Source of the DNA: Streptomyces aurantiacus
GTDB lineage: Bacteria > Actinomycetota > Actinomycetes > Streptomycetales > Streptomycetaceae
Length of the DNA: 64,000 nucleotides
NCBI RefSeq assembly: GCF_027107535.1
Contig: NZ_CP114283.1
Span: 4,898,001 to 4,962,000 of the forward strand
Direction: 5' to 3'
Positions 1-64,000 of the stretch are shown here, in pieces. How positions within the stretch are numbered: the first letter of the stretch is position 1; every line of letters begins with the position of its first letter. A program made the position numbers and the translations under genes. The notes under the pieces are model-generated. The model was not told the DNA's origin. It saw only the letters and a program-made list of their open reading frames with translations, and did no database searches.

Positions 1-78
1 CAAATGCAAGGCGCTGATCACAGGCAGGGTGAGGAGCACGACCGTGAAGGACGCCTCGGGCCCGGTGGTGGGCAACAT
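1..78 (-). CDS. 5' end of a gene running off the left edge
   Basis: An ATG whose first base is at 78 opens a minus-strand frame that stays open to the window edge (26 codons). A good ribosome binding site (AGGAG, about 9 bases upstream) supports this start. The visible residues begin MLPTTGPEASF and become hydrophobic (TVVLLTLPVIS), which suggests a membrane segment or signal peptide. It lies downstream of, and points the same way as, the two minus-strand element genes at 196-3098, so it may belong to the same transcript. The product cannot be identified from so short a piece. Confidence 0.5.
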   Translation of the reverse strand, partial: MLPTTGPEASFTVVLLTLPVISALHL

Positions 79-195
79 GGTCAGCGTCTCCTAGAGGGTG
101 CCGGTGGCACGGGACGGCGGCGGCCGGCACAGGGGCCGGCTCTGACAACGGACCTCACGGTCAACGGCCGTTGCCGCTCCATGGGATTGGTGGTC

Positions 196-1653
196 TTACG
201 CCTGCTGGAACAGTGTGGGCACCAGGCCATCGCCCGGCCAGAGGTCCTGCTCGGCTACGAGGCCGGCCAGGAACATGTCGACCTCGGCCAGAACGGTGGC
301 GCGCTCCTGGGGTCCGTAGGTGATGACTTGGTTGGCCGCGGCGTCGAAGGCTCGCACGTGGTTGTGCGGGCCGCTGATGATGAGGGCGCGTGCGATCTCG
401 GGGAGGCCGAGGCTGAGGGCGTCGCACTCCCCTGCGCGGACGAGTTGCACGAGGTCGGTGGTGACGGTCTCCCAGTCGCCGACCGTCGGCCAGTCGGCGC
501 CGCCGCCCAGTTCGTGGGTGAGGGTAGAGAGCGGGATGATCTCGCCTGGCTTGCGTCCCTGGGTGAGGCGGTTGTGGATCTGAGCTCCGTCGGGCTGTCG
601 TACCTGGGGGTGGAGCAGGGAGGCTGCGGCTACCACGACGGTGTTGATCTCTTGGGAGCCGTCACCGAGGTAGTACGGCTCGTGTGCGAAGAGCAGATAG
701 ACGTCCCTGGTGTGGACGTCGTCGGCGGGCTGGTCCTGGGTCATGGGGCGGTATCCCTTCAGCGGTGAAGCGCCGGGTTCGCGTCGAGGTGCTGGCCGTG
801 CCGCCAGTTCGAAGCCCGGCGGGTACGGGCCCAACGGGCCTTCCTGGCCGCTGGGCTGGTTCTCCGTGCCGGAACGGGCCTTGGTGCGGGTGCCCTCCAG
901 GGTCTGGGCGACTTGGTCGGCGAGCTGGACCATCAGCCGCTCGCGGTCGATCAGTTGAGCCGAGGCCGAGCGGGTGTCCTGGCTCTGGAGGAGGCCTGCG
1001 GCGTCCCATAGCAGGTGCTGGCCTGTCTCGGCCGAGCGGCGCAGTTCGTAGCGGTCGCTGCCGGCGGCGGCCTGGACGAGGGAGGTGTGCAGGACCGCGA
1101 GGCGTTGCAGGTACTGGCAGGCGGCGTCTCCTTCGACGCTGCGGACGTGTTCGCCGGCCCGGTCGTCGAGCCGGTCGGGCAGGTGCTCTGCGAGCAACGG
1201 GGCGAGCAGCATCCCGGGCAGCACGAGGTCGCCGGGGATGCCGCGGCCGAGGGCGAACAGTGCGGCGACGAGGCTGATGAATCCCATGGCGACCGCGGAG
1301 AGCCGCAGGGATGCGGAGCTCGCGGGGGCCAAGGCGATGCGTCTGGCGGGACGCCGGGTCAGCCAGCGCACGGCCAGCCGCTGGGTCAGCGTCGCGTCCG
1401 GGGTGAGTACCCCGATCTGCAGAGGGAGCTCGGGCAGGGTGCCGTCACCGGGCACGGTCCAGGCCAGCCACCCCCACCCGGTGCGCTCGTGCACGAGTAC
1501 GGGCTCACACGTTCCGGTACACGCGGTGTCGCGGCGGACATGACCGGCCTGCAGCGCGCGCGATCGTTCGTCCTCCCACCGCTTGGGATCGCGGGCGAAG
1601 GGACGGAGACGTTGCTGGGGTGCCGTCCGGGGTGGTGTGTGGAGGGTGTCCAT
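196..1653 (-). CDS. Element-encoded membrane-anchored hypothetical protein
   Basis: A 485-residue protein begins at the ATG that overlaps the stop of the upstream HTH gene (TGATG), so the two are translationally coupled. Two hydrophobic segments lie near residues 120-165. The N-terminal part is basic; the C-terminal half is soluble and acidic and begins around an internal Met at base 744. That internal Met has its own good ribosome binding site (AAGGGA), so a shorter product of 182 residues starting MTQDQPADD may also be made. I do not recognise the family. Coupling to the putative element regulator suggests a role in maintenance, regulation or transfer of the element. Confidence 0.7.
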   Translation of the reverse strand: MDTLHTPPRTAPQQRLRPFARDPKRWEDERSRALQAGHVRRDTACTGTCEPVLVHERTGWGWLAWTVPGDGTLPELPLQIGVLTPDATLTQRLAVRWLTRRPARRIALAPASSASLRLSAVAMGFISLVAALFALGRGIPGDLVLPGMLLAPLLAEHLPDRLDDRAGEHVRSVEGDAACQYLQRLAVLHTSLVQAAAGSDRYELRRSAETGQHLLWDAAGLLQSQDTRSASAQLIDRERLMVQLADQVAQTLEGTRTKARSGTENQPSGQEGPLGPYPPGFELAARPAPRREPGASPLKGYRPMTQDQPADDVHTRDVYLLFAHEPYYLGDGSQEINTVVVAAASLLHPQVRQPDGAQIHNRLTQGRKPGEIIPLSTLTHELGGGADWPTVGDWETVTTDLVQLVRAGECDALSLGLPEIARALIISGPHNHVRAFDAAANQVITYGPQERATVLAEVDMFLAGLVAEQDLWPGDGLVPTLFQQA

Positions 1654-3098
1654 CACGAAGTGCTCCCTTCCAGAAGGTCGGTTATGGCGGCCAGGGCGGA
1701 GGTGCAGGTGGCGCAGCGGCCGTCGCCGTCGGGGTGGGCGCGGCGGGGAGTCGGCCCGGGGCAGGTGCGGCACAGCGGCCAGTCGAGGCAGGCCGGGCAG
1801 AGGTCTTCGCCGGGGGCGGTGCCGGGCCTGCCGCAGCCCGCGCATTCGACGAGCGCCCGGTAGGTCAGGGCCGCGCTCACCGTGCGGGCGGCGGAAGCCG
1901 TCGTCGAGGACGACTCGGTTGTCGACGGGGCGAGGGGCTCGTCGTCCGGCGAAGGCGCCCGGTGATCTGCCACTGTGGCGGGCGGCGGGTAGGCCTGGGC
2001 CGCCCTCAGTCGGGCGGCGATGATCGCTCCTACCGTGGTGCGCACCGGGTGTGGCAGGGGCCGGTCGGTGATGACGTGGCGCAGCTGTTCGGGGCTCCAG
2101 CCGGCGTCCATCATCACCGTCACGACGCGGCCCTGATCGGTCAGCGGCTTCCCGGTCAGCAGCAGTTCAGGTCGGCTCGCCCCGATCTCCAGCAGCAGCC
2201 GGATACCCGGATGCATGTCATCTGCCGGGGGCGCGCCTGTCTGGTCCGGCCGGGCGGGTGTCCGCGCGGCTTCGCCGCGGGCGCACGGAGGGAGGGATCT
2301 GTTGTTCTGCTTGTTGGTCTTCTTACTGATGGTGTTCTTTGTGGGGCGGTCAGCCAACGTAGGGTTATCCAGTCCTGGATTTCCCGACTCTGGTTGTGAC
2401 CTGGCGTTTTGCAGGCTGGGCAGGTCGGTGATGAAGTACGTGGCTGAGCCGAGGGTGCCGTCCGGGTTGCGGTCGCGGTCCCGCTGCAGGAATCCGTAGC
2501 GCTCAAGCTCGTTCAGCCCGGTCGTCACCGCGTCGACGCCTTCGCGGCCGCGGCGGGCCAGGTCCGCGACCGTCATGTGCCAGCCTTCGCGGTGGGTGCT
2601 GATCAGTCCGAACAGCCCCTTCGCCCTGAAGGACATGCGGCTGTCGCGGAGCAGGCTGTTGGCGATCTGGGTGAACTGGTCGCCGGCCATCACGCCTCGG
2701 CGGATCCCCATGCCGTAGTCGCCGCGGCCTTCCATGCGCTCCGTCGGCACGGGGAGCGCCGTGGCGGCGTCCGCCATCAAGGCGTCGACGAAGGTGGGTT
2801 GATCGGTGATGGAGTAGACGATCTCGCCGAGGGTGCCGGTCGTACGGCGGAGACGTTCGCGGATCAGATAGCCGTGAGTCTCCAGTTCTTGCAGCCCGGT
2901 GCGCACTGCGTCCCGTCCGTCGGGCCCGGAGCGGACGAGCCCGGCGACGGTCACCTGCCAGCCGTCCTCGTGCGTGCTGATGAATCCGAAGATTCCTTTC
3001 GCCTTGTAGGAGAGACGGCTGTCGCGGAACAGGCTGTTGGCGATCTGGGTGAACTGGTCGCCAGCCATCGAGCCTCGGCGGATCCGGCCTCCGGTCAT
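1653..3098 (-). CDS. Tandem winged-helix-like DNA-binding protein with C-terminal Cys clusters
   Basis: A 481-residue protein contains two copies of a domain of about 90 residues. Both open with MAGDQFTQIANSL, contain KAKG or RAKG and a GW(Q/H)xTVA turn, and end with an ITD(Q/L)P stretch. Each resembles a helix-turn-helix domain of plasmid and ICE replication or regulatory proteins. The C-terminal 100 residues carry CxxC clusters (CAGCGRPG, CPAC, CRTC, CATC) likely to bind zinc. The start at 3098 is preferred because the repeat unit begins at the preceding IRRG, which lies inside the frame; an ATG at 3068 is the alternative. Its upstream region carries the GTGGTCGG palindrome also found before the conjugation operon, so it is a good candidate for the protein that binds there. 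That role is inferred. Confidence 0.75.
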   Translation of the reverse strand: MTGGRIRRGSMAGDQFTQIANSLFRDSRLSYKAKGIFGFISTHEDGWQVTVAGLVRSGPDGRDAVRTGLQELETHGYLIRERLRRTTGTLGEIVYSITDQPTFVDALMADAATALPVPTERMEGRGDYGMGIRRGVMAGDQFTQIANSLLRDSRMSFRAKGLFGLISTHREGWHMTVADLARRGREGVDAVTTGLNELERYGFLQRDRDRNPDGTLGSATYFITDLPSLQNARSQPESGNPGLDNPTLADRPTKNTISKKTNKQNNRSLPPCARGEAARTPARPDQTGAPPADDMHPGIRLLLEIGASRPELLLTGKPLTDQGRVVTVMMDAGWSPEQLRHVITDRPLPHPVRTTVGAIIAARLRAAQAYPPPATVADHRAPSPDDEPLAPSTTESSSTTASAARTVSAALTYRALVECAGCGRPGTAPGEDLCPACLDWPLCRTCPGPTPRRAHPDGDGRCATCTSALAAITDLLEGSTS

Positions 3099-3295
3099 CG
3101 CGCGTCCGTGAGTGCCCTGTGCGCGCGGCAGCCGGGGCAGCCCACGCCGTTCGCGGAAGCGAGACGGGTGGTGCCGACGGTTGAGGGGACGCGCGTGGGA
3201 TCCATGGAGGCAGCTCACCCGCCGACGCCGACCAGGACTGCGTCCACAACCCCCGACCATCGATCACGATCCGGCAACATGCGCACTGAACTGCC

Positions 3296-3324
3296 GTGGT
3301 CGGGGGCGTGGTCGGGCCGACCAC
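3296..3324. promoter_or_regulatory. GTGGTCGG operator-like palindrome, copy 1
   Basis: The core at 3308-3324 is a perfect palindrome, GTGGTCGG-G-CCGACCAC. A third half-site GTGGTCGG lies at 3296-3303, exactly 12 bp before the core's first arm. It sits about 200 bp upstream of the tandem-HTH gene. The same core with the same 12-bp half-site spacing occurs at 6683-6723 before the conjugation operon. This looks like a binding site for an element-encoded regulator; the protein that binds is not known. Confidence 0.65.
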
Positions 3325-3570
3325 GGGTCGGGCAGTTGCTTCGCGGACGGCGCGGGGCTCGTCACGGCACTCGGCGTCGTCTCCCTTGTTCCGTCCGGCG
3401 TACGTCACCTCGCAGACGGCGCCCTGAGATGTGGATGACGGCCGCGGGCCGTTGCGAGGCAGTGTCGGCGTGCGGCCTCAAGCCCGTGTACCGCCGGCTC
3501 ATCACCTGATGAGGCGATGCGGCCAAGCATTGAATGACTGTCCCGGGTTCTGATCTCTTGGCTTCGACGC

Positions 3571-3597
3571 AAGCCCCTGCCGCATCCGCAGGGGCTT
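3571..3597. terminator. Hairpin between opposite-strand units
   Basis: AAGCCCCTGC at 3571-3580 pairs perfectly with GCAGGGGCTT at 3588-3597 across a 7-base loop. There is no long T-run. It lies between the minus-strand HTH gene's upstream region and the plus-strand gene at 3677, so it may stop read-through. Confidence 0.5.
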
Positions 3598-3676
3598 CTC
3601 CGTGTCCGGCCCGGTATTACTCCAGCCGTAGATCGTGATCATGGATACGGAGGCTGCTCGCCGGTAGCCTGCCTGG

Positions 3677-4168
3677 GTGGCTGAGATCTGGGGTGAGGAG
3701 CAGTTGATCGCGGACGGCTTCGAGCGTGTGTACGTCGAGTCGGATTGGAACGGCGAACCGTGGGCCGGCCTTGCTGACATCGACGGGAAGCCTCATTACT
3801 TCGAGATGCTCGTCTACGACCACAGCCATGAAGTCGATGAGTACCGGGTCTGGCCCGCAAGCGAGGCGGTGGCGGAGCTGGAGCGCGAGCAGTGGGCGAT
3901 CTACGCCAGGTTCTATGAGCGCCAGCAGGCGGGCGAGGTCGGACAGGAGAGCCACCCGGCCCACGGCGGGGTCGACGCCCGCTATGACGAGCTGGAGCTG
4001 CTGTTGGCGCCGCACCGCTTGGCGCCGGACGGCGCCCGTCGGCTCGTGTGTGAGCTGCGGTTCGTTGCCGGTGTCGACGTTCGCTACCGGGTCGAGGGGC
4101 CCGACTACTGGCTTCGGTGGCGTCCTAGGCCGCCGTTGATCATGGGGTGTTGTGGGGAGAACCAATGA
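3677..4168 (+). CDS. Hypothetical protein, 163 residues
   Basis: The frame opens with GTG at 3677. No ribosome binding site is visible, but TAGCCT lies at 3665-3670, a suitable -10 box a few bases before the GTG, so a leaderless transcript is likely. The protein is acidic and soluble, begins MAEIWGEEQLIADGFERVY, and has no membrane segment or recognisable catalytic motif. Codon use looks genuinely coding. Its last codons overlap the start of the IS701 remnant frame. I do not recognise the family; it is cargo in the remnant-rich zone of the element. Confidence 0.6.
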   Translation: MAEIWGEEQLIADGFERVYVESDWNGEPWAGLADIDGKPHYFEMLVYDHSHEVDEYRVWPASEAVAELEREQWAIYARFYERQQAGEVGQESHPAHGGVDARYDELELLLAPHRLAPDGARRLVCELRFVAGVDVRYRVEGPDYWLRWRPRPPLIMGCCGENQ

Positions 4169-4196
4169 TCACACGGCGGCCTCGGAAGCCGGCGTA

Positions 4197-4600
4197 GTGC
4201 CTGCCCACTGGCAGGAGGCATTCGAAGGGCTGATGAGCCGGATCGCCTGCCGGTTCTCCCGAGTTGAACCCCGTCGCCGGGTGCGGCGGTTGGTCTCCGA
4301 GCTGCTGTCGGACCTGTCGAGGAGGAACTGCTGGACCCTGGCCGAGCACGCGGGCGATGCCACTCCGGACGGCATGCAGCACCTGCTCCACCGGGCGAAA
4401 TGGGACGCCGACGCGATTCGTGACGACATACGCGCCTACGTGGTCGAGCACCTGCGCAACACCGAGGCGGTGCTCCTGGTCAACGAGACGGGGGATTTAA
4501 AGAAGGGCACCGCGACCGTCGGCGTCCAGCGTCAGTACACCGGCACGGCCGGCCGAGTCGAGAACGCCCAGGTTACCGTTTATCTCGTGTACTCGTCGTC
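4197..4600 (+). pseudogene. N-terminal fragment of an IS701-family transposase
   Basis: About 130 residues match the N-terminal third of IS701-type DDE transposases: the segment around LAEHAG, DGMQHLL, WDAD and DDIRAYVVEHL, then the catalytic region with [19 protein letters not shown] and the VYLVY strand. Two signs of decay are visible. The first catalytic Asp of the usual DETGD is Asn (NETGD, codon at 4482), and similarity stops after LVYS at about 4593. The frame then continues into unrelated sequence to 5012. The rest of the transposase is missing. Confidence 0.8.
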
Positions 4601-4659
4601 CGCGACCCAGCGCGCGGGTGCTCCCGCGTCCAAGGCCCGCTCGAGCAGCGACCCGGTCG

Positions 4660-4794
4660 AACCGCGAGCGTCACGCGGTCGAGTGCGGGATCAACCGTCT
4701 CAAGAGACACCGAGCGGTCGCCACGCGATACAACAAGCTCGCGGTCCGCGACGAGGCGACCGCCCTCATCGCAGCCATCAACGAGTGGCTGTGA
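4660..4794 (+). pseudogene. C-terminal fragment of an IS5-type transposase
   Basis: In the frame starting at 4660 the sequence reads as the last 44 residues of an IS5-type transposase. It contains the conserved [20 protein letters not shown] pattern and ends AAINEWL before TGA at 4792-4794. The catalytic Glu of this block is present, but the rest of the gene is missing. It lies 60 bases after the IS701 fragment, so two broken transposases of different families abut here. Confidence 0.8.
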
Positions 4795-4804
4795 CCCTCG
4801 GCCA

Positions 4805-5356
4805 TCACCCGGCGGGATCCACGTTCCACGCCTGCGGCAGATCGCTGCCGCAGAAGACGCAGACGAAGTCGTCCTCGCGCACAATGTTGTGCTCCTGGCA
4901 GCCGAGGCACCGGCGGAACACCACCTCGTGGGTGAACCCGGACGGCCGTTCTAGCCCTACGTCGTCCAGAGCACGAGCAACTTCCGACCAGGAGCCGATG
5001 TCGGGGCAGTAGCCGGTGGACTGGTTGCTGACCTCGCTCACGGTCCACCGGTCTGCCTCGCGCATGAAGCTGATCTCGCCGGCACTCAAAACCATGGCTC
5101 CGCCGGCACAGGCCACGTGCTCGCTCCGACGCGGCGCCAGCCGGAGCACACCGTCCGTGCCAACCACGAACGTGAACGGCTCGGTCAGCTCCGCCGCCGA
5201 TCGCCCAGCGGTCCAGTCGTCGAATTCTGCTGCCGAGCTGATCCGGCACCCGTCGCTGCCAGGCCGGACCGCAACCTTCAGCTCCACCGGTCCGACATAT
5301 CGGTAACTCCGCCCCCTCGTACTCACATCAGCCAACCTAGAGCACTTCCGACACAC
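4805..5356 (-). CDS. Hypothetical protein with C-terminal zinc-ribbon-like Cys pairs
   Basis: A 183-residue frame, or about 173 if it starts at the in-frame GTG at 5326. The middle is rich in beta-type sequence (FTFVVGTDGVLRLAPRRSEH). The C-terminus has two Cys pairs, CLGC and CVFC, separated by about 15 residues, typical of a small zinc ribbon. The pattern recalls conserved Streptomyces hypothetical proteins with a NQSTGYCPD segment, but no function is known to me. It lies between two IS fragments and is probably cargo. Confidence 0.65.
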   Translation of the reverse strand: MCRKCSRLADVSTRGRSYRYVGPVELKVAVRPGSDGCRISSAAEFDDWTAGRSAAELTEPFTFVVGTDGVLRLAPRRSEHVACAGGAMVLSAGEISFMREADRWTVSEVSNQSTGYCPDIGSWSEVARALDDVGLERPSGFTHEVVFRRCLGCQEHNIVREDDFVCVFCGSDLPQAWNVDPAG

Positions 5357-5359
5357 GCC

Positions 5360-6167
5360 CTAGCTTGAGTTTTAACCTGCAGGGCCCGTGCAGAGGAGGC
5401 TTTCGTAGCGCCCTGGCAGACTGCCCGCCATGGACACCGAAGCGTTCTGGCGCGTGCTCGATGCTGCTAAGGACAGTGACAAGCCGCTCGACGTCGCCGT
5501 CGCCGACCATCTGTCGGCCCTGCCCGCGGAAGAGATCCTCGCCTTCGAGAGCCGCTTCTCCCGTCTGCGCGACGCGGTCTACCGCTGGGACGTATGGGCG
5601 GCCGCCTACCTCATCGGCGGGGGCTGCTCCGATGACCGGTTCAGCGACTTCACGGCGGGTCTGGTGGCGCTCGGACGCGAGTGGTATGAACGGGCGGCTG
5701 CCTGCCCGGACGCCCTCGCCGGGCATCCTGCCGTGCGTACCGCGGCAGCCTCCAGGGACCAGGACGTCATCTTCGATGAAGACTTCAACTTCGTATCGTC
5801 CATCGCGTATAAGCGGCTGACCGGTGACACAGACGCCTTCTGGGAGGCCTGGAAGGCCTATACCGACGCTCGCGCCACGACCGAAGAGGAGGACAGCGAG
5901 GGCATGGGCGAGTCGTTCGACTTCGGCGATGCCCAGCAGATGCGTCGGCATCTGCCTCGGCTGGCTGCGCTCCATCTCGGTTCTGGATCAGGCTGACTCA
6001 CCCAGGGGCCCGCAGGTTCCGGAACCCCCACGGGATGGGCGCCACGTCGGCCGGTGTTTCAGAACTCCAACCGACCCTGGTCCACGGCACGTTGAGCCGT
6101 CGCTCATCAGGAGCAATGCGCCCACAACGAACACCAGAGGCTGGTCTGAGGTTAAAACTCAAGCTAG
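5360..6167. repeat. 19-bp perfect inverted repeats bounding a DUF4240 gene
   Basis: CTAGCTTGAGTTTTAACCT at 5360-5378 is repeated in exact reverse complement at 6149-6167. The 808-bp segment between the outer ends carries only the DUF4240 gene. The repeats are A/T-richer than their surroundings and look like transposon ends. No transposase lies inside, and I see no clear target duplication. It could be a non-autonomous mobile unit or two ends of older IS copies. Confidence 0.7.
5430..5996 (+). CDS. DUF4240 domain protein
   Basis: The 188-residue protein shows the DUF4240 pattern: an N-terminal MDTEAFWRVLDAA, then FESRF, a YRWDVWAAAYLIGGGCSDD-type core, FTAGLVALGREWYE, and the acidic C-terminus common in the family. 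The function of DUF4240 proteins is not established. The ATG at 5430 has no good ribosome binding site. The gene sits alone between 19-bp inverted repeats. Confidence 0.85.
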   Translation: MDTEAFWRVLDAAKDSDKPLDVAVADHLSALPAEEILAFESRFSRLRDAVYRWDVWAAAYLIGGGCSDDRFSDFTAGLVALGREWYERAAACPDALAGHPAVRTAAASRDQDVIFDEDFNFVSSIAYKRLTGDTDAFWEAWKAYTDARATTEEEDSEGMGESFDFGDAQQMRRHLPRLAALHLGSGSG

Positions 6168-6183
6168 AACTTCCCCAAACCCA

Positions 6184-6327
6184 TCAGGCGCGGAGCCAGA
6201 TGGTCAGGGCGGCGACGGTGGTGGTGCCGGGGTAGACGTAGCGACGTCTGTCGTAGCGAGTGGCCACCGCGCGGGCCTGCTTGCGCTTGTTGATCGCCCG
6301 TTCGACGGTATTGCGTTTCTTGTACCG
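6184..6327 (-). pseudogene. C-terminal fragment of an IS5-type transposase
   Basis: Reading minus from about 6327, 47 residues match the end of IS5-type transposases: RNTVERAINKRKQARAVATR, then a YDRR-YVYPGT stretch and TVAALTIWLRA before the stop at 6184. The catalytic Glu (VER) is present; everything upstream is unrelated. It belongs to a different subgroup from the fragment at 4660-4794. Confidence 0.8.
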
Positions 6328-6400
6328 CGCCTCGCGTGGCGGCGGCCTGGCCCGTTGCTCACACCGCGCGGCCGGCGCTGAACGGCGGTCTGGTCCGAGT

Positions 6401-6563
6401 TGCGCAATCGGTGCGCGCTGCCGACTGCGCAGCCGTGCGCGGGGTGCTGCGCACCGGGCCGAGCGTCGTGCGCAATCGGCATGGGCGTGTGAGTGCGCAG
6501 CCGTACGGGGCTCCCTCAGCTTCCGGCTGCGCAGCCGGAGTTCTGGTTGCGTAGTTGCCCGGT
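6401..6563. repeat. Phased array of the palindrome TGCGCA
   Basis: TGCGCA occurs at 6401, 6426, 6448, 6469, 6494 and 6538, with a variant TGCGTA at 6558. Most steps are 20-25 bp, close to two helical turns. No convincing gene runs through the stretch. Seven more exact copies lie inside the next gene (7104, 7132, 7147, 7192, 7224, 7231, 7270), mostly as GCG-CAG (Ala-Gln) codons. Such phased palindromes are typical of sites for replication, partition or transfer proteins. Confidence 0.5.
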
Positions 6564-6682
6564 TCGGGAGGCGAGGTGCCGCTCGCCCGCAGGCCTTCCC
6601 GGGCGTGCGCACCGCTGTGCCGGCCGCCCCGATCACCGTGAGGTCCGCGTGTCGAAGCGGACTCCGCGCGGTGCGAAATGTC

Positions 6683-6776
6683 GTGGTCGGGTCTGTGGTC
6701 GGGCCGACCACAGACCCGACCACGGCCTTTGTGTCCTCTTCGTGACCGTGGTCGGGCCTTCGTGGTCGGTGGTCGG
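6683..6776. promoter_or_regulatory. GTGGTCGG operator cluster before the conjugation operon
   Basis: At 6683-6723 lies a 41-bp perfect palindrome built from four half-sites: GTGGTCGG at 6683 and 6695, then CCGACCAC at 6704 and 6716, with one central G. Three further half-sites follow at 6748, 6762 and 6769. The first conjugation gene starts at 6839. The core 6695-6711 is identical to the palindrome at 3308-3324. The pattern fits a strongly repressed or autoregulated transfer promoter. Confidence 0.7.
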
Positions 6777-6838
6777 GTCGGGGGCGGCCCGTTCCCTCGG
6801 GTCAGAAGCAACAACTCGCTCTGACCTGGGAGTTCGGA

Positions 6839-7771
6839 ATGTCTCGTGCCAAGCAGTCACGGGAGGGGCAGGCTGCTCCTCCGACAGCTGTGGACGCCCG
6901 GCTGCAGCAGATGCGGCGCCGGGTCCACCTGGGCCGCCTGGGCGTGTGGGCCGCCGTGGCGGCCGGTCCCCTCGCCCTGGCCGTCGCCGTCGCCACCCCG
7001 GCGACCGTGGTCCGTGCCGCCCCCGCGACGAAGCCGACCACCGTGAAGACGACCGTGTCGGCCAACCCGTCCGGGTACGCCACGCTGTTCCTCAGCGCGT
7101 GGTTGCGCAGCCGTGCGGGCGGTGAGAGCAGTGCGCAGGCCCGGCTTGCGCAGTCGATGGGCCCGGACGTCGATCTTCCCGATGCGTCGGGTGCGCAGCT
7201 CGGGCCGGAGTCGGTCGTGGCGGTGCGCAGTGCGCAGCAGTCCGGCCAGGCGTGGTCGGTGACGCTGGCTGCGCAGTACGCCGACGGACGGTTGCGCTAC
7301 TTCGCGGTGCCGGTCGTCGCCGACGCGGATGGCGCCTCGTTCACCGTGTCCGGTGCCCCTGGGGTGGTGGCCGGCCCGTCACGCGCCGGGGAAGTGCCCT
7401 CGCCCTACACGGTGACCGTCCCGACCACCGGTGATCTGTCGTCCGCGGCTGGGGAGTTCTTCGCCGCGTATCTGACCGGGGCCGGTGAAGTCGACCGCTA
7501 CCTCTCTCCCGGGGTTCAGCTGTCGCCTGTCTCTCCCGCCCCGTACGAGTCGGTCACCGTCCAGCAGGTCCTCTCCGTCGAAGAGGCCGCGGCCGCCGAG
7601 TCCGTCCCGGCGGACGGGACCCGGGTGCGGGCGATGGTTCAGGTGGAGGCCCGCGACCGTGCCGGGCGGTGGCCGCTGGCGTACGAACTGACCCTCACAG
7701 CCCGCTCAGGACGCTGGGAGATCACCGCACTCCAGACCGGCACCACCGCCCAGGCGGGAGGTGACCGGTGA
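6839..7771 (+). CDS. TcpC-like conjugal transfer membrane protein
   Basis: A 310-residue protein with a cytoplasmic basic N-terminus, one membrane segment at about residues 33-58 and a long external part. The external part has two related alpha/beta segments: one around ASGAQLGPESVVAVRSAQ, the other ending in ELTLTARSGRWEITALQ. This layout is that of TcpC, the VirB8-like scaffold of Gram-positive conjugation systems. The ATG follows a good ribosome binding site (GGGAG). It is the first gene of an operon in which each gene overlaps or abuts the next. The DNA contains seven TGCGCA copies, most encoding Ala-Gln. Confidence 0.75.
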   Translation: MSRAKQSREGQAAPPTAVDARLQQMRRRVHLGRLGVWAAVAAGPLALAVAVATPATVVRAAPATKPTTVKTTVSANPSGYATLFLSAWLRSRAGGESSAQARLAQSMGPDVDLPDASGAQLGPESVVAVRSAQQSGQAWSVTLAAQYADGRLRYFAVPVVADADGASFTVSGAPGVVAGPSRAGEVPSPYTVTVPTTGDLSSAAGEFFAAYLTGAGEVDRYLSPGVQLSPVSPAPYESVTVQQVLSVEEAAAAESVPADGTRVRAMVQVEARDRAGRWPLAYELTLTARSGRWEITALQTGTTAQAGGDR

Positions 7772-8109
7772 ACACCGCGCAGAACCTGATGCTCGCCGGG
7801 GAGTTGGACGAACTCGGCGACAGCTGGATCGACATGTTCATGGGGTGGGCGACCAAGGGCCTGCAGGCCGGGCTGCTCGTGCTCGTCGTCGTGATCATGA
7901 TCCAAAAGTTCTCGTTGAAGGCCGGGATCGGCGCACTGATCCTGATGGTGATCGCGCTCGGCCTGTACAACTCCCGCAACGACCTGGCCAGCATGTTCGA
8001 GGACGAGGTCAAGAACCCGTCCAAGGGCGCGCCCGCCGTCCCCGGCATCGTCCAGGGTGGGCCCGCGGCCGGCCGCGAACCCTCCTCAGATGTCGGAGGC
8101 TGGCTGTGA
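7768..8109 (+). CDS. Small membrane protein of the transfer operon
   Basis: A 113-residue protein starts at a GTG overlapping the previous stop, with GGGAGGTGA just upstream. Two hydrophobic segments at about residues 32-45 and 51-65 (LLVLVVVIMI and IGALILMVIALGLY) are followed by a short hydrophilic tail. Size and position match the small membrane subunits (TcpD type) found between TcpC and TcpE in Gram-positive transfer operons. Assignment rests on layout. Confidence 0.65.
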   Translation: MNTAQNLMLAGELDELGDSWIDMFMGWATKGLQAGLLVLVVVIMIQKFSLKAGIGALILMVIALGLYNSRNDLASMFEDEVKNPSKGAPAVPGIVQGGPAAGREPSSDVGGWL

Positions 8110-8660
8110 GCGCCGCCGCATCCGTGCGGATGGGCCGCTTCTACACCGCTGCCCGCCGTCACCCCTGGGTGCTGGGCAAGGTGGCCGACTGGCGCATCCC
8201 GCTCGGCCCGTTCACGCCCGCGCAGATCCTCCTCGCTGTCGCCGGCGGCTTCCTGCTGGTCAAGACGATTCCGTGGTGGTCGTGGATGGGGCCGGTCCCC
8301 ATCGCCGCCTGGCTGCTGGCCATTTGGGCCGTGCGCCGTCAGAAGATCGGAGGCCGTGCCCCGCTGCCTGCGGCCCTGGGCTGGCTGCTGCGGTGCTGGC
8401 AGCCGCGCGGAGGCCGGATCGGCGGCCGAGCGGCACGCGACCACGCCGCCCGCCCGGTGATCGGCGGCTTCGTCATCGAAGGGGCCGTGCCGGTCGCCGC
8501 AACTCCGCAGACGAAGACGTCCGCCGCGCGCACGCCACACCCTGAACCTGCACGGTCACCGTCGGGCCCTCGCATGGCGGCGCCCGGCCCGGAGCCGGTG
8601 CGGCCGGTGTCGGGTGTGCAGCAGCTGCTCGCGCGCGCCGGACAGGGGGGTGCGCGATGA
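8106..8660 (+). CDS. TcpE-like membrane protein of the transfer operon
   Basis: The 184-residue protein starts at the GTG at 8106, overlapping the previous stop. After a basic N-terminus (RFYTAARRHPWVLGKVADWR) there are two membrane segments at about residues 38-70. A basic Pro/Ala-rich tail follows. This resembles TcpE/PrgI-type inner-membrane proteins that sit just before the VirB4 ATPase in conjugation operons. The last bases overlap the ATPase start (ATGA). Confidence 0.65.
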   Translation: MSAAASVRMGRFYTAARRHPWVLGKVADWRIPLGPFTPAQILLAVAGGFLLVKTIPWWSWMGPVPIAAWLLAIWAVRRQKIGGRAPLPAALGWLLRCWQPRGGRIGGRAARDHAARPVIGGFVIEGAVPVAATPQTKTSAARTPHPEPARSPSGPRMAAPGPEPVRPVSGVQQLLARAGQGGAR

Positions 8661-11323
8661 GGGTGCCGATCCGTCACATCGCCGGGCATCTGGTGTGGTC
8701 GACGTCGGGCAGCGTGTGGGCCGTCTACCGGCTGCACCCGGGTCCCGACGCGCAAGGCCGCACGGAGGAGACCGTGCAGGGCACCTACGTGCCGGCCGCC
8801 GTACGGGAGGAGGAGCTCGCAAAGATCACGCATCTGGTGCGGTCGCTGTCGGGGGCGCCGCGGCTGTTCGGCTGGTGCGCCCGGGTCGATCCGGGAGAGG
8901 TCGCGCTGCGCATGATCGAGGGCATCGAGCCCGCCGAGGCGCCGGGGCAGGTGCACCCGTGGGTGGAGAACGTCGAGGCCACGCTGGATCTGCTGGACGG
9001 GCAGGAGATGCACCGCCGCACGCTGTGGCTGGCCGTCCCGCTGTCCGCTGATGGCGCCGGCCTGCAGGTGACTGCTCAGTTCGGTGCGGTGTGGGCAGAG
9101 TTCGCCCCGTCGCTGGGCATGCGGCCGGCGCCGGTGGCCCGGCGGGAGGTGACCGCATACCAGGAGCAGGCCTCCCGGGTGGAGGCCGCACTCGCCGGCG
9201 GCATCGCGTTCCGCCCCGCGCGCCCGGCGGAGATCGTGTGGATGATCCAGCACGCGCTGCACCGGGGTCTGGAGGAGCCGCTGCTGGCCGAAGCCGAGAG
9301 CAGCGAGCTGTACGGCGGGCGGGTGCGCGCGGGGGTGCTGCACTCCCCCAGCTACGCCGATCTCGGGCAGGCCCGCCTCCAGGAGGGCGGCATCGACCCG
9401 GACCTCGACGACGTCGGCGACCTCAAGAGCGCCGACCGGCTCACGCGGTCGGGGCGCGGGGCCTGGTGGCGGCTCAAGACTGCCTCTCCGCTGCGCAGGC
9501 GGTGGCTGCAGATCGAGTCCGACGTCGGCACCGGCTACCAGGCGCAGCTGGCGCTAGCCGAGTGCCCGCCCTCGGTCAGCGCGGATGCCGCCGACCTGTT
9601 CGCGCAGCTGGAGACGCTCGATTTTCCCGTCGACTACACCGTCGACCTCGCCCTGGTGCCCGCGGAGAAGGCGCGGGATCAGGTGCGGCGCAAGCGGAAC
9701 GAACTCGTCGACCAGGCCGACCAGTACGACGCCCGCCCCACCGGCATGCCGACCTCGCTGACGGAGGCAGCCCGCGACCTGGGCGAGCTGGACGCCCGTC
9801 TGTCGCGCACCAGCGTGGAGGTCGAGGTGCAGTCGGTGACTGTACTGACGGTGTGGGGGCCGACCGCCGCGGTCTGCGACGCCCGCGCCCGGGCCCTGGC
9901 TGCCCTGCTCGGCGGCGCCGACTACCGGGCCGTGCGCCCGGCCGGCCTTCAGGAGGCCCTGTTCCTGCTCGGGCTGCCGGGCACCGCACGGCCCGGCGTG
10001 GTGCGGGAGTTCACCCAGCATCAGGTCTCCGAGGACTGGGCCCTGGGCGGCGCCTTCACCACCGGGGAGGTCGGAGACCCCAACGGCATGTTCCTCGGCC
10101 TCGATCTGGACTGCGGCACCACCCGCCCCGTCATGATCAACGTGGCGGACGCGCCGAAGCACGACGCCAGCGCCTCCCTGGGCATCGTCGGTGACCTGGG
10201 AGCCGGGAAGAGCGTCCTGCAGAAACTGATATCCGAAGCGGTGTGGGCGCGCGGCGGCTGCGCGATCTGCATCGACCGCACCCCGGTGCGCGAATGGGCC
10301 GCCTTCGCCCGTACCGCTGCCAAGGGGCGCGTCCAGATCATCGACGCCGCCCAGGCCGAGGTGTCTATCGACCCGCTGCGGATGTTCGACGGGCCCGAGG
10401 GCCGCCACTACGCCCTGTCCTACCTGACCCTTCAGCTCGGCATCGGCCCGATGAGTACAAATGGCGAGGTCCTGCACCACGCCGTCGAGCAGGCCGCCGC
10501 CGGCGACCGGCCGTCCATGCGCCGGGTGCTTCAGGTCCTGGAGGAGATGGCCACGCGCGAGGTGGGCAAGCGGCAGGATGCGGCCGCCACCCTCGCCGGC
10601 CTCATCCGCGTCGTCGCCACCAACTCCCTGGCGGCGATGGTGTTCGACCCCGCTCTGCCGCCGGTGCGGCTGGATGCCTCCAGCACCTCCGACATGATCG
10701 TCATCACGACGGCCGGTCTGAAGCTGCCGCCCAAGGCCGCGTTCGGCAATCCGGAGATCCTGCACCAGCAGCCGCTGGAAGCGCTGATCGGGCGCGCGGT
10801 GCTCTATCTGATCGCGGCGATCGCCCGGCAGACGGCGTTCGAGGACCCCGCCCGGTTCACCGCGGTGGTCGCGGACGAGCTGTACTGGCTCACCTCGTCG
10901 GCCGAGGGAACCGCGCTGGTCCACGAGATCCTCCACGACGGCCGCAAGCACGGCGCCGGCCTGCTCGCTGCCTCCCACGACGCCGAGGAACTTGGCCCCG
11001 ACCGCGGGCTGATGGCCTACCGGGCGCTCGCCCGTACCGCGGACCGTGAGCGTGCCCGCCGCGGTCTGGAGTTCGTCGGCCTCGACCCGGACGACCCGGA
11101 GCTGCTGCGGCTGGTGACCACCGGCCTGTCCCCCGTCGGACGGAAGGGCCGCGAGGGCGAGTTCCTGCTGGCCTGCCCGCGGCAGAACACCGGCCGGGTC
11201 AAAGCCGTCATCCCCCGCATCGAGCGCATCACCGCCTCCATCACCACCACGCCCGGCCGCCGTACGGCCGCGCGTGCCTCCGGCGGTCCCGACGCGGCAC
11301 GGCCGAAGGAGCACGTCTCATGA
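8657..11323 (+). CDS. VirB4/TcpF-type conjugation ATPase
   Basis: An 888-residue ATPase, the usual size for VirB4 family members. The Walker A motif GDLGAGKS is at residues 512-519 and the Walker B acidic pair is in AVVADELYWL (D740, E741). The N-terminal 450 residues carry the family's alpha/beta platform. The final part has the HDAEEL and FLLACPRQN segments typical of such ATPases. It should power assembly of the mating channel at the membrane. The ATG overlaps the previous stop by four bases, and the gene ends four bases into the next. Confidence 0.85.
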   Translation: MRVPIRHIAGHLVWSTSGSVWAVYRLHPGPDAQGRTEETVQGTYVPAAVREEELAKITHLVRSLSGAPRLFGWCARVDPGEVALRMIEGIEPAEAPGQVHPWVENVEATLDLLDGQEMHRRTLWLAVPLSADGAGLQVTAQFGAVWAEFAPSLGMRPAPVARREVTAYQEQASRVEAALAGGIAFRPARPAEIVWMIQHALHRGLEEPLLAEAESSELYGGRVRAGVLHSPSYADLGQARLQEGGIDPDLDDVGDLKSADRLTRSGRGAWWRLKTASPLRRRWLQIESDVGTGYQAQLALAECPPSVSADAADLFAQLETLDFPVDYTVDLALVPAEKARDQVRRKRNELVDQADQYDARPTGMPTSLTEAARDLGELDARLSRTSVEVEVQSVTVLTVWGPTAAVCDARARALAALLGGADYRAVRPAGLQEALFLLGLPGTARPGVVREFTQHQVSEDWALGGAFTTGEVGDPNGMFLGLDLDCGTTRPVMINVADAPKHDASASLGIVGDLGAGKSVLQKLISEAVWARGGCAICIDRTPVREWAAFARTAAKGRVQIIDAAQAEVSIDPLRMFDGPEGRHYALSYLTLQLGIGPMSTNGEVLHHAVEQAAAGDRPSMRRVLQVLEEMATREVGKRQDAAATLAGLIRVVATNSLAAMVFDPALPPVRLDASSTSDMIVITTAGLKLPPKAAFGNPEILHQQPLEALIGRAVLYLIAAIARQTAFEDPARFTAVVADELYWLTSSAEGTALVHEILHDGRKHGAGLLAASHDAEELGPDRGLMAYRALARTADRERARRGLEFVGLDPDDPELLRLVTTGLSPVGRKGREGEFLLACPRQNTGRVKAVIPRIERITASITTTPGRRTAARASGGPDAARPKEHVS

Positions 11324-11727
11324 CCACGTCTTCCTTCTCCTCGTCCCGTTGCCGGCGCATCGCCGCCGTGGCGAGCGCCCTGCTCGTGATAGCCCTGCCG
11401 GCCGCCCTGCTCGCCCTGGTGGTGGGGGCAGGCGTGCCGGAGTCGTGGTGGCCGCGCACCGGGCGGGCCTTCGCCGCCGACTCTCCCTCCCTCTCCCCCT
11501 CAGGCTCCGGCTCCGGCTCCGGCTCCGCTCACCAGGATCCGTGCGATCTGGTTGCGGGGCCGGCCCAGAAGTACTGCGAGCGCGGCACCGGCTCCCCCGC
11601 GTCCTCCGCGGGCGAGTCTCGCCGCGACGGCGCATGCACGGCATGGATGGTCGTTGCGCCCGCTGCCGGGCTGGCTGCCGTCGTCGTGTGGCGGCGCCGG
11701 GGCGCAGCCGGATGCGGGCGGCGCTGA
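11320..11727 (+). CDS. Exported Cys-motif protein of the transfer operon
   Basis: A 135-residue protein with an N-terminal membrane segment or signal sequence (residues 12-37) and a Ser/Gly repeat linker (SPSGSGSGSGS). The motif CDLVAGPAQKYCER follows at residues 75-88, and a second hydrophobic segment (AWMVVAPAAGLAAVVVW) lies near the C-terminus. The Cys motif, with Cys at positions 1 and 12, recurs twice in the next gene's product. AGGAGC precedes the ATG. The stop TGA is directly followed by the next ATG. The family is unknown to me. Confidence 0.65.
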   Translation: MTTSSFSSSRCRRIAAVASALLVIALPAALLALVVGAGVPESWWPRTGRAFAADSPSLSPSGSGSGSGSAHQDPCDLVAGPAQKYCERGTGSPASSAGESRRDGACTAWMVVAPAAGLAAVVVWRRRGAAGCGRR

Positions 11728-14394
11728 ATGTGGCGTCCCGACCGCGCGACGTTCCGCTCGGCCGGTGTCGTCGTCCTGTTCTGCGGTGTCTTCGTCCTGG
11801 TCAACAGCCAGGTCGTGTACGCGGCGAGCAGCAGCAGTGAGACCGGTGATCTTCTCGCACCGCTGAACATCACCTCCTCCGAGGGGGTGGCGATCAACGG
11901 CTACGAGCTGAACGCCGAGGGCGGCTCCATTGTCAGCTTCAAGACGCAGTCCCTCGCCTTCGCCCTGTCCGGTCTGTTCACCCTCATCCGGCTCCTGGTC
12001 GGGCTGGCGGGCTGGGCCATTGAGGTCGCCTTCCGGTTCCCGCTGCTGAAGATCCTCACCGACCCGGCCCAGAGGGTCGCCGACGCCTACAACAACGTGG
12101 TCGTCGACACCCTCGGTCTCAAAGGGTTGCTGCTGGCCTGGAGTTTCGTTTTCACGGGGTTCATCATGGTGCGCGGCCGGGTCGGCCGCGGTCTCGGTGA
12201 GATCTTCCTGACCCTGCTGATCGCGGCGTTCGCCGCGTCCGCCTTCGTCCGCCCCGACTACCTGCTGACCGAGAACGGACCGCTGGGGCAGACCCAGCAG
12301 GTGGCCGCCGAGGTTGCCCAGGAGAGCGTCAACTCCTATGACTGGGGCGGCAAACTCGCCGGCCTCAGTCCGTGCGCCGGCATGGCCGGCATGCAGGAGA
12401 TCAAGTGCGAGGAGCTTGAGGCCGCGAAGCCGGTGTCGGCGAAAGACGTGGCCCGCCCGCTCCAGGACGCGGTCACCAACGCGATGATCGTCAAGCCCTA
12501 CATGCTGCTGCAGTACGGGCGCATCCTCGACCCGGCCAAAGGGTCCGACCGTAAGGCCTACGCCGTCCACCTGAAATGGGTCACCGGCGGCTACCGGGCC
12601 TCCAAGGACAACGCCGATGAGGACGATGGCAAGAACAACTGCGACCTGCTCGACGGGCAAGCCAGGAGGGTATGCGAGGCCGACACTGCAGACAAAGAGG
12701 ATGAGGGTCCCTGCGACCTGGTCCATGGCGATGCCAAGAAGTACTGCGAGCGCGAGGATGACCCGGGCAGCGGTGTGGACGGCCTGCCGGAACTCACCCC
12801 TGGTGGTGAGTTGCTGGACTCGGCGAATGCGGTGGTCAGCGAGGAGGACCGCGAGTTCCAGGCGTTCCTCGATGACCTGAAGAAGGCCGGCGATGTCGGC
12901 AAGGCGTGCGCCACGTACGCGGAACAGCCCACCTGGTGGCGGCTCGGCGGCGCCTTCCTGATGCTGATCGCCGCGCTGTTCGTCTGCGGCATGCTGCTGT
13001 CGGCCGCGATCGTCCTGCTCGGCACCCAGGGCATCTGCGCCGCGGCCGCAGCCGTCGGCGGCGTTGCGTTCGTCGCGGCCATGCTGCCCGGGCCTCCACG
13101 GCAGACGGTGTGGAAGTGGCTGTCGATCTGGGGCATCGCGATCCTCGCCATGGTCGGCATCTGCGCGTTCGTACCGTTCTTCGGCATTGCCGTCGACGCC
13201 ACGATCACCGATGGACCGGATCTGATGGTCGAGCGGATCCTCCTGATCGACGTGCTGGCCATCGCGGGCGCGGCCGGGCACCGCCGGCTGCTGACGGGCA
13301 TCACATCCTTCGGCCGTCGCATGGCCATGCGGATGCGGTACGCCAAGATCGGCGGCACCCACATGCCCGGCGACACCTCCGAACTCGGCGCCGCACTCGC
13401 CATGAACTCCCCGGCAGCCATGGGCGGATACGGCGGCGGACTGCGCGCCTTCACCGGAGGCGGTGGCGGCCGGTACGGGCTGCTGGGCACCCGGCATCGG
13501 CTGACGGGCGCCCTCTCCTCCTTCCTCGACGGCTCGGGCATGCCCGTCGACACCGGGCAGATCTTCGCCGATGCCACTGCGGAGGCCAGGCGAGGCCTCG
13601 CCCCGCTGACCGCCGCAGCGGCCGGTGCCGGGATCGGCGCGCGGCTCGGCGCAAGGAGTGCGCACTGGCTGCTGATCGGCAGGCGACCGGACAAGGAGCA
13701 ACTGGCCAAGTGGCAAAAGCCCACCGGCACCGATGGTGAGGACGGCGCCGTGGGCGGCGGTGAGGGCGAGGGTGAGGGCGGCCTTCTGCGGCGCGGTGGC
13801 CCGCGGGACCGCTACCGTGATGAGGAGGGCCAGGTCGTCGACCGCAACACCGGTGAGGTGCTGCACGACCAGGACACCGACCGCACCCTGCTGTCCACGC
13901 GAGCCCACAACCGCATGGTCCGCTTCCGCGGCTACCGCATCCTCAACCGAGGCGCCCGGGCCGCCTACGGAACGACGGCCGGCCTGCCGGCCAACGTGCG
14001 CCGGGCCGGGCGGAGCGGCTCGCGCTACACCCAGGACGCCCGCCAGCAGGTTCAGGTGTGGCGCAACACCATGCGCGAAGACCGGCGGGCCTGGGGCGAC
14101 GTGGGGCGGCACACGGCCCAGGTGATGCGCGACCACAACGACGACAGAGGCGACATAGCCTTCCGCAGCCGCCGCCTGCCTACCGGTAGCACGACGACAC
14201 GGCCGGGCTCCCCCGGTACGCGGCGCTCGGCGCCGACGCCGTCCGCTCCCCCACGGCGGCTGACAAACGCTCCCTCTGAGGTGCGTCGTCGGCTCCGCGA
14301 TGCATTCGACCGGGGGCACGACGACGGTGCGAGGCCGCGGCCGCGTCCGACGGACGGTACGGACGGCACCCGCGACGGTGGTGGTGGCGAGTGA
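11728..14394 (+). CDS. VirB6-like polytopic conjugation channel protein
   Basis: An 888-residue membrane protein. It has an N-terminal signal or membrane segment (residues 10-32), further segments near 73-100, 130-145 and 160-180, a large hydrophilic loop, and four segments between about 405 and 530. A long charged cytoplasmic tail follows. The layout is that of VirB6-like proteins from Gram-positive transfer systems. The loop carries CDLLDGQARRVC (from residue 305) and CDLVHGDAKKYC (from residue 329), the same 12-residue Cys motif as in the preceding gene product. The tail is Gly- then Arg/Asp-rich. It starts directly at the preceding stop and overlaps the next gene. Confidence 0.75.
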   Translation: MWRPDRATFRSAGVVVLFCGVFVLVNSQVVYAASSSSETGDLLAPLNITSSEGVAINGYELNAEGGSIVSFKTQSLAFALSGLFTLIRLLVGLAGWAIEVAFRFPLLKILTDPAQRVADAYNNVVVDTLGLKGLLLAWSFVFTGFIMVRGRVGRGLGEIFLTLLIAAFAASAFVRPDYLLTENGPLGQTQQVAAEVAQESVNSYDWGGKLAGLSPCAGMAGMQEIKCEELEAAKPVSAKDVARPLQDAVTNAMIVKPYMLLQYGRILDPAKGSDRKAYAVHLKWVTGGYRASKDNADEDDGKNNCDLLDGQARRVCEADTADKEDEGPCDLVHGDAKKYCEREDDPGSGVDGLPELTPGGELLDSANAVVSEEDREFQAFLDDLKKAGDVGKACATYAEQPTWWRLGGAFLMLIAALFVCGMLLSAAIVLLGTQGICAAAAAVGGVAFVAAMLPGPPRQTVWKWLSIWGIAILAMVGICAFVPFFGIAVDATITDGPDLMVERILLIDVLAIAGAAGHRRLLTGITSFGRRMAMRMRYAKIGGTHMPGDTSELGAALAMNSPAAMGGYGGGLRAFTGGGGGRYGLLGTRHRLTGALSSFLDGSGMPVDTGQIFADATAEARRGLAPLTAAAAGAGIGARLGARSAHWLLIGRRPDKEQLAKWQKPTGTDGEDGAVGGGEGEGEGGLLRRGGPRDRYRDEEGQVVDRNTGEVLHDQDTDRTLLSTRAHNRMVRFRGYRILNRGARAAYGTTAGLPANVRRAGRSGSRYTQDARQQVQVWRNTMREDRRAWGDVGRHTAQVMRDHNDDRGDIAFRSRRLPTGSTTTRPGSPGTRRSAPTPSAPPRRLTNAPSEVRRRLRDAFDRGHDDGARPRPRPTDGTDGTRDGGGGE

Positions 14395-15542
14395 GGCGCC
14401 GTCGTGGCCGGGCGGCCAAGTGGGGCTGTGTGGTGGTGATGCTGCTGTTCGCCGCCGTGTGCTGCGCTGCGCCCGTGGGGAACGCGATCAGTGCGTACGT
14501 CGCGTTGAGGACGGGTGCGCAGGATGACAGCGGGATCGCAGAGGGCGGCAGTGCGGCGGACATCCCGGCCCGGATGCTGGCCGCGTACAAGAAGGCCGGC
14601 CAGCAGGTCGGGAAGCATGTGCCCAAGTGCCAGGGCATGCGCTGGCCGATCCTGGCCGGGATCGCCAAGGTCGAGTCGAACCACGCGGTGGGCCGCAACA
14701 TCGCCGCAGGCGGAGACATCCGCCCGAAGATCTACGGGGTGCTCCTCAACGGTTCCGGAGCGGGTGGCAACACCACCGTCTTCCCGGACACCGACGGCGG
14801 CAAGTGGGACGGCACCTCTCAAGGCGAGCGCGCTGTCGGCCCCTTCCAGTTCCTGCCCTCCACCTGGGAGGGCGTCGGGAAGGACGCAGGCGGCGACCAG
14901 AGCGCCGACCCGCACAACGCCGACGACGCCGCGCTCGGCGCCGCGATCTACCTGTGCGGCAACGGCCGCGACCTGACCAAGCGCGCCCAGCTCAAAGCCG
15001 CGATCTGGCAGTACAACCAGTCAGGTGAGTACGTCGCCAACGTGCTCGGGTGGATCGACCAGTACACGGCGGCCGCCAAGGATCCGGATCTGAAGAACGT
15101 CACGGGCAGGGTTCGCACCGTCATCGAGGCGGCGCTCTCCCAGCGCGGTGTGCCCTACTCATGGGGAGGCGGCAACGCGAACGGCAAGTCGACTGGGTTC
15201 TGCTGCTCGCCGAGCGGAAAGAGCGGCACGGGGATCAAGGGCTTCGACTGCTCAGGGCTGACCCAGTACGCGTACGCGAAGGCCGGCATCAGCCTGCCGC
15301 GCGTCGCGTCTGCCCAAGCCGGTGTCGGCCAGCGGATCCCGGCCAGCCTCGGCACGCGCGCGCTCAAGCCCGGTGACCTCGTCTTCTATGCCACCGCTCC
15401 CGGACGCGACGCGACGATCTATCACGTGGGCATCTACCTGGGCAGCGGGCAGATGGTCAACGCCCCCAGACCTGGGGCGGTGGTGCGGCTGGACGGCGTG
15501 AACACCATGTCCGGCTTCGCGGGGGGAGCGAGGCTGCTGTGA
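14391..15542 (+). CDS. Lytic transglycosylase plus NlpC/P60 peptidase (VirB1-like)
   Basis: The 383-residue protein has one N-terminal membrane segment (residues 11-35). A soluble transglycosylase domain at about 60-225 follows, with the catalytic Glu in LAGIAKVESNHA and the GPFQFLPSTW block. The C-terminal NlpC/P60 domain has GVPYSWGGG, the catalytic Cys in GFDCSGLTQYAY, and the His in IYHVGIYLG. It should open the peptidoglycan for the mating apparatus. It starts at a GTG overlapping the previous stop. This two-domain hydrolase is a common marker of Gram-positive type IV secretion-like conjugation. Confidence 0.9.
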   Translation: MRRRRGRAAKWGCVVVMLLFAAVCCAAPVGNAISAYVALRTGAQDDSGIAEGGSAADIPARMLAAYKKAGQQVGKHVPKCQGMRWPILAGIAKVESNHAVGRNIAAGGDIRPKIYGVLLNGSGAGGNTTVFPDTDGGKWDGTSQGERAVGPFQFLPSTWEGVGKDAGGDQSADPHNADDAALGAAIYLCGNGRDLTKRAQLKAAIWQYNQSGEYVANVLGWIDQYTAAAKDPDLKNVTGRVRTVIEAALSQRGVPYSWGGGNANGKSTGFCCSPSGKSGTGIKGFDCSGLTQYAYAKAGISLPRVASAQAGVGQRIPASLGTRALKPGDLVFYATAPGRDATIYHVGIYLGSGQMVNAPRPGAVVRLDGVNTMSGFAGGARLL

Positions 15543-16180
15543 CCACTCCTCCGGCGCGATCACCATGGCTGCTGATCGCGGCTGCCGTCCTCCTCGCCGT
15601 CGCGGGCATCGCCTTGCTGGTCGTACCGCGCAGCCAGGAGCCAGCGGCCCCCGAGACGTCGTCCCCCGGAACTGCGCATCAGGCCTCCACGGCCTCCAAG
15701 CCTCCCGACGGCGCGTCAACCGCCGCTGCGTCTGTTTCCACCGCGCCCGCCGCGCCGGCCCCGTCGGTCCTCGAGTCCGCTCTGCCGCCGCACGGCGAAG
15801 GCGCGGCCGGCGACCGGGCTGTCCAGCAGTCGCTGGAGGCAGCCTGGCCATCGGACCTTCGCGCCGCCGACGAGCGGCAGTTGCTCACCGCCGGCCGGGC
15901 GCTGCTGCGGGCGGACGCCACCGGAGTCGGCCGGACGAAGTGGCCGGGTATCTTCCCCGTCACGGACCAGGCGGTGGCCCCGGCATTCGCCACCGTTCGC
16001 TTCCGTATCCAGGCCGCGATTGCCCGCCGCGACGGCAGTCCGGACAAAGCGGTGGTCCATCTGGTGTGGGCCGGCACGGACCGCGGCGGTACCTACACCG
16101 ACCTCCGTATCACCGATCTGTTCTTCACCCGCACCCTCAAGAAGGGAGAGCCGACGTGGACTCCACGGCCTCACATCTGA
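15539..16180 (+). CDS. Membrane-anchored protein ending the transfer operon
   Basis: A 213-residue protein starting at a GTG that overlaps the previous stop. One membrane segment (residues 10-29) is followed by a Pro/Ser/Thr/Ala-rich linker to about residue 75. A compact C-terminal domain contains VRFRIQAAIARRDG and VHLVWAGTDRGGTYTDLRI. Such proteins occur at the end of actinobacterial transfer operons; the role is unknown. It ends 14 bases before an IS copy, so the gene itself is not cut. Confidence 0.65.
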   Translation: MTTPPARSPWLLIAAAVLLAVAGIALLVVPRSQEPAAPETSSPGTAHQASTASKPPDGASTAAASVSTAPAAPAPSVLESALPPHGEGAAGDRAVQQSLEAAWPSDLRAADERQLLTAGRALLRADATGVGRTKWPGIFPVTDQAVAPAFATVRFRIQAAIARRDGSPDKAVVHLVWAGTDRGGTYTDLRITDLFFTRTLKKGEPTWTPRPHI

Positions 16181-16194
16181 CGGAACATGCCTTA

Positions 16195-17046
16195 GAAGTC
16201 ATCTCATTTGGCGAGTCTGCGGTAGCAGATCAGGGTGCAGGCGATGCTGGTGAAGGCGAGGAAGTGCTCGGCTTTGCGTTCGTAGCGGCGGTGTAGGCGT
16301 CGGCATCCGGCGAGCCAGGACATCGTGCGCTCCACGGTCCAGCGGTGGGCGCCCAGGCGGGCCGAGGACTCGATACCTCTGCGGGCGATGCGGTGCCGGA
16401 TTCCTCGGCTGGATAACCATCGTCGCAGGTGGTTGTAGTCGTAGCCCTTGTCAGCGTGGAGTTTGTGGGGTCTGCGTCGCCGGGGTCCCCGGCGGGAGCG
16501 GATCGGCGGTATGCCCTTCACCAGCGGGATCAATGCCTGGCTGTCGTGCGTGTTGGCGCCCGAGATGCCGATGGACAGGGGCAGTCCGGTCCGCTCCGTG
16601 ATCAAGTGGATCTTTGACCCGTACTTGCCCCGGTCTACAGGATTCGGGCCTGTCAGCTCCCCCTTTTCAGGGCCCGCATGTTGACCGAGTCGATCGCACA
16701 CCGGGACCAGTCCAGCTCGCCGCGGGATCCGAGTTCATCGAGGACCAGGCGGTGGAGTTTGGCCCACACACGGGCCTTCGTCCACTCGGTGAAGCGTCGA
16801 TGGGCCGTCGCGCCGGACGGGCCGAACGAGGCGGTCGGCACCTGCTGCCACGTGCAGCCCGAGGTCGCCACGAAGACGATCGCGGCCAGCACTTCACGGT
16901 CGCCGTGCCGACGCCGGCCACCACCCTGAGGCCGCGACGGCGCCTCGGGCACCACCTGCTGGAACAGCTCCCACAACTCGTCCGGCACCAGCCGCTCAAC
17001 GATCTTTGACACGCCACAAGTCTAGTCACCCAAATGAGATGACGTC
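16195..17046 (-). mobile_element. IS5-family insertion sequence, intact, 852 bp
   Basis: The ends are imperfect inverted repeats: the left begins GAAGTCATCTCATTTGG and the right, in reverse complement, begins GACGTCATCTCATTTGG. TA lies on both sides (16193-16194 and 17047-17048), consistent with the 2-bp target duplication of the IS427-type subgroup of IS5. It carries one transposase encoded in two overlapping frames on the minus strand. It sits just downstream of the transfer operon and separates it from the GGDEF/WhiB genes. Confidence 0.9.
16204..17012 (-). CDS. IS5-family transposase made by -1 frameshifting
   Basis: The first frame runs from ATG at 17012 to TGA at 16653 (119 residues, ending MRALKRGS). 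The second continues in the -1 frame to the stop at 16204. The catalytic triad is split. The first Asp is in CAIDSVNMRAL of the first frame, while the second Asp (LHADKGYD) and the Glu (TVERTMSWL) are in the second. An active enzyme therefore needs a fusion. The run AAAAGGGGG (minus strand, 16659-16667) lies at the overlap just before the first stop and is the likely slippery site. All catalytic residues are present, so the copy may be active. Confidence 0.88.
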
Positions 17047-17156
17047 TAAGAGGCAGGAACGGCCGCCCCGGGGATGCTCCCGTCCCCGTCACAAGTCGGA
17101 CGCACCATCCAGCATGCCCGACCGCAGGTCAGGCCGGAAACGAAAGATCAAAAGCA

Positions 17157-17197
17157 AGAGGCGCACCCCTACGCCTGGACAGCCGGGGTGCGCCTCT
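17157..17197. terminator. Strong hairpin upstream of the GGDEF gene
   Basis: AGAGGCGCACCCC at 17157-17169 pairs perfectly with GGGGTGCGCCTCT at 17185-17197 over a 15-base loop. No T-run follows. It lies 40 bases before the GGDEF gene's start. It may terminate transcription arriving from the transfer operon or IS, or act in the leader. Confidence 0.6.
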
Positions 17198-17236
17198 CTC
17201 ATGCCCGCCCACAAAGGGGCGAGAACGGAGACCATC

Positions 17237-17941
17237 ATGCCCGGATCCGGCGCCTTACGGCTGCCGTCCCGCACACTCGTCATCACCGCGGCCGCCGTGC
17301 CGCTCGCCCTGGCGGTCCTCGCGGACGACGTCCGCGTACGCCGCCAGCTGCACACCGCCCGCCACGACCCGCTCACCGGCCTGCCCGGCCGCGACATCCT
17401 CATGGACCGCATCGACCGGCTGGCCCGCGCCCGCCGTAAGGACGTGCACGTCCTGGTCGCCGACGCCGACGGCCTGAAAACCGTCAACGACACCCTTGGG
17501 CATGCCGCCGGTGACGCCCTGATCGCCACGACCGGCCGTCGCCTGAGCGCCTGGGCCGCCGCCCGCCGTGGCGGGCTCGCCGCGCGTCTGGGTCGTGACG
17601 AGTTCGGCGTCGCTCTGCTGCTGCCGCGCGCCGCGGCGGTCCGCGAGGTCCTCGCGCTGCGCGAGCTGCTGGCACAGCCCGTCGACCACGACGGGCAGCC
17701 GCTGCGCGACCTCGAGGGGCAGATCCTGCGCCCGGCGGCGTCCATTGGTATCGCCCGCGCATCCGACCTGCCGGACGGGGCCGGTGCCTCGCGGATCCTG
17801 CGGGGTGCGGACGTGGCGATGTACCGGGTCAAGACCGGCCAGCAGCCGCCCGGATATGTGGCGACCAGGCAGGACGCCTACACGCCCGCGGTCCACGGCC
17901 GCCGGCCCGGCCGCCCCGGTACCCACCTGCCCGTCGCATGA
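17237..17941 (+). CDS. GGDEF-domain protein with altered active-site motif
   Basis: Starting at ATG 17237 (GGAG upstream), the 234-residue protein has a short N-terminal hydrophobic segment (residues 10-27). A GGDEF-type fold follows: HDPLTGLPGRD, then VLVADADGLKTVNDTLGHA with the metal and substrate residues, then LGRDEFGVAL. The signature is GRDEF (residues 119-123), with Arg at the second position. Diguanylate cyclases usually have GGDEF or GEDEF, so activity is uncertain. No EAL domain is present. It overlaps the next small gene (ATGA) and is followed by a WhiB-like gene. Confidence 0.85.
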   Translation: MPGSGALRLPSRTLVITAAAVPLALAVLADDVRVRRQLHTARHDPLTGLPGRDILMDRIDRLARARRKDVHVLVADADGLKTVNDTLGHAAGDALIATTGRRLSAWAAARRGGLAARLGRDEFGVALLLPRAAAVREVLALRELLAQPVDHDGQPLRDLEGQILRPAASIGIARASDLPDGAGASRILRGADVAMYRVKTGQQPPGYVATRQDAYTPAVHGRRPGRPGTHLPVA

Positions 17942-18219
17942 CCGGCCGGGCCCGCAAGGCGCCGGTGTGGGAGCCGGGCCTGATCCCGGCTCCCGGCGAC
18001 CTCCTGGACTGGCGGGACGGCCGCCACTTCGACCGCTGGCAGGACCTGCCATGCGTGCTGTGTACGAAGCCGACGCCGATGCGCTCCCACCGCAGCGAGC
18101 CCGTCCACAAGACCTGCGCTGAGAGCTGGATCGCCACGAATCCGGCGAAGGCGCGGCAGGGCCGGTTCGCCTCCGACGTCCAGCCCAAGCACGGCAAAGC
18201 CTCGATCGACCACGCCTGA
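17938..18219 (+). CDS. Small Cys/His hypothetical protein
   Basis: A 93-residue protein whose ATG overlaps the GGDEF gene's stop. It has CVLC and a later HKTC, a possible metal-binding set, in a basic, Trp-containing sequence. There is no membrane segment. Tight coupling suggests it works with the GGDEF protein. The family is not recognised. Confidence 0.6.
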   Translation: MTGRARKAPVWEPGLIPAPGDLLDWRDGRHFDRWQDLPCVLCTKPTPMRSHRSEPVHKTCAESWIATNPAKARQGRFASDVQPKHGKASIDHA

Positions 18220-18279
18220 CGGCACGGCGTCCCCCTGCACTCTCCCCCGTTTCGATCACTCCGCAAGGAGGGCTCATCC

Positions 18280-18597
18280 ATGCGCACCACACACGCTCCG
18301 GCCCCCGAAGCCGACCCTCGGATTCCCTTCCCCCACACCACCACGGTCCTGGCCTGCCGCACAGACCCGGCCCTGTTCGTCCACGAACACGGCCAGACCA
18401 GCAGCAAGACGGACCGGGACCGTATCGAGCGCGCCCGCAGTGCGTGCCGCGGCTGCCCGATCGCCGCCGACTGCCTCAAGTGGGCGCTCGCCAACCCAGC
18501 CTTGACGCCGACCGGCGTGTGGGCCGCGACCATCTCGCTGAGCGAGGACCTCGCGGCTGAGATCGGCCGCCAGCAGCAGGCCGTCCTTGACCGCTAA
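18280..18597 (+). CDS. WhiB-like iron-sulfur regulator
   Basis: The 105-residue protein has the four-Cys WhiB arrangement: C26, then C56-x2-C59 and C65 in ACRGCPIAADCLKWAL, followed by a GVWA turn where the family has GVWGG. WhiB proteins bind a 4Fe-4S cluster and regulate transcription, often with the main sigma factor. The ATG follows CAAGGAGGG. The turn motif is slightly degenerate and the basic C-terminal tail is weak, so DNA contact may be reduced. It follows the small gene at 17938 by 60 bases. Confidence 0.85.
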   Translation: MRTTHAPAPEADPRIPFPHTTTVLACRTDPALFVHEHGQTSSKTDRDRIERARSACRGCPIAADCLKWALANPALTPTGVWAATISLSEDLAAEIGRQQQAVLDR

Positions 18598-18606
18598 CTA
18601 CGACGG

Positions 18607-18828
18607 CTACAGCCGTCTGACCGAGACCTGGACGCCGAAGACCGCGGTGGCGGTGGCGGTGGCGGTGGCGGAGTTGAGGCGTTCGGCGGGGTTGGGCGGC
18701 GGCAGGAAGTAGTCCAGGTCGTCACCGGCATGGACGGGCGTCGGCCAGGTGCTCTCAGGGAGGTCCGGAACGGCGTAGGGGTCGGCGTAGGCGCAGGAAG
18801 TGTGGTTCTCGTTGCTCCAGGGGGTCAT
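18607..18828 (-). CDS. Small Pro-rich hypothetical protein
   Basis: A 73-residue minus-strand frame with a well-placed ribosome binding site (GGGAG six to seven bases before the ATG). The product begins MTPWSNENHTSC. Near its end it has an ATATATATA stretch encoded by a six-base tandem repeat at about 18645-18670. No domain is recognised. The good ribosome site is the main support. Confidence 0.4.
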   Translation of the reverse strand: MTPWSNENHTSCAYADPYAVPDLPESTWPTPVHAGDDLDYFLPPPNPAERLNSATATATATAVFGVQVSVRRL

Positions 18829-19114
18829 CTCTGTCTCCCAGCGGGTGGCGTGCGGGCAACTACCGGTCCAGAGCTCCGCGAGACCGGTTTCGGTTGCGAC
18901 TGCGGCCCGACGTCACACCGCTGGCGTCATCGGCGGCTGATCACCTCGTGTGACCAGCAGACGGCAGCCGGGCGCCATGCCCTCGGGTAGACGGCTTCCC
19001 TTTTGGGGAGGCGACGACGTGCTCAGGCTCCTGCGATAAGTCCGGCTGAACAGGGAGGCCGGGGCAAATGGGTGAGGCTCCGGCTGTTTGCCGGGAGTCG
19101 GTCGTTGAGCAGCT

Positions 19115-19402
19115 ATGGAAGCCTTCGGTGACTGTTTCGATCCGGGTCCCGGCGCCCGGAGTGCCGGCCATGCAGAGGACATTTGTGCGTGGTGCGTGCA
19201 GTTGCGGGAGACGGACGCCCAAGCCCGCCGGATGCCGGCAGAGGGCAAGTGTTCGCCCGTGTCCTGGAGCATCTTGCCGGGGCCGGCCCCCGTGTCCTGC
19301 GCAGGTCGACACGTGAGGGGGGTGAGAACGGTGCTGGTCGTCATGGCCGCGGTCACGATCCTCGCGGCGACCGTGGCCCTCATTGTGGACACCCGCCCCT
19401 GA
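19115..19402 (+). CDS. Possible small membrane-tailed protein
   Basis: A 95-residue frame whose C-terminus is a clear hydrophobic segment (VLVVMAAVTILAATVALIV) followed by DTRP. The N-terminal part has four Cys. No good ribosome binding site is seen at the ATG, and a shorter product starting near 19326 is possible. The surrounding 18.84-19.93 kb holds no stronger gene. Confidence 0.25.
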   Translation: MEAFGDCFDPGPGARSAGHAEDICAWCVQLRETDAQARRMPAEGKCSPVSWSILPGPAPVSCAGRHVRGVRTVLVVMAAVTILAATVALIVDTRP

Positions 19403-19485
19403 CACCCGGCGTCCCTGCCCGGCGACTGCTCCCGGAGTCGGCGCACCGACCGGCGAACACTCGCTGCGACCATCGGATAGCGGGC

Positions 19486-19630
19486 TCAGCCGCTACCGGC
19501 CCGCGGCCCGTGCGGGCGCTTCCCGAACAGGGCCTGGCGCAGCGTCGTGGGTTGCAGCCGGTAGTCGATGCCGACTGAGGACGCGTTCGGGCGGGTCTCC
19601 GGGTCCGGCCGGTCATTGAGGGCGCATGGT
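19486..19630 (-). pseudogene. C-terminal remnant of a zinc-ribbon protein
   Basis: Reading minus, about 45 residues end in LQPTTLRQALFGKRPHG, nearly the same as the C-terminus of the protein encoded at 21593-22130 (QPMTLRQALFGKRPGTR). The DNA matches at 37 of 40 positions between 19515-19554 and 21607-21646. No start codon or upstream part remains. It is a leftover of a duplicated copy. Confidence 0.6.
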
Positions 19631-19648
19631 CAACGAATTGCGCACAGA

Positions 19649-19679
19649 GGGACCCCGGGATGGCAGGCCCCGGGGTCCC
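19649..19679. terminator. Strong GC hairpin
   Basis: GGGACCCCGGG at 19649-19659 pairs perfectly with CCCGGGGTCCC at 19669-19679 over 9 bases. It lies in the gene-poor stretch before the small secreted-protein gene. Confidence 0.5.
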
Positions 19680-19776
19680 GTGCCGATATTGGTAGGGGCG
19701 GGTGCGGGGGCATCGTCGCCGTGCGCCGCCGGACGGCACGGGCCCGGCCGCCGCTCGCACGGGCGGTTACTCATTG

Positions 19777-20327
19777 GCTTTCTGCCGAGCGTCCCGCCGA
19801 GCCCGCCGACTGTCCTCACCACAACGGTGAACCTGGCCGGGCCGCCAAGGTGAGTCCAGAACGCCAGGCGCCCTCGCCAAAAGACCGTCCCGGAACTCCG
19901 TGGTGGACGTAACTCGGACGGACTCAAGATTGTTTGCCTGGCATGAACAACATGAAGCGTGTAGCTGTTGGTCTCGCTCTTGCCGGGGCCGCTTTCGTCC
20001 TGTCCGGAACTAATGCGGTGGCGGACCCCGACCCCGGTACCGGAGAGGAACTCACCCAGACAACGGGAGCCATCGACGCAGTGGGCGTTCTCGGCAACGG
20101 CAACGCCAATGAGGACAACAGCCAAAACGACAACGTGTCCGCGGGTAGCAACCAGCAGTTTTCAGGCGATGGGAACTCGAACACCGTGACAGGAACTTTC
20201 GGCGGGCAGTCCGTGGACCAAAGCATCCACGGCTAACCAGCCGGACCAGTTGCGGGACAGCGCTAGGAAGTTGCGGCTCACCCGCTCCCGCTTTCTGCCG
20301 AACGCCCCGTCGAGCCCGCCGACTGTC
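19777..20327. repeat. 38-bp direct repeats flanking the small secreted-protein gene
   Basis: The 38 bases at 19777-19814 recur at 20290-20327 with three differences. Both begin GCTTTCTGCCGA and end CGAGCCCGCCGACTGTC. The gene at 19943-20236 lies between. In reverse complement both copies read TVGGL-G-GRK in an open frame, so they may be remnants of a duplicated coding sequence. Confidence 0.6.
19943..20236 (+). CDS. Small secreted Asn/Gly-rich protein
   Basis: The product is about 97 residues from the ATG at 19943, with another ATG at 19934. A signal peptide is clear: MNNMKRVAVGLALAGAAFVL, with a likely cleavage after NAVA. The mature part is Asn, Gly, Gln and Ser-rich (GNGNANEDNSQNDNVSAGSN, then QQFSGDGNSNTVTG). 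It has no Cys, and its repeat-like N/Q spacing recalls curlin or surface-amyloid subunits. It is not a recognisable chaplin or rodlin. It is likely a secreted or surface protein; amyloid character is only a guess from composition. Confidence 0.65.
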   Translation: MNNMKRVAVGLALAGAAFVLSGTNAVADPDPGTGEELTQTTGAIDAVGVLGNGNANEDNSQNDNVSAGSNQQFSGDGNSNTVTGTFGGQSVDQSIHG

Positions 20328-20562
20328 GCCACCCACACGCGTGGACACCGCACCCCGAACCGCGGGGGTGCCCCGGTCGGGAGGCGGGTAGGTTCGCCAC
20401 CGGGGTCCGTGCCGCGTTGACGGAACCGGCACGGGCCCCATTCGTCATCCATCGTCGTCATGCAGTGGGGTACAGACGCGCTCCTCGCGCCATATGCTCG
20501 GGTTTGGCTGGAGACAGTCGGCAAGCAAGCGCGCCGGTGGCGCGTGTCGCGGGGAGGCACGA

Positions 20563-20712
20563 ATGCACACCATGACACCCGATGCCCAGCGCAGCTACGA
20601 CACGTACGTGGAACACCTGCGCACGTGCCACGAGTGCCCGAGAGGAACCGGACGGTGCACGGCGGGCGCGGAGCTGGTGCGGGTCTACCTGGCCGCCCTC
20701 ACGAAACGCTGA
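20563..20712 (+). CDS. 49-residue Cys protein
   Basis: A short gene with an excellent ribosome binding site (GGGGAGG) before ATG 20563. The protein MHTMTPDAQRSYDTYVEHLR continues with CHEC and a third Cys, then LVRVYLAALTKR. The CxxC plus Cys pattern suggests a small metal-binding fold. Similar tiny proteins are common in Streptomyces mobile elements. Confidence 0.55.
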   Translation: MHTMTPDAQRSYDTYVEHLRTCHECPRGTGRCTAGAELVRVYLAALTKR

Positions 20713-20741
20713 ACAGCCCCCCTCGCACCGGTCAAAGGGGC

Positions 20742-20777
20742 GGGCCCTCCGCCGCAACCCCTTGGGGCAGAGGGCCC
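20742..20777. terminator. Hairpin after the 49-residue gene
   Basis: GGGCCCTC at 20742-20749 pairs with GAGGGCCC at 20770-20777, with a small inner stem (ACCCC/GGGG) in the loop. It starts 30 bases after the stop of the gene at 20563. Confidence 0.45.
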
Positions 20778-21002
20778 TGCGAGGCTGACTGCCTAACCCC
20801 GCACCGGCCGCCTCCCCTCGGGCTGTCTATTCGGCCGGGGTCCTGCCCAGCGGAAGAACAGCAGCCGCCATTGACGCCACGCCCTGCGCATCCCTGAGGT
20901 GCGGACGTCGTTGGGCAGGTCCAGCGCGCCGACTCCCCCCGGCGGTGTGCGGTGCAGGAGCCCGGACCCCGCTCGGTCCCGGGCTCCTGCATGAATCGCG
21001 GA

Positions 21003-21452
21003 TCAGCCTTCCCCGCGCGGTACGAGACGGGGATGTACCGGCGGGGCGGGCGGCGCCTTGGGTTCGGCGGCGCGGGACCAGCCCTCGGCGTGCATGGTCT
21101 CGGTCTCCCAGTCCTCGAACAGCTCCTGCAGGATTGCGGGATCGCGGTCGGGGTCGCGGTGCCAGCGGATGAACGCGCGGGCGACGGGCCGGTCGGCGTC
21201 GCAGGCCGGACACAGTTCCATCCACACCCCGGTCCCCCACGGGCCATGCCAGTGCAGCACGAGGTCGCCCCCGCAGCGCGAACACGGCCGCCGCGCTGGC
21301 TTCTCCCTTTCGTCTTCGGCGCCCCTGCTGCGCATGGCATCCATGTGGGCGAGGTCGACGTCGGTGTAGTCGTCGAGACTGCCGTCGATGTTGCTCATCC
21401 GGGAGAACGACCCGTCGGCGTACACCAGATAGCGCCAGGAGAACGTCTTCAT
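21003..21452 (-). CDS. DUF6300-like zinc-ribbon protein
   Basis: From the ATG at 21452 the protein has 149 residues and begins MKTFSWRYLVYADGSFS. Its centre has CSRCGGDLVLHWHGPWGTGV and then WMELCPACD, two CxxC pairs typical of a zinc ribbon. It ends with a DWETETMH-W segment and a Pro-rich tail. This matches my recollection of DUF6300 proteins, which are common in Streptomyces and of unknown function. GGGGGC before the ATG could serve for ribosome binding. Confidence 0.7.
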   Translation of the reverse strand: MKTFSWRYLVYADGSFSRMSNIDGSLDDYTDVDLAHMDAMRSRGAEDEREKPARRPCSRCGGDLVLHWHGPWGTGVWMELCPACDADRPVARAFIRWHRDPDRDPAILQELFEDWETETMHAEGWSRAAEPKAPPAPPVHPRLVPRGEG

Positions 21453-21592
21453 ACAAGCCCCCTGCTTTCGGGGTGGACTGCACGAATGGCCACGATCCGC
21501 CCGCCTCTTGATCAGCGTCAAGGGGTGTGAACGGACGGGCGCCTACATCCGCAAAGGCCTACGCACCTTCCGCTTGGCCGGGTGATGATCCG

Positions 21593-22130
21593 TTACCGGG
21601 TGCCGGGGCGCTTCCCGAAGAGGGCCTGGCGCAGCGTCATGGGCTGTTGTCGGAGGTCGGTGCGGCAGGTGGGGCAGTGGCGGCCGTCTTCCGGTGGCGC
21701 GTGGTCGTAGAGGTGGCCCTGCTGGCCGGTGATCGGGAGTCCGCAGCGCTCACACGGCTCCGGTTCCGGCTCAGGTACTGGGTTGCCGGGTTCCTGTGCC
21801 CAGCCTTCACGCTGGACTGCCCGGGCCCGCTGCCGCTCTTCGCGCTCCGCGTCGCGTTCCCGGCGCCGCGCTTCCTCACGGACAGCCCAGGCGTCGTGGT
21901 CCTGGGGGTTGGCGAGGGCGTCGGGGAGGGTCTCGAACTGGCCGTGTCCGCAGCGTCTCCACACCGCGCCGTGCGGGCCGTTGGTCTGGAGGCGCTCCAG
22001 GGTGGTGAACAGGACGGGGACCGCGTCCGCGTGATCGTAGTAGCCGTCCCGCCTCCCCCGCCCCGTAGGCGCCGTGCCACTGGTAGGTGCCCGACCACAC
22101 CTGCCGGGACAGCTGGAGAACGGTGTTCAT
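21593..22130 (-). pseudogene. Frameshifted zinc-ribbon protein gene
   Basis: Coding sequence is clear in two frames. From ATG 22130 it reads MNTVLQLSRQVWSGTYQWHG. After a G-rich run near 22045-22065 it switches to the frame reading DGYYDHADAVPVLFTTLERL, then WRRCGHGQFETLPDALANPQ, and a zinc ribbon (CERCG, CPTC). The stop is at 21593. One extra G in the run would explain the break. It could be a real mutation or a sequencing error. The GTG at 21964 could in principle start a 123-residue remnant. The function is unknown. Confidence 0.65.
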
Positions 22131-22366
22131 CCGGTTCTTCAGCCCTTCCGGGCCGATACGTGGCTTCGTAACTGACGGACGACACCGCCTATCACCGAGT
22201 TTGGACAGCACTTGGTGATCACAGGGCAAGAAAATGTCGATGAGAACCGACACCGGTCATGGGCGCACTGCGGCGCGACGCTGATGAGGATCTCCGAAAC
22301 CTCCACCGAGGCTCGGTTGATCCACCAGACTTGCTCCTGTTTCGCAACGGAGAAGGGACGGCAAGC

Positions 22367-22930
22367 ATGGCGAACAGCGCACTTCTGGTGATGGACGTCC
22401 AACGGGACGTCGTGGCCATCGCCGACGACGGTTCCGGATATCTGCCGCGCTTGCGCAGCGCGATCGACGGTGCCCGGGCTGCCGGCATCCCCGTGATCTA
22501 CGTGGTGATGGGGTTACGGCCGGGCGGTCCGGAAGTCAGCCCTCGCAACAGGGTGATGACAAACGCCGTGCGGGCCGGCCTGTTCACCGAGGGCGCCCCT
22601 GGCACCGCGATTCATGACGACGTTGCGCCGCAGCAGGGCGACGTGGTGGTCACCAAGAGGCGGGGGAGCGCGTTCTCGGGCAGCGACCTCGACTTGGTAC
22701 TCAGGGCTCGAGATGTCGACAGCCTTGTTCTCACTGGCATCGCCACCAGCGCTGTAGTGCTGTCCACTCTGTGGCACGCCATCGACCTGGACTTCGGTCT
22801 CACCGTCCTGGCGGATGGCTGCCTCGACACCGACCCCGAGGTGCACCGGATGCTCACCGAAAAGCTGTTCCCGCAGTGGGCAGATGTCGTCGCCGTCGAG
22901 GACTGGCTCAAAGCGCTCGCACCGCAATAG
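22367..22930 (+). CDS. Isochorismatase-family hydrolase
   Basis: The 187-residue protein starts at ATG 22367 (AGAAGGGA upstream). It has the isochorismatase fold: LLVMDVQRDVV with the catalytic Asp, VTKRRGSAFSGSDLD with the Lys, and LVLTGIATSAVVLSTL. The nucleophile position, Cys in true cysteine hydrolases, is Ser-Ala here (ATSAV), as in a widespread subfamily whose activity is unclear. It lacks an obvious partner gene and lies inside the element. Confidence 0.85.
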   Translation: MANSALLVMDVQRDVVAIADDGSGYLPRLRSAIDGARAAGIPVIYVVMGLRPGGPEVSPRNRVMTNAVRAGLFTEGAPGTAIHDDVAPQQGDVVVTKRRGSAFSGSDLDLVLRARDVDSLVLTGIATSAVVLSTLWHAIDLDFGLTVLADGCLDTDPEVHRMLTEKLFPQWADVVAVEDWLKALAPQ

Positions 22931-22996
22931 CGGGAGGCCGTCAAGGACCCTCGCGTTCGGGGCAAGACGGCATCGCCTCCCGCCGGCCGGGGGAGG

Positions 22997-23779
22997 TCAG
23001 CCAGCGGCGTTCTGTGCTGCTGCCCGGGCTTGGGTGAGGGCCAGGCGGTAGGAGTCGGTGCCGGTCTGGATCAGGTTGCCGCCGAAGGTGAGCCGGTCGA
23101 CGATGGCCGCGCAGAGGCGGAAGTAGGTGCGGTACTTCTCGAACTTCGCGGCCAGCACCTCGGGGGATTCGGTGCAGTTGTCGACCTCGACGAACAGCAC
23201 CGGCAGGCCGGCCTCCGGGGCCTGCAACACGGCATCCGCGCGGACGGCGGTGCGGGTGCCTCTGCTGCTGGGCAGATTCAGCGAGGCCTCCGTCGACCAG
23301 GAGCCGACCGTGCCAATCCCCTGCGGCCCCATCGCGTCTGCTTCCACGGCCGCCGACGGCACGGCGGATTCGGTCCGCTGCCGGGGCACGGGCCGGGTCG
23401 GGGCGGCGGGAGTGCGGGTGATCGCGATGATGGTCTCGTTGACCGCCATGGCGTGCGGAGCTCCTGAGCGGGCCGCGCCGCGGGCGGTGCCGCCCATCTG
23501 GTCCGCCGGCCTGCCGAGGACTTCCGCGGCCGCGTCCAGACCCAGCGGTGTCAGCGACCACAGCTTGTTGCCGTCCCGGCTGCTGCCCTCCGAAACGGTG
23601 ATGCCGTACCGGGCCAGATCCAGCAGGGCGTTACGGAACGCCTTGTTGTCCTTATGGCCCGCGGCCATCAGCCGGTGGATCTGATCGGCGCTCGCCACCT
23701 TCAGCACCCCGAGCGTGGCCAGGACGTGCCCGCGCACCGCCGATGTCGATCCGTACGGGTACGCCTTCGAACCGCCCAC
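22997..23779 (-). CDS. Replication-relaxation family protein
   Basis: From the GTG at 23779 (AAGGAG upstream) the protein has 260 residues. The N-terminal winged-helix part reads VRGHVLATLGVLKVASADQI, then AGHKDNKAFRNALLDLARYG. The later part has HAMAVNETIIAITRTP and a nuclease-like segment RADAVLQAPEAGLPVLFVEVDN with a KFEKYRTYF helix. This fits the replication-relaxation (Replic_Relax) family found on actinobacterial plasmids and ICEs, implicated in replication or transfer. An ORF of 318 residues exists, but the extra N-terminus is low-complexity. Confidence 0.82.
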   Translation of the reverse strand: MGGSKAYPYGSTSAVRGHVLATLGVLKVASADQIHRLMAAGHKDNKAFRNALLDLARYGITVSEGSSRDGNKLWSLTPLGLDAAAEVLGRPADQMGGTARGAARSGAPHAMAVNETIIAITRTPAAPTRPVPRQRTESAVPSAAVEADAMGPQGIGTVGSWSTEASLNLPSSRGTRTAVRADAVLQAPEAGLPVLFVEVDNCTESPEVLAAKFEKYRTYFRLCAAIVDRLTFGGNLIQTGTDSYRLALTQARAAAQNAAG

Positions 23780-24009
23780 CCCACACCGCTCCTTCCCCGT
23801 CTCACCCTGATCGCGGCGCCCGCCAGGCGCCGCACGGCGGACCGGCCGCGCCGGGCCGCAACCCACACGCGCCGCCCCAAGCCTCTGATCACGACGCGCC
23901 CACCCTGCCACCTGCCACAGACAATCCATCCCCCAGCAAGCAGGTACAGGCAAAGGAGAGAGAAGAGGGTTGTCGGGGTTCGTGGTCGGGGCTGGTCAAG
24001 GGGTCTGAC

Positions 24010-24091
24010 CTGCGCAAAGCATGCGCAGCCTACTACGGGTGCCGGTAGGGGAGTTGGTAGGGGGAACGGTAGGGAGATCGGTAGGGGAATT
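24010..24091. repeat. Inverted repeat and four 12-bp iterons
   Basis: CTGCGCA at 24010-24016 and TGCGCAG at 24022-24028 form a palindrome around AAGCA. Then four adjacent 12-bp units begin at 24044, 24056, 24068 and 24080, each GGTAGGGG or a close variant plus four variable bases. A GTGGTCGG half-site lies just upstream at 23982. The stretch sits upstream of the replication-relaxation gene, in a 540-bp gene-free gap. Iterons with this phasing are typical of replication, partition or transfer sites. Confidence 0.6.
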
Positions 24092-24326
24092 GGAGGCTTG
24101 CCCGACAGCCGGTACGGGCGCGGAGCGTGCAGTGGGCAAGGTGGCAGGTGCGCCGGACGTATCCGTCACAGGATCTGCGTGCCGGAGCCGGCCGCTCCCC
24201 TCGCGGGCGGCTGCCAGAGCGGGTGCCCGAACTGGTGGAACCTCGTTTCTCCCACATCACTTCAGGGGTTAGAAAGCCGCCGCATCGACTCCGATGCACC
24301 CCCTTCCTTTGATGAAACAGGACCTC

Positions 24327-24722
24327 ATGCGATCCAGGATGCTCGCCCTCTCGGCCACTGCCCTCGCCGGCTCCGCCATGGTCAACGCACCCCATGCGCT
24401 GGCAGCCGGAAGCATCGAGTACGCCTACTCAGCACCGGAACTCTCCGAGGAAGGAGACCACGTCACCTGGCAGTGGACGGTGACCAACACCGGCGACCAG
24501 AGTGCCCACAACGTCGTCATGACACACAAGATCACACCCAGCCTGCCCGTCACCTCGCTGCCCCAGCAGTGCACACCCAGCGGCGAGACCATCCGCTGCG
24601 GCTACGGCACCCTCGCCCCCGGAGAACGAGTGGAAGGCAGCCTCGGGGCCGACCTCCCAGAGAACACATCCGGCCCGGCGCGGATCAGCGGACGGGTGAC
24701 CTGGGAGTCGGCCGCCTCCTGA
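24327..24722 (+). CDS. Secreted protein with a CARDB/DUF11-like domain
   Basis: About 131 residues from ATG 24327 (AGGA upstream); an earlier ATG at 24312 is possible. A signal peptide (MLALSATALAGSAM ... ALA) is followed by one beta-sandwich domain: WQWTVTNTGDQSAHNVVMTH, then a likely disulfide (QQC ... RCGYGTL) and GERVEGSLGADLP. Such domains are extracellular adhesion or scaffold units. No sorting signal is seen, so it is probably released. Confidence 0.65.
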   Translation: MRSRMLALSATALAGSAMVNAPHALAAGSIEYAYSAPELSEEGDHVTWQWTVTNTGDQSAHNVVMTHKITPSLPVTSLPQQCTPSGETIRCGYGTLAPGERVEGSLGADLPENTSGPARISGRVTWESAAS

Positions 24723-24772
24723 CCACCCGGCACCGGCGACCGGCCAGACACAGCACAGGCCCGCCACGCCGA

Positions 24773-25222
24773 TCAGCCGACCGGCTCCCGGAAGATGTTG
24801 ATCGCGGTGCGCACCTCGTGCGCACCGCCCCACTCCTCATGCCATTCCGTGTCGTAGCCGCGAAAACGCCGGGAAATCAGAGCTTCGGCCACATCGGTGA
24901 CGGCTTCCGGGGTCCCGTACACCCGGTGCAGGGCAGTGAGCGGGCCACGCGGGATCGCTCCGCCTCCCCCAGCGCGGAGCAGGGTGTGGGACCAGCCGGT
25001 GTCTTCCCGCCAGGTCAGCCGGAGGCCGCCCGGCCCGGCGCAGCGGGACACATCCCAGGCCAGCACCAAATACATGAGCTCGCCGTAGGCCCGGCCGGTG
25101 CGCTCCACCCGGACGGTGCCCGGCGCGATGCCGCGGTCGGTGAGGGCCTGGTCGACGGCTCGGGCGTAGGGCCAGTGCGGCAGCAGGCCGGGGCGCAGGA
25201 GCCCTGGCGGGTTGAGCAGCAC
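24773..25222 (-). CDS. DUF6292-like protein
   Basis: I prefer the GTG at 25222 because GGAGG precedes it by five bases; a GTG at 25234 is the alternative. The protein of 149 residues has ARAVDQALTDRGI, then YLVLAWDVS and LRLTWREDTGWSH, a pattern I recall from DUF6292 proteins of Streptomyces. The function is not known. It lies 30 bases downstream of the Y-family polymerase gene on the same strand and may be co-transcribed with it. Confidence 0.6.
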   Translation of the reverse strand: MLLNPPGLLRPGLLPHWPYARAVDQALTDRGIAPGTVRVERTGRAYGELMYLVLAWDVSRCAGPGGLRLTWREDTGWSHTLLRAGGGGAIPRGPLTALHRVYGTPEAVTDVAEALISRRFRGYDTEWHEEWGGAHEVRTAINIFREPVG

Positions 25223-25254
25223 TCGCGCCTCCACAACGGATCAGGTCAACGGGG

Positions 25255-26277
25255 TCAGGAGGCGCGCAGCAGCGCTGCGGCCGGACCGATCGCATCGGGC
25301 CCGAACTTCCGCCGGATGCGGTCGCTGACCGCTTCCGCGACCAGCCGGTCCTCCCGCGCCTGGTCGAGACTGATCTGCTCAGCGACCCGGTCGGCATCAG
25401 TGAGGTCGTCGCCGCGCAGGGCGAGTCCGGTCAGGCGGCCACGCTGCAGACCCGCGGCATCGATCAGCCGGTAGGCCAGAGTGCGCAGGTCGTCGTCGTG
25501 CGCGGAGGCCTCCGGCAGACGGCGCGACTTCTCCCACGACGTCCCGCCAGCAAACCGCAAGGACAGCGTCAGGCCGCGCGCGACCTGGCCGCGGCCACGC
25601 AGCTGCACCCCGCGCTGCACGACCAGATCCAGCAGCGCGCCACGGACCAGCGCCCCGTCCAGGGTCTGCTGCACGAAGACGTACCGCACGCTCATGGAAG
25701 CGGGCAGGGCTCGTGGGGCGACGGGGCGGGGGTCGATGCCGCGGGCCCGGTCGGCGGCCAGCCGTCCGGCTTTGCCGCCGAGCAGCCGCTGCACGGTGGC
25801 CGGCGGGACGGTGGCGAGCAGGCCGACGCAGTGCACGCCGTACTCCCGCAGCGCCGACGCCTGTTTCGGGCCGATGCCGTGCAGGGCTTCGACGGGCAGC
25901 GGCCCGAGCCAGTCGACGACCCGGTCGGGGTCGACGGCGAGGACACCGCCGGGGGCGTCGATCTGGCCGGAGGCGGTGGCCGCCACCGTGATGCTGGGGC
26001 CGATCCCGACGCGTACGTCGGTCCCGAGGCGGGAGAGTGTGCGTACCCGCAGGACTTCTCCCAGCCGTCGGGCGTCGGTGCCGTGGTAGCGCAGGGCGCC
26101 CTTGAGTTCGACCAGGGCTGCGGACGGTGGCAGGGCCTGGACGGTCGGGGAGAGCTCCGCGCACTGTTCCAGGACCTGCCGGAAGACGTCCTCCGGGACC
26201 CGGTCCGCACAGCGCACATGCATCACACTCGACACCCGCACTTCCCCCGAGACCCGCGTCTGCGCTTGCGCCTCCAT
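25255..26277 (-). CDS. ImuB-like Y-family DNA polymerase
   Basis: From ATG 26277 (GGAGGTG seven bases upstream) the protein has 340 residues. It has a palm-like region (VRVGIGPSITVAATAS), the helix-hairpin-helix thumb (VEALHGIGPKQASALREYG, then LGGKAGRLAADRARGID) and a C-terminal little-finger part. The usual acidic residues are not evident. The N-terminus reads MHVRCADRVPED instead of a DxDxFFA motif, and PPSAALVELKG stands where SIDEAFLD is expected. That points to a catalytically inactive, ImuB-like accessory protein. A LexA-box-like palindrome lies 29 bases upstream, so damage induction is likely. Confidence 0.75.
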   Translation of the reverse strand: MEAQAQTRVSGEVRVSSVMHVRCADRVPEDVFRQVLEQCAELSPTVQALPPSAALVELKGALRYHGTDARRLGEVLRVRTLSRLGTDVRVGIGPSITVAATASGQIDAPGGVLAVDPDRVVDWLGPLPVEALHGIGPKQASALREYGVHCVGLLATVPPATVQRLLGGKAGRLAADRARGIDPRPVAPRALPASMSVRYVFVQQTLDGALVRGALLDLVVQRGVQLRGRGQVARGLTLSLRFAGGTSWEKSRRLPEASAHDDDLRTLAYRLIDAAGLQRGRLTGLALRGDDLTDADRVAEQISLDQAREDRLVAEAVSDRIRRKFGPDAIGPAAALLRAS

Positions 26278-26305
26278 GGCACCCACCTCCACTACACTCA
26301 CCGTA

Positions 26306-26321
26306 TCGAACAAGAATTCGA
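26306..26321. promoter_or_regulatory. LexA (SOS) box
   Basis: TCGAAC-AAGA-ATTCGA matches the actinobacterial LexA palindrome TCGAAC-N4-GTTCGA at 11 of 12 fixed positions. It lies 29 bases upstream of the ImuB-like gene start, in the place expected for an operator over its promoter. Confidence 0.75.
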
Positions 26322-26640
26322 ACACGCGAGTGGTGCGGTCTGCGCAGCTGTGACTCGCAGCGATAGATGGCCACTGGCAGCGCTACTTGGCCACCCAGGC
26401 CCGGTTCGGGGTCTCAGTGACCAGTGCGGCCGTCAGGCTGACGCACCGACGTCCAGAGCCGGGGGCTTGCACGGCCGGGAGCGGGCCACGGCGATTGCCC
26501 AGGTGCGGAAATGAAGAGCGAACGCAGGTTGCCTGAGGTCCTCGTTGTCTGCCTGCTTCTGGCTGGACGAAGCTATGGCGACGGGTCTGGAGCGCCACTT
26601 CGGCGGAGGGGCCTTTCGGATCGGCCAGGAGAGGCGAGTG

Positions 26641-27435
26641 ATGACAGTGCCGAGCACGGACACCACCCGCGGGATGGACGGGCCGTCGCTGCCTGCGCCG
26701 CGCGCTGACCAACCGGCCCGGCGGTCTCCGGGCCGGCCGCGGCTCGTGGGCGCGGCGCTGATCATGTTGTCCCTGATCCCGGCACTGGGCTGCTATCTCG
26801 TGTTCACCGCGTGGCTGCCCTCCGACACCAAGCGGCACCAGGACTACGTCGCGGCCGAAGCGTGCCCCGCCCACGCGACGGCGGAAGTGCGGGAGGACTG
26901 CCTGCGTACGGTCTCTTTCACCGTCGAGAGCACGCAGATCAAGCAGAGCAGAAGCGGCAGCTACAAGGCGGCCTTGTCTGGCACGCCCTTCTGGAACGGG
27001 GTCGTGGCCTTCGGTGATCCGGGGCCGCTGTTGGAGCAACTTCGGCCGGGAGACCAGGTCACAGGCACCGTCTGGCGCGGCGACGTCATGACGGTCAGCA
27101 AGGAAGGTGTTCGGCAGGGTACCTCCGAAGAACCCCGCGACGAGCCCCAGATGACAGTCGCCATCGGCACGTTCCTAGGTCTCCTAGCGGCCATGGGGCT
27201 TGGGTTCGGTACGGTGCGAATGACCAGACCCCTTGGCCGCGAGCCCTTTCCCTGGCACCCGTACGGCAAACCGCTGATCATCACCACGGTGATCACCTGT
27301 GCTGCCGTGGGGTTGCCTGCTGTGTGGCTCGGCAGCCCGTCGTGGGTTGTGCCCACCGTTGCTGTACCGGTCGTGGCGTGCACGGCCTGGCTGCTCCACC
27401 AGCACCAGCGGCCGAGTGCCGCCCGGGGTGCGTGA
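26641..27435 (+). CDS. Hypothetical membrane protein
   Basis: From ATG 26641 (AGGAGAGG upstream) the protein has 264 residues. One membrane segment lies near 36-58 (VGAALIMLSLIPALGCYLVF), and a soluble external domain with two Cys (EACPAH, EDCLRT) reaches to about 170. Three segments follow at about 175-195, 215-235 and 237-250. Similar integral-membrane proteins are frequent in Streptomyces, with unknown function. Confidence 0.65.
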   Translation: MTVPSTDTTRGMDGPSLPAPRADQPARRSPGRPRLVGAALIMLSLIPALGCYLVFTAWLPSDTKRHQDYVAAEACPAHATAEVREDCLRTVSFTVESTQIKQSRSGSYKAALSGTPFWNGVVAFGDPGPLLEQLRPGDQVTGTVWRGDVMTVSKEGVRQGTSEEPRDEPQMTVAIGTFLGLLAAMGLGFGTVRMTRPLGREPFPWHPYGKPLIITTVITCAAVGLPAVWLGSPSWVVPTVAVPVVACTAWLLHQHQRPSAARGA

Positions 27436-27590
27436 CGACAAGTGCGCCTGGCCCCGACTCCGCGACGAAGTCGAGGCCGCAGTGGCCAACCATCCTTGAG
27501 CACAGGCCGCTCACCAGCAGCCTTCCCGCCGTCACTGGCCATCTGTCTCTGGAAGTCACATCTCCGCAGCGATCGGCCCCGGGATGGAAC

Positions 27591-27965
27591 ATGTTGGATG
27601 ATCTGCCCCCTGACCTGGGACGACTGCACGCACTACGGGTCCGGCATGCGATGTGGCTGCAGCGCATCGACGACAAGATCGCCACCGTCCAGCAGCGGGA
27701 AGCCGAGCAGGAACGCGGGCGGCAGAGACGGCCCGCGGAGCCGGCGTGGTTCGTCGAACTCGGCATCGGCGACGGACGCCCACCCATCGAGGTCCATGCG
27801 GGCGGCTGCTACGCCGCGGGCAAACGACGCCGCCCGGTGAACCGTGACGAGGCCCGCCGGCTCCTCGCGACAGGAGTGCAGGCGTGCAGCCACTGCCAGC
27901 CCGACACCGCCCTGGACATCCTCGACTTACCCACCCGCCCGGCCCTCGCCGGTACGGCGCACTGA
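27591..27965 (+). CDS. DUF6233-like protein
   Basis: The 124-residue product begins MLDDLPPDLGRLHALRVRHA. A coiled-coil-like charged helix (AEQERGRQRR) follows, then WFVELGIGDGRPPIEVHAGG and CYAAGKRRRPVNRDEARRLL, ending with CSHCQPD. This is the DUF6233 arrangement known from many Streptomyces paralogues, of unknown function. Longer frames upstream lack coding character. Confidence 0.8.
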   Translation: MLDDLPPDLGRLHALRVRHAMWLQRIDDKIATVQQREAEQERGRQRRPAEPAWFVELGIGDGRPPIEVHAGGCYAAGKRRRPVNRDEARRLLATGVQACSHCQPDTALDILDLPTRPALAGTAH

Positions 27966-28028
27966 CCCACTCGCACAGCCTCGCTCATTGCAGTCCCCGC
28001 CCCCCTCCCCCGGAACAGGACGCCTTCG

Positions 28029-28175
28029 ATGACCAGCACTTTCCCACCCCCGATCAGCGAGCCGGACCCCTCCACCTTCACCTGCTCCGGCAGCCTGGTC
28101 GGACCCTGCTCCGGCTGCCAGCGCAACACCCACAAATACGGCAGCGGAGGCCTGCCTCTGTGCCAGTGTGCCTGA
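28029..28175 (+). CDS. 48-residue Cys-rich protein
   Basis: A tiny gene begins at ATG 28029 with CAGGA suitably upstream. The protein ends in a tight metal-type pattern: CSGSLVGPCSGCQRNTHKYG followed by LPLCQCA, with five Cys in 30 residues. Codon use has the usual GC bias at third positions. It lies 63 bases after the DUF6233 gene and is probably co-transcribed. The family is not recognised. Confidence 0.5.
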   Translation: MTSTFPPPISEPDPSTFTCSGSLVGPCSGCQRNTHKYGSGGLPLCQCA

Positions 28176-28797
28176 CCACCGCCCGCGAAAACTGGGGCAC
28201 CGGCATCCGCTTCAACAACACCCGCACCGGGGCGAGCTGACCGGCAGAGCTGGCCGCAGGCCATCCCGGATTTCTCGATTCCTCCGTACGGCATGGACCG
28301 GAGGCAGATGGAAGGACGAGGGCGGCGCGGCTTTCGCCGTCAGGGGCCGGCGCGCCGCGGACGCGGGGAGCGCGCCCGGTGCGGCCTGCAGCAGGCACAG
28401 CCCCGCTCCGGCGCCGATCCGCTCGAACAGTTCCGGCGTTCTGGAACAGTGAAGCGAATCTGCAGGTCTGAGGCCTGTTACGGCTATGCGAGCCCGGCGG
28501 TCACCGCGCGCGGGGAGTGCGGCAGGGGCGTGGGGAGAGCTGGAAACCGCTTCCACGGCGATCTTCGGCTGTGGGTGCATGGGACACCGAACTGCCGCTG
28601 CTCGTCTGCCCGGTTGGGTGGGGACCGCATCCGACAGTCACGGAAATGTCCGCATACGGCAACACCAAGCGGGACACCCGCCGGGCCGGGCGGGCCGGGG
28701 CCAAGCTGTGGGTCCTCGGCACTCGCCGGGAACGCAACATCATCCCCGGTGGCCGGTCAGGGCCGACCACCGGGACTCGCACAGTTGGGTGATGTCC
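28176..28797. other. Gap without a supported gene
   Basis: Several open frames cross this stretch, but none has a good start or coding character that stands out. One CCGACCAC half-site occurs at 28763-28770, close upstream of the lamin-tail gene. I see no clear promoter or repeat otherwise. Confidence 0.4.
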
Positions 28798-29274
28798 ATG
28801 TCGTCACGCTCCACCCGTATCGCCGCCACCGTCCTCGCCGCCGGCGCAGCCCTCGGCGCGTTCGCCCTGCCCGCTTCCGCGGACAGCAGCCAGCAGGACC
28901 GGCGCTCCCGCGTCGAGATCAGCGACGTGCAGTACGACTCCCCCGGCTTCGACAACGGCTCCAACCGCTCCCTCAACAAGGAGTGGGTCGACATCACCAA
29001 CACCGGCCGCCGCAGCGTCAACCTCAACGGCTGGACCCTCGCGGACGAGGACGGCCGCACCTACACCTTCAGCCACTACCGCCTCGGCGGTCACGAGACC
29101 GTGCGTGTCCACACCGGCAATGGCCGTGACCACGACGGCCACGTCTACCAGGACCGCCGCCGCTACGTGTGGGACAACCGCTCCGACACCGCCACCCTGC
29201 GCAACGACAACGGCCGCCGCATCGACGACCAGTCCTGGGGCCGCCACCACGGCGGCGGCAACCACCGCCGCTGA
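28798..29274 (+). CDS. Secreted lamin-tail-domain protein
   Basis: About 158 residues from ATG 28798, with another ATG at 28792. A signal peptide (IAATVLAAGAALGAFALPASA) precedes a lamin-tail-type beta domain: VEISDVQYDSPGFDN, then LNKEWVDITNTGRRSVNLNG, WTLADEDGRTYTF and a VWDNRSDTATLRN stretch. Such domains occur in secreted nucleases and surface proteins; here it stands alone with a His/Gly-rich tail. It probably acts outside the cell. Confidence 0.85.
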   Translation: MSSRSTRIAATVLAAGAALGAFALPASADSSQQDRRSRVEISDVQYDSPGFDNGSNRSLNKEWVDITNTGRRSVNLNGWTLADEDGRTYTFSHYRLGGHETVRVHTGNGRDHDGHVYQDRRRYVWDNRSDTATLRNDNGRRIDDQSWGRHHGGGNHRR

Positions 29275-29809
29275 CCCCACCCCCACCAAGGCACAGCCAT
29301 GAAGTAGAAGCCCTCGGCACAGGTTTGACCCCCAGCGGCGTCCCAGGCGGCTCCACCCAGCGCCCCGGGACGCCGCTCGCCTGCGCCAGTACCTCTACAG
29401 CCTGCAGGCTGGATGCGGGAGCTCAATCCTCCCCAGGGCTAGCCACGGGATGCAGCAGGTGCGCGTGCCAGTACGGGCAGCCGCTCGTACGCTGATGTAG
29501 GGACTCACTTCCCGTGTCCGGCGGCGCAGACGTGACCTGCGGCTCCCTGAGGTCTCGCACCCCGTGGCCAGCCGTTCAGTCTCACGATCGTGGCCGAACT
29601 CTGGGGCTGCGGCACCGCCTCCGAAGGCGCACTCTGACGGCAATTTGAGCGTCCGGGCAGGGGAGTCCAGACCCGTGGCCCAGGGCACCAGTCCGTGAAC
29701 AGGTGTCATCTGGGGAGGTTTTCCTGCGGCGGGGCCGAAGCCCCGCACTGGACTGGCGAAGGCTCTGGCGCCCGCCAGTAAGAGGGAGTATCGGGGGCAG
29801 GGCCAGCCC
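29275..29809. other. Gene-free junction between element and sugar locus
   Basis: No supported gene. Around 29416-29432 the sequence GGGAG-CTCAATC-CTCCC resembles a tRNA T-arm, followed by CAGGGCTA and GCCA, as at a tRNA 3' end. No matching 5' half is present, so this is not a tRNA gene. It could be a scar of tRNA-site integration and mark the right end of the element, but no second copy was seen. Confidence 0.3.
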
Positions 29810-31294
29810 CTACGGCGACGTTGGCGCCAGCGCTGTGACGCCGGTGCTCGGCTCCTTGATCACGAGCGGGTGCAGCTCCCACACGTCGATCGCGTAGCTG
29901 AGGCGCGTACCGGGCGTGCTGTGGGCCTGGGCCTGAAGTCGCCACGCACCCTGCCCTGTTGGGTAGAAGCGCAAGGTGAGGACCTGGCCGGTGGTGGTCA
30001 GGAAGATTTCGGCGATGGAGTGGTCGACGACCACGTGCAGCTCGACCGGCTGACCGGTAGGGCAGGGCAACCGGTAGGAGCCGCCGCGGGCTCGGGGGTC
30101 CAGTGAGGCATGGTCACGGTCGACGACCAGTTCGCCCGCATCGGCATCGAGGCGGATCTCGAGGTACTCGGAGCCGTCAGGGGTGGTGAGCAGCCGCAGA
30201 CCGGCGATGCCGGTCGGCTCCAGACGGGCCGTCAGGTCGAAGGCGCGGCTCACGCTGCCGAGGGCCACCGGCTGCGGGCCGTGCGTCGCACCCGCGGTGT
30301 GGATGATGTGCTCGCCGCGCAGGGCGAGCAGTTCGGCGGCTGGCTGCTGGCGCAGCATGCCCTCGTCGTCGACGTGGATTTCGCGGGGCAGGGTGAGGAC
30401 GCCGGCCCATCCGTCTGCGACGGCCCAGGCTTCGTCGCGGGCTTCCCACGCCCAGCCCCACAGCAGCCACCGATTGCCCGGCGCGCGCAGCAGGGCGGGT
30501 GCGTAGCAGTCGGGGCCGTGGTCGACGAGCACGGCCGGGCCGGCTTCGAAGACGTCGCCGTGTTCCTCACCTATGAGGGCCTCGACGCACTGGGGGCCGT
30601 CGTCGAGGTTCCAGGCACTGAGGATGAGGGCGCCGGGTCCCGAGGCTGCGGGGAGGTACTGGGGGCATTCCCAGCCCTCGCCGGTGTTCCGGCTGGTGCC
30701 ATTGATCGGCTCCTTCTCGCGGGACGCGAAGGGCCCCCGGTAGGTCCAGGTCTCCAGGTCGGGCGAGTCGTACAGGAGGGCTGCGGCGCGGCCGTCCGCG
30801 AGGGCGGCGCCGACCAGCATCCGCCAGCCGTCGCCGTCCTGCCAGACGTACGGGTCGCGGTACATGGTGCAGTCCTCGGGCAGCTCGGGGATGAGCAGTT
30901 CTGCGCGCGGGCTGAAGGTCCGGCCGTCGTCGTGAGAGACGGCGCAGGTGACGGGCTGGTGCTGGGGCGAGCGGTCCTCGCGGTGCGCGGAGTAGAAGGC
31001 GACGAGGCGGTCGCCGTCGGAGACGGCGTTGCCGGAGAAGCAGCCGTCGGCGTCCACGCCACCGGGGGTCGGGGACAGGGCGATCGGCAGTGGCTCCCAG
31101 GTCAGCAGGTCGGGGCTGCGGAAGTGGGCCCAGTGGATGTTCGCGTGGATCGCTCCGTGCGGGTTGTACTGGTAGAAGACGTGGTAGTGGCCGTCGTGGA
31201 AGACCAGCCCGTTGGGGTCGTTGATCCAGTTACGGGGCGGGCGCAGGTGCACGACGGGGTAGTGCGGATCGAGGGGTGCGGGCGTGGTGGACAC
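29810..31294 (-). CDS. GH32 beta-fructosidase (invertase/levanase type)
   Basis: A 494-residue enzyme from the GTG at 31294 (AAAGG upstream); a GTG at 31327 is the alternative. All GH32 hallmarks are present: the nucleophile D26 in WINDPNG, D147 in MYRDPYV, and the acid/base E209 in GWECPQYLP. A beta-sandwich C-terminal domain follows. There is no signal peptide, so it is intracellular and would split short fructosides after import. It is the last gene of the sugar locus. Confidence 0.9.
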   Translation of the reverse strand: MSTTPAPLDPHYPVVHLRPPRNWINDPNGLVFHDGHYHVFYQYNPHGAIHANIHWAHFRSPDLLTWEPLPIALSPTPGGVDADGCFSGNAVSDGDRLVAFYSAHREDRSPQHQPVTCAVSHDDGRTFSPRAELLIPELPEDCTMYRDPYVWQDGDGWRMLVGAALADGRAAALLYDSPDLETWTYRGPFASREKEPINGTSRNTGEGWECPQYLPAASGPGALILSAWNLDDGPQCVEALIGEEHGDVFEAGPAVLVDHGPDCYAPALLRAPGNRWLLWGWAWEARDEAWAVADGWAGVLTLPREIHVDDEGMLRQQPAAELLALRGEHIIHTAGATHGPQPVALGSVSRAFDLTARLEPTGIAGLRLLTTPDGSEYLEIRLDADAGELVVDRDHASLDPRARGGSYRLPCPTGQPVELHVVVDHSIAEIFLTTTGQVLTLRFYPTGQGAWRLQAQAHSTPGTRLSYAIDVWELHPLVIKEPSTGVTALAPTSP

Positions 31295-31363
31295 ACGTAT
31301 GCCTTTCGGTATGTCAGACAGGGGCACCGCCCAGCGGTGCCGAGGGGCGCTGGACGGTGGTCC

Positions 31364-33688
31364 TCAGGCCCGGATACGGAACCCCGCGCTCAGCTGCTGC
31401 TCCCGCCGTGAGCTGGGGCCGACACGGAGGGCGAACTCACCTGGTTCGACCACGCGCCGGTTGTCGGCCGTGACGAGTGAGCACCCCGAGGCAGGAATGC
31501 TGATGTTGACCTCCAGGCTTTCGCCGGCAGGGACCTCGACCTGGGTGAAACCCTTCAGCTCCTGCTCGGCCCAGGTGACACTGGTGGTCAGGTCGCTGAT
31601 GTACGCCTGGACCGTTTCCAGGGCCGGACGGTCCCCGCTGTTGGTGAGGCGCACCGTGGCGTCGACGGTGCCGTCGGCAGGGACGTCCGGGTCGTGCACG
31701 ACGAGGTCGGAGTAGGTGACGGTGGTGTAGGTGAGGCCCTCGCCGAACGCGAACAGGGGGTCCTGGGTGAGATCCGCGTATCGGTTGCCGTGCTGGCCGC
31801 GCACCTGGTTGTAGAAGACCGGTTGCTGTCCGACGTGGCGTGCGAAGGAGACCGGGAGCCGGCCGCTGGGTTCGGTGAGTCCGAGGAGGAGTTCGGCGAG
31901 GGCGCGGCCACCGCGCATGCCCGGGTTGAACGCCTCGATGAGTGCTGCCGCGTTCAGTGCCGAGTCGGGGAGGGTGCTCGGCTTGGACTGGATCAGTACG
32001 ACGATCATGGGTGTGCCGGTGGCGGCGACCGCGTTCAGCAGTGCGATCTGGCTTCCTTGGAGGTCGAGCGTGGCCGTGGAGCGCACCTCGCCGGTGAGGT
32101 CGATGGTGTCCCCTACGACCACCACGGCGTAGTCGGCGGCCTCTGCGGCAGCCGTGGCTTCCCGGAGTTGTGCCTGGTCGACCGGGGCGGGGGTGAAAAC
32201 GGGCGGCTGTGGTTGACCGTCGGGCCCGAGGGACCACTCGGAGTTGGAGTCGGGGCTTGCTATGTCGGCTCCGAGGGCGTGCGTGATGGTCCAGTCGGCG
32301 GGTACGACGGCGCGCAGGCCGTCGAGCACCGTCTCCACCGTCTCGCGTGGATGTCCGTCGGGCATCCACGGGACCTGGCCGGTGGCGCCTGCCCAGTCGC
32401 CGAGCATGGCTTGCGGGCTGTCGGCGTTGGGGCCGATGACCGCGATCGTCCGCGGTGTGCCCTGGCTCGCGGCGCGGCCGGTTGTGTCCGGGGTCAGCCC
32501 GCCTTCGAGGGGCAGGATCCCCTCGTTGCGCAGCAGCACCAGGGAGCGCCGGGCGGTCTCCAGGTTGAGGTCGGCGTGTTCGCGGCAGCCGATCACCTGC
32601 GCCTGCCGCTCGGGGTCGGGGGCGCGGGGGTCCTCGAAGAGCCCGAGCTCGAACTTCAGCCGCAGGACCCGCCGTACCGCGTCATCGATCTGCTTTTCCT
32701 CGACCAGGCCGCGGGCGACCGCCTCCTGCGCGCCCTCGAAGAACTGCGGCGTGGCCATGATGAGGTCGTTTCCGGAGTTGACGGCGACCGCCGCCGCCTC
32801 GGCGTGGTCGGCGCAGGTGCGCTGGTCGTAGACCATCCGGCCGACGTTGTCCCAGTCGGTCACCAGCGTGCCGGTGAAGCCCCACTCACCCTTGAGTACG
32901 TCGTTGATCAGCCACTGATTCGCGGTGATGGGCACACCGTCGATCGACTGGTAGCCGAGCATGACGCCGCGGCAGCCGGCCCGAACGGCTTGCTCGAAGG
33001 GGGGCAGGAACCATGAGCGCAGTTTGCGTGGGCTGAGATCGGCTTCGCTCGCGTCGCGCCCGCCCAGGGTTTCGGAGTAACCCGCGAAGTGCTTGGCGTA
33101 CGCCAGCACGGCTGTCGGGTCGCTGAGGCCCTCCCCCTGGTAGCCGCGCACCATTGCCGCGCCGAGTTCGCCGATCAGGAACGGGTCCTCGCCGAACGTC
33201 TCGTTGATCCGGCCCCAGCGCAGGTCCCGGGTGATGCACAGGACGGGGGAGAACGTCCCGTGGATTCCGGTCGTCGCGATTTCGGTCGCGGACGCGCGGG
33301 CCACCCGGTGGAGCAGAGCGGGGTCCCAGGTGCAGGCCATGGCCAGCTGAGTCGGGAAGATGGTCGCGCCCGGCCAGAACGAGTGGCCGTGGATGGCGTC
33401 GTCGGCTGTGAGCAGCGGGATGCCGAGCCGTGTCCGCTGGGCCATTTCCATGGCCTCGGGCATTCGTTCGGGAGTCACATGCAGAACGGACCCGGCCAGC
33501 TTGGCCGACAGGATGTCCACGAGGTCCCCGTGCTGTGCGTCGAGCATCAGCAACTGCCCGACCTTCTCCGGCAGGGTCATCCGGGAGAGCAGGTCCTCGA
33601 TCCTCGCTTCCACGGATGATTCCGGATCCAGGTACGCCGCAGAGCGGACCGGCTGTCCCACGTTGTTCTCCAAGAGATGAGTCGTCAC
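31364..33688 (-). CDS. GH3 beta-glycosidase (BglX type)
   Basis: The 774-residue protein begins at a GTG (33688). It has the GH3 (alpha/beta)8 domain with AKHFAGY and the nucleophile D278 in GTLVTDWDNVG, the alpha/beta sandwich domain, and a C-terminal Fn3-like domain (VTVRLTNSGDRPALETV type, ending in FALRVGPSS). No signal peptide is visible, so it probably acts on imported oligosaccharides. It lies between the importer genes and the GH32 gene on the same strand. Confidence 0.92.
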   Translation of the reverse strand: MTTHLLENNVGQPVRSAAYLDPESSVEARIEDLLSRMTLPEKVGQLLMLDAQHGDLVDILSAKLAGSVLHVTPERMPEAMEMAQRTRLGIPLLTADDAIHGHSFWPGATIFPTQLAMACTWDPALLHRVARASATEIATTGIHGTFSPVLCITRDLRWGRINETFGEDPFLIGELGAAMVRGYQGEGLSDPTAVLAYAKHFAGYSETLGGRDASEADLSPRKLRSWFLPPFEQAVRAGCRGVMLGYQSIDGVPITANQWLINDVLKGEWGFTGTLVTDWDNVGRMVYDQRTCADHAEAAAVAVNSGNDLIMATPQFFEGAQEAVARGLVEEKQIDDAVRRVLRLKFELGLFEDPRAPDPERQAQVIGCREHADLNLETARRSLVLLRNEGILPLEGGLTPDTTGRAASQGTPRTIAVIGPNADSPQAMLGDWAGATGQVPWMPDGHPRETVETVLDGLRAVVPADWTITHALGADIASPDSNSEWSLGPDGQPQPPVFTPAPVDQAQLREATAAAEAADYAVVVVGDTIDLTGEVRSTATLDLQGSQIALLNAVAATGTPMIVVLIQSKPSTLPDSALNAAALIEAFNPGMRGGRALAELLLGLTEPSGRLPVSFARHVGQQPVFYNQVRGQHGNRYADLTQDPLFAFGEGLTYTTVTYSDLVVHDPDVPADGTVDATVRLTNSGDRPALETVQAYISDLTTSVTWAEQELKGFTQVEVPAGESLEVNISIPASGCSLVTADNRRVVEPGEFALRVGPSSRREQQLSAGFRIRA

Positions 33689-33847
33689 AGGTCGAGAGTT
33701 GGTTGGCGGCTTCGAGCGCTTCGTCGCAAGGACGCTGCCGGCGGCCGTGGTGGCGCTCGGACTGGCGCGGCGGGGCTCGCGGGCTGTCCGCCCGCCGCCC
33801 GGTCGGGACCGGTAACGGCACAGGGCAGCGAGGCGGACGCCGGGGTG

Positions 33848-34735
33848 TCACTTCAGGCCGGTGGTGGCGATGCCGGCGACGAATTGGCGCTGGAAGAGGA
33901 GGAAGACGATCATCACCGGGAGCAGGACGACGACGCTGCCGGCGAGGAGGATGCCGTAGCGAGTGAAGTCCTGTCCGCCGCTGGCCAGGGCGAGACCGAC
34001 GGGGAGGGTGTACTGGCTTTCGTTCTGGGCCACGACCAGCGGCCACAGGAAGTTGTTCCAGGAGCCCAGGAAGGTGATGATCCCGAGGGTGGCGAGGGCG
34101 GGTTTGGTCAGCGGCAGGATGATCTTCCAGAAGATGGCCAGTTCGCGGCAGCCGTCGACGCGGGCGGCGTCGATCAGCTCGTCGGGCAGGGAGGAGATGA
34201 ACTGCCGCATCAGGAACACCCCGAACGGGGTGGCCAGGAAGGGCAGGATCAGCCCGAGCAGGGAACCGGTCAGATTCATGTTGGCCACCAGCACGTACAG
34301 CGGTACGAAGGTGACCAGGCCGGGGACCATGAGAGTCCCGATGACCAGCATGAATACGGCGCGCTGTCCGCGGAACTCCAGCTTGGCCAGGGCGTAGCCG
34401 AGCATCGAGCAGAAGATCAGGTTCCCCGCGGTGACTGCGAGGGCCACGGTCACGGAGTTGGCGAACATGCTCGTGAAGTCGAGCCTGCTGAACAGTTCGT
34501 GGAAGTTGGCGGTCGTGGGTGCGGTGGGGATCAGCACGGGCGGCACGGCGCGGATGTCGGCCTCGGGTTTGAAGGAACCGGAGAGCATCCACAAGAACGG
34601 CGCGACCATCAACAGGAGAGCGCCGGCGAGTGGTACGTACAGCCAGGGCTGGCCCCAGGTCTGCCGGATGTGGCGGCGCCGCAGAGCCCGGTCCGCGTCG
34701 GATGGTGCTGTTCGCAGGGTGGAGAGGGTACTCAT
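33848..34735 (-). CDS. ABC sugar permease, MalG type
   Basis: A 295-residue inner-membrane protein with six hydrophobic segments and the permease EAA-like loop LIDAARVDGCRELAIFWKII. The N-terminal soluble stretch and GTLMVPGLVTFVPLY are typical of CUT1 sugar permeases. It starts six bases after the stop of the companion permease. A partner ATPase is not in the locus, so a shared MsiK-type ATPase is likely. Confidence 0.92.
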   Translation of the reverse strand: MSTLSTLRTAPSDADRALRRRHIRQTWGQPWLYVPLAGALLLMVAPFLWMLSGSFKPEADIRAVPPVLIPTAPTTANFHELFSRLDFTSMFANSVTVALAVTAGNLIFCSMLGYALAKLEFRGQRAVFMLVIGTLMVPGLVTFVPLYVLVANMNLTGSLLGLILPFLATPFGVFLMRQFISSLPDELIDAARVDGCRELAIFWKIILPLTKPALATLGIITFLGSWNNFLWPLVVAQNESQYTLPVGLALASGGQDFTRYGILLAGSVVVLLPVMIVFLLFQRQFVAGIATTGLK

Positions 34736-34741
34736 GGGGTA

Positions 34742-35728
34742 TCAGTCCTTGTCTCGCAGTACCCGGAACTGCAGGACGGTCAGCGCGACGATGAGGACGA
34801 AAATGACGTAGCCGGCGGCCGAGGCCACGTCGTAGTTGCCGTTGCCGAACTGGTCGTAGGCGTACATCGTGGCCGAGAGGGTGGAGTCCAGCGGTCCGCC
34901 CTGGGTCATGACGAACGGTTCGTCGAAGAACTGCAAATAGCCGATGCCGGTGGTCACAGCCGTGAGCAGCAGGGCGGGGCGCAGCAGCGGGAAGCTGACC
35001 CGCCAGAAGCGCTGCCAGGCCCCGGCGCCGTCGAGTTCGGCGGCCTCCATCAGGGAGTGGGGCACGGACTGCAGTCCGGCCAGCATGATGATCATGACGG
35101 TGCCGAGGTTGCGCCACACGGCCATGAGGATCATGACGGGCAGCGCGAAGCGGGTGTCGGCCAGCCAGGCGGGGCCATCGATCCCGAACCAGCCCAGGAC
35201 GGTGTTCACCAGTCCCGCCTGTGGGTCCAAGAGCGTCTTCCAGACCACGGCGATGGCCACGATGCTGGTGATGACCGGGAGGTAGAAGCCGACCCGGAAG
35301 ACGGCCCGGAAGCGGCGGATGCCGCGGTCGAGGGCGACCGCCGCGGCGAGCCCGGCCGCAAGCGTCAGAGGCAGACCCACCACGACGAACACGGCGGTGT
35401 TGCGCAGGGCGTGAACGAACTGCTCGTCCTGGAAGAGCCGCACGTAGTTGTCGAAGCCGGTGAACGACACATTCAGCGGGGTACGCAGGTCGGCGCTCTG
35501 GGTGTCGGTCAGGCTCATCAGCAGCGACCAGACGACCGGCAGCAGCATGAAGGCCAGGAACAGGGCGAGGAAGGGGGCGGCGAGGACCCAGGCGGCCCGG
35601 GCCTGCCTGCCGCGCGCCGTGCTCCGGAGCGCGAAGAGCCGGCGAGCGGCACTTCGCTGCGGCCCTGCGGTGCTCGGCTCGTGGGTGTCGCCCCGCCCGG
35701 GAGGCGTTTTCGTGAACATGGATGTCAT
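34742..35728 (-). CDS. ABC sugar permease, MalF type
   Basis: The 328-residue protein has six membrane segments and the EAA loop LMEAAELDGAGAWQRFWRVS. It is the first permease of the pair and follows the binding-protein gene by 33 bases. Together they form a CUT1-type importer for mono- or oligosaccharides. Confidence 0.92.
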   Translation of the reverse strand: MTSMFTKTPPGRGDTHEPSTAGPQRSAARRLFALRSTARGRQARAAWVLAAPFLALFLAFMLLPVVWSLLMSLTDTQSADLRTPLNVSFTGFDNYVRLFQDEQFVHALRNTAVFVVVGLPLTLAAGLAAAVALDRGIRRFRAVFRVGFYLPVITSIVAIAVVWKTLLDPQAGLVNTVLGWFGIDGPAWLADTRFALPVMILMAVWRNLGTVMIIMLAGLQSVPHSLMEAAELDGAGAWQRFWRVSFPLLRPALLLTAVTTGIGYLQFFDEPFVMTQGGPLDSTLSATMYAYDQFGNGNYDVASAAGYVIFVLIVALTVLQFRVLRDKD

Positions 35729-35761
35729 CCGTCCCTACGAGGGGTGCTCACGCCGCGGCGC

Positions 35762-37060
35762 TCAGCGGCCGGTGCCGATGGAGGTGGCCTTGGACTGCAG
35801 CGCCTGCTGCACCTGAGCCACCGTGGCCTTGCCGAGGGACAGCCTCTCCAGCTGGGAGTCGACTGCGTCAGCGATCTGCTGCCAGGTCCCGATGGCGGGC
35901 GGCGCCTTGCTGACCTTGAGCTGCTCGGCGAACGCCTTCATATTCTCGTCGTTACTCAGCTTCGCCTCGTCCCACGCGGTGGGCGAGGGCGGAACGTTGC
36001 CGGTGGCCTTGGCATAGGCCGCGAGGTTGGCCGGTTCGGTGAGGAACTGGGCGAACTTCCAAGCCGCGTCGGCGTTCTTGGCGTCCTTGAACACCGCCAG
36101 GTCGCTGCCGCCGGCGAACCCGGCGGGCTGCTTGGAGTACGGCAGCGGCGCGGTCTTCCACGTGCCGTCCAGCTTCGGGGTGTCGTTGTGGAGGCTGCCG
36201 CCGACCCCCGGCCCCTCCTGGTAGGTGGCGATCTGGCCGGCCTGGAACGCCGGCATGCTTTCCGTCTTGTCGGTCGGTGCCAGGCCCTGCTGGGGGATGC
36301 TCGCGTAGTACTCCAGCGCCTTGGCGACCTCGGGCGAGTCGAAGGTGAACTTCCCGGTCTTGGCGTCGTAGATGTCACCGCCCTGCTGCCAGACCAGCGG
36401 CAGCCAGAAGATCCAGGAGTTGAAGCCGATGTTCCACCCGGTTGAGTAGCGCAGCTTGGGATTCTGCTTGCCGGCGGTGGCCTGGATGGCCTTCAGGTCC
36501 TTCAGGTACCCGTCCCAGTCCGTGGCCGGGGCGCCCTTGATGCCGGCCTTCTCGGTCAGATCGGTGCGGTAGTAGACCACCATGGTGTTCGCGATGAACG
36601 GCACACCGTAGGACGTGTCCTTGTACTTGGTGGTGTCCCACTGGCCGGGGTAGAAGTCCGACGACTTGATCGATGCCGGGGTGGCCTGGAAGCCGTTCAT
36701 CGCGGCCATCTCGGCCATCCAGGTGGTGCCGATCACGGACATGTCCGGTGTGTTGCCACCGGCGATCGCGGTGGTCAGCTTGTCGTGGGCGGAGGCCCAC
36801 GGGACGGGAGTGATCTTGACGTGGGCGTCCGGGTTCTCCTGCTCGAACTTCTTGGCCAGGTTCTTCAGGGCGGGGTCGGTGTCACCCATGGACCACATGA
36901 CCACAGTTCCCTTGGCCTTGCCGCTGCCGATCTTCGCAGGAGCGTCCTTGCCGGGACCGGAGTCCGCGCTGCGGCCACAGCCGGTGGCCAGCAAGGCTGC
37001 TGTGATGGTGACGGACAGGGCCTGGACGGTTCTGACAGTGTGACGAGAGGTGGTACGCAT
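35762..37060 (-). CDS. ABC sugar-binding lipoprotein
   Basis: From ATG 37060 (AAGGAG eight bases upstream) the protein has 432 residues. The lipobox LLATGC places the lipidated Cys at residue 28. The rest is a family 1 solute-binding protein: VVMWSMGDTDPALKNLAKKF, then an ALEYYASIPQQG region and a C-terminal ALQSKATS. It captures the sugar outside the membrane for the two permeases downstream. The upstream in-frame extension is remnant sequence. Confidence 0.92.
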   Translation of the reverse strand: MRTTSRHTVRTVQALSVTITAALLATGCGRSADSGPGKDAPAKIGSGKAKGTVVMWSMGDTDPALKNLAKKFEQENPDAHVKITPVPWASAHDKLTTAIAGGNTPDMSVIGTTWMAEMAAMNGFQATPASIKSSDFYPGQWDTTKYKDTSYGVPFIANTMVVYYRTDLTEKAGIKGAPATDWDGYLKDLKAIQATAGKQNPKLRYSTGWNIGFNSWIFWLPLVWQQGGDIYDAKTGKFTFDSPEVAKALEYYASIPQQGLAPTDKTESMPAFQAGQIATYQEGPGVGGSLHNDTPKLDGTWKTAPLPYSKQPAGFAGGSDLAVFKDAKNADAAWKFAQFLTEPANLAAYAKATGNVPPSPTAWDEAKLSNDENMKAFAEQLKVSKAPPAIGTWQQIADAVDSQLERLSLGKATVAQVQQALQSKATSIGTGR

Positions 37061-37159
37061 CGTGCGGCTCCTTTTGCCGTTGAGCGGTACAGGACTCGGG
37101 GGGCAGAAGACGAGAACGGTCGGGGGGACCGGCAGGGCCAGGTCACGGGTCACAGACCT

Positions 37160-37440
37160 GGGGCCGGCGGTGTCGCCGACGGTCAGGCGCAGATCACGGC
37201 TGCAGCGTCCGACGCGGAGCGGGTAGCGGCCGGGCTGGGTGTGCCAGGCGTACCGTTCGGTGTCCCGGATCGGAAACGGCGGGCGAGCACGTGCACCTCG
37301 GCGGTGACGCGTGATCCTGGGTTCGCGTGGATGGCGGTGAAGCCGTCCGGCACGCGGGCAGGCCGATCGGGCCGACGTGTGCAGCGGCTTCAGCTGGACC
37401 TGAACGACCTACCGGCCCGCCCGAGGGCCGGTGTTGGTCG
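37160..37440 (-). pseudogene. Decayed C-terminal part of a GH3 glycosidase
   Basis: Reading minus, three frames in succession give the Fn3-like end of a GH3 enzyme: TNTGPRAGR then a TAG stop then VVQVQL; next PDGFTAIHANPGSRVTAEVH; next YAWHTQPGRYPLRVGRCSRD then LRLTVGD. A nonsense codon and two frame changes separate them. It fills the gap between the lacI-type gene and the binding-protein gene, so an earlier glycosidase gene stood here. Confidence 0.7.
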
Positions 37441-37620
37441 TTCCACGGCCAACTGGGGTCCGTCCCCGCCTGCGGGGCTGGAATGGGCGGCGGAGACGGA
37501 CGGTTCAGGAACGGTGGCGACTCATACGTCCACCGGGTGCGGCCGGCAGCCCTGACCAGGCCAGAGGGCGGACTAAGCCCTTGGCCGTCCGGGGATCGGT
37601 GGCCGCGCGATGACGTCGCG

Positions 37621-38628
37621 TCAGTTTAGGTTCGGCTGAAACGACGATCCACGGATCACGAGGCTGGTCGGAATGGTGCGCGAGGGGGCGGCCTCCGGCG
37701 ATCCGCGCACGTGGTCCAGGAGCAGACGCGCCGCCGCCTCACCCATCTCCCACATCGGCTGGCGGATGGTGGTCAGTGCCGGATAGGTGTACGACGCCAG
37801 CTCGACGTCGTCGAAGCCCACCACGGCGACATCCCGTGGAATCTCAAGGCCGGCGCCGTGCAACGCGGCGAGCACGCCGGCCGCCGAGGGGTCGTTGTGC
37901 CCGAAGACCGCGTCGAACTCCACGCCGTCCGCGAGAGCTTGCGCGACCGCGCTCCGGCTGTTTTCGAACTGGAAGTCGCCGCAGATGATGCGGCGCTGGT
38001 CGAGTTCGATCCCGGCCTGCGCATAGACTTCCACGAAGCCGCCCAGCCGTTCCCGGGTGCAGCCGTACGCCTCGGGACCGGTCACCACCAGCGGACGACG
38101 GCGCCCGATTTCCAGCAGGTGCCGTGCGGCCTGCTCGCCCCCCTCCCGGTTGGTGGTGGCCACGTAGGGGAATCCAGGCCGCTGGAAGCGGTCGTCGATC
38201 AGCACCACCGGCAGCCCCGCTTCGTGCAGTTCCGTGATGTATCCCAGGGCCCCCTCAGGCTCGAGCACGAGCAGACCGTCGAACGACTTGGCAGCGACCT
38301 GCAGGCCCAGCCTGCGCAGTGACTCCTCACCGCGGTTCCAGGTCAGCATGCGCAGTCCGAAGCCCTCGTTCTCCAGCGTGTCGACGACCGCCTGCACGAT
38401 GCCGGACCAGACCCAGGCCAGATCAGGGACCAGCATGCCGATCATCTGTGTCGTGCCGCGGGCAAGCCCTACAGCCCCGGCGCTCGGCACATAGCCGAGC
38501 TCCGAGATCGCCTTGCGGACCTTCAAGACGGTGTTCTCGTGGATCTCGCCTTTGCCGTTCAGCACCCGCGAGACCGTCGTCTTGCTGACTCCCGCCCGCG
38601 CGGCCACGTCAGCGATCGTTATTCCCAT
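37621..38628 (-). CDS. LacI-family sugar regulator
   Basis: The 335-residue protein starts at ATG 38628 (GGAGGGGAG upstream). The N-terminal LacI DNA-binding domain reads ITIADVAARAGVSKTTVSRVL followed by the hinge helix. The ligand-binding domain has AVFGHNDPSAAGVLAALHGAG and VAVVGFDDVELASYTYP. It most likely represses the importer and glycosidase genes downstream and is released by the imported sugar. The palindrome at 38704-38753, 75 bases upstream, is the likely operator. Confidence 0.92.
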   Translation of the reverse strand: MGITIADVAARAGVSKTTVSRVLNGKGEIHENTVLKVRKAISELGYVPSAGAVGLARGTTQMIGMLVPDLAWVWSGIVQAVVDTLENEGFGLRMLTWNRGEESLRRLGLQVAAKSFDGLLVLEPEGALGYITELHEAGLPVVLIDDRFQRPGFPYVATTNREGGEQAARHLLEIGRRRPLVVTGPEAYGCTRERLGGFVEVYAQAGIELDQRRIICGDFQFENSRSAVAQALADGVEFDAVFGHNDPSAAGVLAALHGAGLEIPRDVAVVGFDDVELASYTYPALTTIRQPMWEMGEAAARLLLDHVRGSPEAAPSRTIPTSLVIRGSSFQPNLN

Positions 38629-38703
38629 GCCACTCTCCCCTCCCTCCATACAACGGCGGAAGACAGTCCTCCCGCACCGAAGGACCGATCGTACAAAGAC
38701 TCG

Positions 38704-38753
38704 CGGAACCGGTACCGAAAGCGATCCCGGAACCGGTTTCGGTACCGGTTCCG
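38704..38753. promoter_or_regulatory. LacI-type operator cluster
   Basis: CGGAACCGGTACCGAAA at 38704-38720 is repeated in exact reverse complement at 38737-38753, and a third half-site CGGAACCGG lies between at 38728. The CCGG-centred dyads match the style of LacI-family operators. It lies directly upstream of the regulator gene. Confidence 0.7.
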
Positions 38754-38886
38754 GGATTGAAGCACCGAGATGTCCCACCGGTCAACACACTGGACCCAAC
38801 TCGGAAACAAAGAATTTCCGACCCGCGACCGGCACGCCGTCACCCCGAGCAGGTCGGACGGCCTCGCACGCAACGCGCTGCGGTAA

Positions 38887-39621
38887 AAAAGATCACCTCT
38901 CGCAGGAGCAGTTTCCGTCGTCACCGCGGCGGTCTCCATCGACTGGTCCGCGATTGCCGCTGCCGATACGCCGCGCGGACGGCAGGACCGGATCATCATC
39001 GCCCACGGCGCCGACAACCTGCCCAGCCGCACGGCGTCCGACTGGGTCACCTACGCCGACCATGTCGTAGCGGTCACTGCCACCGCGGAGAAGGAGACCC
39101 CGCCGGCGCAGTCGGAACTCGACCGCGGCGAAGGACTCATCGGCCGGGCCGTGACGCTGAGGATCGACCAGGTTGTCTGGTCGCGTGCCGACGCGCCGAA
39201 AGCGGCACCGAGCACCTGGGTCCGTCCCTCCATGGGCTGGCAGTTCACCGACGGTGACATCAACAACCGCGTCAAGGTGGCCAAGGCTGACAGCCCTCGG
39301 ATCCAGGCGGGTCACAGTTACACCGTCGCCATCGTGTGGGAAGAAGACCCCTGCTCCCCCGAGGGCGGCCGATGGCGCGGTCTGGGTGCCGGATCCACCG
39401 TCCCGTATGACAACAACAGGATCGGCGAAGGCGAGTTGGAGGGCCGGGAGCGTACCGCAGAACAGGCACGCCAGGTCCTGGACGAGGGCGGCCCCAACAT
39501 CGGCCTGAAGGACGAGATGGCCGGCAAGGACACGGCGCATCTCGCCTCCGCACTCATGGCCGCCGAACCGGACGAGTCCAGGCAGTTCGCACAGGAGCCG
39601 ACAGCAGACACCTGCACCTGA
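38887..39621 (+). pseudogene. Secreted-type hypothetical protein, start lost
   Basis: Coding character in one frame runs from about 38887 to the stop at 39621, but no start codon is found until GTG 39151. The upstream part reads as the end of a signal peptide (LAGAVSVVTAAVS ... AAADTPRG) and a soluble domain with TASDWVTYADHVVAVTATA. Just upstream, another frame reads VKKITSR, which would fit the missing N-terminus. A frame change near 38905 and a lost start would explain it. The fold and function are unknown. Confidence 0.55.
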
Positions 39622-39842
39622 CCCGACCACTCAGCGGAACGGGACCGTCGGCTGCCACGCCACGGTCCCTCCGGCTGATGGGCGCGGGCCTCCACCGAGA
39701 ACCGGGGAGCACTCACACGGACTCTGCCTCAGACCGGCCGTCGCTGTAGCGGCGGCTGAACACTCGCCGCGGACGATTCCCGGCTCGGACGAACGTTTCC
39801 CATGACTGCCCCGTCATTAAGGAAACGAGGAAGGACCTGTAC

Positions 39843-40379
39843 ATGGCCAGAGGGCGTGGCGCACGACGGCCCGGTGAGGACGATCAGCCGGCCTTGGTCG
39901 ATCCGGCCGAGGTCAGGCGCGTGCGCGCGGTGCTGGCGCTGGGCGGCGTGCCATGGGATGCGCTGGACGACGGTGTGCAGCGCGTCAGGCTCAAGCTGCT
40001 TGAGGAACAGGCCGACCCGACGCGACCGAAGGTGCGCGATCCCCTGGCCTGGCTCACTGTTGTCGCCTCCCGTGTAGCCAGTGACTGGCATCGCTCACAG
40101 AGCAGAGACGCCGGGCTGCGTCGGCGCCTGGCCGAGCGCTGGTCCCAGCCGCCTGTGGAGCATTCCGAGGAACAGCGCCTGCTCGCCCTGGCGGTGGCGG
40201 ACGAACTGGAATCGATGCTCCCGGCCCACCGGCAGGTCCTGGTGCTGCGCTACTACGCGGATCTGCCCATCCGTGAGATCGCGCAACTCCTGGACGTCCC
40301 TGAAGGAACCGTCAAGAGCCGCTTGCACGCGGCTCAGGCCGCAATGCGGGCGCGGCTGCGCCAGGTGGAGGCGATCTGA
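39843..40379 (+). CDS. ECF-type sigma factor
   Basis: The 178-residue protein has a sigma-2 region (DDGVQRVRLKLLEE, then PLAWLTVVASRVASDWHRSQ) and a typical sigma-4 helix-turn-helix (LPAHRQVLVLRYYADLPIRE, then IAQLLDVPEGTVKSRLHAAQ). The N-terminal region is short and divergent. The ribosome site GAAGGA precedes the ATG. One base separates its stop from the next gene, whose membrane-anchored product is probably its regulator. Confidence 0.88.
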   Translation: MARGRGARRPGEDDQPALVDPAEVRRVRAVLALGGVPWDALDDGVQRVRLKLLEEQADPTRPKVRDPLAWLTVVASRVASDWHRSQSRDAGLRRRLAERWSQPPVEHSEEQRLLALAVADELESMLPAHRQVLVLRYYADLPIREIAQLLDVPEGTVKSRLHAAQAAMRARLRQVEAI

Positions 40380-40380
40380 C

Positions 40381-40998
40381 ATGACCCCGTTGACCGGCCC
40401 GGAGGAGGACCAGCTGCGGCTGGCCCTCGGCATGATCGGTGAAGCGGCCGAAGAGGGAGAGAGCGACTCTGCTCAGGGTCCGCGCCGCGTCTGGATGAAG
40501 CGTCCCGGCACGATTGCCGGCGCGTTGGTCGCTGCCGCGGCCGTCGGCCTGGTTCTCCTGGCGTACGGGCTTGCTGATGATGGTTCTGCCGGTTCCCGGC
40601 AGGATCAGGGACAGGCTCTGACCGAGGTGGAACGGATTGCCTGCTCGCCGAAGATCGTCGAAGGAGACATCGCGGCGATAAAGGAGCACCCCGAACAGGC
40701 CGACGCCGTGAAAGTCACGCTCACCGTCACGGACTGGATCAAGCCGAAGCAGGGCTCTCAGCGACAGATCCAGTTCACCACCATGAGCGGCAAGTGGAAG
40801 GGCGAGCCTGCTTACTCGACGGGGGAACACCTGCTGGTGGTTGTCATGGACCGTCCCGACGAGCCGTCCGAGACCTTCCGGGTCGACGGCGCCGGGACAT
40901 CACGGACCCTGGCAGCCGCCCGCAGCCGGATCGTCAAGGATCTACCCGCGGCAGCAAAGACGGAGTGCCCTGCCTTCTGGCGCAATCGAGACGAGTAG
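40381..40998 (+). CDS. Membrane-anchored partner of the ECF sigma factor
   Basis: From ATG 40381 the protein has 205 residues. A short acidic N-terminus (TPLTGPEEDQLRLALGMIGE) is followed by one membrane segment (about residues 43-61) and a 140-residue external domain with two Cys. Position, topology and tight spacing suggest an anti-sigma factor. No zinc-binding HxxxCxxC motif is seen, so it would be a different class. Confidence 0.7.
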   Translation: MTPLTGPEEDQLRLALGMIGEAAEEGESDSAQGPRRVWMKRPGTIAGALVAAAAVGLVLLAYGLADDGSAGSRQDQGQALTEVERIACSPKIVEGDIAAIKEHPEQADAVKVTLTVTDWIKPKQGSQRQIQFTTMSGKWKGEPAYSTGEHLLVVVMDRPDEPSETFRVDGAGTSRTLAAARSRIVKDLPAAAKTECPAFWRNRDE

Positions 40999-41049
40999 AG
41001 CACGGGGCGCACGGAACGTTGACCTGGAACCGGCTGTGGTGCGATGGGC

Positions 41050-41214
41050 CCAGCGAGGTAGAGGTCGGTACAGCGTGTGCCCGACGTTGATCACGCTGGC
41101 CTGGTACTGCTTCTGCACCATGACCCGGTGAACGACCAGCCGCTCCGCCGGATCGGTGAACCGTCGCAGCAGGAACTGGGGAACGAAGTGGTGCTTCTTG
41201 GGATGGTCGGGCAC
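41050..41214 (-). pseudogene. N-terminal fragment of a DUF4238 gene
   Basis: The minus-strand frame begins MPDHPKKHHFVPQFLLRRFT, the hallmark start of DUF4238 proteins, and continues to about KQYQASVINVGHTLYRP. Then the reading turns into unrelated Arg-rich sequence opposite the sigma-partner gene. About 55 of roughly 300 residues remain. Confidence 0.65.
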
Positions 41215-41215
41215 A

Positions 41216-41590
41216 TCAGCCCCAGCTCTTCAGCGCTTCCGCGACCTGGCGGACGTCGCAGCGGCCCTCGACGACCTCGACGACCAGCGTGATCGCCTCC
41301 TGGCTGCCGACCTTGACCTGGATGCCGCTGGCGTGGAGATAGGCGTAGGCGGCCTGAGCCGCGAAGAGTTCGTTCGAGTGCTCAAGGGCAGGAAGCCGTG
41401 CGAGAGCGTGCAGGATCGCAGCAGCTCGGTGGTGTGCGGCTGGGTAGACCAGGGTTCCCATGACCTCGTGCCGGTGGCGGGCGACGGCGGCGGCCAGCGC
41501 CCCGTAGTCGGTCACATCGGGATCGCCGGGCACGAGGTTCTGCGCGATATCCAGCAGCCATCGCTCATCGATGACCACAACAGGCGGCAT
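41216..41590 (-). CDS. Doc/Fic-like toxin
   Basis: The 124-residue protein resembles Doc-type toxins: DERWLLDIAQNLVPGDPDVT, then DYGALAAAVARHRHEV, then a long helix where the Fic motif should be. That segment reads PALEHSNELFAAQAAYAYLH instead of the canonical HPFxxGNKR pattern, so the catalytic His and Arg are not at the expected places. It overlaps the antitoxin gene (TGATG). It may be a divergent or inactive toxin. Confidence 0.7.
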   Translation of the reverse strand: MPPVVVIDERWLLDIAQNLVPGDPDVTDYGALAAAVARHRHEVMGTLVYPAAHHRAAAILHALARLPALEHSNELFAAQAAYAYLHASGIQVKVGSQEAITLVVEVVEGRCDVRQVAEALKSWG

Positions 41591-41811
41591 CAGGCGGCGT
41601 GGCTGCTGGGACCGGTCCCGAAGCGGTCGGCGAAGGCCTGCCCGTGCTCCTCGACGAAGGCCTTCGCTCCCTCAAGGAACCGGGTTCGCGCAAGGTCGTC
41701 GGTCAGCCGCCGGCTCGCGTACTGATCTGGTTCCTCATGGTCGTCAGCGGCGCGACGGCGCAGCTCTTCGAACGTCTCGTCGTCGACCTTGATACGGATC
41801 TCCTTCGCCAT
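41590..41811 (-). CDS. Antitoxin of the Doc/Fic-like pair
   Basis: A 73-residue acidic protein, MAKEIRIKVDDETFEELRRR, with a ribbon-helix-helix-like N-terminus and a helical C-terminus that could wrap the toxin. It lies immediately upstream of, and overlaps, the toxin gene, the usual order for type II toxin-antitoxin operons. Confidence 0.65.
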   Translation of the reverse strand: MAKEIRIKVDDETFEELRRRAADDHEEPDQYASRRLTDDLARTRFLEGAKAFVEEHGQAFADRFGTGPSSHAA

Positions 41812-41876
41812 GCCCCCACGGTAGCCGGACCCGGTCCCCGGCGGGGAGGGATGGGCGGAGCGGTCTGCCAGGAGGA

Positions 41877-42189
41877 ATGAGTCCGCGAGGACTGCTTCAG
41901 GGGCTCAGGCAACTGCTGGAGTGGTGGGCGGTAGGGATCAACATTCCCGTCGACGAGCGGGTCAAGCCGGAGCGGTTCTCCCGCACGGCGGCCTCCCACC
42001 TCCTTGACCTGGGCTACAGCGCCAGCTACCTCAAGGCTTGGGCCAAGGGCCTCTACGCCGCGCGCCACCACTGCGGACATAGCGGATGGTGCCGCCGAGC
42101 TCGCGCGGACGTCGGCCCGAGCGTACGAGGTGCTGGTGGCGCTGGAGAAGGTGCCCCAGCGGCAGCTCGCCGAACCGCTGGAGCGCTGA
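41877..42189 (+). pseudogene. Frame-broken remnant of an unknown gene
   Basis: One frame reads LLEWWAVGINIPVDERVKPE, then RTAASHLLDLGYSASYLKAW, to about 42075. Another then reads ADIADGAAELARTSARAYEV and LVALEKVPQRQLAEPLER to the stop at 42187-42189. Both parts look coding and of one protein, so a frameshift near 42075 splits it. Start and end are both uncertain. Confidence 0.5.
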
Positions 42190-42612
42190 ACGACAAGGGC
42201 AAGGTCATCGCCCAGCGCGAGGCCGAGTTTCACCTCTCCGAACTCGAAGATCTGGGGGTGAGCAGGAACAGCACCAAGTAGCAGCCCTCGAGGGCAAGGG
42301 AGCCCAACAGCACGGTCATCCAGTCTTGAGGAGGGGCTCGCGCTGCTTGGCCGCGACGATGAGTTGTCCGTGGGCAGCCCCCGGGCTTCCAGCACCTGGA
42401 ACATCAGGTCTTCGAATGCCTCCAGATCCGCGCGGGCGGCCTGGACCTGGACCGAAGTCTGCGGTGCGGGAAACGGGCAGGTTGCCAGGCTTGGGATGCA
42501 GGGATTCAGGTGAGCAGGGCGGTGATGGCCGCGGTCACGGCGGCAGCGAGGGTAATGGCCGCGGCGAAAGCGGTGGGGACTCCCTGCAGGCCGGGGTCAG
42601 CCACGCGGCACA
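42190..42612. other. Decayed sequence with small coding scraps
   Basis: No intact gene. On the minus strand short scraps are visible: AARADLEAFEDLMFQVLEAR near 42400-42450, GQLIVAAKQREPLLKTG before a stop near 42320, and a hydrophobic tail (GVPTAFAAAITLAAAVTAAI) ending near 42510. Confidence 0.4.
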
Positions 42613-43354
42613 CGTCGATGGACTACGTACCGTCTCCCTGGTCGAACCCGGCAGCAGGCTCACGGTCCTGGACGTACCCAAGTGGCTAGCACGCTCCCTG
42701 CGACACCACCATCTGCCCGACGTGGCCTTCGGCACACGGCAACCAGTGCCGGACCTCGTGCCCAGCCGTTTCCACGATTACCAACAGAGCTACGAACAGG
42801 GACTGTCGGGCACAAATCCGCCAGGCGGGAGCGTCGACGCCACCCTGCGGGTCCTGCACGCGCTGGGCAGGGCCGAGAGCGACCACGACACCTCTCCCCG
42901 AGACAAGGCGACCGCCGCCGCTGCCGCCGCTGCCTGGCTCTGCTCGCCCGAGGGCCTCGTACGACAGCGCGCGCGGGAAGTCGATCTCGCGCCGCTGCTT
43001 GCGGTCTGCCGTCTTGGCGGATTGCTCGGCCGCAGCGCCGGTGGCCTGCCCGCCGGTTGGCAGGCGTATCTTCTGGGGCGGCTGGGTGCCCGGGCGGTGA
43101 GTTCGCTGCACGCCGAAGCGCTGGTCACCCAGTGGCTGACGCGCACCGACCGGCACCGCGAAGCGGCGGATCCCTGGCCGCGGCTGCGCACCGTCGAGCC
43201 CAAGGCCGAACTCGCCGCGCGCGAAGTGAGCAGGGTCCTCGACTTCGGGACGAGCGTCATCGGACGCCCTGCGGCCGGACTGCCGGAGAGCGACGCCGCA
43301 CTGGTGGCGCGTGCGCTCCTGGCAGCCGTTGGCGCGCTACCGTCCGACGAGTAG
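42613..43354 (+). CDS. Hypothetical protein, N-terminus uncertain
   Basis: Strong coding character begins around 42613 (VDGLRTVSLVEPGSRLTVLD) and runs about 247 residues to the stop at 43352-43354. The frame is open upstream to 42086, but no plausible start with ribosome binding site is seen at the border of coding character, so the N-terminus may be lost or fused. The protein is helical and soluble, with an Ala-rich middle. It is not recognised. Confidence 0.5.
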
Positions 43355-43741
43355 CCTGCGCGGGGACAGTCCGATCCTCTGGCCGACCTGGGCGCCGCGG
43401 TGCGCCCCGCGCGAACGGAGCCAACACCCGCGTGGCCGGCCCCGGGGCTCCTCAGGGCAACCAGACGCCGGTATGAGCCGCTTTTCTCGCCTCCGAAGGC
43501 CGTGGAGAGCCATCGCTCGTGTGCCAGCGCATCAGGCCAGGTCCCGGTCAGCACCGAGGCGGCGACCTCGGTCACGCAGCGTCCACCGCCCTCTGCGTGC
43601 AGTCGGATGCCCGCTCCTCCCAACGGCGCAGCCCGATGTGCCGACGCGGGGCATGCGACGGAAGCTGGTGGCTGGGTCCTCGCGTCTGCCTACTGATCCC
43701 AGCCTTCTTGCAGCAGCAGCTTCGCCCGTCTCTGGAGGCCC
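43355..43741. other. Gap without a supported gene
   Basis: Frames here lack starts and coding bias. I see no repeat or clear promoter. Confidence 0.4.
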
Positions 43742-44065
43742 GTGATGGCGCAGACAGAAGCTTTGTCCCCTCCGGTCATTGAGGGGGTCATCAGCGATTG
43801 CGCGCGGGCAGTCGCCGTCAGCGGTGTGGTTGCCGGGGCTACGGTTCGGATTTTCGCCAACGGAACGGAAGTGGTGGGCACGGCCGCCCCCTACCTCGGG
43901 TGGTGGCACATCACGACCCGTCCCCTGGTGGCGGGTGAGGTCATCGCGGCGGTGCAGGAGGTGGGCGGGAACGAGTCCTTCCCCTCGCGTCGGCCGGTCA
44001 CCGTGCAGTACCTCACCCAGGCAGCTGACCCCATGCCCATCCCGGAGATCAGCCAACCGGTGTAG
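43742..44065 (+). CDS. Hypothetical protein, possible Ig-like domain
   Basis: About 106 residues from the adjoining GTG/ATG pair at 43742-43747. The sequence is beta-rich: PPVIEGVISDCARAVAVSGV, then GATVRIFANGTEVVGTA and GEVIAAVQEVGGNES. This resembles one bacterial Ig-like repeat. There is no signal peptide. It could be a fragment of a longer repeat protein. Confidence 0.45.
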   Translation: MMAQTEALSPPVIEGVISDCARAVAVSGVVAGATVRIFANGTEVVGTAAPYLGWWHITTRPLVAGEVIAAVQEVGGNESFPSRRPVTVQYLTQAADPMPIPEISQPV

Positions 44066-44261
44066 CGGTGCACCCCGCTCCCGCCCTCCAGGTCCCACAC
44101 CCGGGAGCGGTCCCAGCTGTGCGAGGCGTCCCGGACGGACACGACGGGGCCGATCCGTTGTTCCGCCCAACGCTTCAGGGCCGCGGGCAGCAGCTTCGTC
44201 GGCGCGCTGGCACGCCGCTACGTCGACGGGCGGTCGGCGGGGCTGGCAGTGGACGCCAGTA

Positions 44262-44740
44262 CTCGCTGATCGGGGATGCCGAGCTCGACGAGGGTGCCTG
44301 CTAGGAGGCCGTGGTCGACCCCATGGTCGCCGGACTGGGTGAGGTCGTGTGGATCGTGGATCTCAACCGCCAGTCCCTCGACCGCGTGGTACCCGGCATC
44401 GCCGCCCACCGGCTCCAGGGCATGTTCGCCGCCGCCGGCTGGCAGGTCATCACCGTCAAGTACGGCACGTGCCTGCAGGATCTGTTCGCCCGCCCCGGCG
44501 GCAGCGCCCTGCGCGGCCGGATCAACGCGATGACGAACCCGGAGTACCAGCGTCTGCTCCGCCTCTCCGCCGCCGACCTGCGCAAGCTCCTGCCCGGCAC
44601 CGGAGAGGAAGCGGACCTGATCCGGTCGCTCCTCACCGATGTTCCAGACGAAGACCTTCTGCGGGCGCTGCGCAATCTGGGCGGCCACGACCACGAGGCG
44701 TTGGCATCGAGTCGGCCCAGGACGCCGCTGAGGAACTCAC
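44262..44740 (+). pseudogene. Fragment of a pyruvate dehydrogenase E1 (aceE-type) gene
   Basis: The reading YSLIGDAELDEGAC, then TAG at 44302-44304 where E1 proteins have Trp, then EAVVDPMVAGLGEVVWIVDL is the thiamine-diphosphate binding region of AceE-type transketolase-fold enzymes. It continues with RLQGMFAAAGWQVITVKYG and NPEYQRLLRLSAADLRK, and fades after RNLGGHDHEAL near 44705. Both ends of the gene are missing and an in-frame stop interrupts it. Confidence 0.75.
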
Positions 44741-44962
44741 GTCGCTCTGGACACGAATGTGGCGGCCGTTCGCCCAGCACCCCACGCCGCCGGAGGAGGC
44801 GACACGAGCGGAGACGACAGGTCGGCGTCGAGGTGGCCGCCCATGACGTGCCGGGCCGGTGACGCAGGCTCAGTCGCCGGAACGGGCCCGTGCCACCATG
44901 CCAGAATGGATGTGCTGTTCGTCCTCCGACGTCGCCCGTACTGATCCGATGAGGTTGTTGTC

Positions 44963-45610
44963 TTGAGCAAGCCCGTGGCCCGCGAGCCGATGAGAAGCAA
45001 TTCGCGGTCGAATCGGGCGCGCATCCTGGCCACCGCCCGCCAGGAACTCGGACGGAATCCGGACATCACCCTGGAGGAGCTCGCGCGGGCCTCCGGTGTC
45101 GTACGCCGGACCCTGTTCGGTCACTTTCCCGGGCGGGCCGCCTTGCTGGAGGCTCTTGCCGAGGAGGCGTCCGAGGCGTTGCGGGGTGCGGTGGCGGGCG
45201 GAGTGAAGCAGGAGGAACCGGCTGAGCGCGCACTCGCGCGTTTCGTGATCTCGATGTGGCCCGTGGGAGACCGATACCGGATGCTGCTCGCGTTGGCTCG
45301 CCGGGATCTGCGCATGGACAGGGTGGCCGAGATCCTCGCTCCCGCCCGCGCCTCGGTCACGGCCATCCTGGAGGAGGGACAGCGGGACGGTGTCTTTCAC
45401 ACGAATGTGCCGCCGGCCGTACTCAGTGCAGGCTTGGAAGCTCTGACCATCGCCCTGCTGGAGGGTGTCAACACCGGGGCGTGGGAGGACGACGGGACCA
45501 GGATCGCCGTCGCCACGCTGATCGCGGCCGGGGTGCCGGAGAAGCGGGCGAGTGCCGTGGTGGACGACGTTGCCACGACGGTGGGCGCGAATCCTGCCGC
45601 CGACGCCTGA
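44963..45610 (+). CDS. TetR-family regulator
   Basis: A 215-residue protein (TTG start at 44963; GTG 44975 or ATG 44990 possible). The N-terminal TetR helix-turn-helix reads ITLEELARASGVVRRTLFGH FPGRAALLEA. The C-terminal domain is strikingly like that of the TetR protein encoded at 46429-47094 (ARFVISMWPVGDRYRMLLAL against AHFVLTLWPVGDRYRTLIRL), so the two are paralogues. It converges on the DUF2993 gene. Confidence 0.88.
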   Translation: MSKPVAREPMRSNSRSNRARILATARQELGRNPDITLEELARASGVVRRTLFGHFPGRAALLEALAEEASEALRGAVAGGVKQEEPAERALARFVISMWPVGDRYRMLLALARRDLRMDRVAEILAPARASVTAILEEGQRDGVFHTNVPPAVLSAGLEALTIALLEGVNTGAWEDDGTRIAVATLIAAGVPEKRASAVVDDVATTVGANPAADA

Positions 45611-45616
45611 GCTGGT

Positions 45617-46408
45617 TCAGACGTCACCCGCATGGTCCGGTTGGAAAGTGACCGAGCGGCCCGAGAAACGAGCGCTGAGGCCAGTCGCCGTGGTGGTGAG
45701 CGTGCGCAGGTGCAGACCCGCGGGGATGTTCCGCAGCTGGATCGGCTCGTCGAAGGCCTTGTTGAGCAGCTCTTCCCCGGCGGCCGGCAGCGCACTGCCT
45801 GCGACACTGAAGTCCTTGAAGGCGATGCGGTTTCCGGATGCCGCCGAGACACCCGTCGTCACGGTGACCTCGTTGCCGAAAGGCAGCTGGACAGCCACCG
45901 TCACCTGGCCGGAACGGGTGCCTTGGGAGACCTCCACGCCGAGGGCCTTCGAGACATCCGAGTACGACAGGTCAGCGATTGCCTCCGCCGAGCGGGCACG
46001 TGCCTCACTGCCGCTGCCCGACCTCCGCAAGTCGTCGAGGCGGAGGGTGAGTTCGCTCACCGGTAGTGGGCGCTCGGCCCCCTGGGCCGGTATGTCGTGC
46101 GCCGTGATGTCGACGTGGCGCAGGGTGCCTGCGGCCAGCTGGTTCAGGACGGGAAAGCCGCGCACGTGAACCGCGGGCGGCTGAGGAGTGTCCATCCCAT
46201 CCTGGAACGCCTCGGCCGTACGTGCCTCCACCCGCGCCGCCGCCACCCGGTCGACCATGACCGCGAAGGCGACGAGGACCAGCGCGAGCAGGACGGCACC
46301 GGCGACGACCGCGGGGCGCGAAAGTTCCGGGTGCGCGCTTGGCCGGTAGGGCTGGTGGTACGTCCGGTCCACGACCGTGTCGCCGTACCCGGTCTGGGGC
46401 TGGTGCAT
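45617..46408 (-). CDS. DUF2993 (LmeA-like) membrane-anchored protein
   Basis: The 263-residue protein has a cytoplasmic N-terminus, one membrane segment (about 32-50), and an external DUF2993 domain. The domain has VHVRGFPVLNQLAAGTLRHV, SELTLRLDDLR and a final SGRSVTFQ. LmeA-type proteins bind phospholipid and act in envelope lipid metabolism in mycobacteria. AGGAG precedes the ATG. It follows the TetR gene by 20 bases on the same strand, so the two form an operon. Confidence 0.85.
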   Translation of the reverse strand: MHQPQTGYGDTVVDRTYHQPYRPSAHPELSRPAVVAGAVLLALVLVAFAVMVDRVAAARVEARTAEAFQDGMDTPQPPAVHVRGFPVLNQLAAGTLRHVDITAHDIPAQGAERPLPVSELTLRLDDLRRSGSGSEARARSAEAIADLSYSDVSKALGVEVSQGTRSGQVTVAVQLPFGNEVTVTTGVSAASGNRIAFKDFSVAGSALPAAGEELLNKAFDEPIQLRNIPAGLHLRTLTTTATGLSARFSGRSVTFQPDHAGDV

Positions 46409-46428
46409 ACGTACTCCTCATATCTCAG

Positions 46429-47094
46429 TCATCGCAGTCGTTGCAGATGGGGGGCGTGTCTCACGGTGTGCCGGGCGAGTCGGCGGACCGTCGATGCCGC
46501 GACCCCTCTGTCGACGCCCACGGCGATCAGCGCCGCGGTGGCGGCGCTCGTGCCGTCGTCGGCCCAGATCCCTGAGTTGACGCTGTCGAGCAGGGCCAGC
46601 AGGAGTGCTTCGAGGGCTCTGCTGAGCGGGCCGGGCGGCACGCTGGTGTGGAAGACGCCCTGGCGCTGGCCGCGGGCGAGGATCGCGGCCACGGTGTCGC
46701 GGGCCGGGGCGAGCAGCGCACTCACTCGCTGCGTCCCAAGGTCCTGAGGGGCGAGTCGGATCAGGGTTCGGTAGCGGTCACCGACCGGCCACAGGGTCAG
46801 GACGAAGTGTGCCAGGGCGGTTGCCGGGTCCGGGTGCGGCTGCGGGGTGCGGGTGGTGGCGATCGCGAGCCGCACCGCCTCCGCGGCGTCGGCGGTGAGT
46901 CCCTCGATCAGCGCGGCCCGGCCAGCGAAGTGGCCGTAGACGGTACGCCGTGCCACCCCGGCGGCCTCGGCGATGGCGCCGAGGCTGCTGTCGGGGTCCT
47001 GACCCAGCACCTGGCGGGCCGCTTCGAGGATGCGGGTCCTCGTGGCGCGCGGCCTGTGGAGACGTGCTCCGTGCGGTGCTGGGGGGCTGGTCAT
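46429..47094 (-). CDS. TetR-family regulator of the MFS exporter
   Basis: A 221-residue TetR protein with helix-turn-helix SSLGAIAEAAGVARRTVYGH FAGRAALIEG. It is divergent from the MFS exporter gene and separated by a 120-bp region with two operator-like sites. That is the classic repressor-exporter arrangement, with relief by the exported compound. Confidence 0.9.
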   Translation of the reverse strand: MTSPPAPHGARLHRPRATRTRILEAARQVLGQDPDSSLGAIAEAAGVARRTVYGHFAGRAALIEGLTADAAEAVRLAIATTRTPQPHPDPATALAHFVLTLWPVGDRYRTLIRLAPQDLGTQRVSALLAPARDTVAAILARGQRQGVFHTSVPPGPLSRALEALLLALLDSVNSGIWADDGTSAATAALIAVGVDRGVAASTVRRLARHTVRHAPHLQRLR

Positions 47095-47144
47095 GTCGGC
47101 ACCTCGGTGCGGGGCCTCGGGGCGGGTAGCGGTCTTCGAGATAT

Positions 47145-47189
47145 TTGCACATCGACGGGCAACAAACTAGCCTGCACATCGATGGGCAA
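47145..47189. promoter_or_regulatory. Promoter with twin TetR operators
   Basis: TTGCACATCGACGGGCAA at 47145-47162 and CTGCACATCGATGGGCAA at 47172-47189 are near-identical dyads 27 bp apart. The first covers a -35 (TTGCAC, 47145-47150) and the second starts at a -10 (TAGCCT, 47168-47173) with a 17-bp spacer. This fits repression of the MFS gene at 47215 by the divergent TetR protein. Confidence 0.78.
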
Positions 47190-47214
47190 TTAACTCGTCC
47201 CCTAGGAGCTTCCG

Positions 47215-48837
47215 ATGCCTCTCCTCGCACAGACCCCTGTCGAGAAAATGACCGGGCCGTACTCACGGCGCTGGTGGGCCCTGCTGGTGCTGTGCCTGAG
47301 CCTGTTGATCGTGGTCATGGCGAACACGTCGCTGATGGTGGCCGCCCCCGACATGACCCGGGATCTGAACCTGAGCAGCAGTGATCTGCAGTGGGTCATC
47401 GACGGCTACACCGTCCCGTACGCCGCGCTGATGCTCGTCCTAGGCGCGATCGGCGACAAATACAGCCGACGTGGCGCCCTGATCGCCGGTCTGGTGATCT
47501 TCGGCGCTGGTGCGGTGATGGGCAGCCTGGTCGACGAGACCGGACTGGTGATCGTGGCCCGGGTCGTCATGGGCGTCGGCGCCGCCGTGGTGATGCCGGC
47601 CACGCTGTCCTTGCTGGTCGCCACCTTCCCGCGAGGCGAGCGGGCCCGCGCCATCACCGCTTGGTCGGCCACCTCGGGCCTCGCGATCGCCGTCGGCCCC
47701 CTGGTCGCCGGCTGGCTGCTGGAGGACCACGCCTGGGGCTCGACCTTCCTGATCAACGTCCCGATCGTCGTCGCCGCCATCGTCGGTGCGCTCTTCCTCA
47801 TACCGCCGTCCAAGGCCAAGGACATGGGCCGGATCGACTACGTGGGCGGCCTGCTCTCCATCGTCTCCGTCGGCTGCCTCGTCTACGCGGCCATCGAGGG
47901 ACCGCACTTCGGCTGGGGTGCAGGGCCCGTCACGGCGGCCGTGGTCGCCGGCGTAGGCCTGGTGGCCTTCGTGTGGTGGGAGCTGCGGCACCCGCGCCCC
48001 ATGCTGGACGTGCGCAAGTTCCGGCTGCGGCCCTTCAGCGGGTCGATGCTCGCGGTGCTGTTCTTCTTCTTCGGTACGTTCGGCGCGATCTACTACGCCA
48101 CCCAGTTCCTGCAGTTCGTCCTGGGCTACGGCGCGCTGGAGACCGGCGTACGGCTGCTGCCGCTGGCCGGCGCGGTCTTCGTCGGTGCCGCTCTCACCAG
48201 CCGGCTGACCCTTCTGGCCGGCATGAAGGCGTCGGTCATCGCCGGCATGGTGGTCGGTACCGCAGCGGTCCTCCTGCTCACACAGGTCGACAAGGGCTCG
48301 ACGTACACCGACTTCCTGGCGCCGATGATGATGCTCGGTTTCGCGATCGGCCTGAGCGCGGCTCCGGCCACGGACGCCATCATGGACTCCTTCCCCGAGG
48401 CCGAGCTGGGCGTCGGCGGCGGCGCCAACGACACCGCGCTGGAACTCGGCGCCTCCCTCGGCATCGCGGTCCTCGGCTCACTCCTCGCCACGAGCTACCG
48501 GGACGAGCTGACCGACCTGGTCGGCGGGCAGCTGCCGGCCGCGGCCCTCGACACCGCCAAAGACTCGGTGGGCGGCGGCCTGGCCGTCGCCGAGCAGATG
48601 GCGAAGGACCCGGCCGCCGGACCACAGCAGGCCCAGGCCCTCGTCGACGCCGTCCATCAGGCATTCGCCCACAGTGTCGCCCAGACCAGCATGGTCGGCG
48701 GGATCATCATGGCCGCCGGGACCCTGATCGTCCTGGCAGTCCTGCCCGGCCGCTCCCGCTCGGGGAAGCGTCGGTCGGAGGGTTCGGCGGCAGAAGGAGC
48801 GGACGCCACGGAAGAGAGCTACACCGGCGCCCGCTGA
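47215..48837 (+). CDS. MFS drug-type exporter, 14-segment DHA2 class
   Basis: The 540-residue protein has the DHA2 layout with about 14 membrane segments. Family motifs are LQWVIDGYTVPYAALMLVLG, then GDKYSRRGALIAGL in the first loop, and GAAVVMPATLSLLVATFPRG in segment 5. The ribosome site AGGAG precedes the ATG. It likely exports a toxic or antibiotic compound by proton antiport. The substrate is not predictable. Confidence 0.92.
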   Translation: MPLLAQTPVEKMTGPYSRRWWALLVLCLSLLIVVMANTSLMVAAPDMTRDLNLSSSDLQWVIDGYTVPYAALMLVLGAIGDKYSRRGALIAGLVIFGAGAVMGSLVDETGLVIVARVVMGVGAAVVMPATLSLLVATFPRGERARAITAWSATSGLAIAVGPLVAGWLLEDHAWGSTFLINVPIVVAAIVGALFLIPPSKAKDMGRIDYVGGLLSIVSVGCLVYAAIEGPHFGWGAGPVTAAVVAGVGLVAFVWWELRHPRPMLDVRKFRLRPFSGSMLAVLFFFFGTFGAIYYATQFLQFVLGYGALETGVRLLPLAGAVFVGAALTSRLTLLAGMKASVIAGMVVGTAAVLLLTQVDKGSTYTDFLAPMMMLGFAIGLSAAPATDAIMDSFPEAELGVGGGANDTALELGASLGIAVLGSLLATSYRDELTDLVGGQLPAAALDTAKDSVGGGLAVAEQMAKDPAAGPQQAQALVDAVHQAFAHSVAQTSMVGGIIMAAGTLIVLAVLPGRSRSGKRRSEGSAAEGADATEESYTGAR

Positions 48838-48886
48838 ATCCCGGCCCGTCACCTCCTGCCCGATCCGGCCAAACCGGCAGCCCCGG

Positions 48887-49522
48887 TCAGTCCAGATCGG
48901 GCAGGGGGTGGCGGGCGATATCGCGGGCGTCGTCCGGGGGAATCCCCAGCATGCGCAGCACCATCTCCGCCAGGTTGGCGGCCGCCTCGTCGGCGTCGAG
49001 CTCGGGGCGGGCGAACCTCAGCTCGACCAGGGACAGCAGGGATCCGCCCAGCGCGGACAGGGCGACGGTCGGATCGACGGCGACGAACCGGCCCGTGGCG
49101 ACGCCGCGTTCCAGGTCGCGCAGGGCTCGGGGTGCCAGCCCCCGGTCGGAGTGGATGTGGGCGAGTCCGCGGTGGCGCAGTACCTGCATGAGTTCCGGGT
49201 GGGAGTCGACCATCCGCACGCTGAGCCGCAGGCCGGCCGCGACGAGTTCGGCCGGATCACCGGTCCCCTGCAGTCGCTCGTCTATCGCCTGGCCGAACTC
49301 CTCCAGCGCGTCCACCACCGCTGTGTCGAACAGTTCCGCCTTCGACTCGAAGTGGTTGTAGAAGGTGCCGAAACCCACGTCCGCGCGCTCCGCGATCGCC
49401 TGGATGCTCGCGCTGGTGTCTCCGGTTTCGGCCAGGATCTGCCGGGCCGCGCGGACGAGCGATTGGCGGGTCTCGGCGCGGCGTCGTTCGAAGCGGTTGC
49501 TGGGCGGGGCTGAGGTCGGCAT
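48887..49522 (-). CDS. TetR-family regulator of the aromatic operon
   Basis: The 211-residue protein has a helix-turn-helix TSASIQAIAERADVGFGTFY NHFESKAELF and a helical ligand domain. It is divergent from the dioxygenase operon, with twin dyads between. TAGACT lies six bases before its ATG, so the transcript may be leaderless. It probably represses the operon until an aromatic substrate binds. Confidence 0.9.
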   Translation of the reverse strand: MPTSAPPSNRFERRRAETRQSLVRAARQILAETGDTSASIQAIAERADVGFGTFYNHFESKAELFDTAVVDALEEFGQAIDERLQGTGDPAELVAAGLRLSVRMVDSHPELMQVLRHRGLAHIHSDRGLAPRALRDLERGVATGRFVAVDPTVALSALGGSLLSLVELRFARPELDADEAAANLAEMVLRMLGIPPDDARDIARHPLPDLD

Positions 49523-49562
49523 GCGATGAGTCTAACAACGGAGCCGATGGCGATCGCATTTC

Positions 49563-49631
49563 TGATGGATTCATCATTTTAACCGGACTAAGCCCTTGAC
49601 GATGACTTTCTCAGAGCTGATGATTCCATCA
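49563..49631. promoter_or_regulatory. Promoter with twin TGATG-N4-CATCA operators
   Basis: TGATGGATTCATCA at 49563-49576 and TGATGATTCCATCA at 49618-49631 share the same dyad. Between them is a -35, TTGACG (49596-49601), and 17 bp later a -10-like GATGAT that overlaps the second dyad. The arrangement fits control of the operon at 49659 by the divergent TetR protein. Confidence 0.75.
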
Positions 49632-49658
49632 TTACAGCGATGTTACCCGGAGGACACC

Positions 49659-50804
49659 GTGTCCCAAACACACGTCGACGAGACCGACGCCAAAACAGCC
49701 CACCAGGACCTCCACAGCGAGCAGGGGGCCCTGCGCGGCGAGCACCCCGGGCGCTCCCGCAATCCCCTGATCAAGGTGGCTGACCTGGCCTGGCTGGAGT
49801 TCGAGAAGCCCGATCTGGACCGCGCGGAGGTCTTCGCACGTGACTTCGGTTTCGGGATCGTTGCCCGCAGTGAGCGCGCGCTGTGGCTGCGGGGCACCTT
49901 CGCCGGCTCGCCCTGCATGGTGATCCGGCGCGGCCGTACGTCCCGTTTCATCGGCCCGGCGTTCCGCGCGGCCGAGCGTGCCGACCTGGACCGGCTCGCC
50001 CGCGCCACCGGCTCCGCCGTGCGAGACGCGGACGCGCCCGGCGGCGGCAAGGTGGTCGACCTGCTCGACCCCTCCGGCCTCCCGGTGCGGGTCGAGCACC
50101 ATGCGGAGGAACTGCCCCCGCTGCCCGAACAGCGGCCACTTCTTCTCAACTTCGGGACAGATCACCGTCGTAGGAACGTCACGCAGCGCCCGCCGCGTGA
50201 GCCGTCCCGTGTCCAGCGCCTGGGGCATGTGGTCCTGGAGACGCGAGTGTTCGCGCGGGCCCTGGCCTGGTACCTCGACACCCTCGGCATGATCGTCAGC
50301 GATTTCCACTTCCTGGACGGTCAGCGGGAGCGCGGCCCGGTCATGGCGTTCATCCGCTGCGACCAGGGAGGCGTCGCGGTGGACCACCACACGCTGGCGA
50401 TGCATCTGGGGCCGGGGACGGGATACGTCCACTCCGCCTACCAGGTCACCGACCTCGACTCGATCGCGGCGGGCGGGGAGTACCTGGCCGAGCGCGGCTA
50501 CCGGCGCAGCTGGGGCATCGGCCGGCACATCCTGGGCAGCCAGCTCTTCGACTACTGGCGCGATCCGGACCACTTCATGCTGGAGCACTTCGCCGACGGC
50601 GACCTCTTCTCCAGCGACCTCGAACCCGGCTGGTCCCCCATGTCGGCGAGCGGCCTCGCGCAATGGGGGCCGCCGGCCACCCGGGACTTCCTCGGCGCCA
50701 ATCCGTCTCCCGCCAAGGTCCGTGAGGTGCTGCATGCCCTCCGCGGTGACAACGAACTCGACCCCGCCCGGCTCCTGGGCCTGCTGAAAGCGACGAACTC
50801 ATGA
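49659..50804 (+). CDS. Extradiol ring-cleavage dioxygenase (VOC type)
   Basis: The GTG at 49659 is chosen because GGAGG stands right before it; the longer frame has no such site. The 381-residue protein has two VOC domains. The second carries the iron ligands H190 (RLGHVVLET), H258 (GYVHSAYQV) and E309 (HFMLEHFADG). It should open a catechol-type ring next to a hydroxyl. It is the first gene of a coupled operon. Confidence 0.85.
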   Translation: MSQTHVDETDAKTAHQDLHSEQGALRGEHPGRSRNPLIKVADLAWLEFEKPDLDRAEVFARDFGFGIVARSERALWLRGTFAGSPCMVIRRGRTSRFIGPAFRAAERADLDRLARATGSAVRDADAPGGGKVVDLLDPSGLPVRVEHHAEELPPLPEQRPLLLNFGTDHRRRNVTQRPPREPSRVQRLGHVVLETRVFARALAWYLDTLGMIVSDFHFLDGQRERGPVMAFIRCDQGGVAVDHHTLAMHLGPGTGYVHSAYQVTDLDSIAAGGEYLAERGYRRSWGIGRHILGSQLFDYWRDPDHFMLEHFADGDLFSSDLEPGWSPMSASGLAQWGPPATRDFLGANPSPAKVREVLHALRGDNELDPARLLGLLKATNS

Positions 50805-51739
50805 GTACCAACGTCCTGCGCACAGCCGACGGCTGGTGGGCCGTCCTCGACGACCGCGCCATCCCCGTCGACACCAAGGCCGTCACCACCGCCGAACTGC
50901 TCGCCGACCGCAACGCCGTACGCGAGGCCGCGACCTCGGGCGAGCCGGGCACACCCGTCGCCGACCTGGTCGCGCTCTCCCCGGTCACCACGCCCTGCCG
51001 GGTGGTCGCCCAGATGGTCAACTACCGCAGCCACGCCCGCGATTCGGGATTCACCGGCGAGATCCCGCCCACCTTCTTCCGCAAGGCGTCCGGCTCGGTC
51101 AGCGGCGCGCACGACACGGTCGTCCGGCCGGGCCACGTGAAGTTCCTCGACTACGAGGTCGAGCTCGGCCTGGTCATGGGCGCGACCCTGCCCGTAGGCG
51201 CCGTTGTCACCGAGCAGGACCTGCCCTCGTACGTCGCCGGGCTCGTCGTCACCAACGACGTCAGCGCCCGCGACGTACAGCTGACCAAGACCCAGTTCTA
51301 CGAGAGCAAGTCGTATCCGACCTTCACTCCGACCGGCCCGTACCTCTCCCTGCTGGAGCCGGATGACTTCGCCCACCTCCTCGACCTGAGGCTGAAGCTG
51401 TCCGTCAACGGCGACCTGCGTCAGGACCGCACCCTCGCCGACATGATCGTCCGCCCGGCACAGGCGCTGACCCTGCTGGCCCGCTTCCAGACCCTCGACC
51501 CCGGCGACCTGCTGCTGACCGGCACCCCCGGCGGCACCGCACTGAAGGCCCCGCCCAAGGCCATCGAGAAGATCGGCGCGCTGCTGCCGCCCGCCGCGAA
51601 GTGGAAGGCGTTCTTCAAGAGCCAGGCCCGCAACCCGCACTACCTGCACGCCGGCGACGTCGTGACCGCCACCATCGCCACGCCGGACGGGCGCATCGAT
51701 CTCGGTGAGCAGCGCACCCCCGTGACCGACGCGACATGA
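50801..51739 (+). CDS. Fumarylacetoacetate hydrolase family enzyme
   Basis: The 312-residue protein overlaps the dioxygenase stop (ATGA). It has the FAH fold: QMVNYRSHARDSG, FLDYEVELGLVMG with the metal-binding acidic pair, YVAGLVVTNDVSARDVQ and LLTGTPGGTALK. It should split the dioxygenase product, or a downstream acylpyruvate, by hydrolysis of a C-C bond. Confidence 0.88.
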   Translation: MSTNVLRTADGWWAVLDDRAIPVDTKAVTTAELLADRNAVREAATSGEPGTPVADLVALSPVTTPCRVVAQMVNYRSHARDSGFTGEIPPTFFRKASGSVSGAHDTVVRPGHVKFLDYEVELGLVMGATLPVGAVVTEQDLPSYVAGLVVTNDVSARDVQLTKTQFYESKSYPTFTPTGPYLSLLEPDDFAHLLDLRLKLSVNGDLRQDRTLADMIVRPAQALTLLARFQTLDPGDLLLTGTPGGTALKAPPKAIEKIGALLPPAAKWKAFFKSQARNPHYLHAGDVVTATIATPDGRIDLGEQRTPVTDAT

Positions 51740-51772
51740 CCGACGCGAACTGAGACCCGAAGTGAGCCGCAC

Positions 51773-53404
51773 ATGACCGTCGACCAAGCCGCCGGACCAC
51801 GGGAGGCCGTGCCCGGGCCGGAACACGTACCCGTGGTGATTGTCGGAGCCGGGCCCGTGGGCGTGACCGCCGCCCTCCTACTCGCCCAGCGGGGTGTGAG
51901 GACCGTCGTCCTCGAACGTCACCACGACCTCTACCCCCTTCCACGTGCCGTCGCCACCGACGACGAGGTCCGCCGCATCCTCCAGGCGGCAGGAGTCGAA
52001 GAGGAGTTCGCCGCGATCGCCCGCCCGGCACGGGGGCTGCGGCTGCTGGACGCCCGGCACCGCGTGATGGCCGACTTCCCGCGGGCCGCTCAGGGAGCGC
52101 ACGGCTTCCCGCAGACCAGCATGTTCGACCAACCCGAACTGGAACGGGTGCTGCGCGACGCCCTGGCCCGCGCCCCGGAGTCCGAGCTGCGCGGCGGCGT
52201 TGAGGTCGTCGGCGTCGAACAGGACGGCGACGGTCCGGTCCGGGTGACCTACCGCGACAACGAGGGCGAACACCTGGTGCGGGCGGACGCCGTCCTCGGC
52301 TGCGACGGCGCAGGCAGCGCTACCCGCGACGCCATCGGCGCCGCCTGGGAGGACCTGCACTTCGAGGAACGCTGGACGGTCATCGACGTGCGCACCAGCC
52401 TCCCGGTCCGCTGCTGGGAAGGTGTCGAACAGATCTGTGATCCGCAGCGGCCGGCGACGTTCATGCGCATCGGCGAGGACCGCTACCGCTGGGAGTTCCG
52501 CCTCCAGGACGACTCGGAACCGGATCACGAGCGAGTGAGGGAGCTGGTCGCTCCGTGGGTGGATCTCGTGCCCGGCGCCGGCTTCGAGCTGGTGCGGCAG
52601 GCGCAGTACACCTTCCGGGCCCGCATCGCCGACCGCTGGCGTCGGGGGCGCGTCTTCCTCCTCGGCGACGCCGCGCACCTCACCCCGCCGTTCATCGGCC
52701 AGGGGCTGTGCTCGGGCCTGCGCGATGCCTACAACCTGACCTGGAAGCTCGCGCGTGTCCTCCAACAGGGTGCGGACGAGCGCATGTTGGAGACGTACGA
52801 AAGCGAACGCAAGCCGCACGCCCGCCATGTGATCCGGCTCGCGGTCGCAACGGGCTGGGCCATGACCGGTGGCCAGGACGGCGCCGCGGCCATCCGCCGC
52901 GGTGCCCTGAGCGCGGCCGTTCGTATCCCCGGCCTGACCACTGCGGTTGCCAATGGCCTCAGCCCGGCACTGACCGCCGGGCCGCTCGTACGACGCCGTC
53001 TGCGCCTCGGCGGACGCGGTCTCGCAGGCGGCTTGTGCCCGCAGCCCTGGGTGAGCGTCGACGGACGGCGCGCCCGCCTCGACGAGATACTCGGCGACTC
53101 CTTCGCCGTACTGACCGCCGTACCGCTCGCCCCCTCGCTGAAGGCGGTCGCCGACGGCCTTGGTGCCCGGGTTCTCTCCGCGGCCGACCTCGGCGACGAC
53201 GGCCGTCTCACCGACTGGCTGCGCGAGGGGCGGGCGGACGCCGTGCTGCTGCGGCCGGATCGCGTCGTGATGGACGTCGTCCCGTCCGGCGGTCGCGACT
53301 TCACGGGTACGGCCGACTGGGCATCCCTGCTGCACACCACACGAAGCCCCTTTCCTTCCCAACGGATTGTTGAGAAGGCCCTGTTGAGGAGCACGACGCG
53401 ATGA
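51773..53404 (+). CDS. FAD-dependent aromatic monooxygenase (MhpA-like)
   Basis: The 543-residue protein has the FAD-binding VVIVGAGPVGVTAALLLAQ at residues 21-39. The group A flavin monooxygenase motifs include LGCDGAGSATRDAIG and FLLGDAAHLTPPFIGQGL. The C-terminal thioredoxin-like end is typical of the phenol and 3-hydroxyphenylpropionate hydroxylase group. It likely adds the second hydroxyl before ring cleavage, using NAD(P)H and oxygen. Confidence 0.88.
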   Translation: MTVDQAAGPREAVPGPEHVPVVIVGAGPVGVTAALLLAQRGVRTVVLERHHDLYPLPRAVATDDEVRRILQAAGVEEEFAAIARPARGLRLLDARHRVMADFPRAAQGAHGFPQTSMFDQPELERVLRDALARAPESELRGGVEVVGVEQDGDGPVRVTYRDNEGEHLVRADAVLGCDGAGSATRDAIGAAWEDLHFEERWTVIDVRTSLPVRCWEGVEQICDPQRPATFMRIGEDRYRWEFRLQDDSEPDHERVRELVAPWVDLVPGAGFELVRQAQYTFRARIADRWRRGRVFLLGDAAHLTPPFIGQGLCSGLRDAYNLTWKLARVLQQGADERMLETYESERKPHARHVIRLAVATGWAMTGGQDGAAAIRRGALSAAVRIPGLTTAVANGLSPALTAGPLVRRRLRLGGRGLAGGLCPQPWVSVDGRRARLDEILGDSFAVLTAVPLAPSLKAVADGLGARVLSAADLGDDGRLTDWLREGRADAVLLRPDRVVMDVVPSGGRDFTGTADWASLLHTTRSPFPSQRIVEKALLRSTTR

Positions 53405-55398
53405 ACACACCGTACCCGCCCCCCTTCTTCACGCCTGACCCGGAGACGGCGGCCGCCAGCCGCATGATGGACTTCGCCCGCTGGGCGGCCCGGCACCGGG
53501 GCGTGGAGGCCGACGCCGACTACGCCGCCCTGCACCGCTGGTCGGTCACCGACCTGGAGGGCTTCTGGGGTGCCGTGTGGGAGTACTTCGACATCGACTC
53601 GGAGACACCGTACGAACAGGTGCTGGCCGAGGACAGGATGCCCGGCGCCCGCTGGTTCCCCGGCGCCACCCTCAACTACGCCCACCACGCTCTGCGCAAC
53701 CTCGCGGACGACGACGTGGCGATCGTCGCTCTCAATGAGACCGGTTCCGGGTACGAGGTGACCGGGAAGCGACTGCGTTCCCAGGTCGCCTCCGTCGCCG
53801 CCACCTTGCGCGACCTGGGCGTAGGGGCGGGCGACCGGGTCGTCGGATACCTCCCCAACACCCCGCACGCGATCGTCGCCTTTCTCGCCGCCGCGAGTCT
53901 GGGCGCCGTCTGGTCGGTGTGCGGCCAGGACTACGCCCCCAAGGCTGCCGCCGACCGTTTCGCCCAGCTGGAACCGACCGTCCTGATCGCCGCCGACGGC
54001 TACCTCTTCAACGGCACCACGCACGACCGCCGCGACGCCGCACTCGACCTCGCCCATGCCCTTCCGACATTGAAGGCAACCCTACTCGTGGGCCATGTGG
54101 GCCTGCCGTGGCCCACGCGGAACTATCCGTCGCTGGTCGTCCCATGGGAGGACGCCTCCACCCGCACGGAAGAACTCACCTGTACCGCCGTACCGTTCGA
54201 CCACCCGCTGTGGGTCGTCTTCTCGTCCGGCACCACCGGCCTGCCCAAGGGCATCGTGCACGGCCACGGCGGCGTCCTGCTGGAGCACCTGAAGACTTTG
54301 GGCCTACATTCCGACCTGCGCCCCGGCGACCGCCTCCTCTGGTACACCACCACCCACTGGATGATGTGGAACCTGGTCGCCTCGACGCTGCTGACAGGCG
54401 CCGCCACGTGCACGTACGACGGCAGCCCGGCCCCGCTCACCCACCCCGACGTCCTGTGGGAACTGGCCGCCCGCCACCGCGTCACGCTCTTCGGCACCAG
54501 CCCTCAATACCTCCTGGGCATGGCCAAGTTCGGCATCGACCCGTCCATCCACGACCTGTCGTCGATCCGCGTCATCGGCTGCACCGGCTCCGCGCTGCCC
54601 GCCTCGGCTTACCCCTGGGTCCGCGACCACGTCGGCGACCGCGTCCTGTTGGCCTCCATCACCGGCGGCACGGACGTCGTCTCCGGCTTCGCCGGCAGCG
54701 CCCCCACCACCCCCGTCTGGGCGGGCGAGCTGTCCGTCCCTCACCTCGGGGTCGCCCTGGCCGCCTACGACGCCGAGGGATACCCGGTGGTGGACCGGGT
54801 CGGCGAGCTGGTCGTCACCCGTCCCATGCCTTCCATGCCGCTCTACTTCTGGAACGACCCCGACGGAAGCCGCTACCGCGAGGCCTACTTCGCCCCATAC
54901 CCCGGCGTTTGGCGGCACGGTGACTGGGTCACCCACACCTCCCACGGCTCGTTGATCGTCCACGGCCGCTCCGACTCCACCCTCAACCGCAACGGCGTAC
55001 GCCTCGGCAGCGCCGACATCCATGACGTCGTCGAGCGCCTGCCGGAGATCACCGAGGCGCTGGTCATCGGCGCGGAGGAAGCCGACGGCGGCTACTGGAT
55101 GCCTCTCTTCGTGGTCCCGGCGGCCGGGGCCACGTTGGACGACGTCCTGCGCGAGAAGATCAGGGAGGCGATCCGCACCGGCGCCTCACCGCGCCATGTC
55201 CCCGACGAGATCCTCGAAGTGCCGGCCATCCCTCACACTCGGACCGGCAAGAAACTCGAAGTCCCGGTGAAGCGACTCCTCCAGGGCGCGCCCGCCGAGC
55301 AGGTCCTCGATCCGGCCGCAGTGGACGCCCCGGGACTCGTCGACTACTACGCCCGTCTGGGAGCCGACCGTCGCAGTCGAAGGGGCGCCGAGGCGTGA
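53401..55398 (+). CDS. Acetoacetyl-CoA synthetase-like ligase
   Basis: The 665-residue protein has the size and the unusual N-terminal region of acetoacetyl-CoA synthetases (FARWAARHRG, then YFDIDSETPYEQVL). The adenylate-forming core has FSSGTTGLPKG at about 274-284, WYTTTHWMMWN, and the C-terminal RNGVRLGSADIHDVVE and RTGKKLEVPVKRLL with the acylation Lys. It would activate acetoacetate or a related keto acid released by the pathway. It overlaps both neighbours. Confidence 0.9.
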   Translation: MNTPYPPPFFTPDPETAAASRMMDFARWAARHRGVEADADYAALHRWSVTDLEGFWGAVWEYFDIDSETPYEQVLAEDRMPGARWFPGATLNYAHHALRNLADDDVAIVALNETGSGYEVTGKRLRSQVASVAATLRDLGVGAGDRVVGYLPNTPHAIVAFLAAASLGAVWSVCGQDYAPKAAADRFAQLEPTVLIAADGYLFNGTTHDRRDAALDLAHALPTLKATLLVGHVGLPWPTRNYPSLVVPWEDASTRTEELTCTAVPFDHPLWVVFSSGTTGLPKGIVHGHGGVLLEHLKTLGLHSDLRPGDRLLWYTTTHWMMWNLVASTLLTGAATCTYDGSPAPLTHPDVLWELAARHRVTLFGTSPQYLLGMAKFGIDPSIHDLSSIRVIGCTGSALPASAYPWVRDHVGDRVLLASITGGTDVVSGFAGSAPTTPVWAGELSVPHLGVALAAYDAEGYPVVDRVGELVVTRPMPSMPLYFWNDPDGSRYREAYFAPYPGVWRHGDWVTHTSHGSLIVHGRSDSTLNRNGVRLGSADIHDVVERLPEITEALVIGAEEADGGYWMPLFVVPAAGATLDDVLREKIREAIRTGASPRHVPDEILEVPAIPHTRTGKKLEVPVKRLLQGAPAEQVLDPAAVDAPGLVDYYARLGADRRSRRGAEA

Positions 55399-55745
55399 GA
55401 ACGGCGCAGATCATCACCGCCGTCGTGCTGGCCCTGGTCTTCCTGCCGCTGGGAGTGGCGAAGATCGCCGCTCTACCGGTCATGCGGCAGGCGGCAGCCC
55501 ACCTCGGTAGGTCACCGGGCCTCTACCGCGTCGTCGGCGCACTGGAGGTTGCCGGGGGCGCCGGGTTGCTGGCGGGCCTGGCCTGGGTTCCCCTCGGCGT
55601 GGCCGCTGCGACAGGACTCGCCCTGCTGATGGCCGCGGCGGCTGTGGTTCATCTGCGTCACGGCGACCCGCCCGTACGGGCCGTGCCCGCCGCCGTTCTG
55701 GCCCTGGCGGCAGTGGCGTATACCTGTCTGTCGGTCGCCGCTTGA
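55395..55745 (+). CDS. DoxX-like membrane protein
   Basis: A 116-residue protein with four hydrophobic segments: ITAVVLALVFLPLGVAKIAA, GAGLLAGLAWVPLGVAAATG, and two more. The HLGRSPGLYRVVGALEVAGG element is typical of DoxX-like proteins. The GTG overlaps the ligase stop. Its role in the operon is unclear; DoxX proteins are linked to oxidative or envelope functions. Confidence 0.8.
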   Translation: MRTAQIITAVVLALVFLPLGVAKIAALPVMRQAAAHLGRSPGLYRVVGALEVAGGAGLLAGLAWVPLGVAAATGLALLMAAAAVVHLRHGDPPVRAVPAAVLALAAVAYTCLSVAA

Positions 55746-55768
55746 CCTCAGCGTCCCGGCACCCGAAA

Positions 55769-55799
55769 GGCCACCCCGCCGAGTCAGGGCGGGGTGGCC
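55769..55799. terminator. Operon-end hairpin
   Basis: GGCCACCCCGCC at 55769-55780 pairs perfectly with GGCGGGGTGGCC at 55788-55799 over 7 bases. It lies 23 bases after the stop of the aromatic operon and can serve both strands. Confidence 0.65.
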
Positions 55800-55944
55800 C
55801 GAGGTAGTCCCAGGGTCAGGGCGGGAAGCCCCTTGATGCCGGACGACTCCTGCGGCTCGACCCCGTTGAGACGGTGGCGGCACAGGAGCCCGGTCTCCGG
55901 TAACGGACGCACGAGGTCACAGGTGCCTCCGCGAAGGGTTCGGG

Positions 55945-57279
55945 TCAGGTGCTCAGCCAGCGGATGGCGGACAGGCTCGGCATGAAGAAGTACTCGCCGC
56001 CGAGCAGGGTGTTGAAGGACTGAATGCCCTGCACCCGGTGGGGCGGGGTCCCGGGCACGGTGAAGTACGCGCCCTTGTCCTGCAACGAGATCATCGGGTC
56101 CTTCTCCTTGCCGAGGCCCACGAAGTTGCCGGAGCCGACCCACTCGCTCTGCAGGAATTCGACGTTGTCGATCGCACGGGCCCCGAGAGCGATGAAGTCC
56201 AGACCTCGGGCCTGGCCGTCGTCCTTGAGCCGGTCCGTGGGCAGCGGGTGACCGTAAGAGGTGCCGCGGCGAATGATCCGGCGGATGTTGACGTCACTGA
56301 GGACCGTCAGCTTCGTGTCGCGCGGGTTCATCCGGCGGATGTGGGAGCCCAGCGGGGTCCGCAGCCCGCGCGGGTCGGCGGCGTAGTCGAAGTCGTTGAT
56401 CCGGTTCGGGTCCTCGCCGATGGCGGGGACGTCGCGCTCCGGGGCCAGGGCCAGCGGGGCACCGCTGCGCCAGCGGCCCACCAACTTCGCGGCCAGCAGC
56501 TCGCGTTCGGCCTCGGTGCGGGCGTTGTCGTGCAGGAACGTGTTGAAGGCTGCGACGTGGGAGTGGTACTTGCGGAAGACGACGTACGTGCCGTTGCGGC
56601 CAAGGACGTCCGGAGCCGGCACGGGCAGCGGAAGACCGGTCTCGCTCGGGTAGCCGAGAATGAACTCGCCGGCCTTGATCGGCCTGCCGTCACCCGGCAG
56701 CGGCTCGGCGCCACTGCCCTCGACCACCGGCTGGCTGAACCCGTCCCGGTAGCCGAACACGTTGAAACCATCGGCCGCGAAGTCCTGGTGCGACAGCAGC
56801 CGCACACCGGGCACGTCGCCCAACTCCTTCTCGTACGCCGCGACTTCACGGCGCCAGTCGTCCTCACTCGCGGCGTAGACACTGACAGCGACGTGCACCC
56901 GCGGACTCCCGAACGGGTACTCCCAGCGCTCCGGCGCGTTCAGGCCGGTGTCACGCAACCGCTCGGCACGGGCGGCCATCCCGGCACGGAAGTTGGCCGG
57001 GAAGGAGGCCAACGACTCCTCCGGCACGCCCAGCGCCACCAGTCCCTGGTAGCTGAGGGTGAGAGCCAGCCAGGACGGCTGTGGTTCGTCCCAGCGGGCC
57101 GCCGAGGTCACCCGCGGCGCCAACCGGCGCAGCAGTTCCCTGCCCGCGGCCGGCTCGGTGATCTCCAGGATCGCGTGCGTGCCGAAGTAGGGCTCGGGCC
57201 GCGCCCGCAGCAAGGTCGCCTGGATGTCGTCGAGATCCAGGGTGGGAGATCGGCGCAGGCGCCGGAAAGGGGAGGGCAT
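55945..57279 (-). CDS. DyP-type heme peroxidase
   Basis: From ATG 57279 the protein has 444 residues. The DyP motif is GYRDG (residues 176-180) with catalytic D179, and the likely proximal heme ligand is H313 in LGSHIRRMNPRD. There is no Tat signal, so it is cytoplasmic or cargo of a compartment. An upstream frame extension of 83 codons is shadow of the partner gene. It lies 11 bases after the partner gene. Confidence 0.9.
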   Translation of the reverse strand: MPSPFRRLRRSPTLDLDDIQATLLRARPEPYFGTHAILEITEPAAGRELLRRLAPRVTSAARWDEPQPSWLALTLSYQGLVALGVPEESLASFPANFRAGMAARAERLRDTGLNAPERWEYPFGSPRVHVAVSVYAASEDDWRREVAAYEKELGDVPGVRLLSHQDFAADGFNVFGYRDGFSQPVVEGSGAEPLPGDGRPIKAGEFILGYPSETGLPLPVPAPDVLGRNGTYVVFRKYHSHVAAFNTFLHDNARTEAERELLAAKLVGRWRSGAPLALAPERDVPAIGEDPNRINDFDYAADPRGLRTPLGSHIRRMNPRDTKLTVLSDVNIRRIIRRGTSYGHPLPTDRLKDDGQARGLDFIALGARAIDNVEFLQSEWVGSGNFVGLGKEKDPMISLQDKGAYFTVPGTPPHRVQGIQSFNTLLGGEYFFMPSLSAIRWLST

Positions 57280-57290
57280 GGTGCGGCGCC

Positions 57291-57899
57291 TCAGTTGAGC
57301 TCGGTCAGGAAGTTCTGCAGCGCGGCGTCCTGCCGCTTGAGCCGGTGGCCTTCCGCCACGGTGAGCCCGGGGTGAGCGACGAACCACGCCTCCGCCGGGA
57401 TCTGGTACTTGACGATGAAGTCCTTCACGTCGGGCGAGGTGATGCCGGGCCAGCCCTCGACGTTGCTGAACAGATAGTCCATGAACTCGGGGATCTTGGT
57501 GGCGAAGTCGTCGATGTACGGGTCCCACTCACCGTCGAACGCGGTCGCGAACAGCAGCTTCGTGTCGTTGTCGAGGAACACGAACCGCATGTTGTGCAGC
57601 GTGCCGACCTGACCGGCGCCGACCAGGTTTCCGCTCACCAGCTTGAAGAACTTCCGCAGCCGCTCGGCACCGTTCGGCTTCAGCGGCAGGATCGTCGTCA
57701 GCTCGGAGACCTCGCCGCTCTTGGCGCCGACCCGCCCGGCGGTCGTGACAGCGTGCTCGGCCGCCTCCTCCTTGTCGGCCAGCACCTCGGCGACACGGAG
57801 CTTCAGCGCGATCTTTGCGTCCGCCAACGCCGTATCGACCTTCTCACGGACGGACTCGGGCAGCTTCTGGAATCTCGCGTGCAGATCTTTCTCACTCAT
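57291..57899 (-). CDS. Hypothetical partner of the DyP peroxidase
   Basis: From ATG 57899 (AAGGAGCGGTGCC upstream) the protein has 202 residues. Distinct segments are VSELTTILPLKPNGAERLRK, HNMRFVFLDNDTKLLFATAF, GEWDPYIDDFATKIPEFMDY and VKYQIPAEAWFVAHPGLTV. Similar proteins are encoded next to peroxidases in other bacteria, to my recollection. No cofactor motif is obvious. Joint transcription with the peroxidase is very likely. Confidence 0.75.
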   Translation of the reverse strand: MSEKDLHARFQKLPESVREKVDTALADAKIALKLRVAEVLADKEEAAEHAVTTAGRVGAKSGEVSELTTILPLKPNGAERLRKFFKLVSGNLVGAGQVGTLHNMRFVFLDNDTKLLFATAFDGEWDPYIDDFATKIPEFMDYLFSNVEGWPGITSPDVKDFIVKYQIPAEAWFVAHPGLTVAEGHRLKRQDAALQNFLTELN

Positions 57900-58065
57900 G
57901 GCACCGCTCCTTGGGGTCAGGCTCCCGCCGTGCTGGCGGGCGCTGCGCAACGGCTGGACTGAACCGAGCCGATGCGATCATGGAAATTTTTACATAACGC
58001 CGCAATCGGGGCTTTTCGAAGCGGCGCGAGGTGTAGCGATGCCCACCTTCTGAGCATCTTCGCAT

Positions 58066-58085
58066 AACTGATTACATCATCAGTT
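58066..58085. promoter_or_regulatory. Palindrome in the divergent intergenic region
   Basis: AACTGAT-TACATC-ATCAGTT is a perfect 7-bp dyad in the 298-bp A/T-richer region between the peroxidase pair and the DUF4331 gene. It could be an operator for either unit. Confidence 0.5.
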
Positions 58086-58197
58086 TGCTGGTACGGTTTG
58101 TCAACGCGCCCACTCGCGATCAATCGCACGGCCTCCGACTGTGAGTCATCCCGTCTCACAAGCGGGTCCTGCGGCCTCTCACCCCAAGGAGTTCCCG

Positions 58198-59370
58198 ATG
58201 GCGGATCACTTCTCCGGACCGCGCATCCTCTTCGATCCCGCGTCCGACATCACCGACATATTCGCCTTCCCCAGCCCGGACCGGCCCGGCCGACTGGTGA
58301 TCGTCCTCGACGCGTTCCCGGCCGCCGCCCCCACGGCACTGTTCTCCGACGCGATCACCTACCGCCTGCGGGTCCGACCGGTCGCACAGGCGGCCGAGGG
58401 GGCCGCCTTCACCGTCGGCGGCACCGAGTACGCCTTCGACTTCACCTTCGCCGTCCCCGGCCAGGTCCCCGGCAGCGACGAGCCGGTACAGATCGGCACC
58501 TGCACGGCGCCGAACGGCGAACACGTCCTCTTCCGTGTCGGCGACGAGACTCCCACCGAGGCAGAAGGGCTGAGGATCTTCGCCGGACCACGGCTCGACC
58601 CGTTCTTCATCAACCTCACGGGCGTCCTGGCCACCGACGCCACGGAGAAACTGGCCTTCCAGCCCGACGCGGTCAACACCCTCCAGGGTATGAACGTTCT
58701 GAGCATCGTCATCGAGGTCGACACCCAGGCGGTGTTCGGCCCGGACAGCAGCCCCCTGTTCGGCGTCGTGGGTGAGACAGTGACCTCCGGCGGACGCCCG
58801 GTCCGGCTGGAGCGCATGGGCCGACCGGAGATCAAGAACGTCGTCCTCGCCAGCAAGAAGTTCGACCCAGTCAACAGCGACATCGAAATCCGCGACCTCT
58901 ACAACGAGGAGGACGCCTTCGCCGTACGGCAGGACTACGCCGGGGCCTACCGGGCGCGGTTCAACGCCAACCTGGCCTTCTTCGACCGCCTCGACGGTGA
59001 GGCCGTCTGGCCGCCGGACGATCAGGGCACACACCCCCTGACCGAGCTGCTCCTGGCCGACTTCCTCGTCGTCGACGTCTCGAAGCCGTTCTCCGAGGAC
59101 AGCTGCTTCGAGATCGAGACCGCCCTGCTCGCCGGACGCGAACACGCGACGTGCGGCGGCCGGGCACCCAACGACGACATCGTGGACACCATCTACACGC
59201 TTCTCGTCAACGGCATCGACGGACCCCGCATCAGTGACGGCGTCGATAGCGCAACCCGGCCGGCCACGCACCAGTTCCCCTACCTGGCGGCTCCCAACCC
59301 GACCCCGCCGGACCTCATGACCGTGTTCGCCGCGCTGTCGGCGCCGCCGGAGCCGGGGGCAGAAGCATGA
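58198..59370 (+). CDS. DUF4331 family protein
   Basis: The 390-residue protein (AAGGAG before ATG 58198) has the DUF4331 pattern: DPASDITDIFAFPSPDRPGR at the start, then RIFAGPRLDPFFINLTGVLA, and a late FLVVDVSKPFSEDSCFEIET and CGGRAPNDDIVDTIYTLLVN. There is no signal peptide. The family's function is unknown; it is often near stress or respiratory genes. It overlaps the TPR gene. Confidence 0.88.
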   Translation: MADHFSGPRILFDPASDITDIFAFPSPDRPGRLVIVLDAFPAAAPTALFSDAITYRLRVRPVAQAAEGAAFTVGGTEYAFDFTFAVPGQVPGSDEPVQIGTCTAPNGEHVLFRVGDETPTEAEGLRIFAGPRLDPFFINLTGVLATDATEKLAFQPDAVNTLQGMNVLSIVIEVDTQAVFGPDSSPLFGVVGETVTSGGRPVRLERMGRPEIKNVVLASKKFDPVNSDIEIRDLYNEEDAFAVRQDYAGAYRARFNANLAFFDRLDGEAVWPPDDQGTHPLTELLLADFLVVDVSKPFSEDSCFEIETALLAGREHATCGGRAPNDDIVDTIYTLLVNGIDGPRISDGVDSATRPATHQFPYLAAPNPTPPDLMTVFAALSAPPEPGAEA

Positions 59371-60431
59371 CGAGCCGGCCTGTCCGGGACGACCACGAGC
59401 CGGTCACGACGAACGGCACCATAGCTCTGGTGAATCTGTCGGCCCAGATCGACAGCCTGGCGACACAAGGACAACGGGCGGATTCCACCACCCTCTTCGC
59501 CGTCGCACAGCAGGCGGTCCTGGTCGACCTGCTCGCCCTGCGCGGCCACCTCCTGGGTCGCGTCGCCGACTACGAACATGCCGCGCAGCTCGCCGAACGG
59601 CTGGTGTGCGAAGCGCCCGGGGACAGCATCGCCCTGCTGGCGCGTGCCCGCACGCGGGCGACCCTGCACCGCTTCGCCGAGGCCATGACCGACCTCGACG
59701 CAGCGGGTCGAGCAGGCGCGGCACAGGCCACTCTGGACGGGGAACGGGCCGCGATTCTGCAGGCGGTCGGCTGCTACGCCGAAGCCCAGCTCCTGCTCAG
59801 GAAAGCGGCCCCTCACCAGTCGGACTTCACGATGCTGAGTGCCCTGGCCGTCCTCCAGGCGGAACGGCACGAGACCGCCGAGGCGGAGCAGGTGTTCGGC
59901 GAGGCGCGGCGCAGCTACCGGGGTGTCTCGCCCTTCCCCCTCGCCCAACTGGACTTCCGGCGCGGTGTGATGTGGATGCGCGAGGGCGACCTGCCCGCGG
60001 CCCGGGCGTGGTTCGAGGCGGCCCGGCGCCGGGTGCCGGGCTACGCCCCCGCGACCGGCCACCTCGCCGAGGTCGACCTCCTCCTGGGAGACCCCGAGGC
60101 CGCCGTCGCCCACCTGCGCCCCCTCGTGGAGACGAGCGACGATCCCGAGTACTCCTCCCATCTCGCGCTCGTCCTCCGGGTCGCGGGCCGATACCAGGAG
60201 GCCCAGCAGTGGCGGGACCGTGCGGCCGAGCGCTACGACGAACTGGTGCTGCGGCACCCCGAGGCGTACGCCGACCACGCCGCCGACTTCTGGCTCATGG
60301 TGGGATCGAACGTCGACCGAGGAATCCAACTGGCGCTGCAGACCCTGGTCATGCGCCAGACGACCCGCTCGTACGCCCTGGTCCAGCGAGCCCGCGCGGC
60401 AAGCAACCAGCCGGCACACCACACGCCGTAG
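59367..60431 (+). CDS. TPR-repeat protein
   Basis: A 354-residue helical protein whose ATG overlaps the DUF4331 stop. Repeats such as DYEHAAQLAERLVCEAPGDS, then RFAEAMTDLDAAGRAGAAQ and LPAARAWFEAARRRVPGYAP are tetratricopeptide units. It probably scaffolds or assists the DUF4331 protein, as coupled pairs of this kind occur elsewhere. Confidence 0.82.
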   Translation: MTSRPVRDDHEPVTTNGTIALVNLSAQIDSLATQGQRADSTTLFAVAQQAVLVDLLALRGHLLGRVADYEHAAQLAERLVCEAPGDSIALLARARTRATLHRFAEAMTDLDAAGRAGAAQATLDGERAAILQAVGCYAEAQLLLRKAAPHQSDFTMLSALAVLQAERHETAEAEQVFGEARRSYRGVSPFPLAQLDFRRGVMWMREGDLPAARAWFEAARRRVPGYAPATGHLAEVDLLLGDPEAAVAHLRPLVETSDDPEYSSHLALVLRVAGRYQEAQQWRDRAAERYDELVLRHPEAYADHAADFWLMVGSNVDRGIQLALQTLVMRQTTRSYALVQRARAASNQPAHHTP

Positions 60432-60487
60432 GAAGCGGCAACCACGGAAAACACGCGAGCCAAGTCGTCTCACCGAACGGTGCCGTA

Positions 60488-60613
60488 TGCCGGAGGAGCG
60501 AGCCGACCCGCGTCCGGTGCGCAGTCGCGAGGCCATGATGCCGGCGGCCACCGAGCTGCTCACCGAGGGCGGACTCGTGGCCGTCGCGCACCAGGCGGTG
60601 GCCGCCCGCGCCC
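60488..60613 (+). pseudogene. N-terminal fragment of a tetR-type gene
   Basis: In one frame the sequence reads [20 protein letters not shown], then [14 protein letters not shown], the start of a TetR helix-turn-helix domain. It ends abruptly at 60613, where a different gene's sequence begins in another frame. Confidence 0.6.
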
Positions 60614-60614
60614 G

Positions 60615-60701
60615 ATGGGCGACGCCGACCTCACCGGCCGCAAGATCATCATCGACACCTACGGCGGCACGGCCCGCCACGGCGGCGCCTTCTGCCAGTG
60701 A
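60615..60701 (+). pseudogene. Internal fragment of a metK gene
   Basis: [20 protein letters not shown] followed by RHGGAFC matches the highly conserved block of S-adenosylmethionine synthetase. Only about 28 residues remain. The fragment is joined directly to the tetR fragment, so this is a recombination scar. Confidence 0.7.
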
Positions 60702-61052
60702 GAGCCGCGGGCACAATCCTCGGCCTCCTTCTTGGACCACCGGACCAAGCGAGGGTGCGGCTGGGTGACGTGGAATCAGCTACTACCCCACGTTCAGAGC
60801 GACCGGCTGCCGGTTCGCCGAAGGCTCCGCTCTTACGTACAGCGCCGCCACAGTTCAGCGAAAGGAAGCCACGCCGATAGCCCACACGCCTGTGGCTCTC
60901 GCCATCACCACCCGCGCCAGCCCAAGACCAGCGAATTCAGGTTGAACAAGGCTCATTGGGTATTCAGGCGAGGCTCAAGTCTCGCTTCCGCGGAGTCCCG
61001 GCCTGGCCAGAGCACATCAGCAGCCACCCTCTCGAGATTCGTGGAGATACGT
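60702..61052. other. Gap without a supported gene
   Basis: Open frames exist, including an in-frame extension of the next gene, but they lack starts with ribosome sites and coding character. No repeat was seen. Confidence 0.4.
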
Positions 61053-62003
61053 GTGACTCGAACGACTTCAAGTGCGGTACGCATCGCGTTCCTGCTCTCA
61101 GAACTGAATGCCGTGCTCGACAGGAACGACCTTGCCCGAACCATCGATGTCGCCCGCATGGCAGAGGACAACGGCATCGACGACGTGATCGTCGGCGAGC
61201 ACATCGCCATGGGACCGCATGCCGCACGCGACGGGCTCCCCGAAAACGCACGGGCATTCATGTCGCCGTGGCACCAGCGCCCGGACAACCCCCAACTTGA
61301 GGGTCCGACGACCTTGGCGGCGATTGCCGGGGCCACGAGCCGGGTTCGCCTCGTGGCTGCGGCCCTCCTTGGTGCCTTGCGGCACCCGGTGGTGATGGCC
61401 AAGCAACTGGCGTCGCTCGACATGCTGAGCGGGGGCCGTCTGGTGGTCATGCCGTCCGTGAGCTGGCAGCCTGAGGAATCCGAAGCGTGCGGCGTACCGT
61501 TCAAGTCCCGAGGCCGGGTCCTCGATGACGCCATCGGGGCCTGGCAGGCATTGTGGGGCGAGCAACCCGCCAGCTTCAAGTCCGACTCGTTCTCGTTCGA
61601 GAACGTGTGGTGTCAACCCGCGCCAACCCGCCCTGGCGGCCCCCCGATGTGGTTCGGAGGCAGCAGCCTGCACAAGCGTGCCCTCGACCGGATCGTACGC
61701 TGCGGGTCAGGGTTCTTTCCTGAGTACTACGTGATCGACGACGACTGGTCCCGGCTGGATGCGGCCCTCGCCTCGGCCGGTCGTAGCCGCGACGAGTTGG
61801 AACTGGTCACTGGCATTCTTCCAGCGCTTTCCCCTGGTGACCGGTCCGCCAAACTGACTGACTCCACAGAGATCCTCGAGCTTCAACTCGCCCAGGGCTT
61901 CCGGACGTTCGTGGTGAACCCCGCCCAGTTCGTCGAGACCGTCGAGGAGATCCCGGCGTTCACCCAAGACCTCCACCGACTCATGACCCGATCGCTTCCG
62001 TAG
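61053..62003 (+). CDS. LLM-class (luciferase-like) oxidoreductase
   Basis: From GTG 61053 (GGAGAT upstream) the protein has 316 residues. The luciferase-like (beta/alpha)8 fold shows AEDNGIDDVIVGEHIAMG, then TSRVRLVAAALLGALRHPVV, LDMLSGGRLVVMPSVSWQPE and PPMWFGGSSLHKRALDRIVR. Such enzymes use FMN or F420. The substrate is not predictable. The longer upstream frame extension is not coding. Confidence 0.87.
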   Translation: MTRTTSSAVRIAFLLSELNAVLDRNDLARTIDVARMAEDNGIDDVIVGEHIAMGPHAARDGLPENARAFMSPWHQRPDNPQLEGPTTLAAIAGATSRVRLVAAALLGALRHPVVMAKQLASLDMLSGGRLVVMPSVSWQPEESEACGVPFKSRGRVLDDAIGAWQALWGEQPASFKSDSFSFENVWCQPAPTRPGGPPMWFGGSSLHKRALDRIVRCGSGFFPEYYVIDDDWSRLDAALASAGRSRDELELVTGILPALSPGDRSAKLTDSTEILELQLAQGFRTFVVNPAQFVETVEEIPAFTQDLHRLMTRSLP

Positions 62004-62329
62004 CCGCGCGACCCGGCGCCGCCCCTTCGAAGCCCTGCCGGAGGAGACCAACGGCCGGGCGACGCATGAGCTGATTGCCCCAGCATGTACTACAACTGCG
62101 GATCTTACGAGGGCTGGTGGATGGCGGGGAGGGCTCGGGTCCAGTCGTCGCAGGTGGTCGGGGAGCGAGTCGCCGCGGCGGCGGAAGTGGCTGAGTTGGG
62201 CTCGGATCTTGTGGACCAGGCGCCAGAGGAACCAGCGCAGCGTGCGCCGACGCCCGTGGTCGACGCGCAGGACGAGGGTGGCGAGGAGGCGTTGGACTTC
62301 GGTGACGGTGATCAGGGTGAGTCAGCCGG
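62004..62329. other. Gap without a supported gene
   Basis: A frame of 109 residues from 62085 is Glu/Ala-rich and lies largely opposite transposase-like sequence. I regard it as a shadow. Nothing else is seen. Confidence 0.4.
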
Positions 62330-63030
62330 GGCCGAGTCAGGTGGTGCGGTCACTGTCGCCGCCGGGGCTTTTCCCCAGCCCGCCTCCAACGGCTGCTCGC
62401 CTGTGGCCTCCTGAAGCTGATGAGTGCGGGAGATGTCCAGGCTGCGCAGGACGAGGAAGGCGTGGGCGAACAGGCAGGCAGTGACCTGGTGATACCAGGG
62501 GGGTCCAGGTGCGGTGCCAACCTGGTACTGGTCGAGTCCGACCAGGTGTTTTCCCGTTCGTTGTTCTCCTCGAACTTCCAGCACAGGCCTGCCGTGGAAA
62601 GCATCGTTGTGATGGCGGTGTCGGCGGGTAAGCGAGTAAGCGGGTAAGCGGGTAAGGAAGTAGGTCACCTCACCCGGGTCATTGACCGAGCGGCGGATCA
62701 GCAACTCGTGAACGAAACCCCCGGCGGGCTGCCTCGTCCTTGACGTGAACGGTGAACAGGGCCCACTCGTAGAACCGCCAGCCCTTGGATCCCTCGCCAC
62801 AGCTTCGCCGCTCCCAGCGGCCCTCGCTCACGCGTGGCAGCAGGTCGTCCGCGCGTTTGACGCGCCGCTGTCCCACCGCGGTGTCAGCCCTGACTTCGGT
62901 CAACGAGCAGACCGCAGGGCACCGCGAGCACGTACCCAGCCCCGGCCGCTCAGCCAATGCCGCACGGTGGCGTACTGCCCGTAACCGCCATCCATCGCCA
63001 CTCAGGCGAAGGGCACCCCGGCCGCGCACG
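62330..63030 (-). pseudogene. Decayed IS701-family transposase
   Basis: Reading minus across several frames, the order of an IS701 transposase C-terminal half appears: VRADTAVGQRRVKRADDLLP, then EGSKGWRFYEWALFTV, then HELLIRRSVNDPGEVTYFLT, then HLVGLDQYQVG and WYHQVTACLFAHAFLVL. Multiple frameshifts separate the pieces. No intact ends were found. Confidence 0.7.
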
Positions 63031-63348
63031 CTCGGCCAAACTCGTGGCTACCGGCGCGGTCATCGGCGACGCCCTGCCGGGCAGCAGTCGGCCACGCATG
63101 GCCGGTGCGCCACGACGCCGCTCGTCACAGCCCCCCGCAGCTCCGCCGCCGCATTGACGCGAGCCCTGATTAATGGCAACACTGTACCCGTTAGGGTCTT
63201 CCGGTCTGCCCCCTCCCGTTCAGCCGCACGGCTTCACGTAAGGAAGCGGCACCCTGACCCGAGCCGCCAATCAGGCAACGACGCCACTGGCAAGGAGCTT
63301 CAACATGTCCGCGATGAGTCGCCCCTCCTCGTATGGGGAGGCAGTTGC

Positions 63349-64000
63349 ATGAGTCGCACACTGTTGCGTGGGGCACGGGTAATCACCCTGGCGCCCGGCC
63401 ACCCCGATGCCGAGCACATCGACATACTTGTCGACAACGACCGCATCGCCGACATGGGCTATGGCCTTGACGCGCCCGACGCCGACAGCATCGACTTTTC
63501 CGGGCGTATCGTCATGCCCGGCTTGGTCAACGCACATCTGCACACCTGGCAGACGGGGCTGCGGTGCGTGGGCGCCGACTGGACCCTGCTCGAATATCTC
63601 ACCCACCTGCACGGTGGGCTCGCCGGGCACTACAGTCCCGACGACATGCTCATCGGCAATCTCGCCGGCGCGCTGAACCAGATCAACTGCGGTACCACCA
63701 CGGTCGGCGACTGGTGTCACAACAACCGGACGCCCGAGCATGCCGATGCAGCGATCGAAGGGCTGCTGGAATCCGGGATACGCGCCGTCTTCCTGCATGG
63801 CACACCTTATCGGGCGCCCGATGTCGCCCACCCGCTGCCCGAGATCGACAGGCTGCTGGACGGCCCCGTCCGCAGGCATCCCCTGCTCACGCTCGGGATG
63901 GCCGCCCAAGGGCCTCAGTACTCGACTCTCGACGTCGCGGTGGCCGATTTCAGTGCCGCCAATGAGCGCGGCATCGTCGTGTCCATGCATCACAGCGGCG
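63349..64000 (+). CDS. Amidohydrolase (ATZ/TRZ-like), partial
   Basis: Starting at ATG 63349 (GGGGAGG upstream) the frame is open to the window edge, giving 217 residues so far. It shows a typical amidohydrolase N-terminus: MSRTLLRGARVITLAPGHPD, FSGRIVMPGLVNAHLHTWQT with metal ligands H63 and H65, then NCGTTTVGDWCHNNRTPEHA. This is the cytosine-deaminase/atrazine-chlorohydrolase-like group. The substrate is unknown. Confidence 0.88.
   Translation, partial: MSRTLLRGARVITLAPGHPDAEHIDILVDNDRIADMGYGLDAPDADSIDFSGRIVMPGLVNAHLHTWQTGLRCVGADWTLLEYLTHLHGGLAGHYSPDDMLIGNLAGALNQINCGTTTVGDWCHNNRTPEHADAAIEGLLESGIRAVFLHGTPYRAPDVAHPLPEIDRLLDGPVRRHPLLTLGMAAQGPQYSTLDVAVADFSAANERGIVVSMHHSG

Follow-up and report, generated by a model that had tools for sequence, protein, structure and literature searches.

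A tandem wHTH protein as the candidate reader of a dyad operator shared with a TcpC transfer operon in Streptomyces aurantiacus

The gene of a tandem wHTH protein and a TcpC-type transfer operon of Streptomyces aurantiacus are preceded by the same palindromic DNA, which raises the question of whether one regulator governs both and which protein reads the sites. The window, the whole stretch of 64,000 nucleotides that was analysed, is contained in a 9.54-Mb contig; the genome also has a 360-kb contig, C1, which is taken as a plasmid. The features of the window that bear on the question are listed here by position and strand.

202..1656, minus: conserved partner ORF without a Pfam match, immediately 3' of the wHTH gene
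1653..3098, minus: tandem wHTH protein, 481 aa, start inferred (3098); HTH_36 / MarR_2 matches
3228..3269, minus: proximal part of the wHTH promoter; TCGTGATC block at 3262-3269, TGGTCGG at 3253-3259 and 3228-3234
3296..3324, minus: dyad array of the wHTH gene; half-sites 3296-3303, 3308-3315 and 3317-3324, core 3308-3324
3502..6360 (limits approximate), no strand: insert parting the two arrays; DDE_5 transposase fragment (ORF 4152-5012) and other ORFs
6401..6611, no strand: TGCGCA array, 7 copies, between the two dyad arrays
6683..6723, plus: dyad array of the TcpC operon; half-sites 6683, 6695, 6704 (reverse) and 6716 (reverse)
6740..6776, plus: proximal module of the TcpC promoter; TCGTGACC at 6740-6747, half-site 6748-6755, overlapping half-sites 6762-6769 and 6769-6776
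6800..6826, plus: inverted repeat GGTCAG...CTGACC in the TcpC leader; conserved alignment columns, just 5' of the presumed ribosome-binding site
6839..7771, plus: TcpC-like first gene of the transfer operon (PF12642)
7768..16180, plus: rest of the transfer operon, coupling ATPase absent; ORFs 7768-8109, 8109-8657, 11320-11727, 11728-14394 and 15539-16180
8657-11323, plus: VirB4-like ATPase of the transfer operon
14391-15542, plus: NlpC/P60 protein of the transfer operon
16204..17012, minus: IS4/5-type transposase ORFs where the transfer operon breaks off
22997..23737, minus: replication-relaxation gene (PF13814) of the same region; single half-site 23982-23989

The 17-bp core GTGGTCGGGCCGACCAC is found exactly at the two places where the earlier note had put it, 3308-3324 and 6695-6711, and the surrounding elements described there are found as well: an extra half-site 12 bp off the core, upstream at 3296 and 6683 and on the other side at 6716, a 41-bp palindrome at 6683-6723 with perfect arms around a single central G, and three further half-sites past it, at 6748, 6762 and 6769. 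The palindrome gains one further pair and extends to 6682-6724. The half-site is GTGGTCGG, and larger arrays of it surround both cores. The wHTH side has two proximal half-sites as well, at 3253-3259 and 3228-3234 on the minus strand, and a TCGTGA[CT]C block is common to both arrays (3262-3269 minus, 6740-6747 plus). With N at its centre and at most one mismatch, the core has two matches in the window, while 100 shuffles give a mean of 0.02 and never two; clusters of at least five seven-base half-sites are also two in number, and 0 of 20,000 random placements yield two. The shuffles and random placements rule out chance or coding coincidence as the source of the window sites.

In the 9.9-Mb genome the exact core occurs three times, at the two window sites and once on plasmid C1, about 1.2 kb past the 3' end of a replication-relaxation gene. 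Across a sample of the genus it is present in 35 of 295 genomes, and the same pattern reversed in 1 of 295. According to classes of location assigned by hand, the core accompanies mobile-element genes in 21 of the 35 genomes and falls within coding sequence or elsewhere in 14. The cores of these 14 genomes, seven of which lie inside a conserved gene pair with kinase and periplasmic-binding domains (one pair was tested) and seven at other places, are taken to be coincidental. Element-borne cores are found in 13 of the 22 genomes with a strong homolog of the wHTH protein (E up to 1e-100), against 8 of 273 others.

Scanning of species genomes with the wHTH alignment gives 70 loci, and in 50 of them a TcpC gene is divergent from the wHTH gene. 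The search of related elements, which the earlier note had proposed as a check, finds at least two exact half-sites between the wHTH and TcpC genes in 49 of these 50 loci, with a density of 5.75 per kb between the two genes and 0.249 per kb around them, a 23-fold difference. The distance between the two genes is below 800 bp in 36 of the 50 loci and larger in the other 14, as in the window, and in most of these wider loci the arrays keep their distance to each gene. Among 32 compact loci, the TcpC start and the centre of the TcpC-side array are separated by about 134 nt in 24, and the wHTH reference start and the centre of the wHTH-side array by about 224 nt in 20. In a 51-locus alignment, both promoters follow the same plan among the matches listed: dyad array, spacer, TCGTGACC, half-site and more half-sites. 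Since the plan is shared and the divergent genes are close together in most relatives, the two window arrays probably were once a single divergent promoter region, which was later parted by the insert. Wider TcpC homologs of the family have no further arrays; the outgroup wHTH genes L162 and L164-L168 have no GTGGTCGG arrays, and L321-L328 have 0-2 copies of TGGTCGG. DNA looping between the arrays is not claimed from their helical phase, which is weak in 32 related loci (R 0.41).

The arrays of one element vary together. In a comparison that uses no sequence template and covers 48 of 51 loci (L139, L146 and L155 left out), the core arms of the two sides differ less in the same element than across elements (1.229 against 1.771, sd 0.110); the TcpC-side picks for L156 and L169 in it are not operators. 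This likeness is reached in 0 of 20,000 shuffles, and in 2 of 20,000 when L154 is removed. Single elements illustrate it: L139 has the same odd core at both sides, L161 has CTGGTCGG at both, and a TGGTCAG variant is common to L131, L140 and L159. A natural operator change leads from GGTCGG to GGAGGG: three related elements (L154, L319 and L320) have GTGGAGGG arrays at both promoters. In G295, the genome of L154, the GTGGAGGG arrays are located at the wHTH-TcpC element, and the sole other match, on another contig, is within the control rate. In the proteins of these three elements, ATDG or STDG leads into the predicted recognition helix, whereas the 87 segments from other loci are GPDG (41), GREG (17), GRDG (14), SRDG (9) and six others including one GTDG; 47 of the 50 other loci gave any segment, and loci with minor array variants are included in this count. 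The three elements resemble each other, so the switch may count as one evolutionary event. L148 is a counter-example, which has a GTACC-type variant at both arrays and the ordinary segments GPDG and GREG, much like those of its relative L144, whose arrays are normal.

An element-encoded reader would be the simplest cause of such concerted arrays, and their common variation together with the joint switch of arrays and protein segment points to the wHTH protein as the reader of the dyads. The suggestion that a single regulator, perhaps the tandem-HTH protein, controls both its own unit and the transfer operon is thus supported at the level of sequence, by arrays that are conserved, mostly fixed in position, changed in concert and changed jointly with a protein segment. 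We consider it probable that the element encodes its own regulon, in which the wHTH protein would bind the dyad arrays that precede its gene and the TcpC transfer operon, most likely repressing both promoters. Repression of both would keep transfer off by default and let the regulator limit its own level. Two half-sites 12 bp apart would face two more across the dyad, a geometry that the two wHTH domains of one chain would fit, as paired readers of paired half-sites. The number of half-sites does not strictly follow the number of domains, since elements whose protein has a single wHTH domain retain an array of four half-sites next to TcpC (degenerate in L150).

The protein consists of two wHTH domains, a linker, a conserved region and a Cys motif. 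The presence of two wHTH domains in one chain is indicated by an internal 260-nt repeat with 75% identity, by the aligned domains and by a structure model, whose mean pLDDT is only 60.9 and pTM 0.30. Pfam (E up to 0.01) matches only HTH_36 / MarR_2 in this protein and gives neither a GntR nor an Xre-family match, and a sequence search of solved structures finds only weak matches to ribosomal L32 in the Cys region. Among the matches listed, the closest protein is 97% identical and comes from Streptomyces sp. NPDC060006; in the best 120 of 576 relatives, most are named hypothetical or are nameless. The partner ORF is 68% identical to its counterpart in the S. chartreusis plasmid NZ_CP107763.

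The same half-site is also found before replication-relaxation genes, whose products (PF13814) have a wHTH region too, and such a protein could read the half-sites and control the transfer operon and the wHTH gene along with its own. Plasmid DNA like the TcpC operator is present in 49 records. The best 17 extend over 84-98% of the query and contain the dyad wholly or for the most part, and all of them are also wHTH matches, as judged by eye from the two listings; the lower rows have mostly the proximal half only or the dyad alone. In 11 lower records that were examined, the match ends 68-74 nt before a replication-relaxation gene in seven, including SAP1 of S. avermitilis, while two are at transposases and two have neither. 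Replication-relaxation is the sole protein family common to all five operator-bearing sequences compared, based on crude gene calls, and its score passes the cut-off in 10 of 13 plasmid records that carry the operator, against 2 of 13 for the wHTH protein, a figure that understates the latter because the 13 records (the 11 lower ones and two that bear the wHTH protein) were hand-picked from the 49 and are mostly partial matches. As the reader of the dyads, the replication-relaxation protein is nevertheless made less likely by its recognition helix, which varies at a constant operator, since RQTVSxPLNKL and IEQTRRRLAKL both occur with GGTCGG, and is nearly constant at a differing one, since the GTGGAGGG element L154 has an almost unchanged helix, RQTISRPLNRL. 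Its promoters are a further argument. In all ten that were compared (seven on plasmids and three on C1), the TCGTGACC block is accompanied by 2-4 direct half-sites, and none (0/10) has the exact dyad, in replicons that are without the wHTH protein. Because the ten promoters were chosen for matching the proximal module, their half-sites are no independent support, but the missing dyad is informative. It is therefore unlikely that the replication-relaxation protein, in place of the wHTH protein, reads the half-sites and governs all three units.

Replicons that lack the wHTH protein use the half-site too, for their replication-relaxation genes, so this protein is not the sole reader of all half-sites. 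The GTGGAGGG elements separate the two parts of the promoter: at both promoters the dyad half-sites and the first proximal half-site are altered, and the last two proximal GGTCGG half-sites are unswitched. This pattern suggests that there are likely two modules, dyads for the wHTH protein and proximal direct half-sites for a second reader, which is perhaps the replication-relaxation protein or the transcription machinery. Tentatively, and with less than even confidence, an ancestral half-site may be read in two layers, the dyads by the wHTH protein with its switched specificity and the proximal repeats by a reader shared among Streptomyces replicons. If so, the second layer would link the conjugation genes of one element with replication-relaxation genes elsewhere in the cell, on other elements such as the 360-kb plasmid of this strain. 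Dyads are also present before replication-relaxation genes of another class (L064, L065 and L073), in genomes with no wHTH homolog at E 1e-10 (G281, G025 and G283). These dyads do not fit a neat split into two modules and speak against the wHTH protein as their reader.

Repeated sites that adjoin the gene of their own candidate reader could also be iterons of a replication origin, with the wHTH protein as initiator and promoter control as a secondary effect. Streptomyces plasmid Rep proteins bind iterons (PMC3583192), which counts for this explanation; distant wHTH homologs adjoin dnaB on two circular plasmids (L325 and L327), and the two operator arrays flank a dense TGCGCA array, the motif having a density of 7.73 per kb between the wHTH and TcpC genes of the 50 loci, against 1.09 per kb elsewhere. 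However, no helicase or primase gene, including dnaB, is annotated beside the wHTH gene on two plasmids that bear it, nor is one found among the genes tested near it in the window. The arrays also hold their distance to the two start codons while the gap between them grows to 4 kb, and an origin function appears quite improbable. Reading of the half-sites by a host factor, or their use as a promoter element of an alternative sigma factor, is very improbable: the TCGTGACC-TGGTCGG layout does recur at promoters of unrelated genes and sigma-factor genes are near two such loci, on SAP1 and plasmid C1, but a host factor would not explain a GTGGAGGG switch confined to one element in G295, and core promoter elements seldom take the form of dyad arrays.

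Regulation by the wHTH protein can be compared with several known systems. KorA and KorB of RK2 are global plasmid regulators, whose operator recurs ahead of several functional modules on a single plasmid; similarly, half-sites are present at three genes in S. chartreusis NZ_CP107763, although the protein families differ. KorSA regulates transfer genes in Streptomyces plasmids. SarS of Staphylococcus has two fused winged-helix domains and is at rank 6 in Foldseek for the wHTH model, a weak match (E 0.011) with no shared context known. A TraR-like (GntR) gene is near tcpC on S. mirabilis pI (PMC9195940). The window protein differs from KorSA and TraR, which are GntR proteins, in that it matches HTH_36/MarR_2.

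TraN of the Enterococcus plasmid pIP501 has two wHTH domains in one chain and represses the tra operon promoter and its own (PMC6540685). The window protein would resemble it in having two wHTH domains and candidate sites before the tra operon and its own gene, and is probably an autoregulating repressor of the same kind by analogy. Unlike TraN, it has a long C-terminal part, divergent genes and four-half-site arrays with a proximal module. No TraN chain is among its PDB sequence matches at E up to 1, though the two may be distant kin. In pLS20 of Bacillus subtilis, the gene of RcoLS20 is divergent from the conjugation operon and has two operators and autoregulation, and looping is shown for this system (PMC4207663). 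The window shares the divergent layout and the pair of operators, here split by the insert, but Rco belongs to the Xre family, unlike the wHTH protein (HTH_36 / MarR_2). Among the open-access PMC papers listed, no description of the wHTH operator or protein was found, nor of the control of Streptomyces TcpC/VirB4-type conjugation modules. The predicted function would be that of known autoregulated conjugation repressors; what would be new is the group of proteins, an operator built of two modules and its change in nature.

The regulon supplies a candidate regulator together with a sequence that predicts its targets, and the change from GGTCGG to GGAGGG makes the binding code testable by swapping proteins and arrays. 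A further use would be in studying the ways in which several mobile elements of a single Streptomyces might perceive one another or interfere. In comparison with the S. chartreusis plasmid, the transfer operon of the window, whose products include conserved small proteins, ends after 16180, beside the transposase ORFs, and a coupling ATPase and one MobF relaxase as queries have no match in the 94 kb searched. The transfer module of the window is probably defective, though its control region looks intact.

The region between the tandem winged-helix (wHTH) gene and the TcpC gene carries two further repeat features, placed as follows.

Window 6401-6611: array of TGCGCA repeats, also present between the wHTH and TcpC genes of loci L104-L171
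Window 6800-6826: TcpC leader, inverted repeat that adjoins the presumed ribosome-binding site and is kept in relatives

Over the 50 loci in which the two genes are divergent, TGCGCA has a density of 7.73 per kb between them versus 1.09 per kb in the surrounding DNA, and the between-gene count found no such array at one of these loci, L130. These arrays are possibly repeats of a replication origin or of a transfer origin. TGCGCA arrays are also found near some distant TcpC genes that have few GTGGTCGG-type half-sites (L244, L246, and L248). The inverted repeat of the TcpC leader may be involved in translational control.

Half-sites, the repeat units of both operator arrays, are also found at genes of the replication-relaxation family (PF13814). 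In plasmid C1, in addition to the promoter copy, partly palindromic clusters of half-sites are located 15-29 nt past the 3' end of two such genes.

Plasmid C1, L005 9387-9426: cluster past the 3' end of a replication-relaxation gene
Plasmid C1, L227 7544-7571: cluster past the 3' end of a replication-relaxation gene

The replication-relaxation gene of the window is preceded (23960-24100) by one half-site, TGGTCAAGGGGTC and GGTAGGG-type repeats, a stretch similar, by eye, to the one that surrounds the core copy located at 348 kb on plasmid C1. Another gene of this family is found at a locus of the same organism's chromosome.

C2:1793000-1806000 (L229): Wadjet type II genes JetA and JetB

There, JetA and JetB adjoin the replication-relaxation gene as well as 33-bp repeats arranged in tandem, each formed by a half-site and TTGCGCAGG.

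The 17-bp core dyad also occurs within a conserved gene pair in seven genomes (L039, L041, L051, L056, L061, L067, and L069), which encodes protein kinase and periplasmic-binding domains in the one of the seven tested; we read these copies as a coding coincidence, common by descent. Plasmids NZ_CP109587 and NZ_CP108083 (L272 and L273) carry dyad-array DNA before transposase genes at two places per record, with about 37 bases located about 55 nt upstream of IS4 and IS630 family transposase genes, and this DNA could represent insertion-sequence ends or hitch-hiking.

Distant single-wHTH relatives are encoded upstream of dnaB in two circular Streptomyces plasmids (L325 and L327), with a GntR gene still further upstream, which suggests that the wHTH protein group originated from replication initiators. 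In the outgroup elements L162, L165, L166, L323, and L326, a replication-relaxation gene is followed by the wHTH gene, which in L323 and L326 comes after a gene for an ATP/GTP-binding protein.
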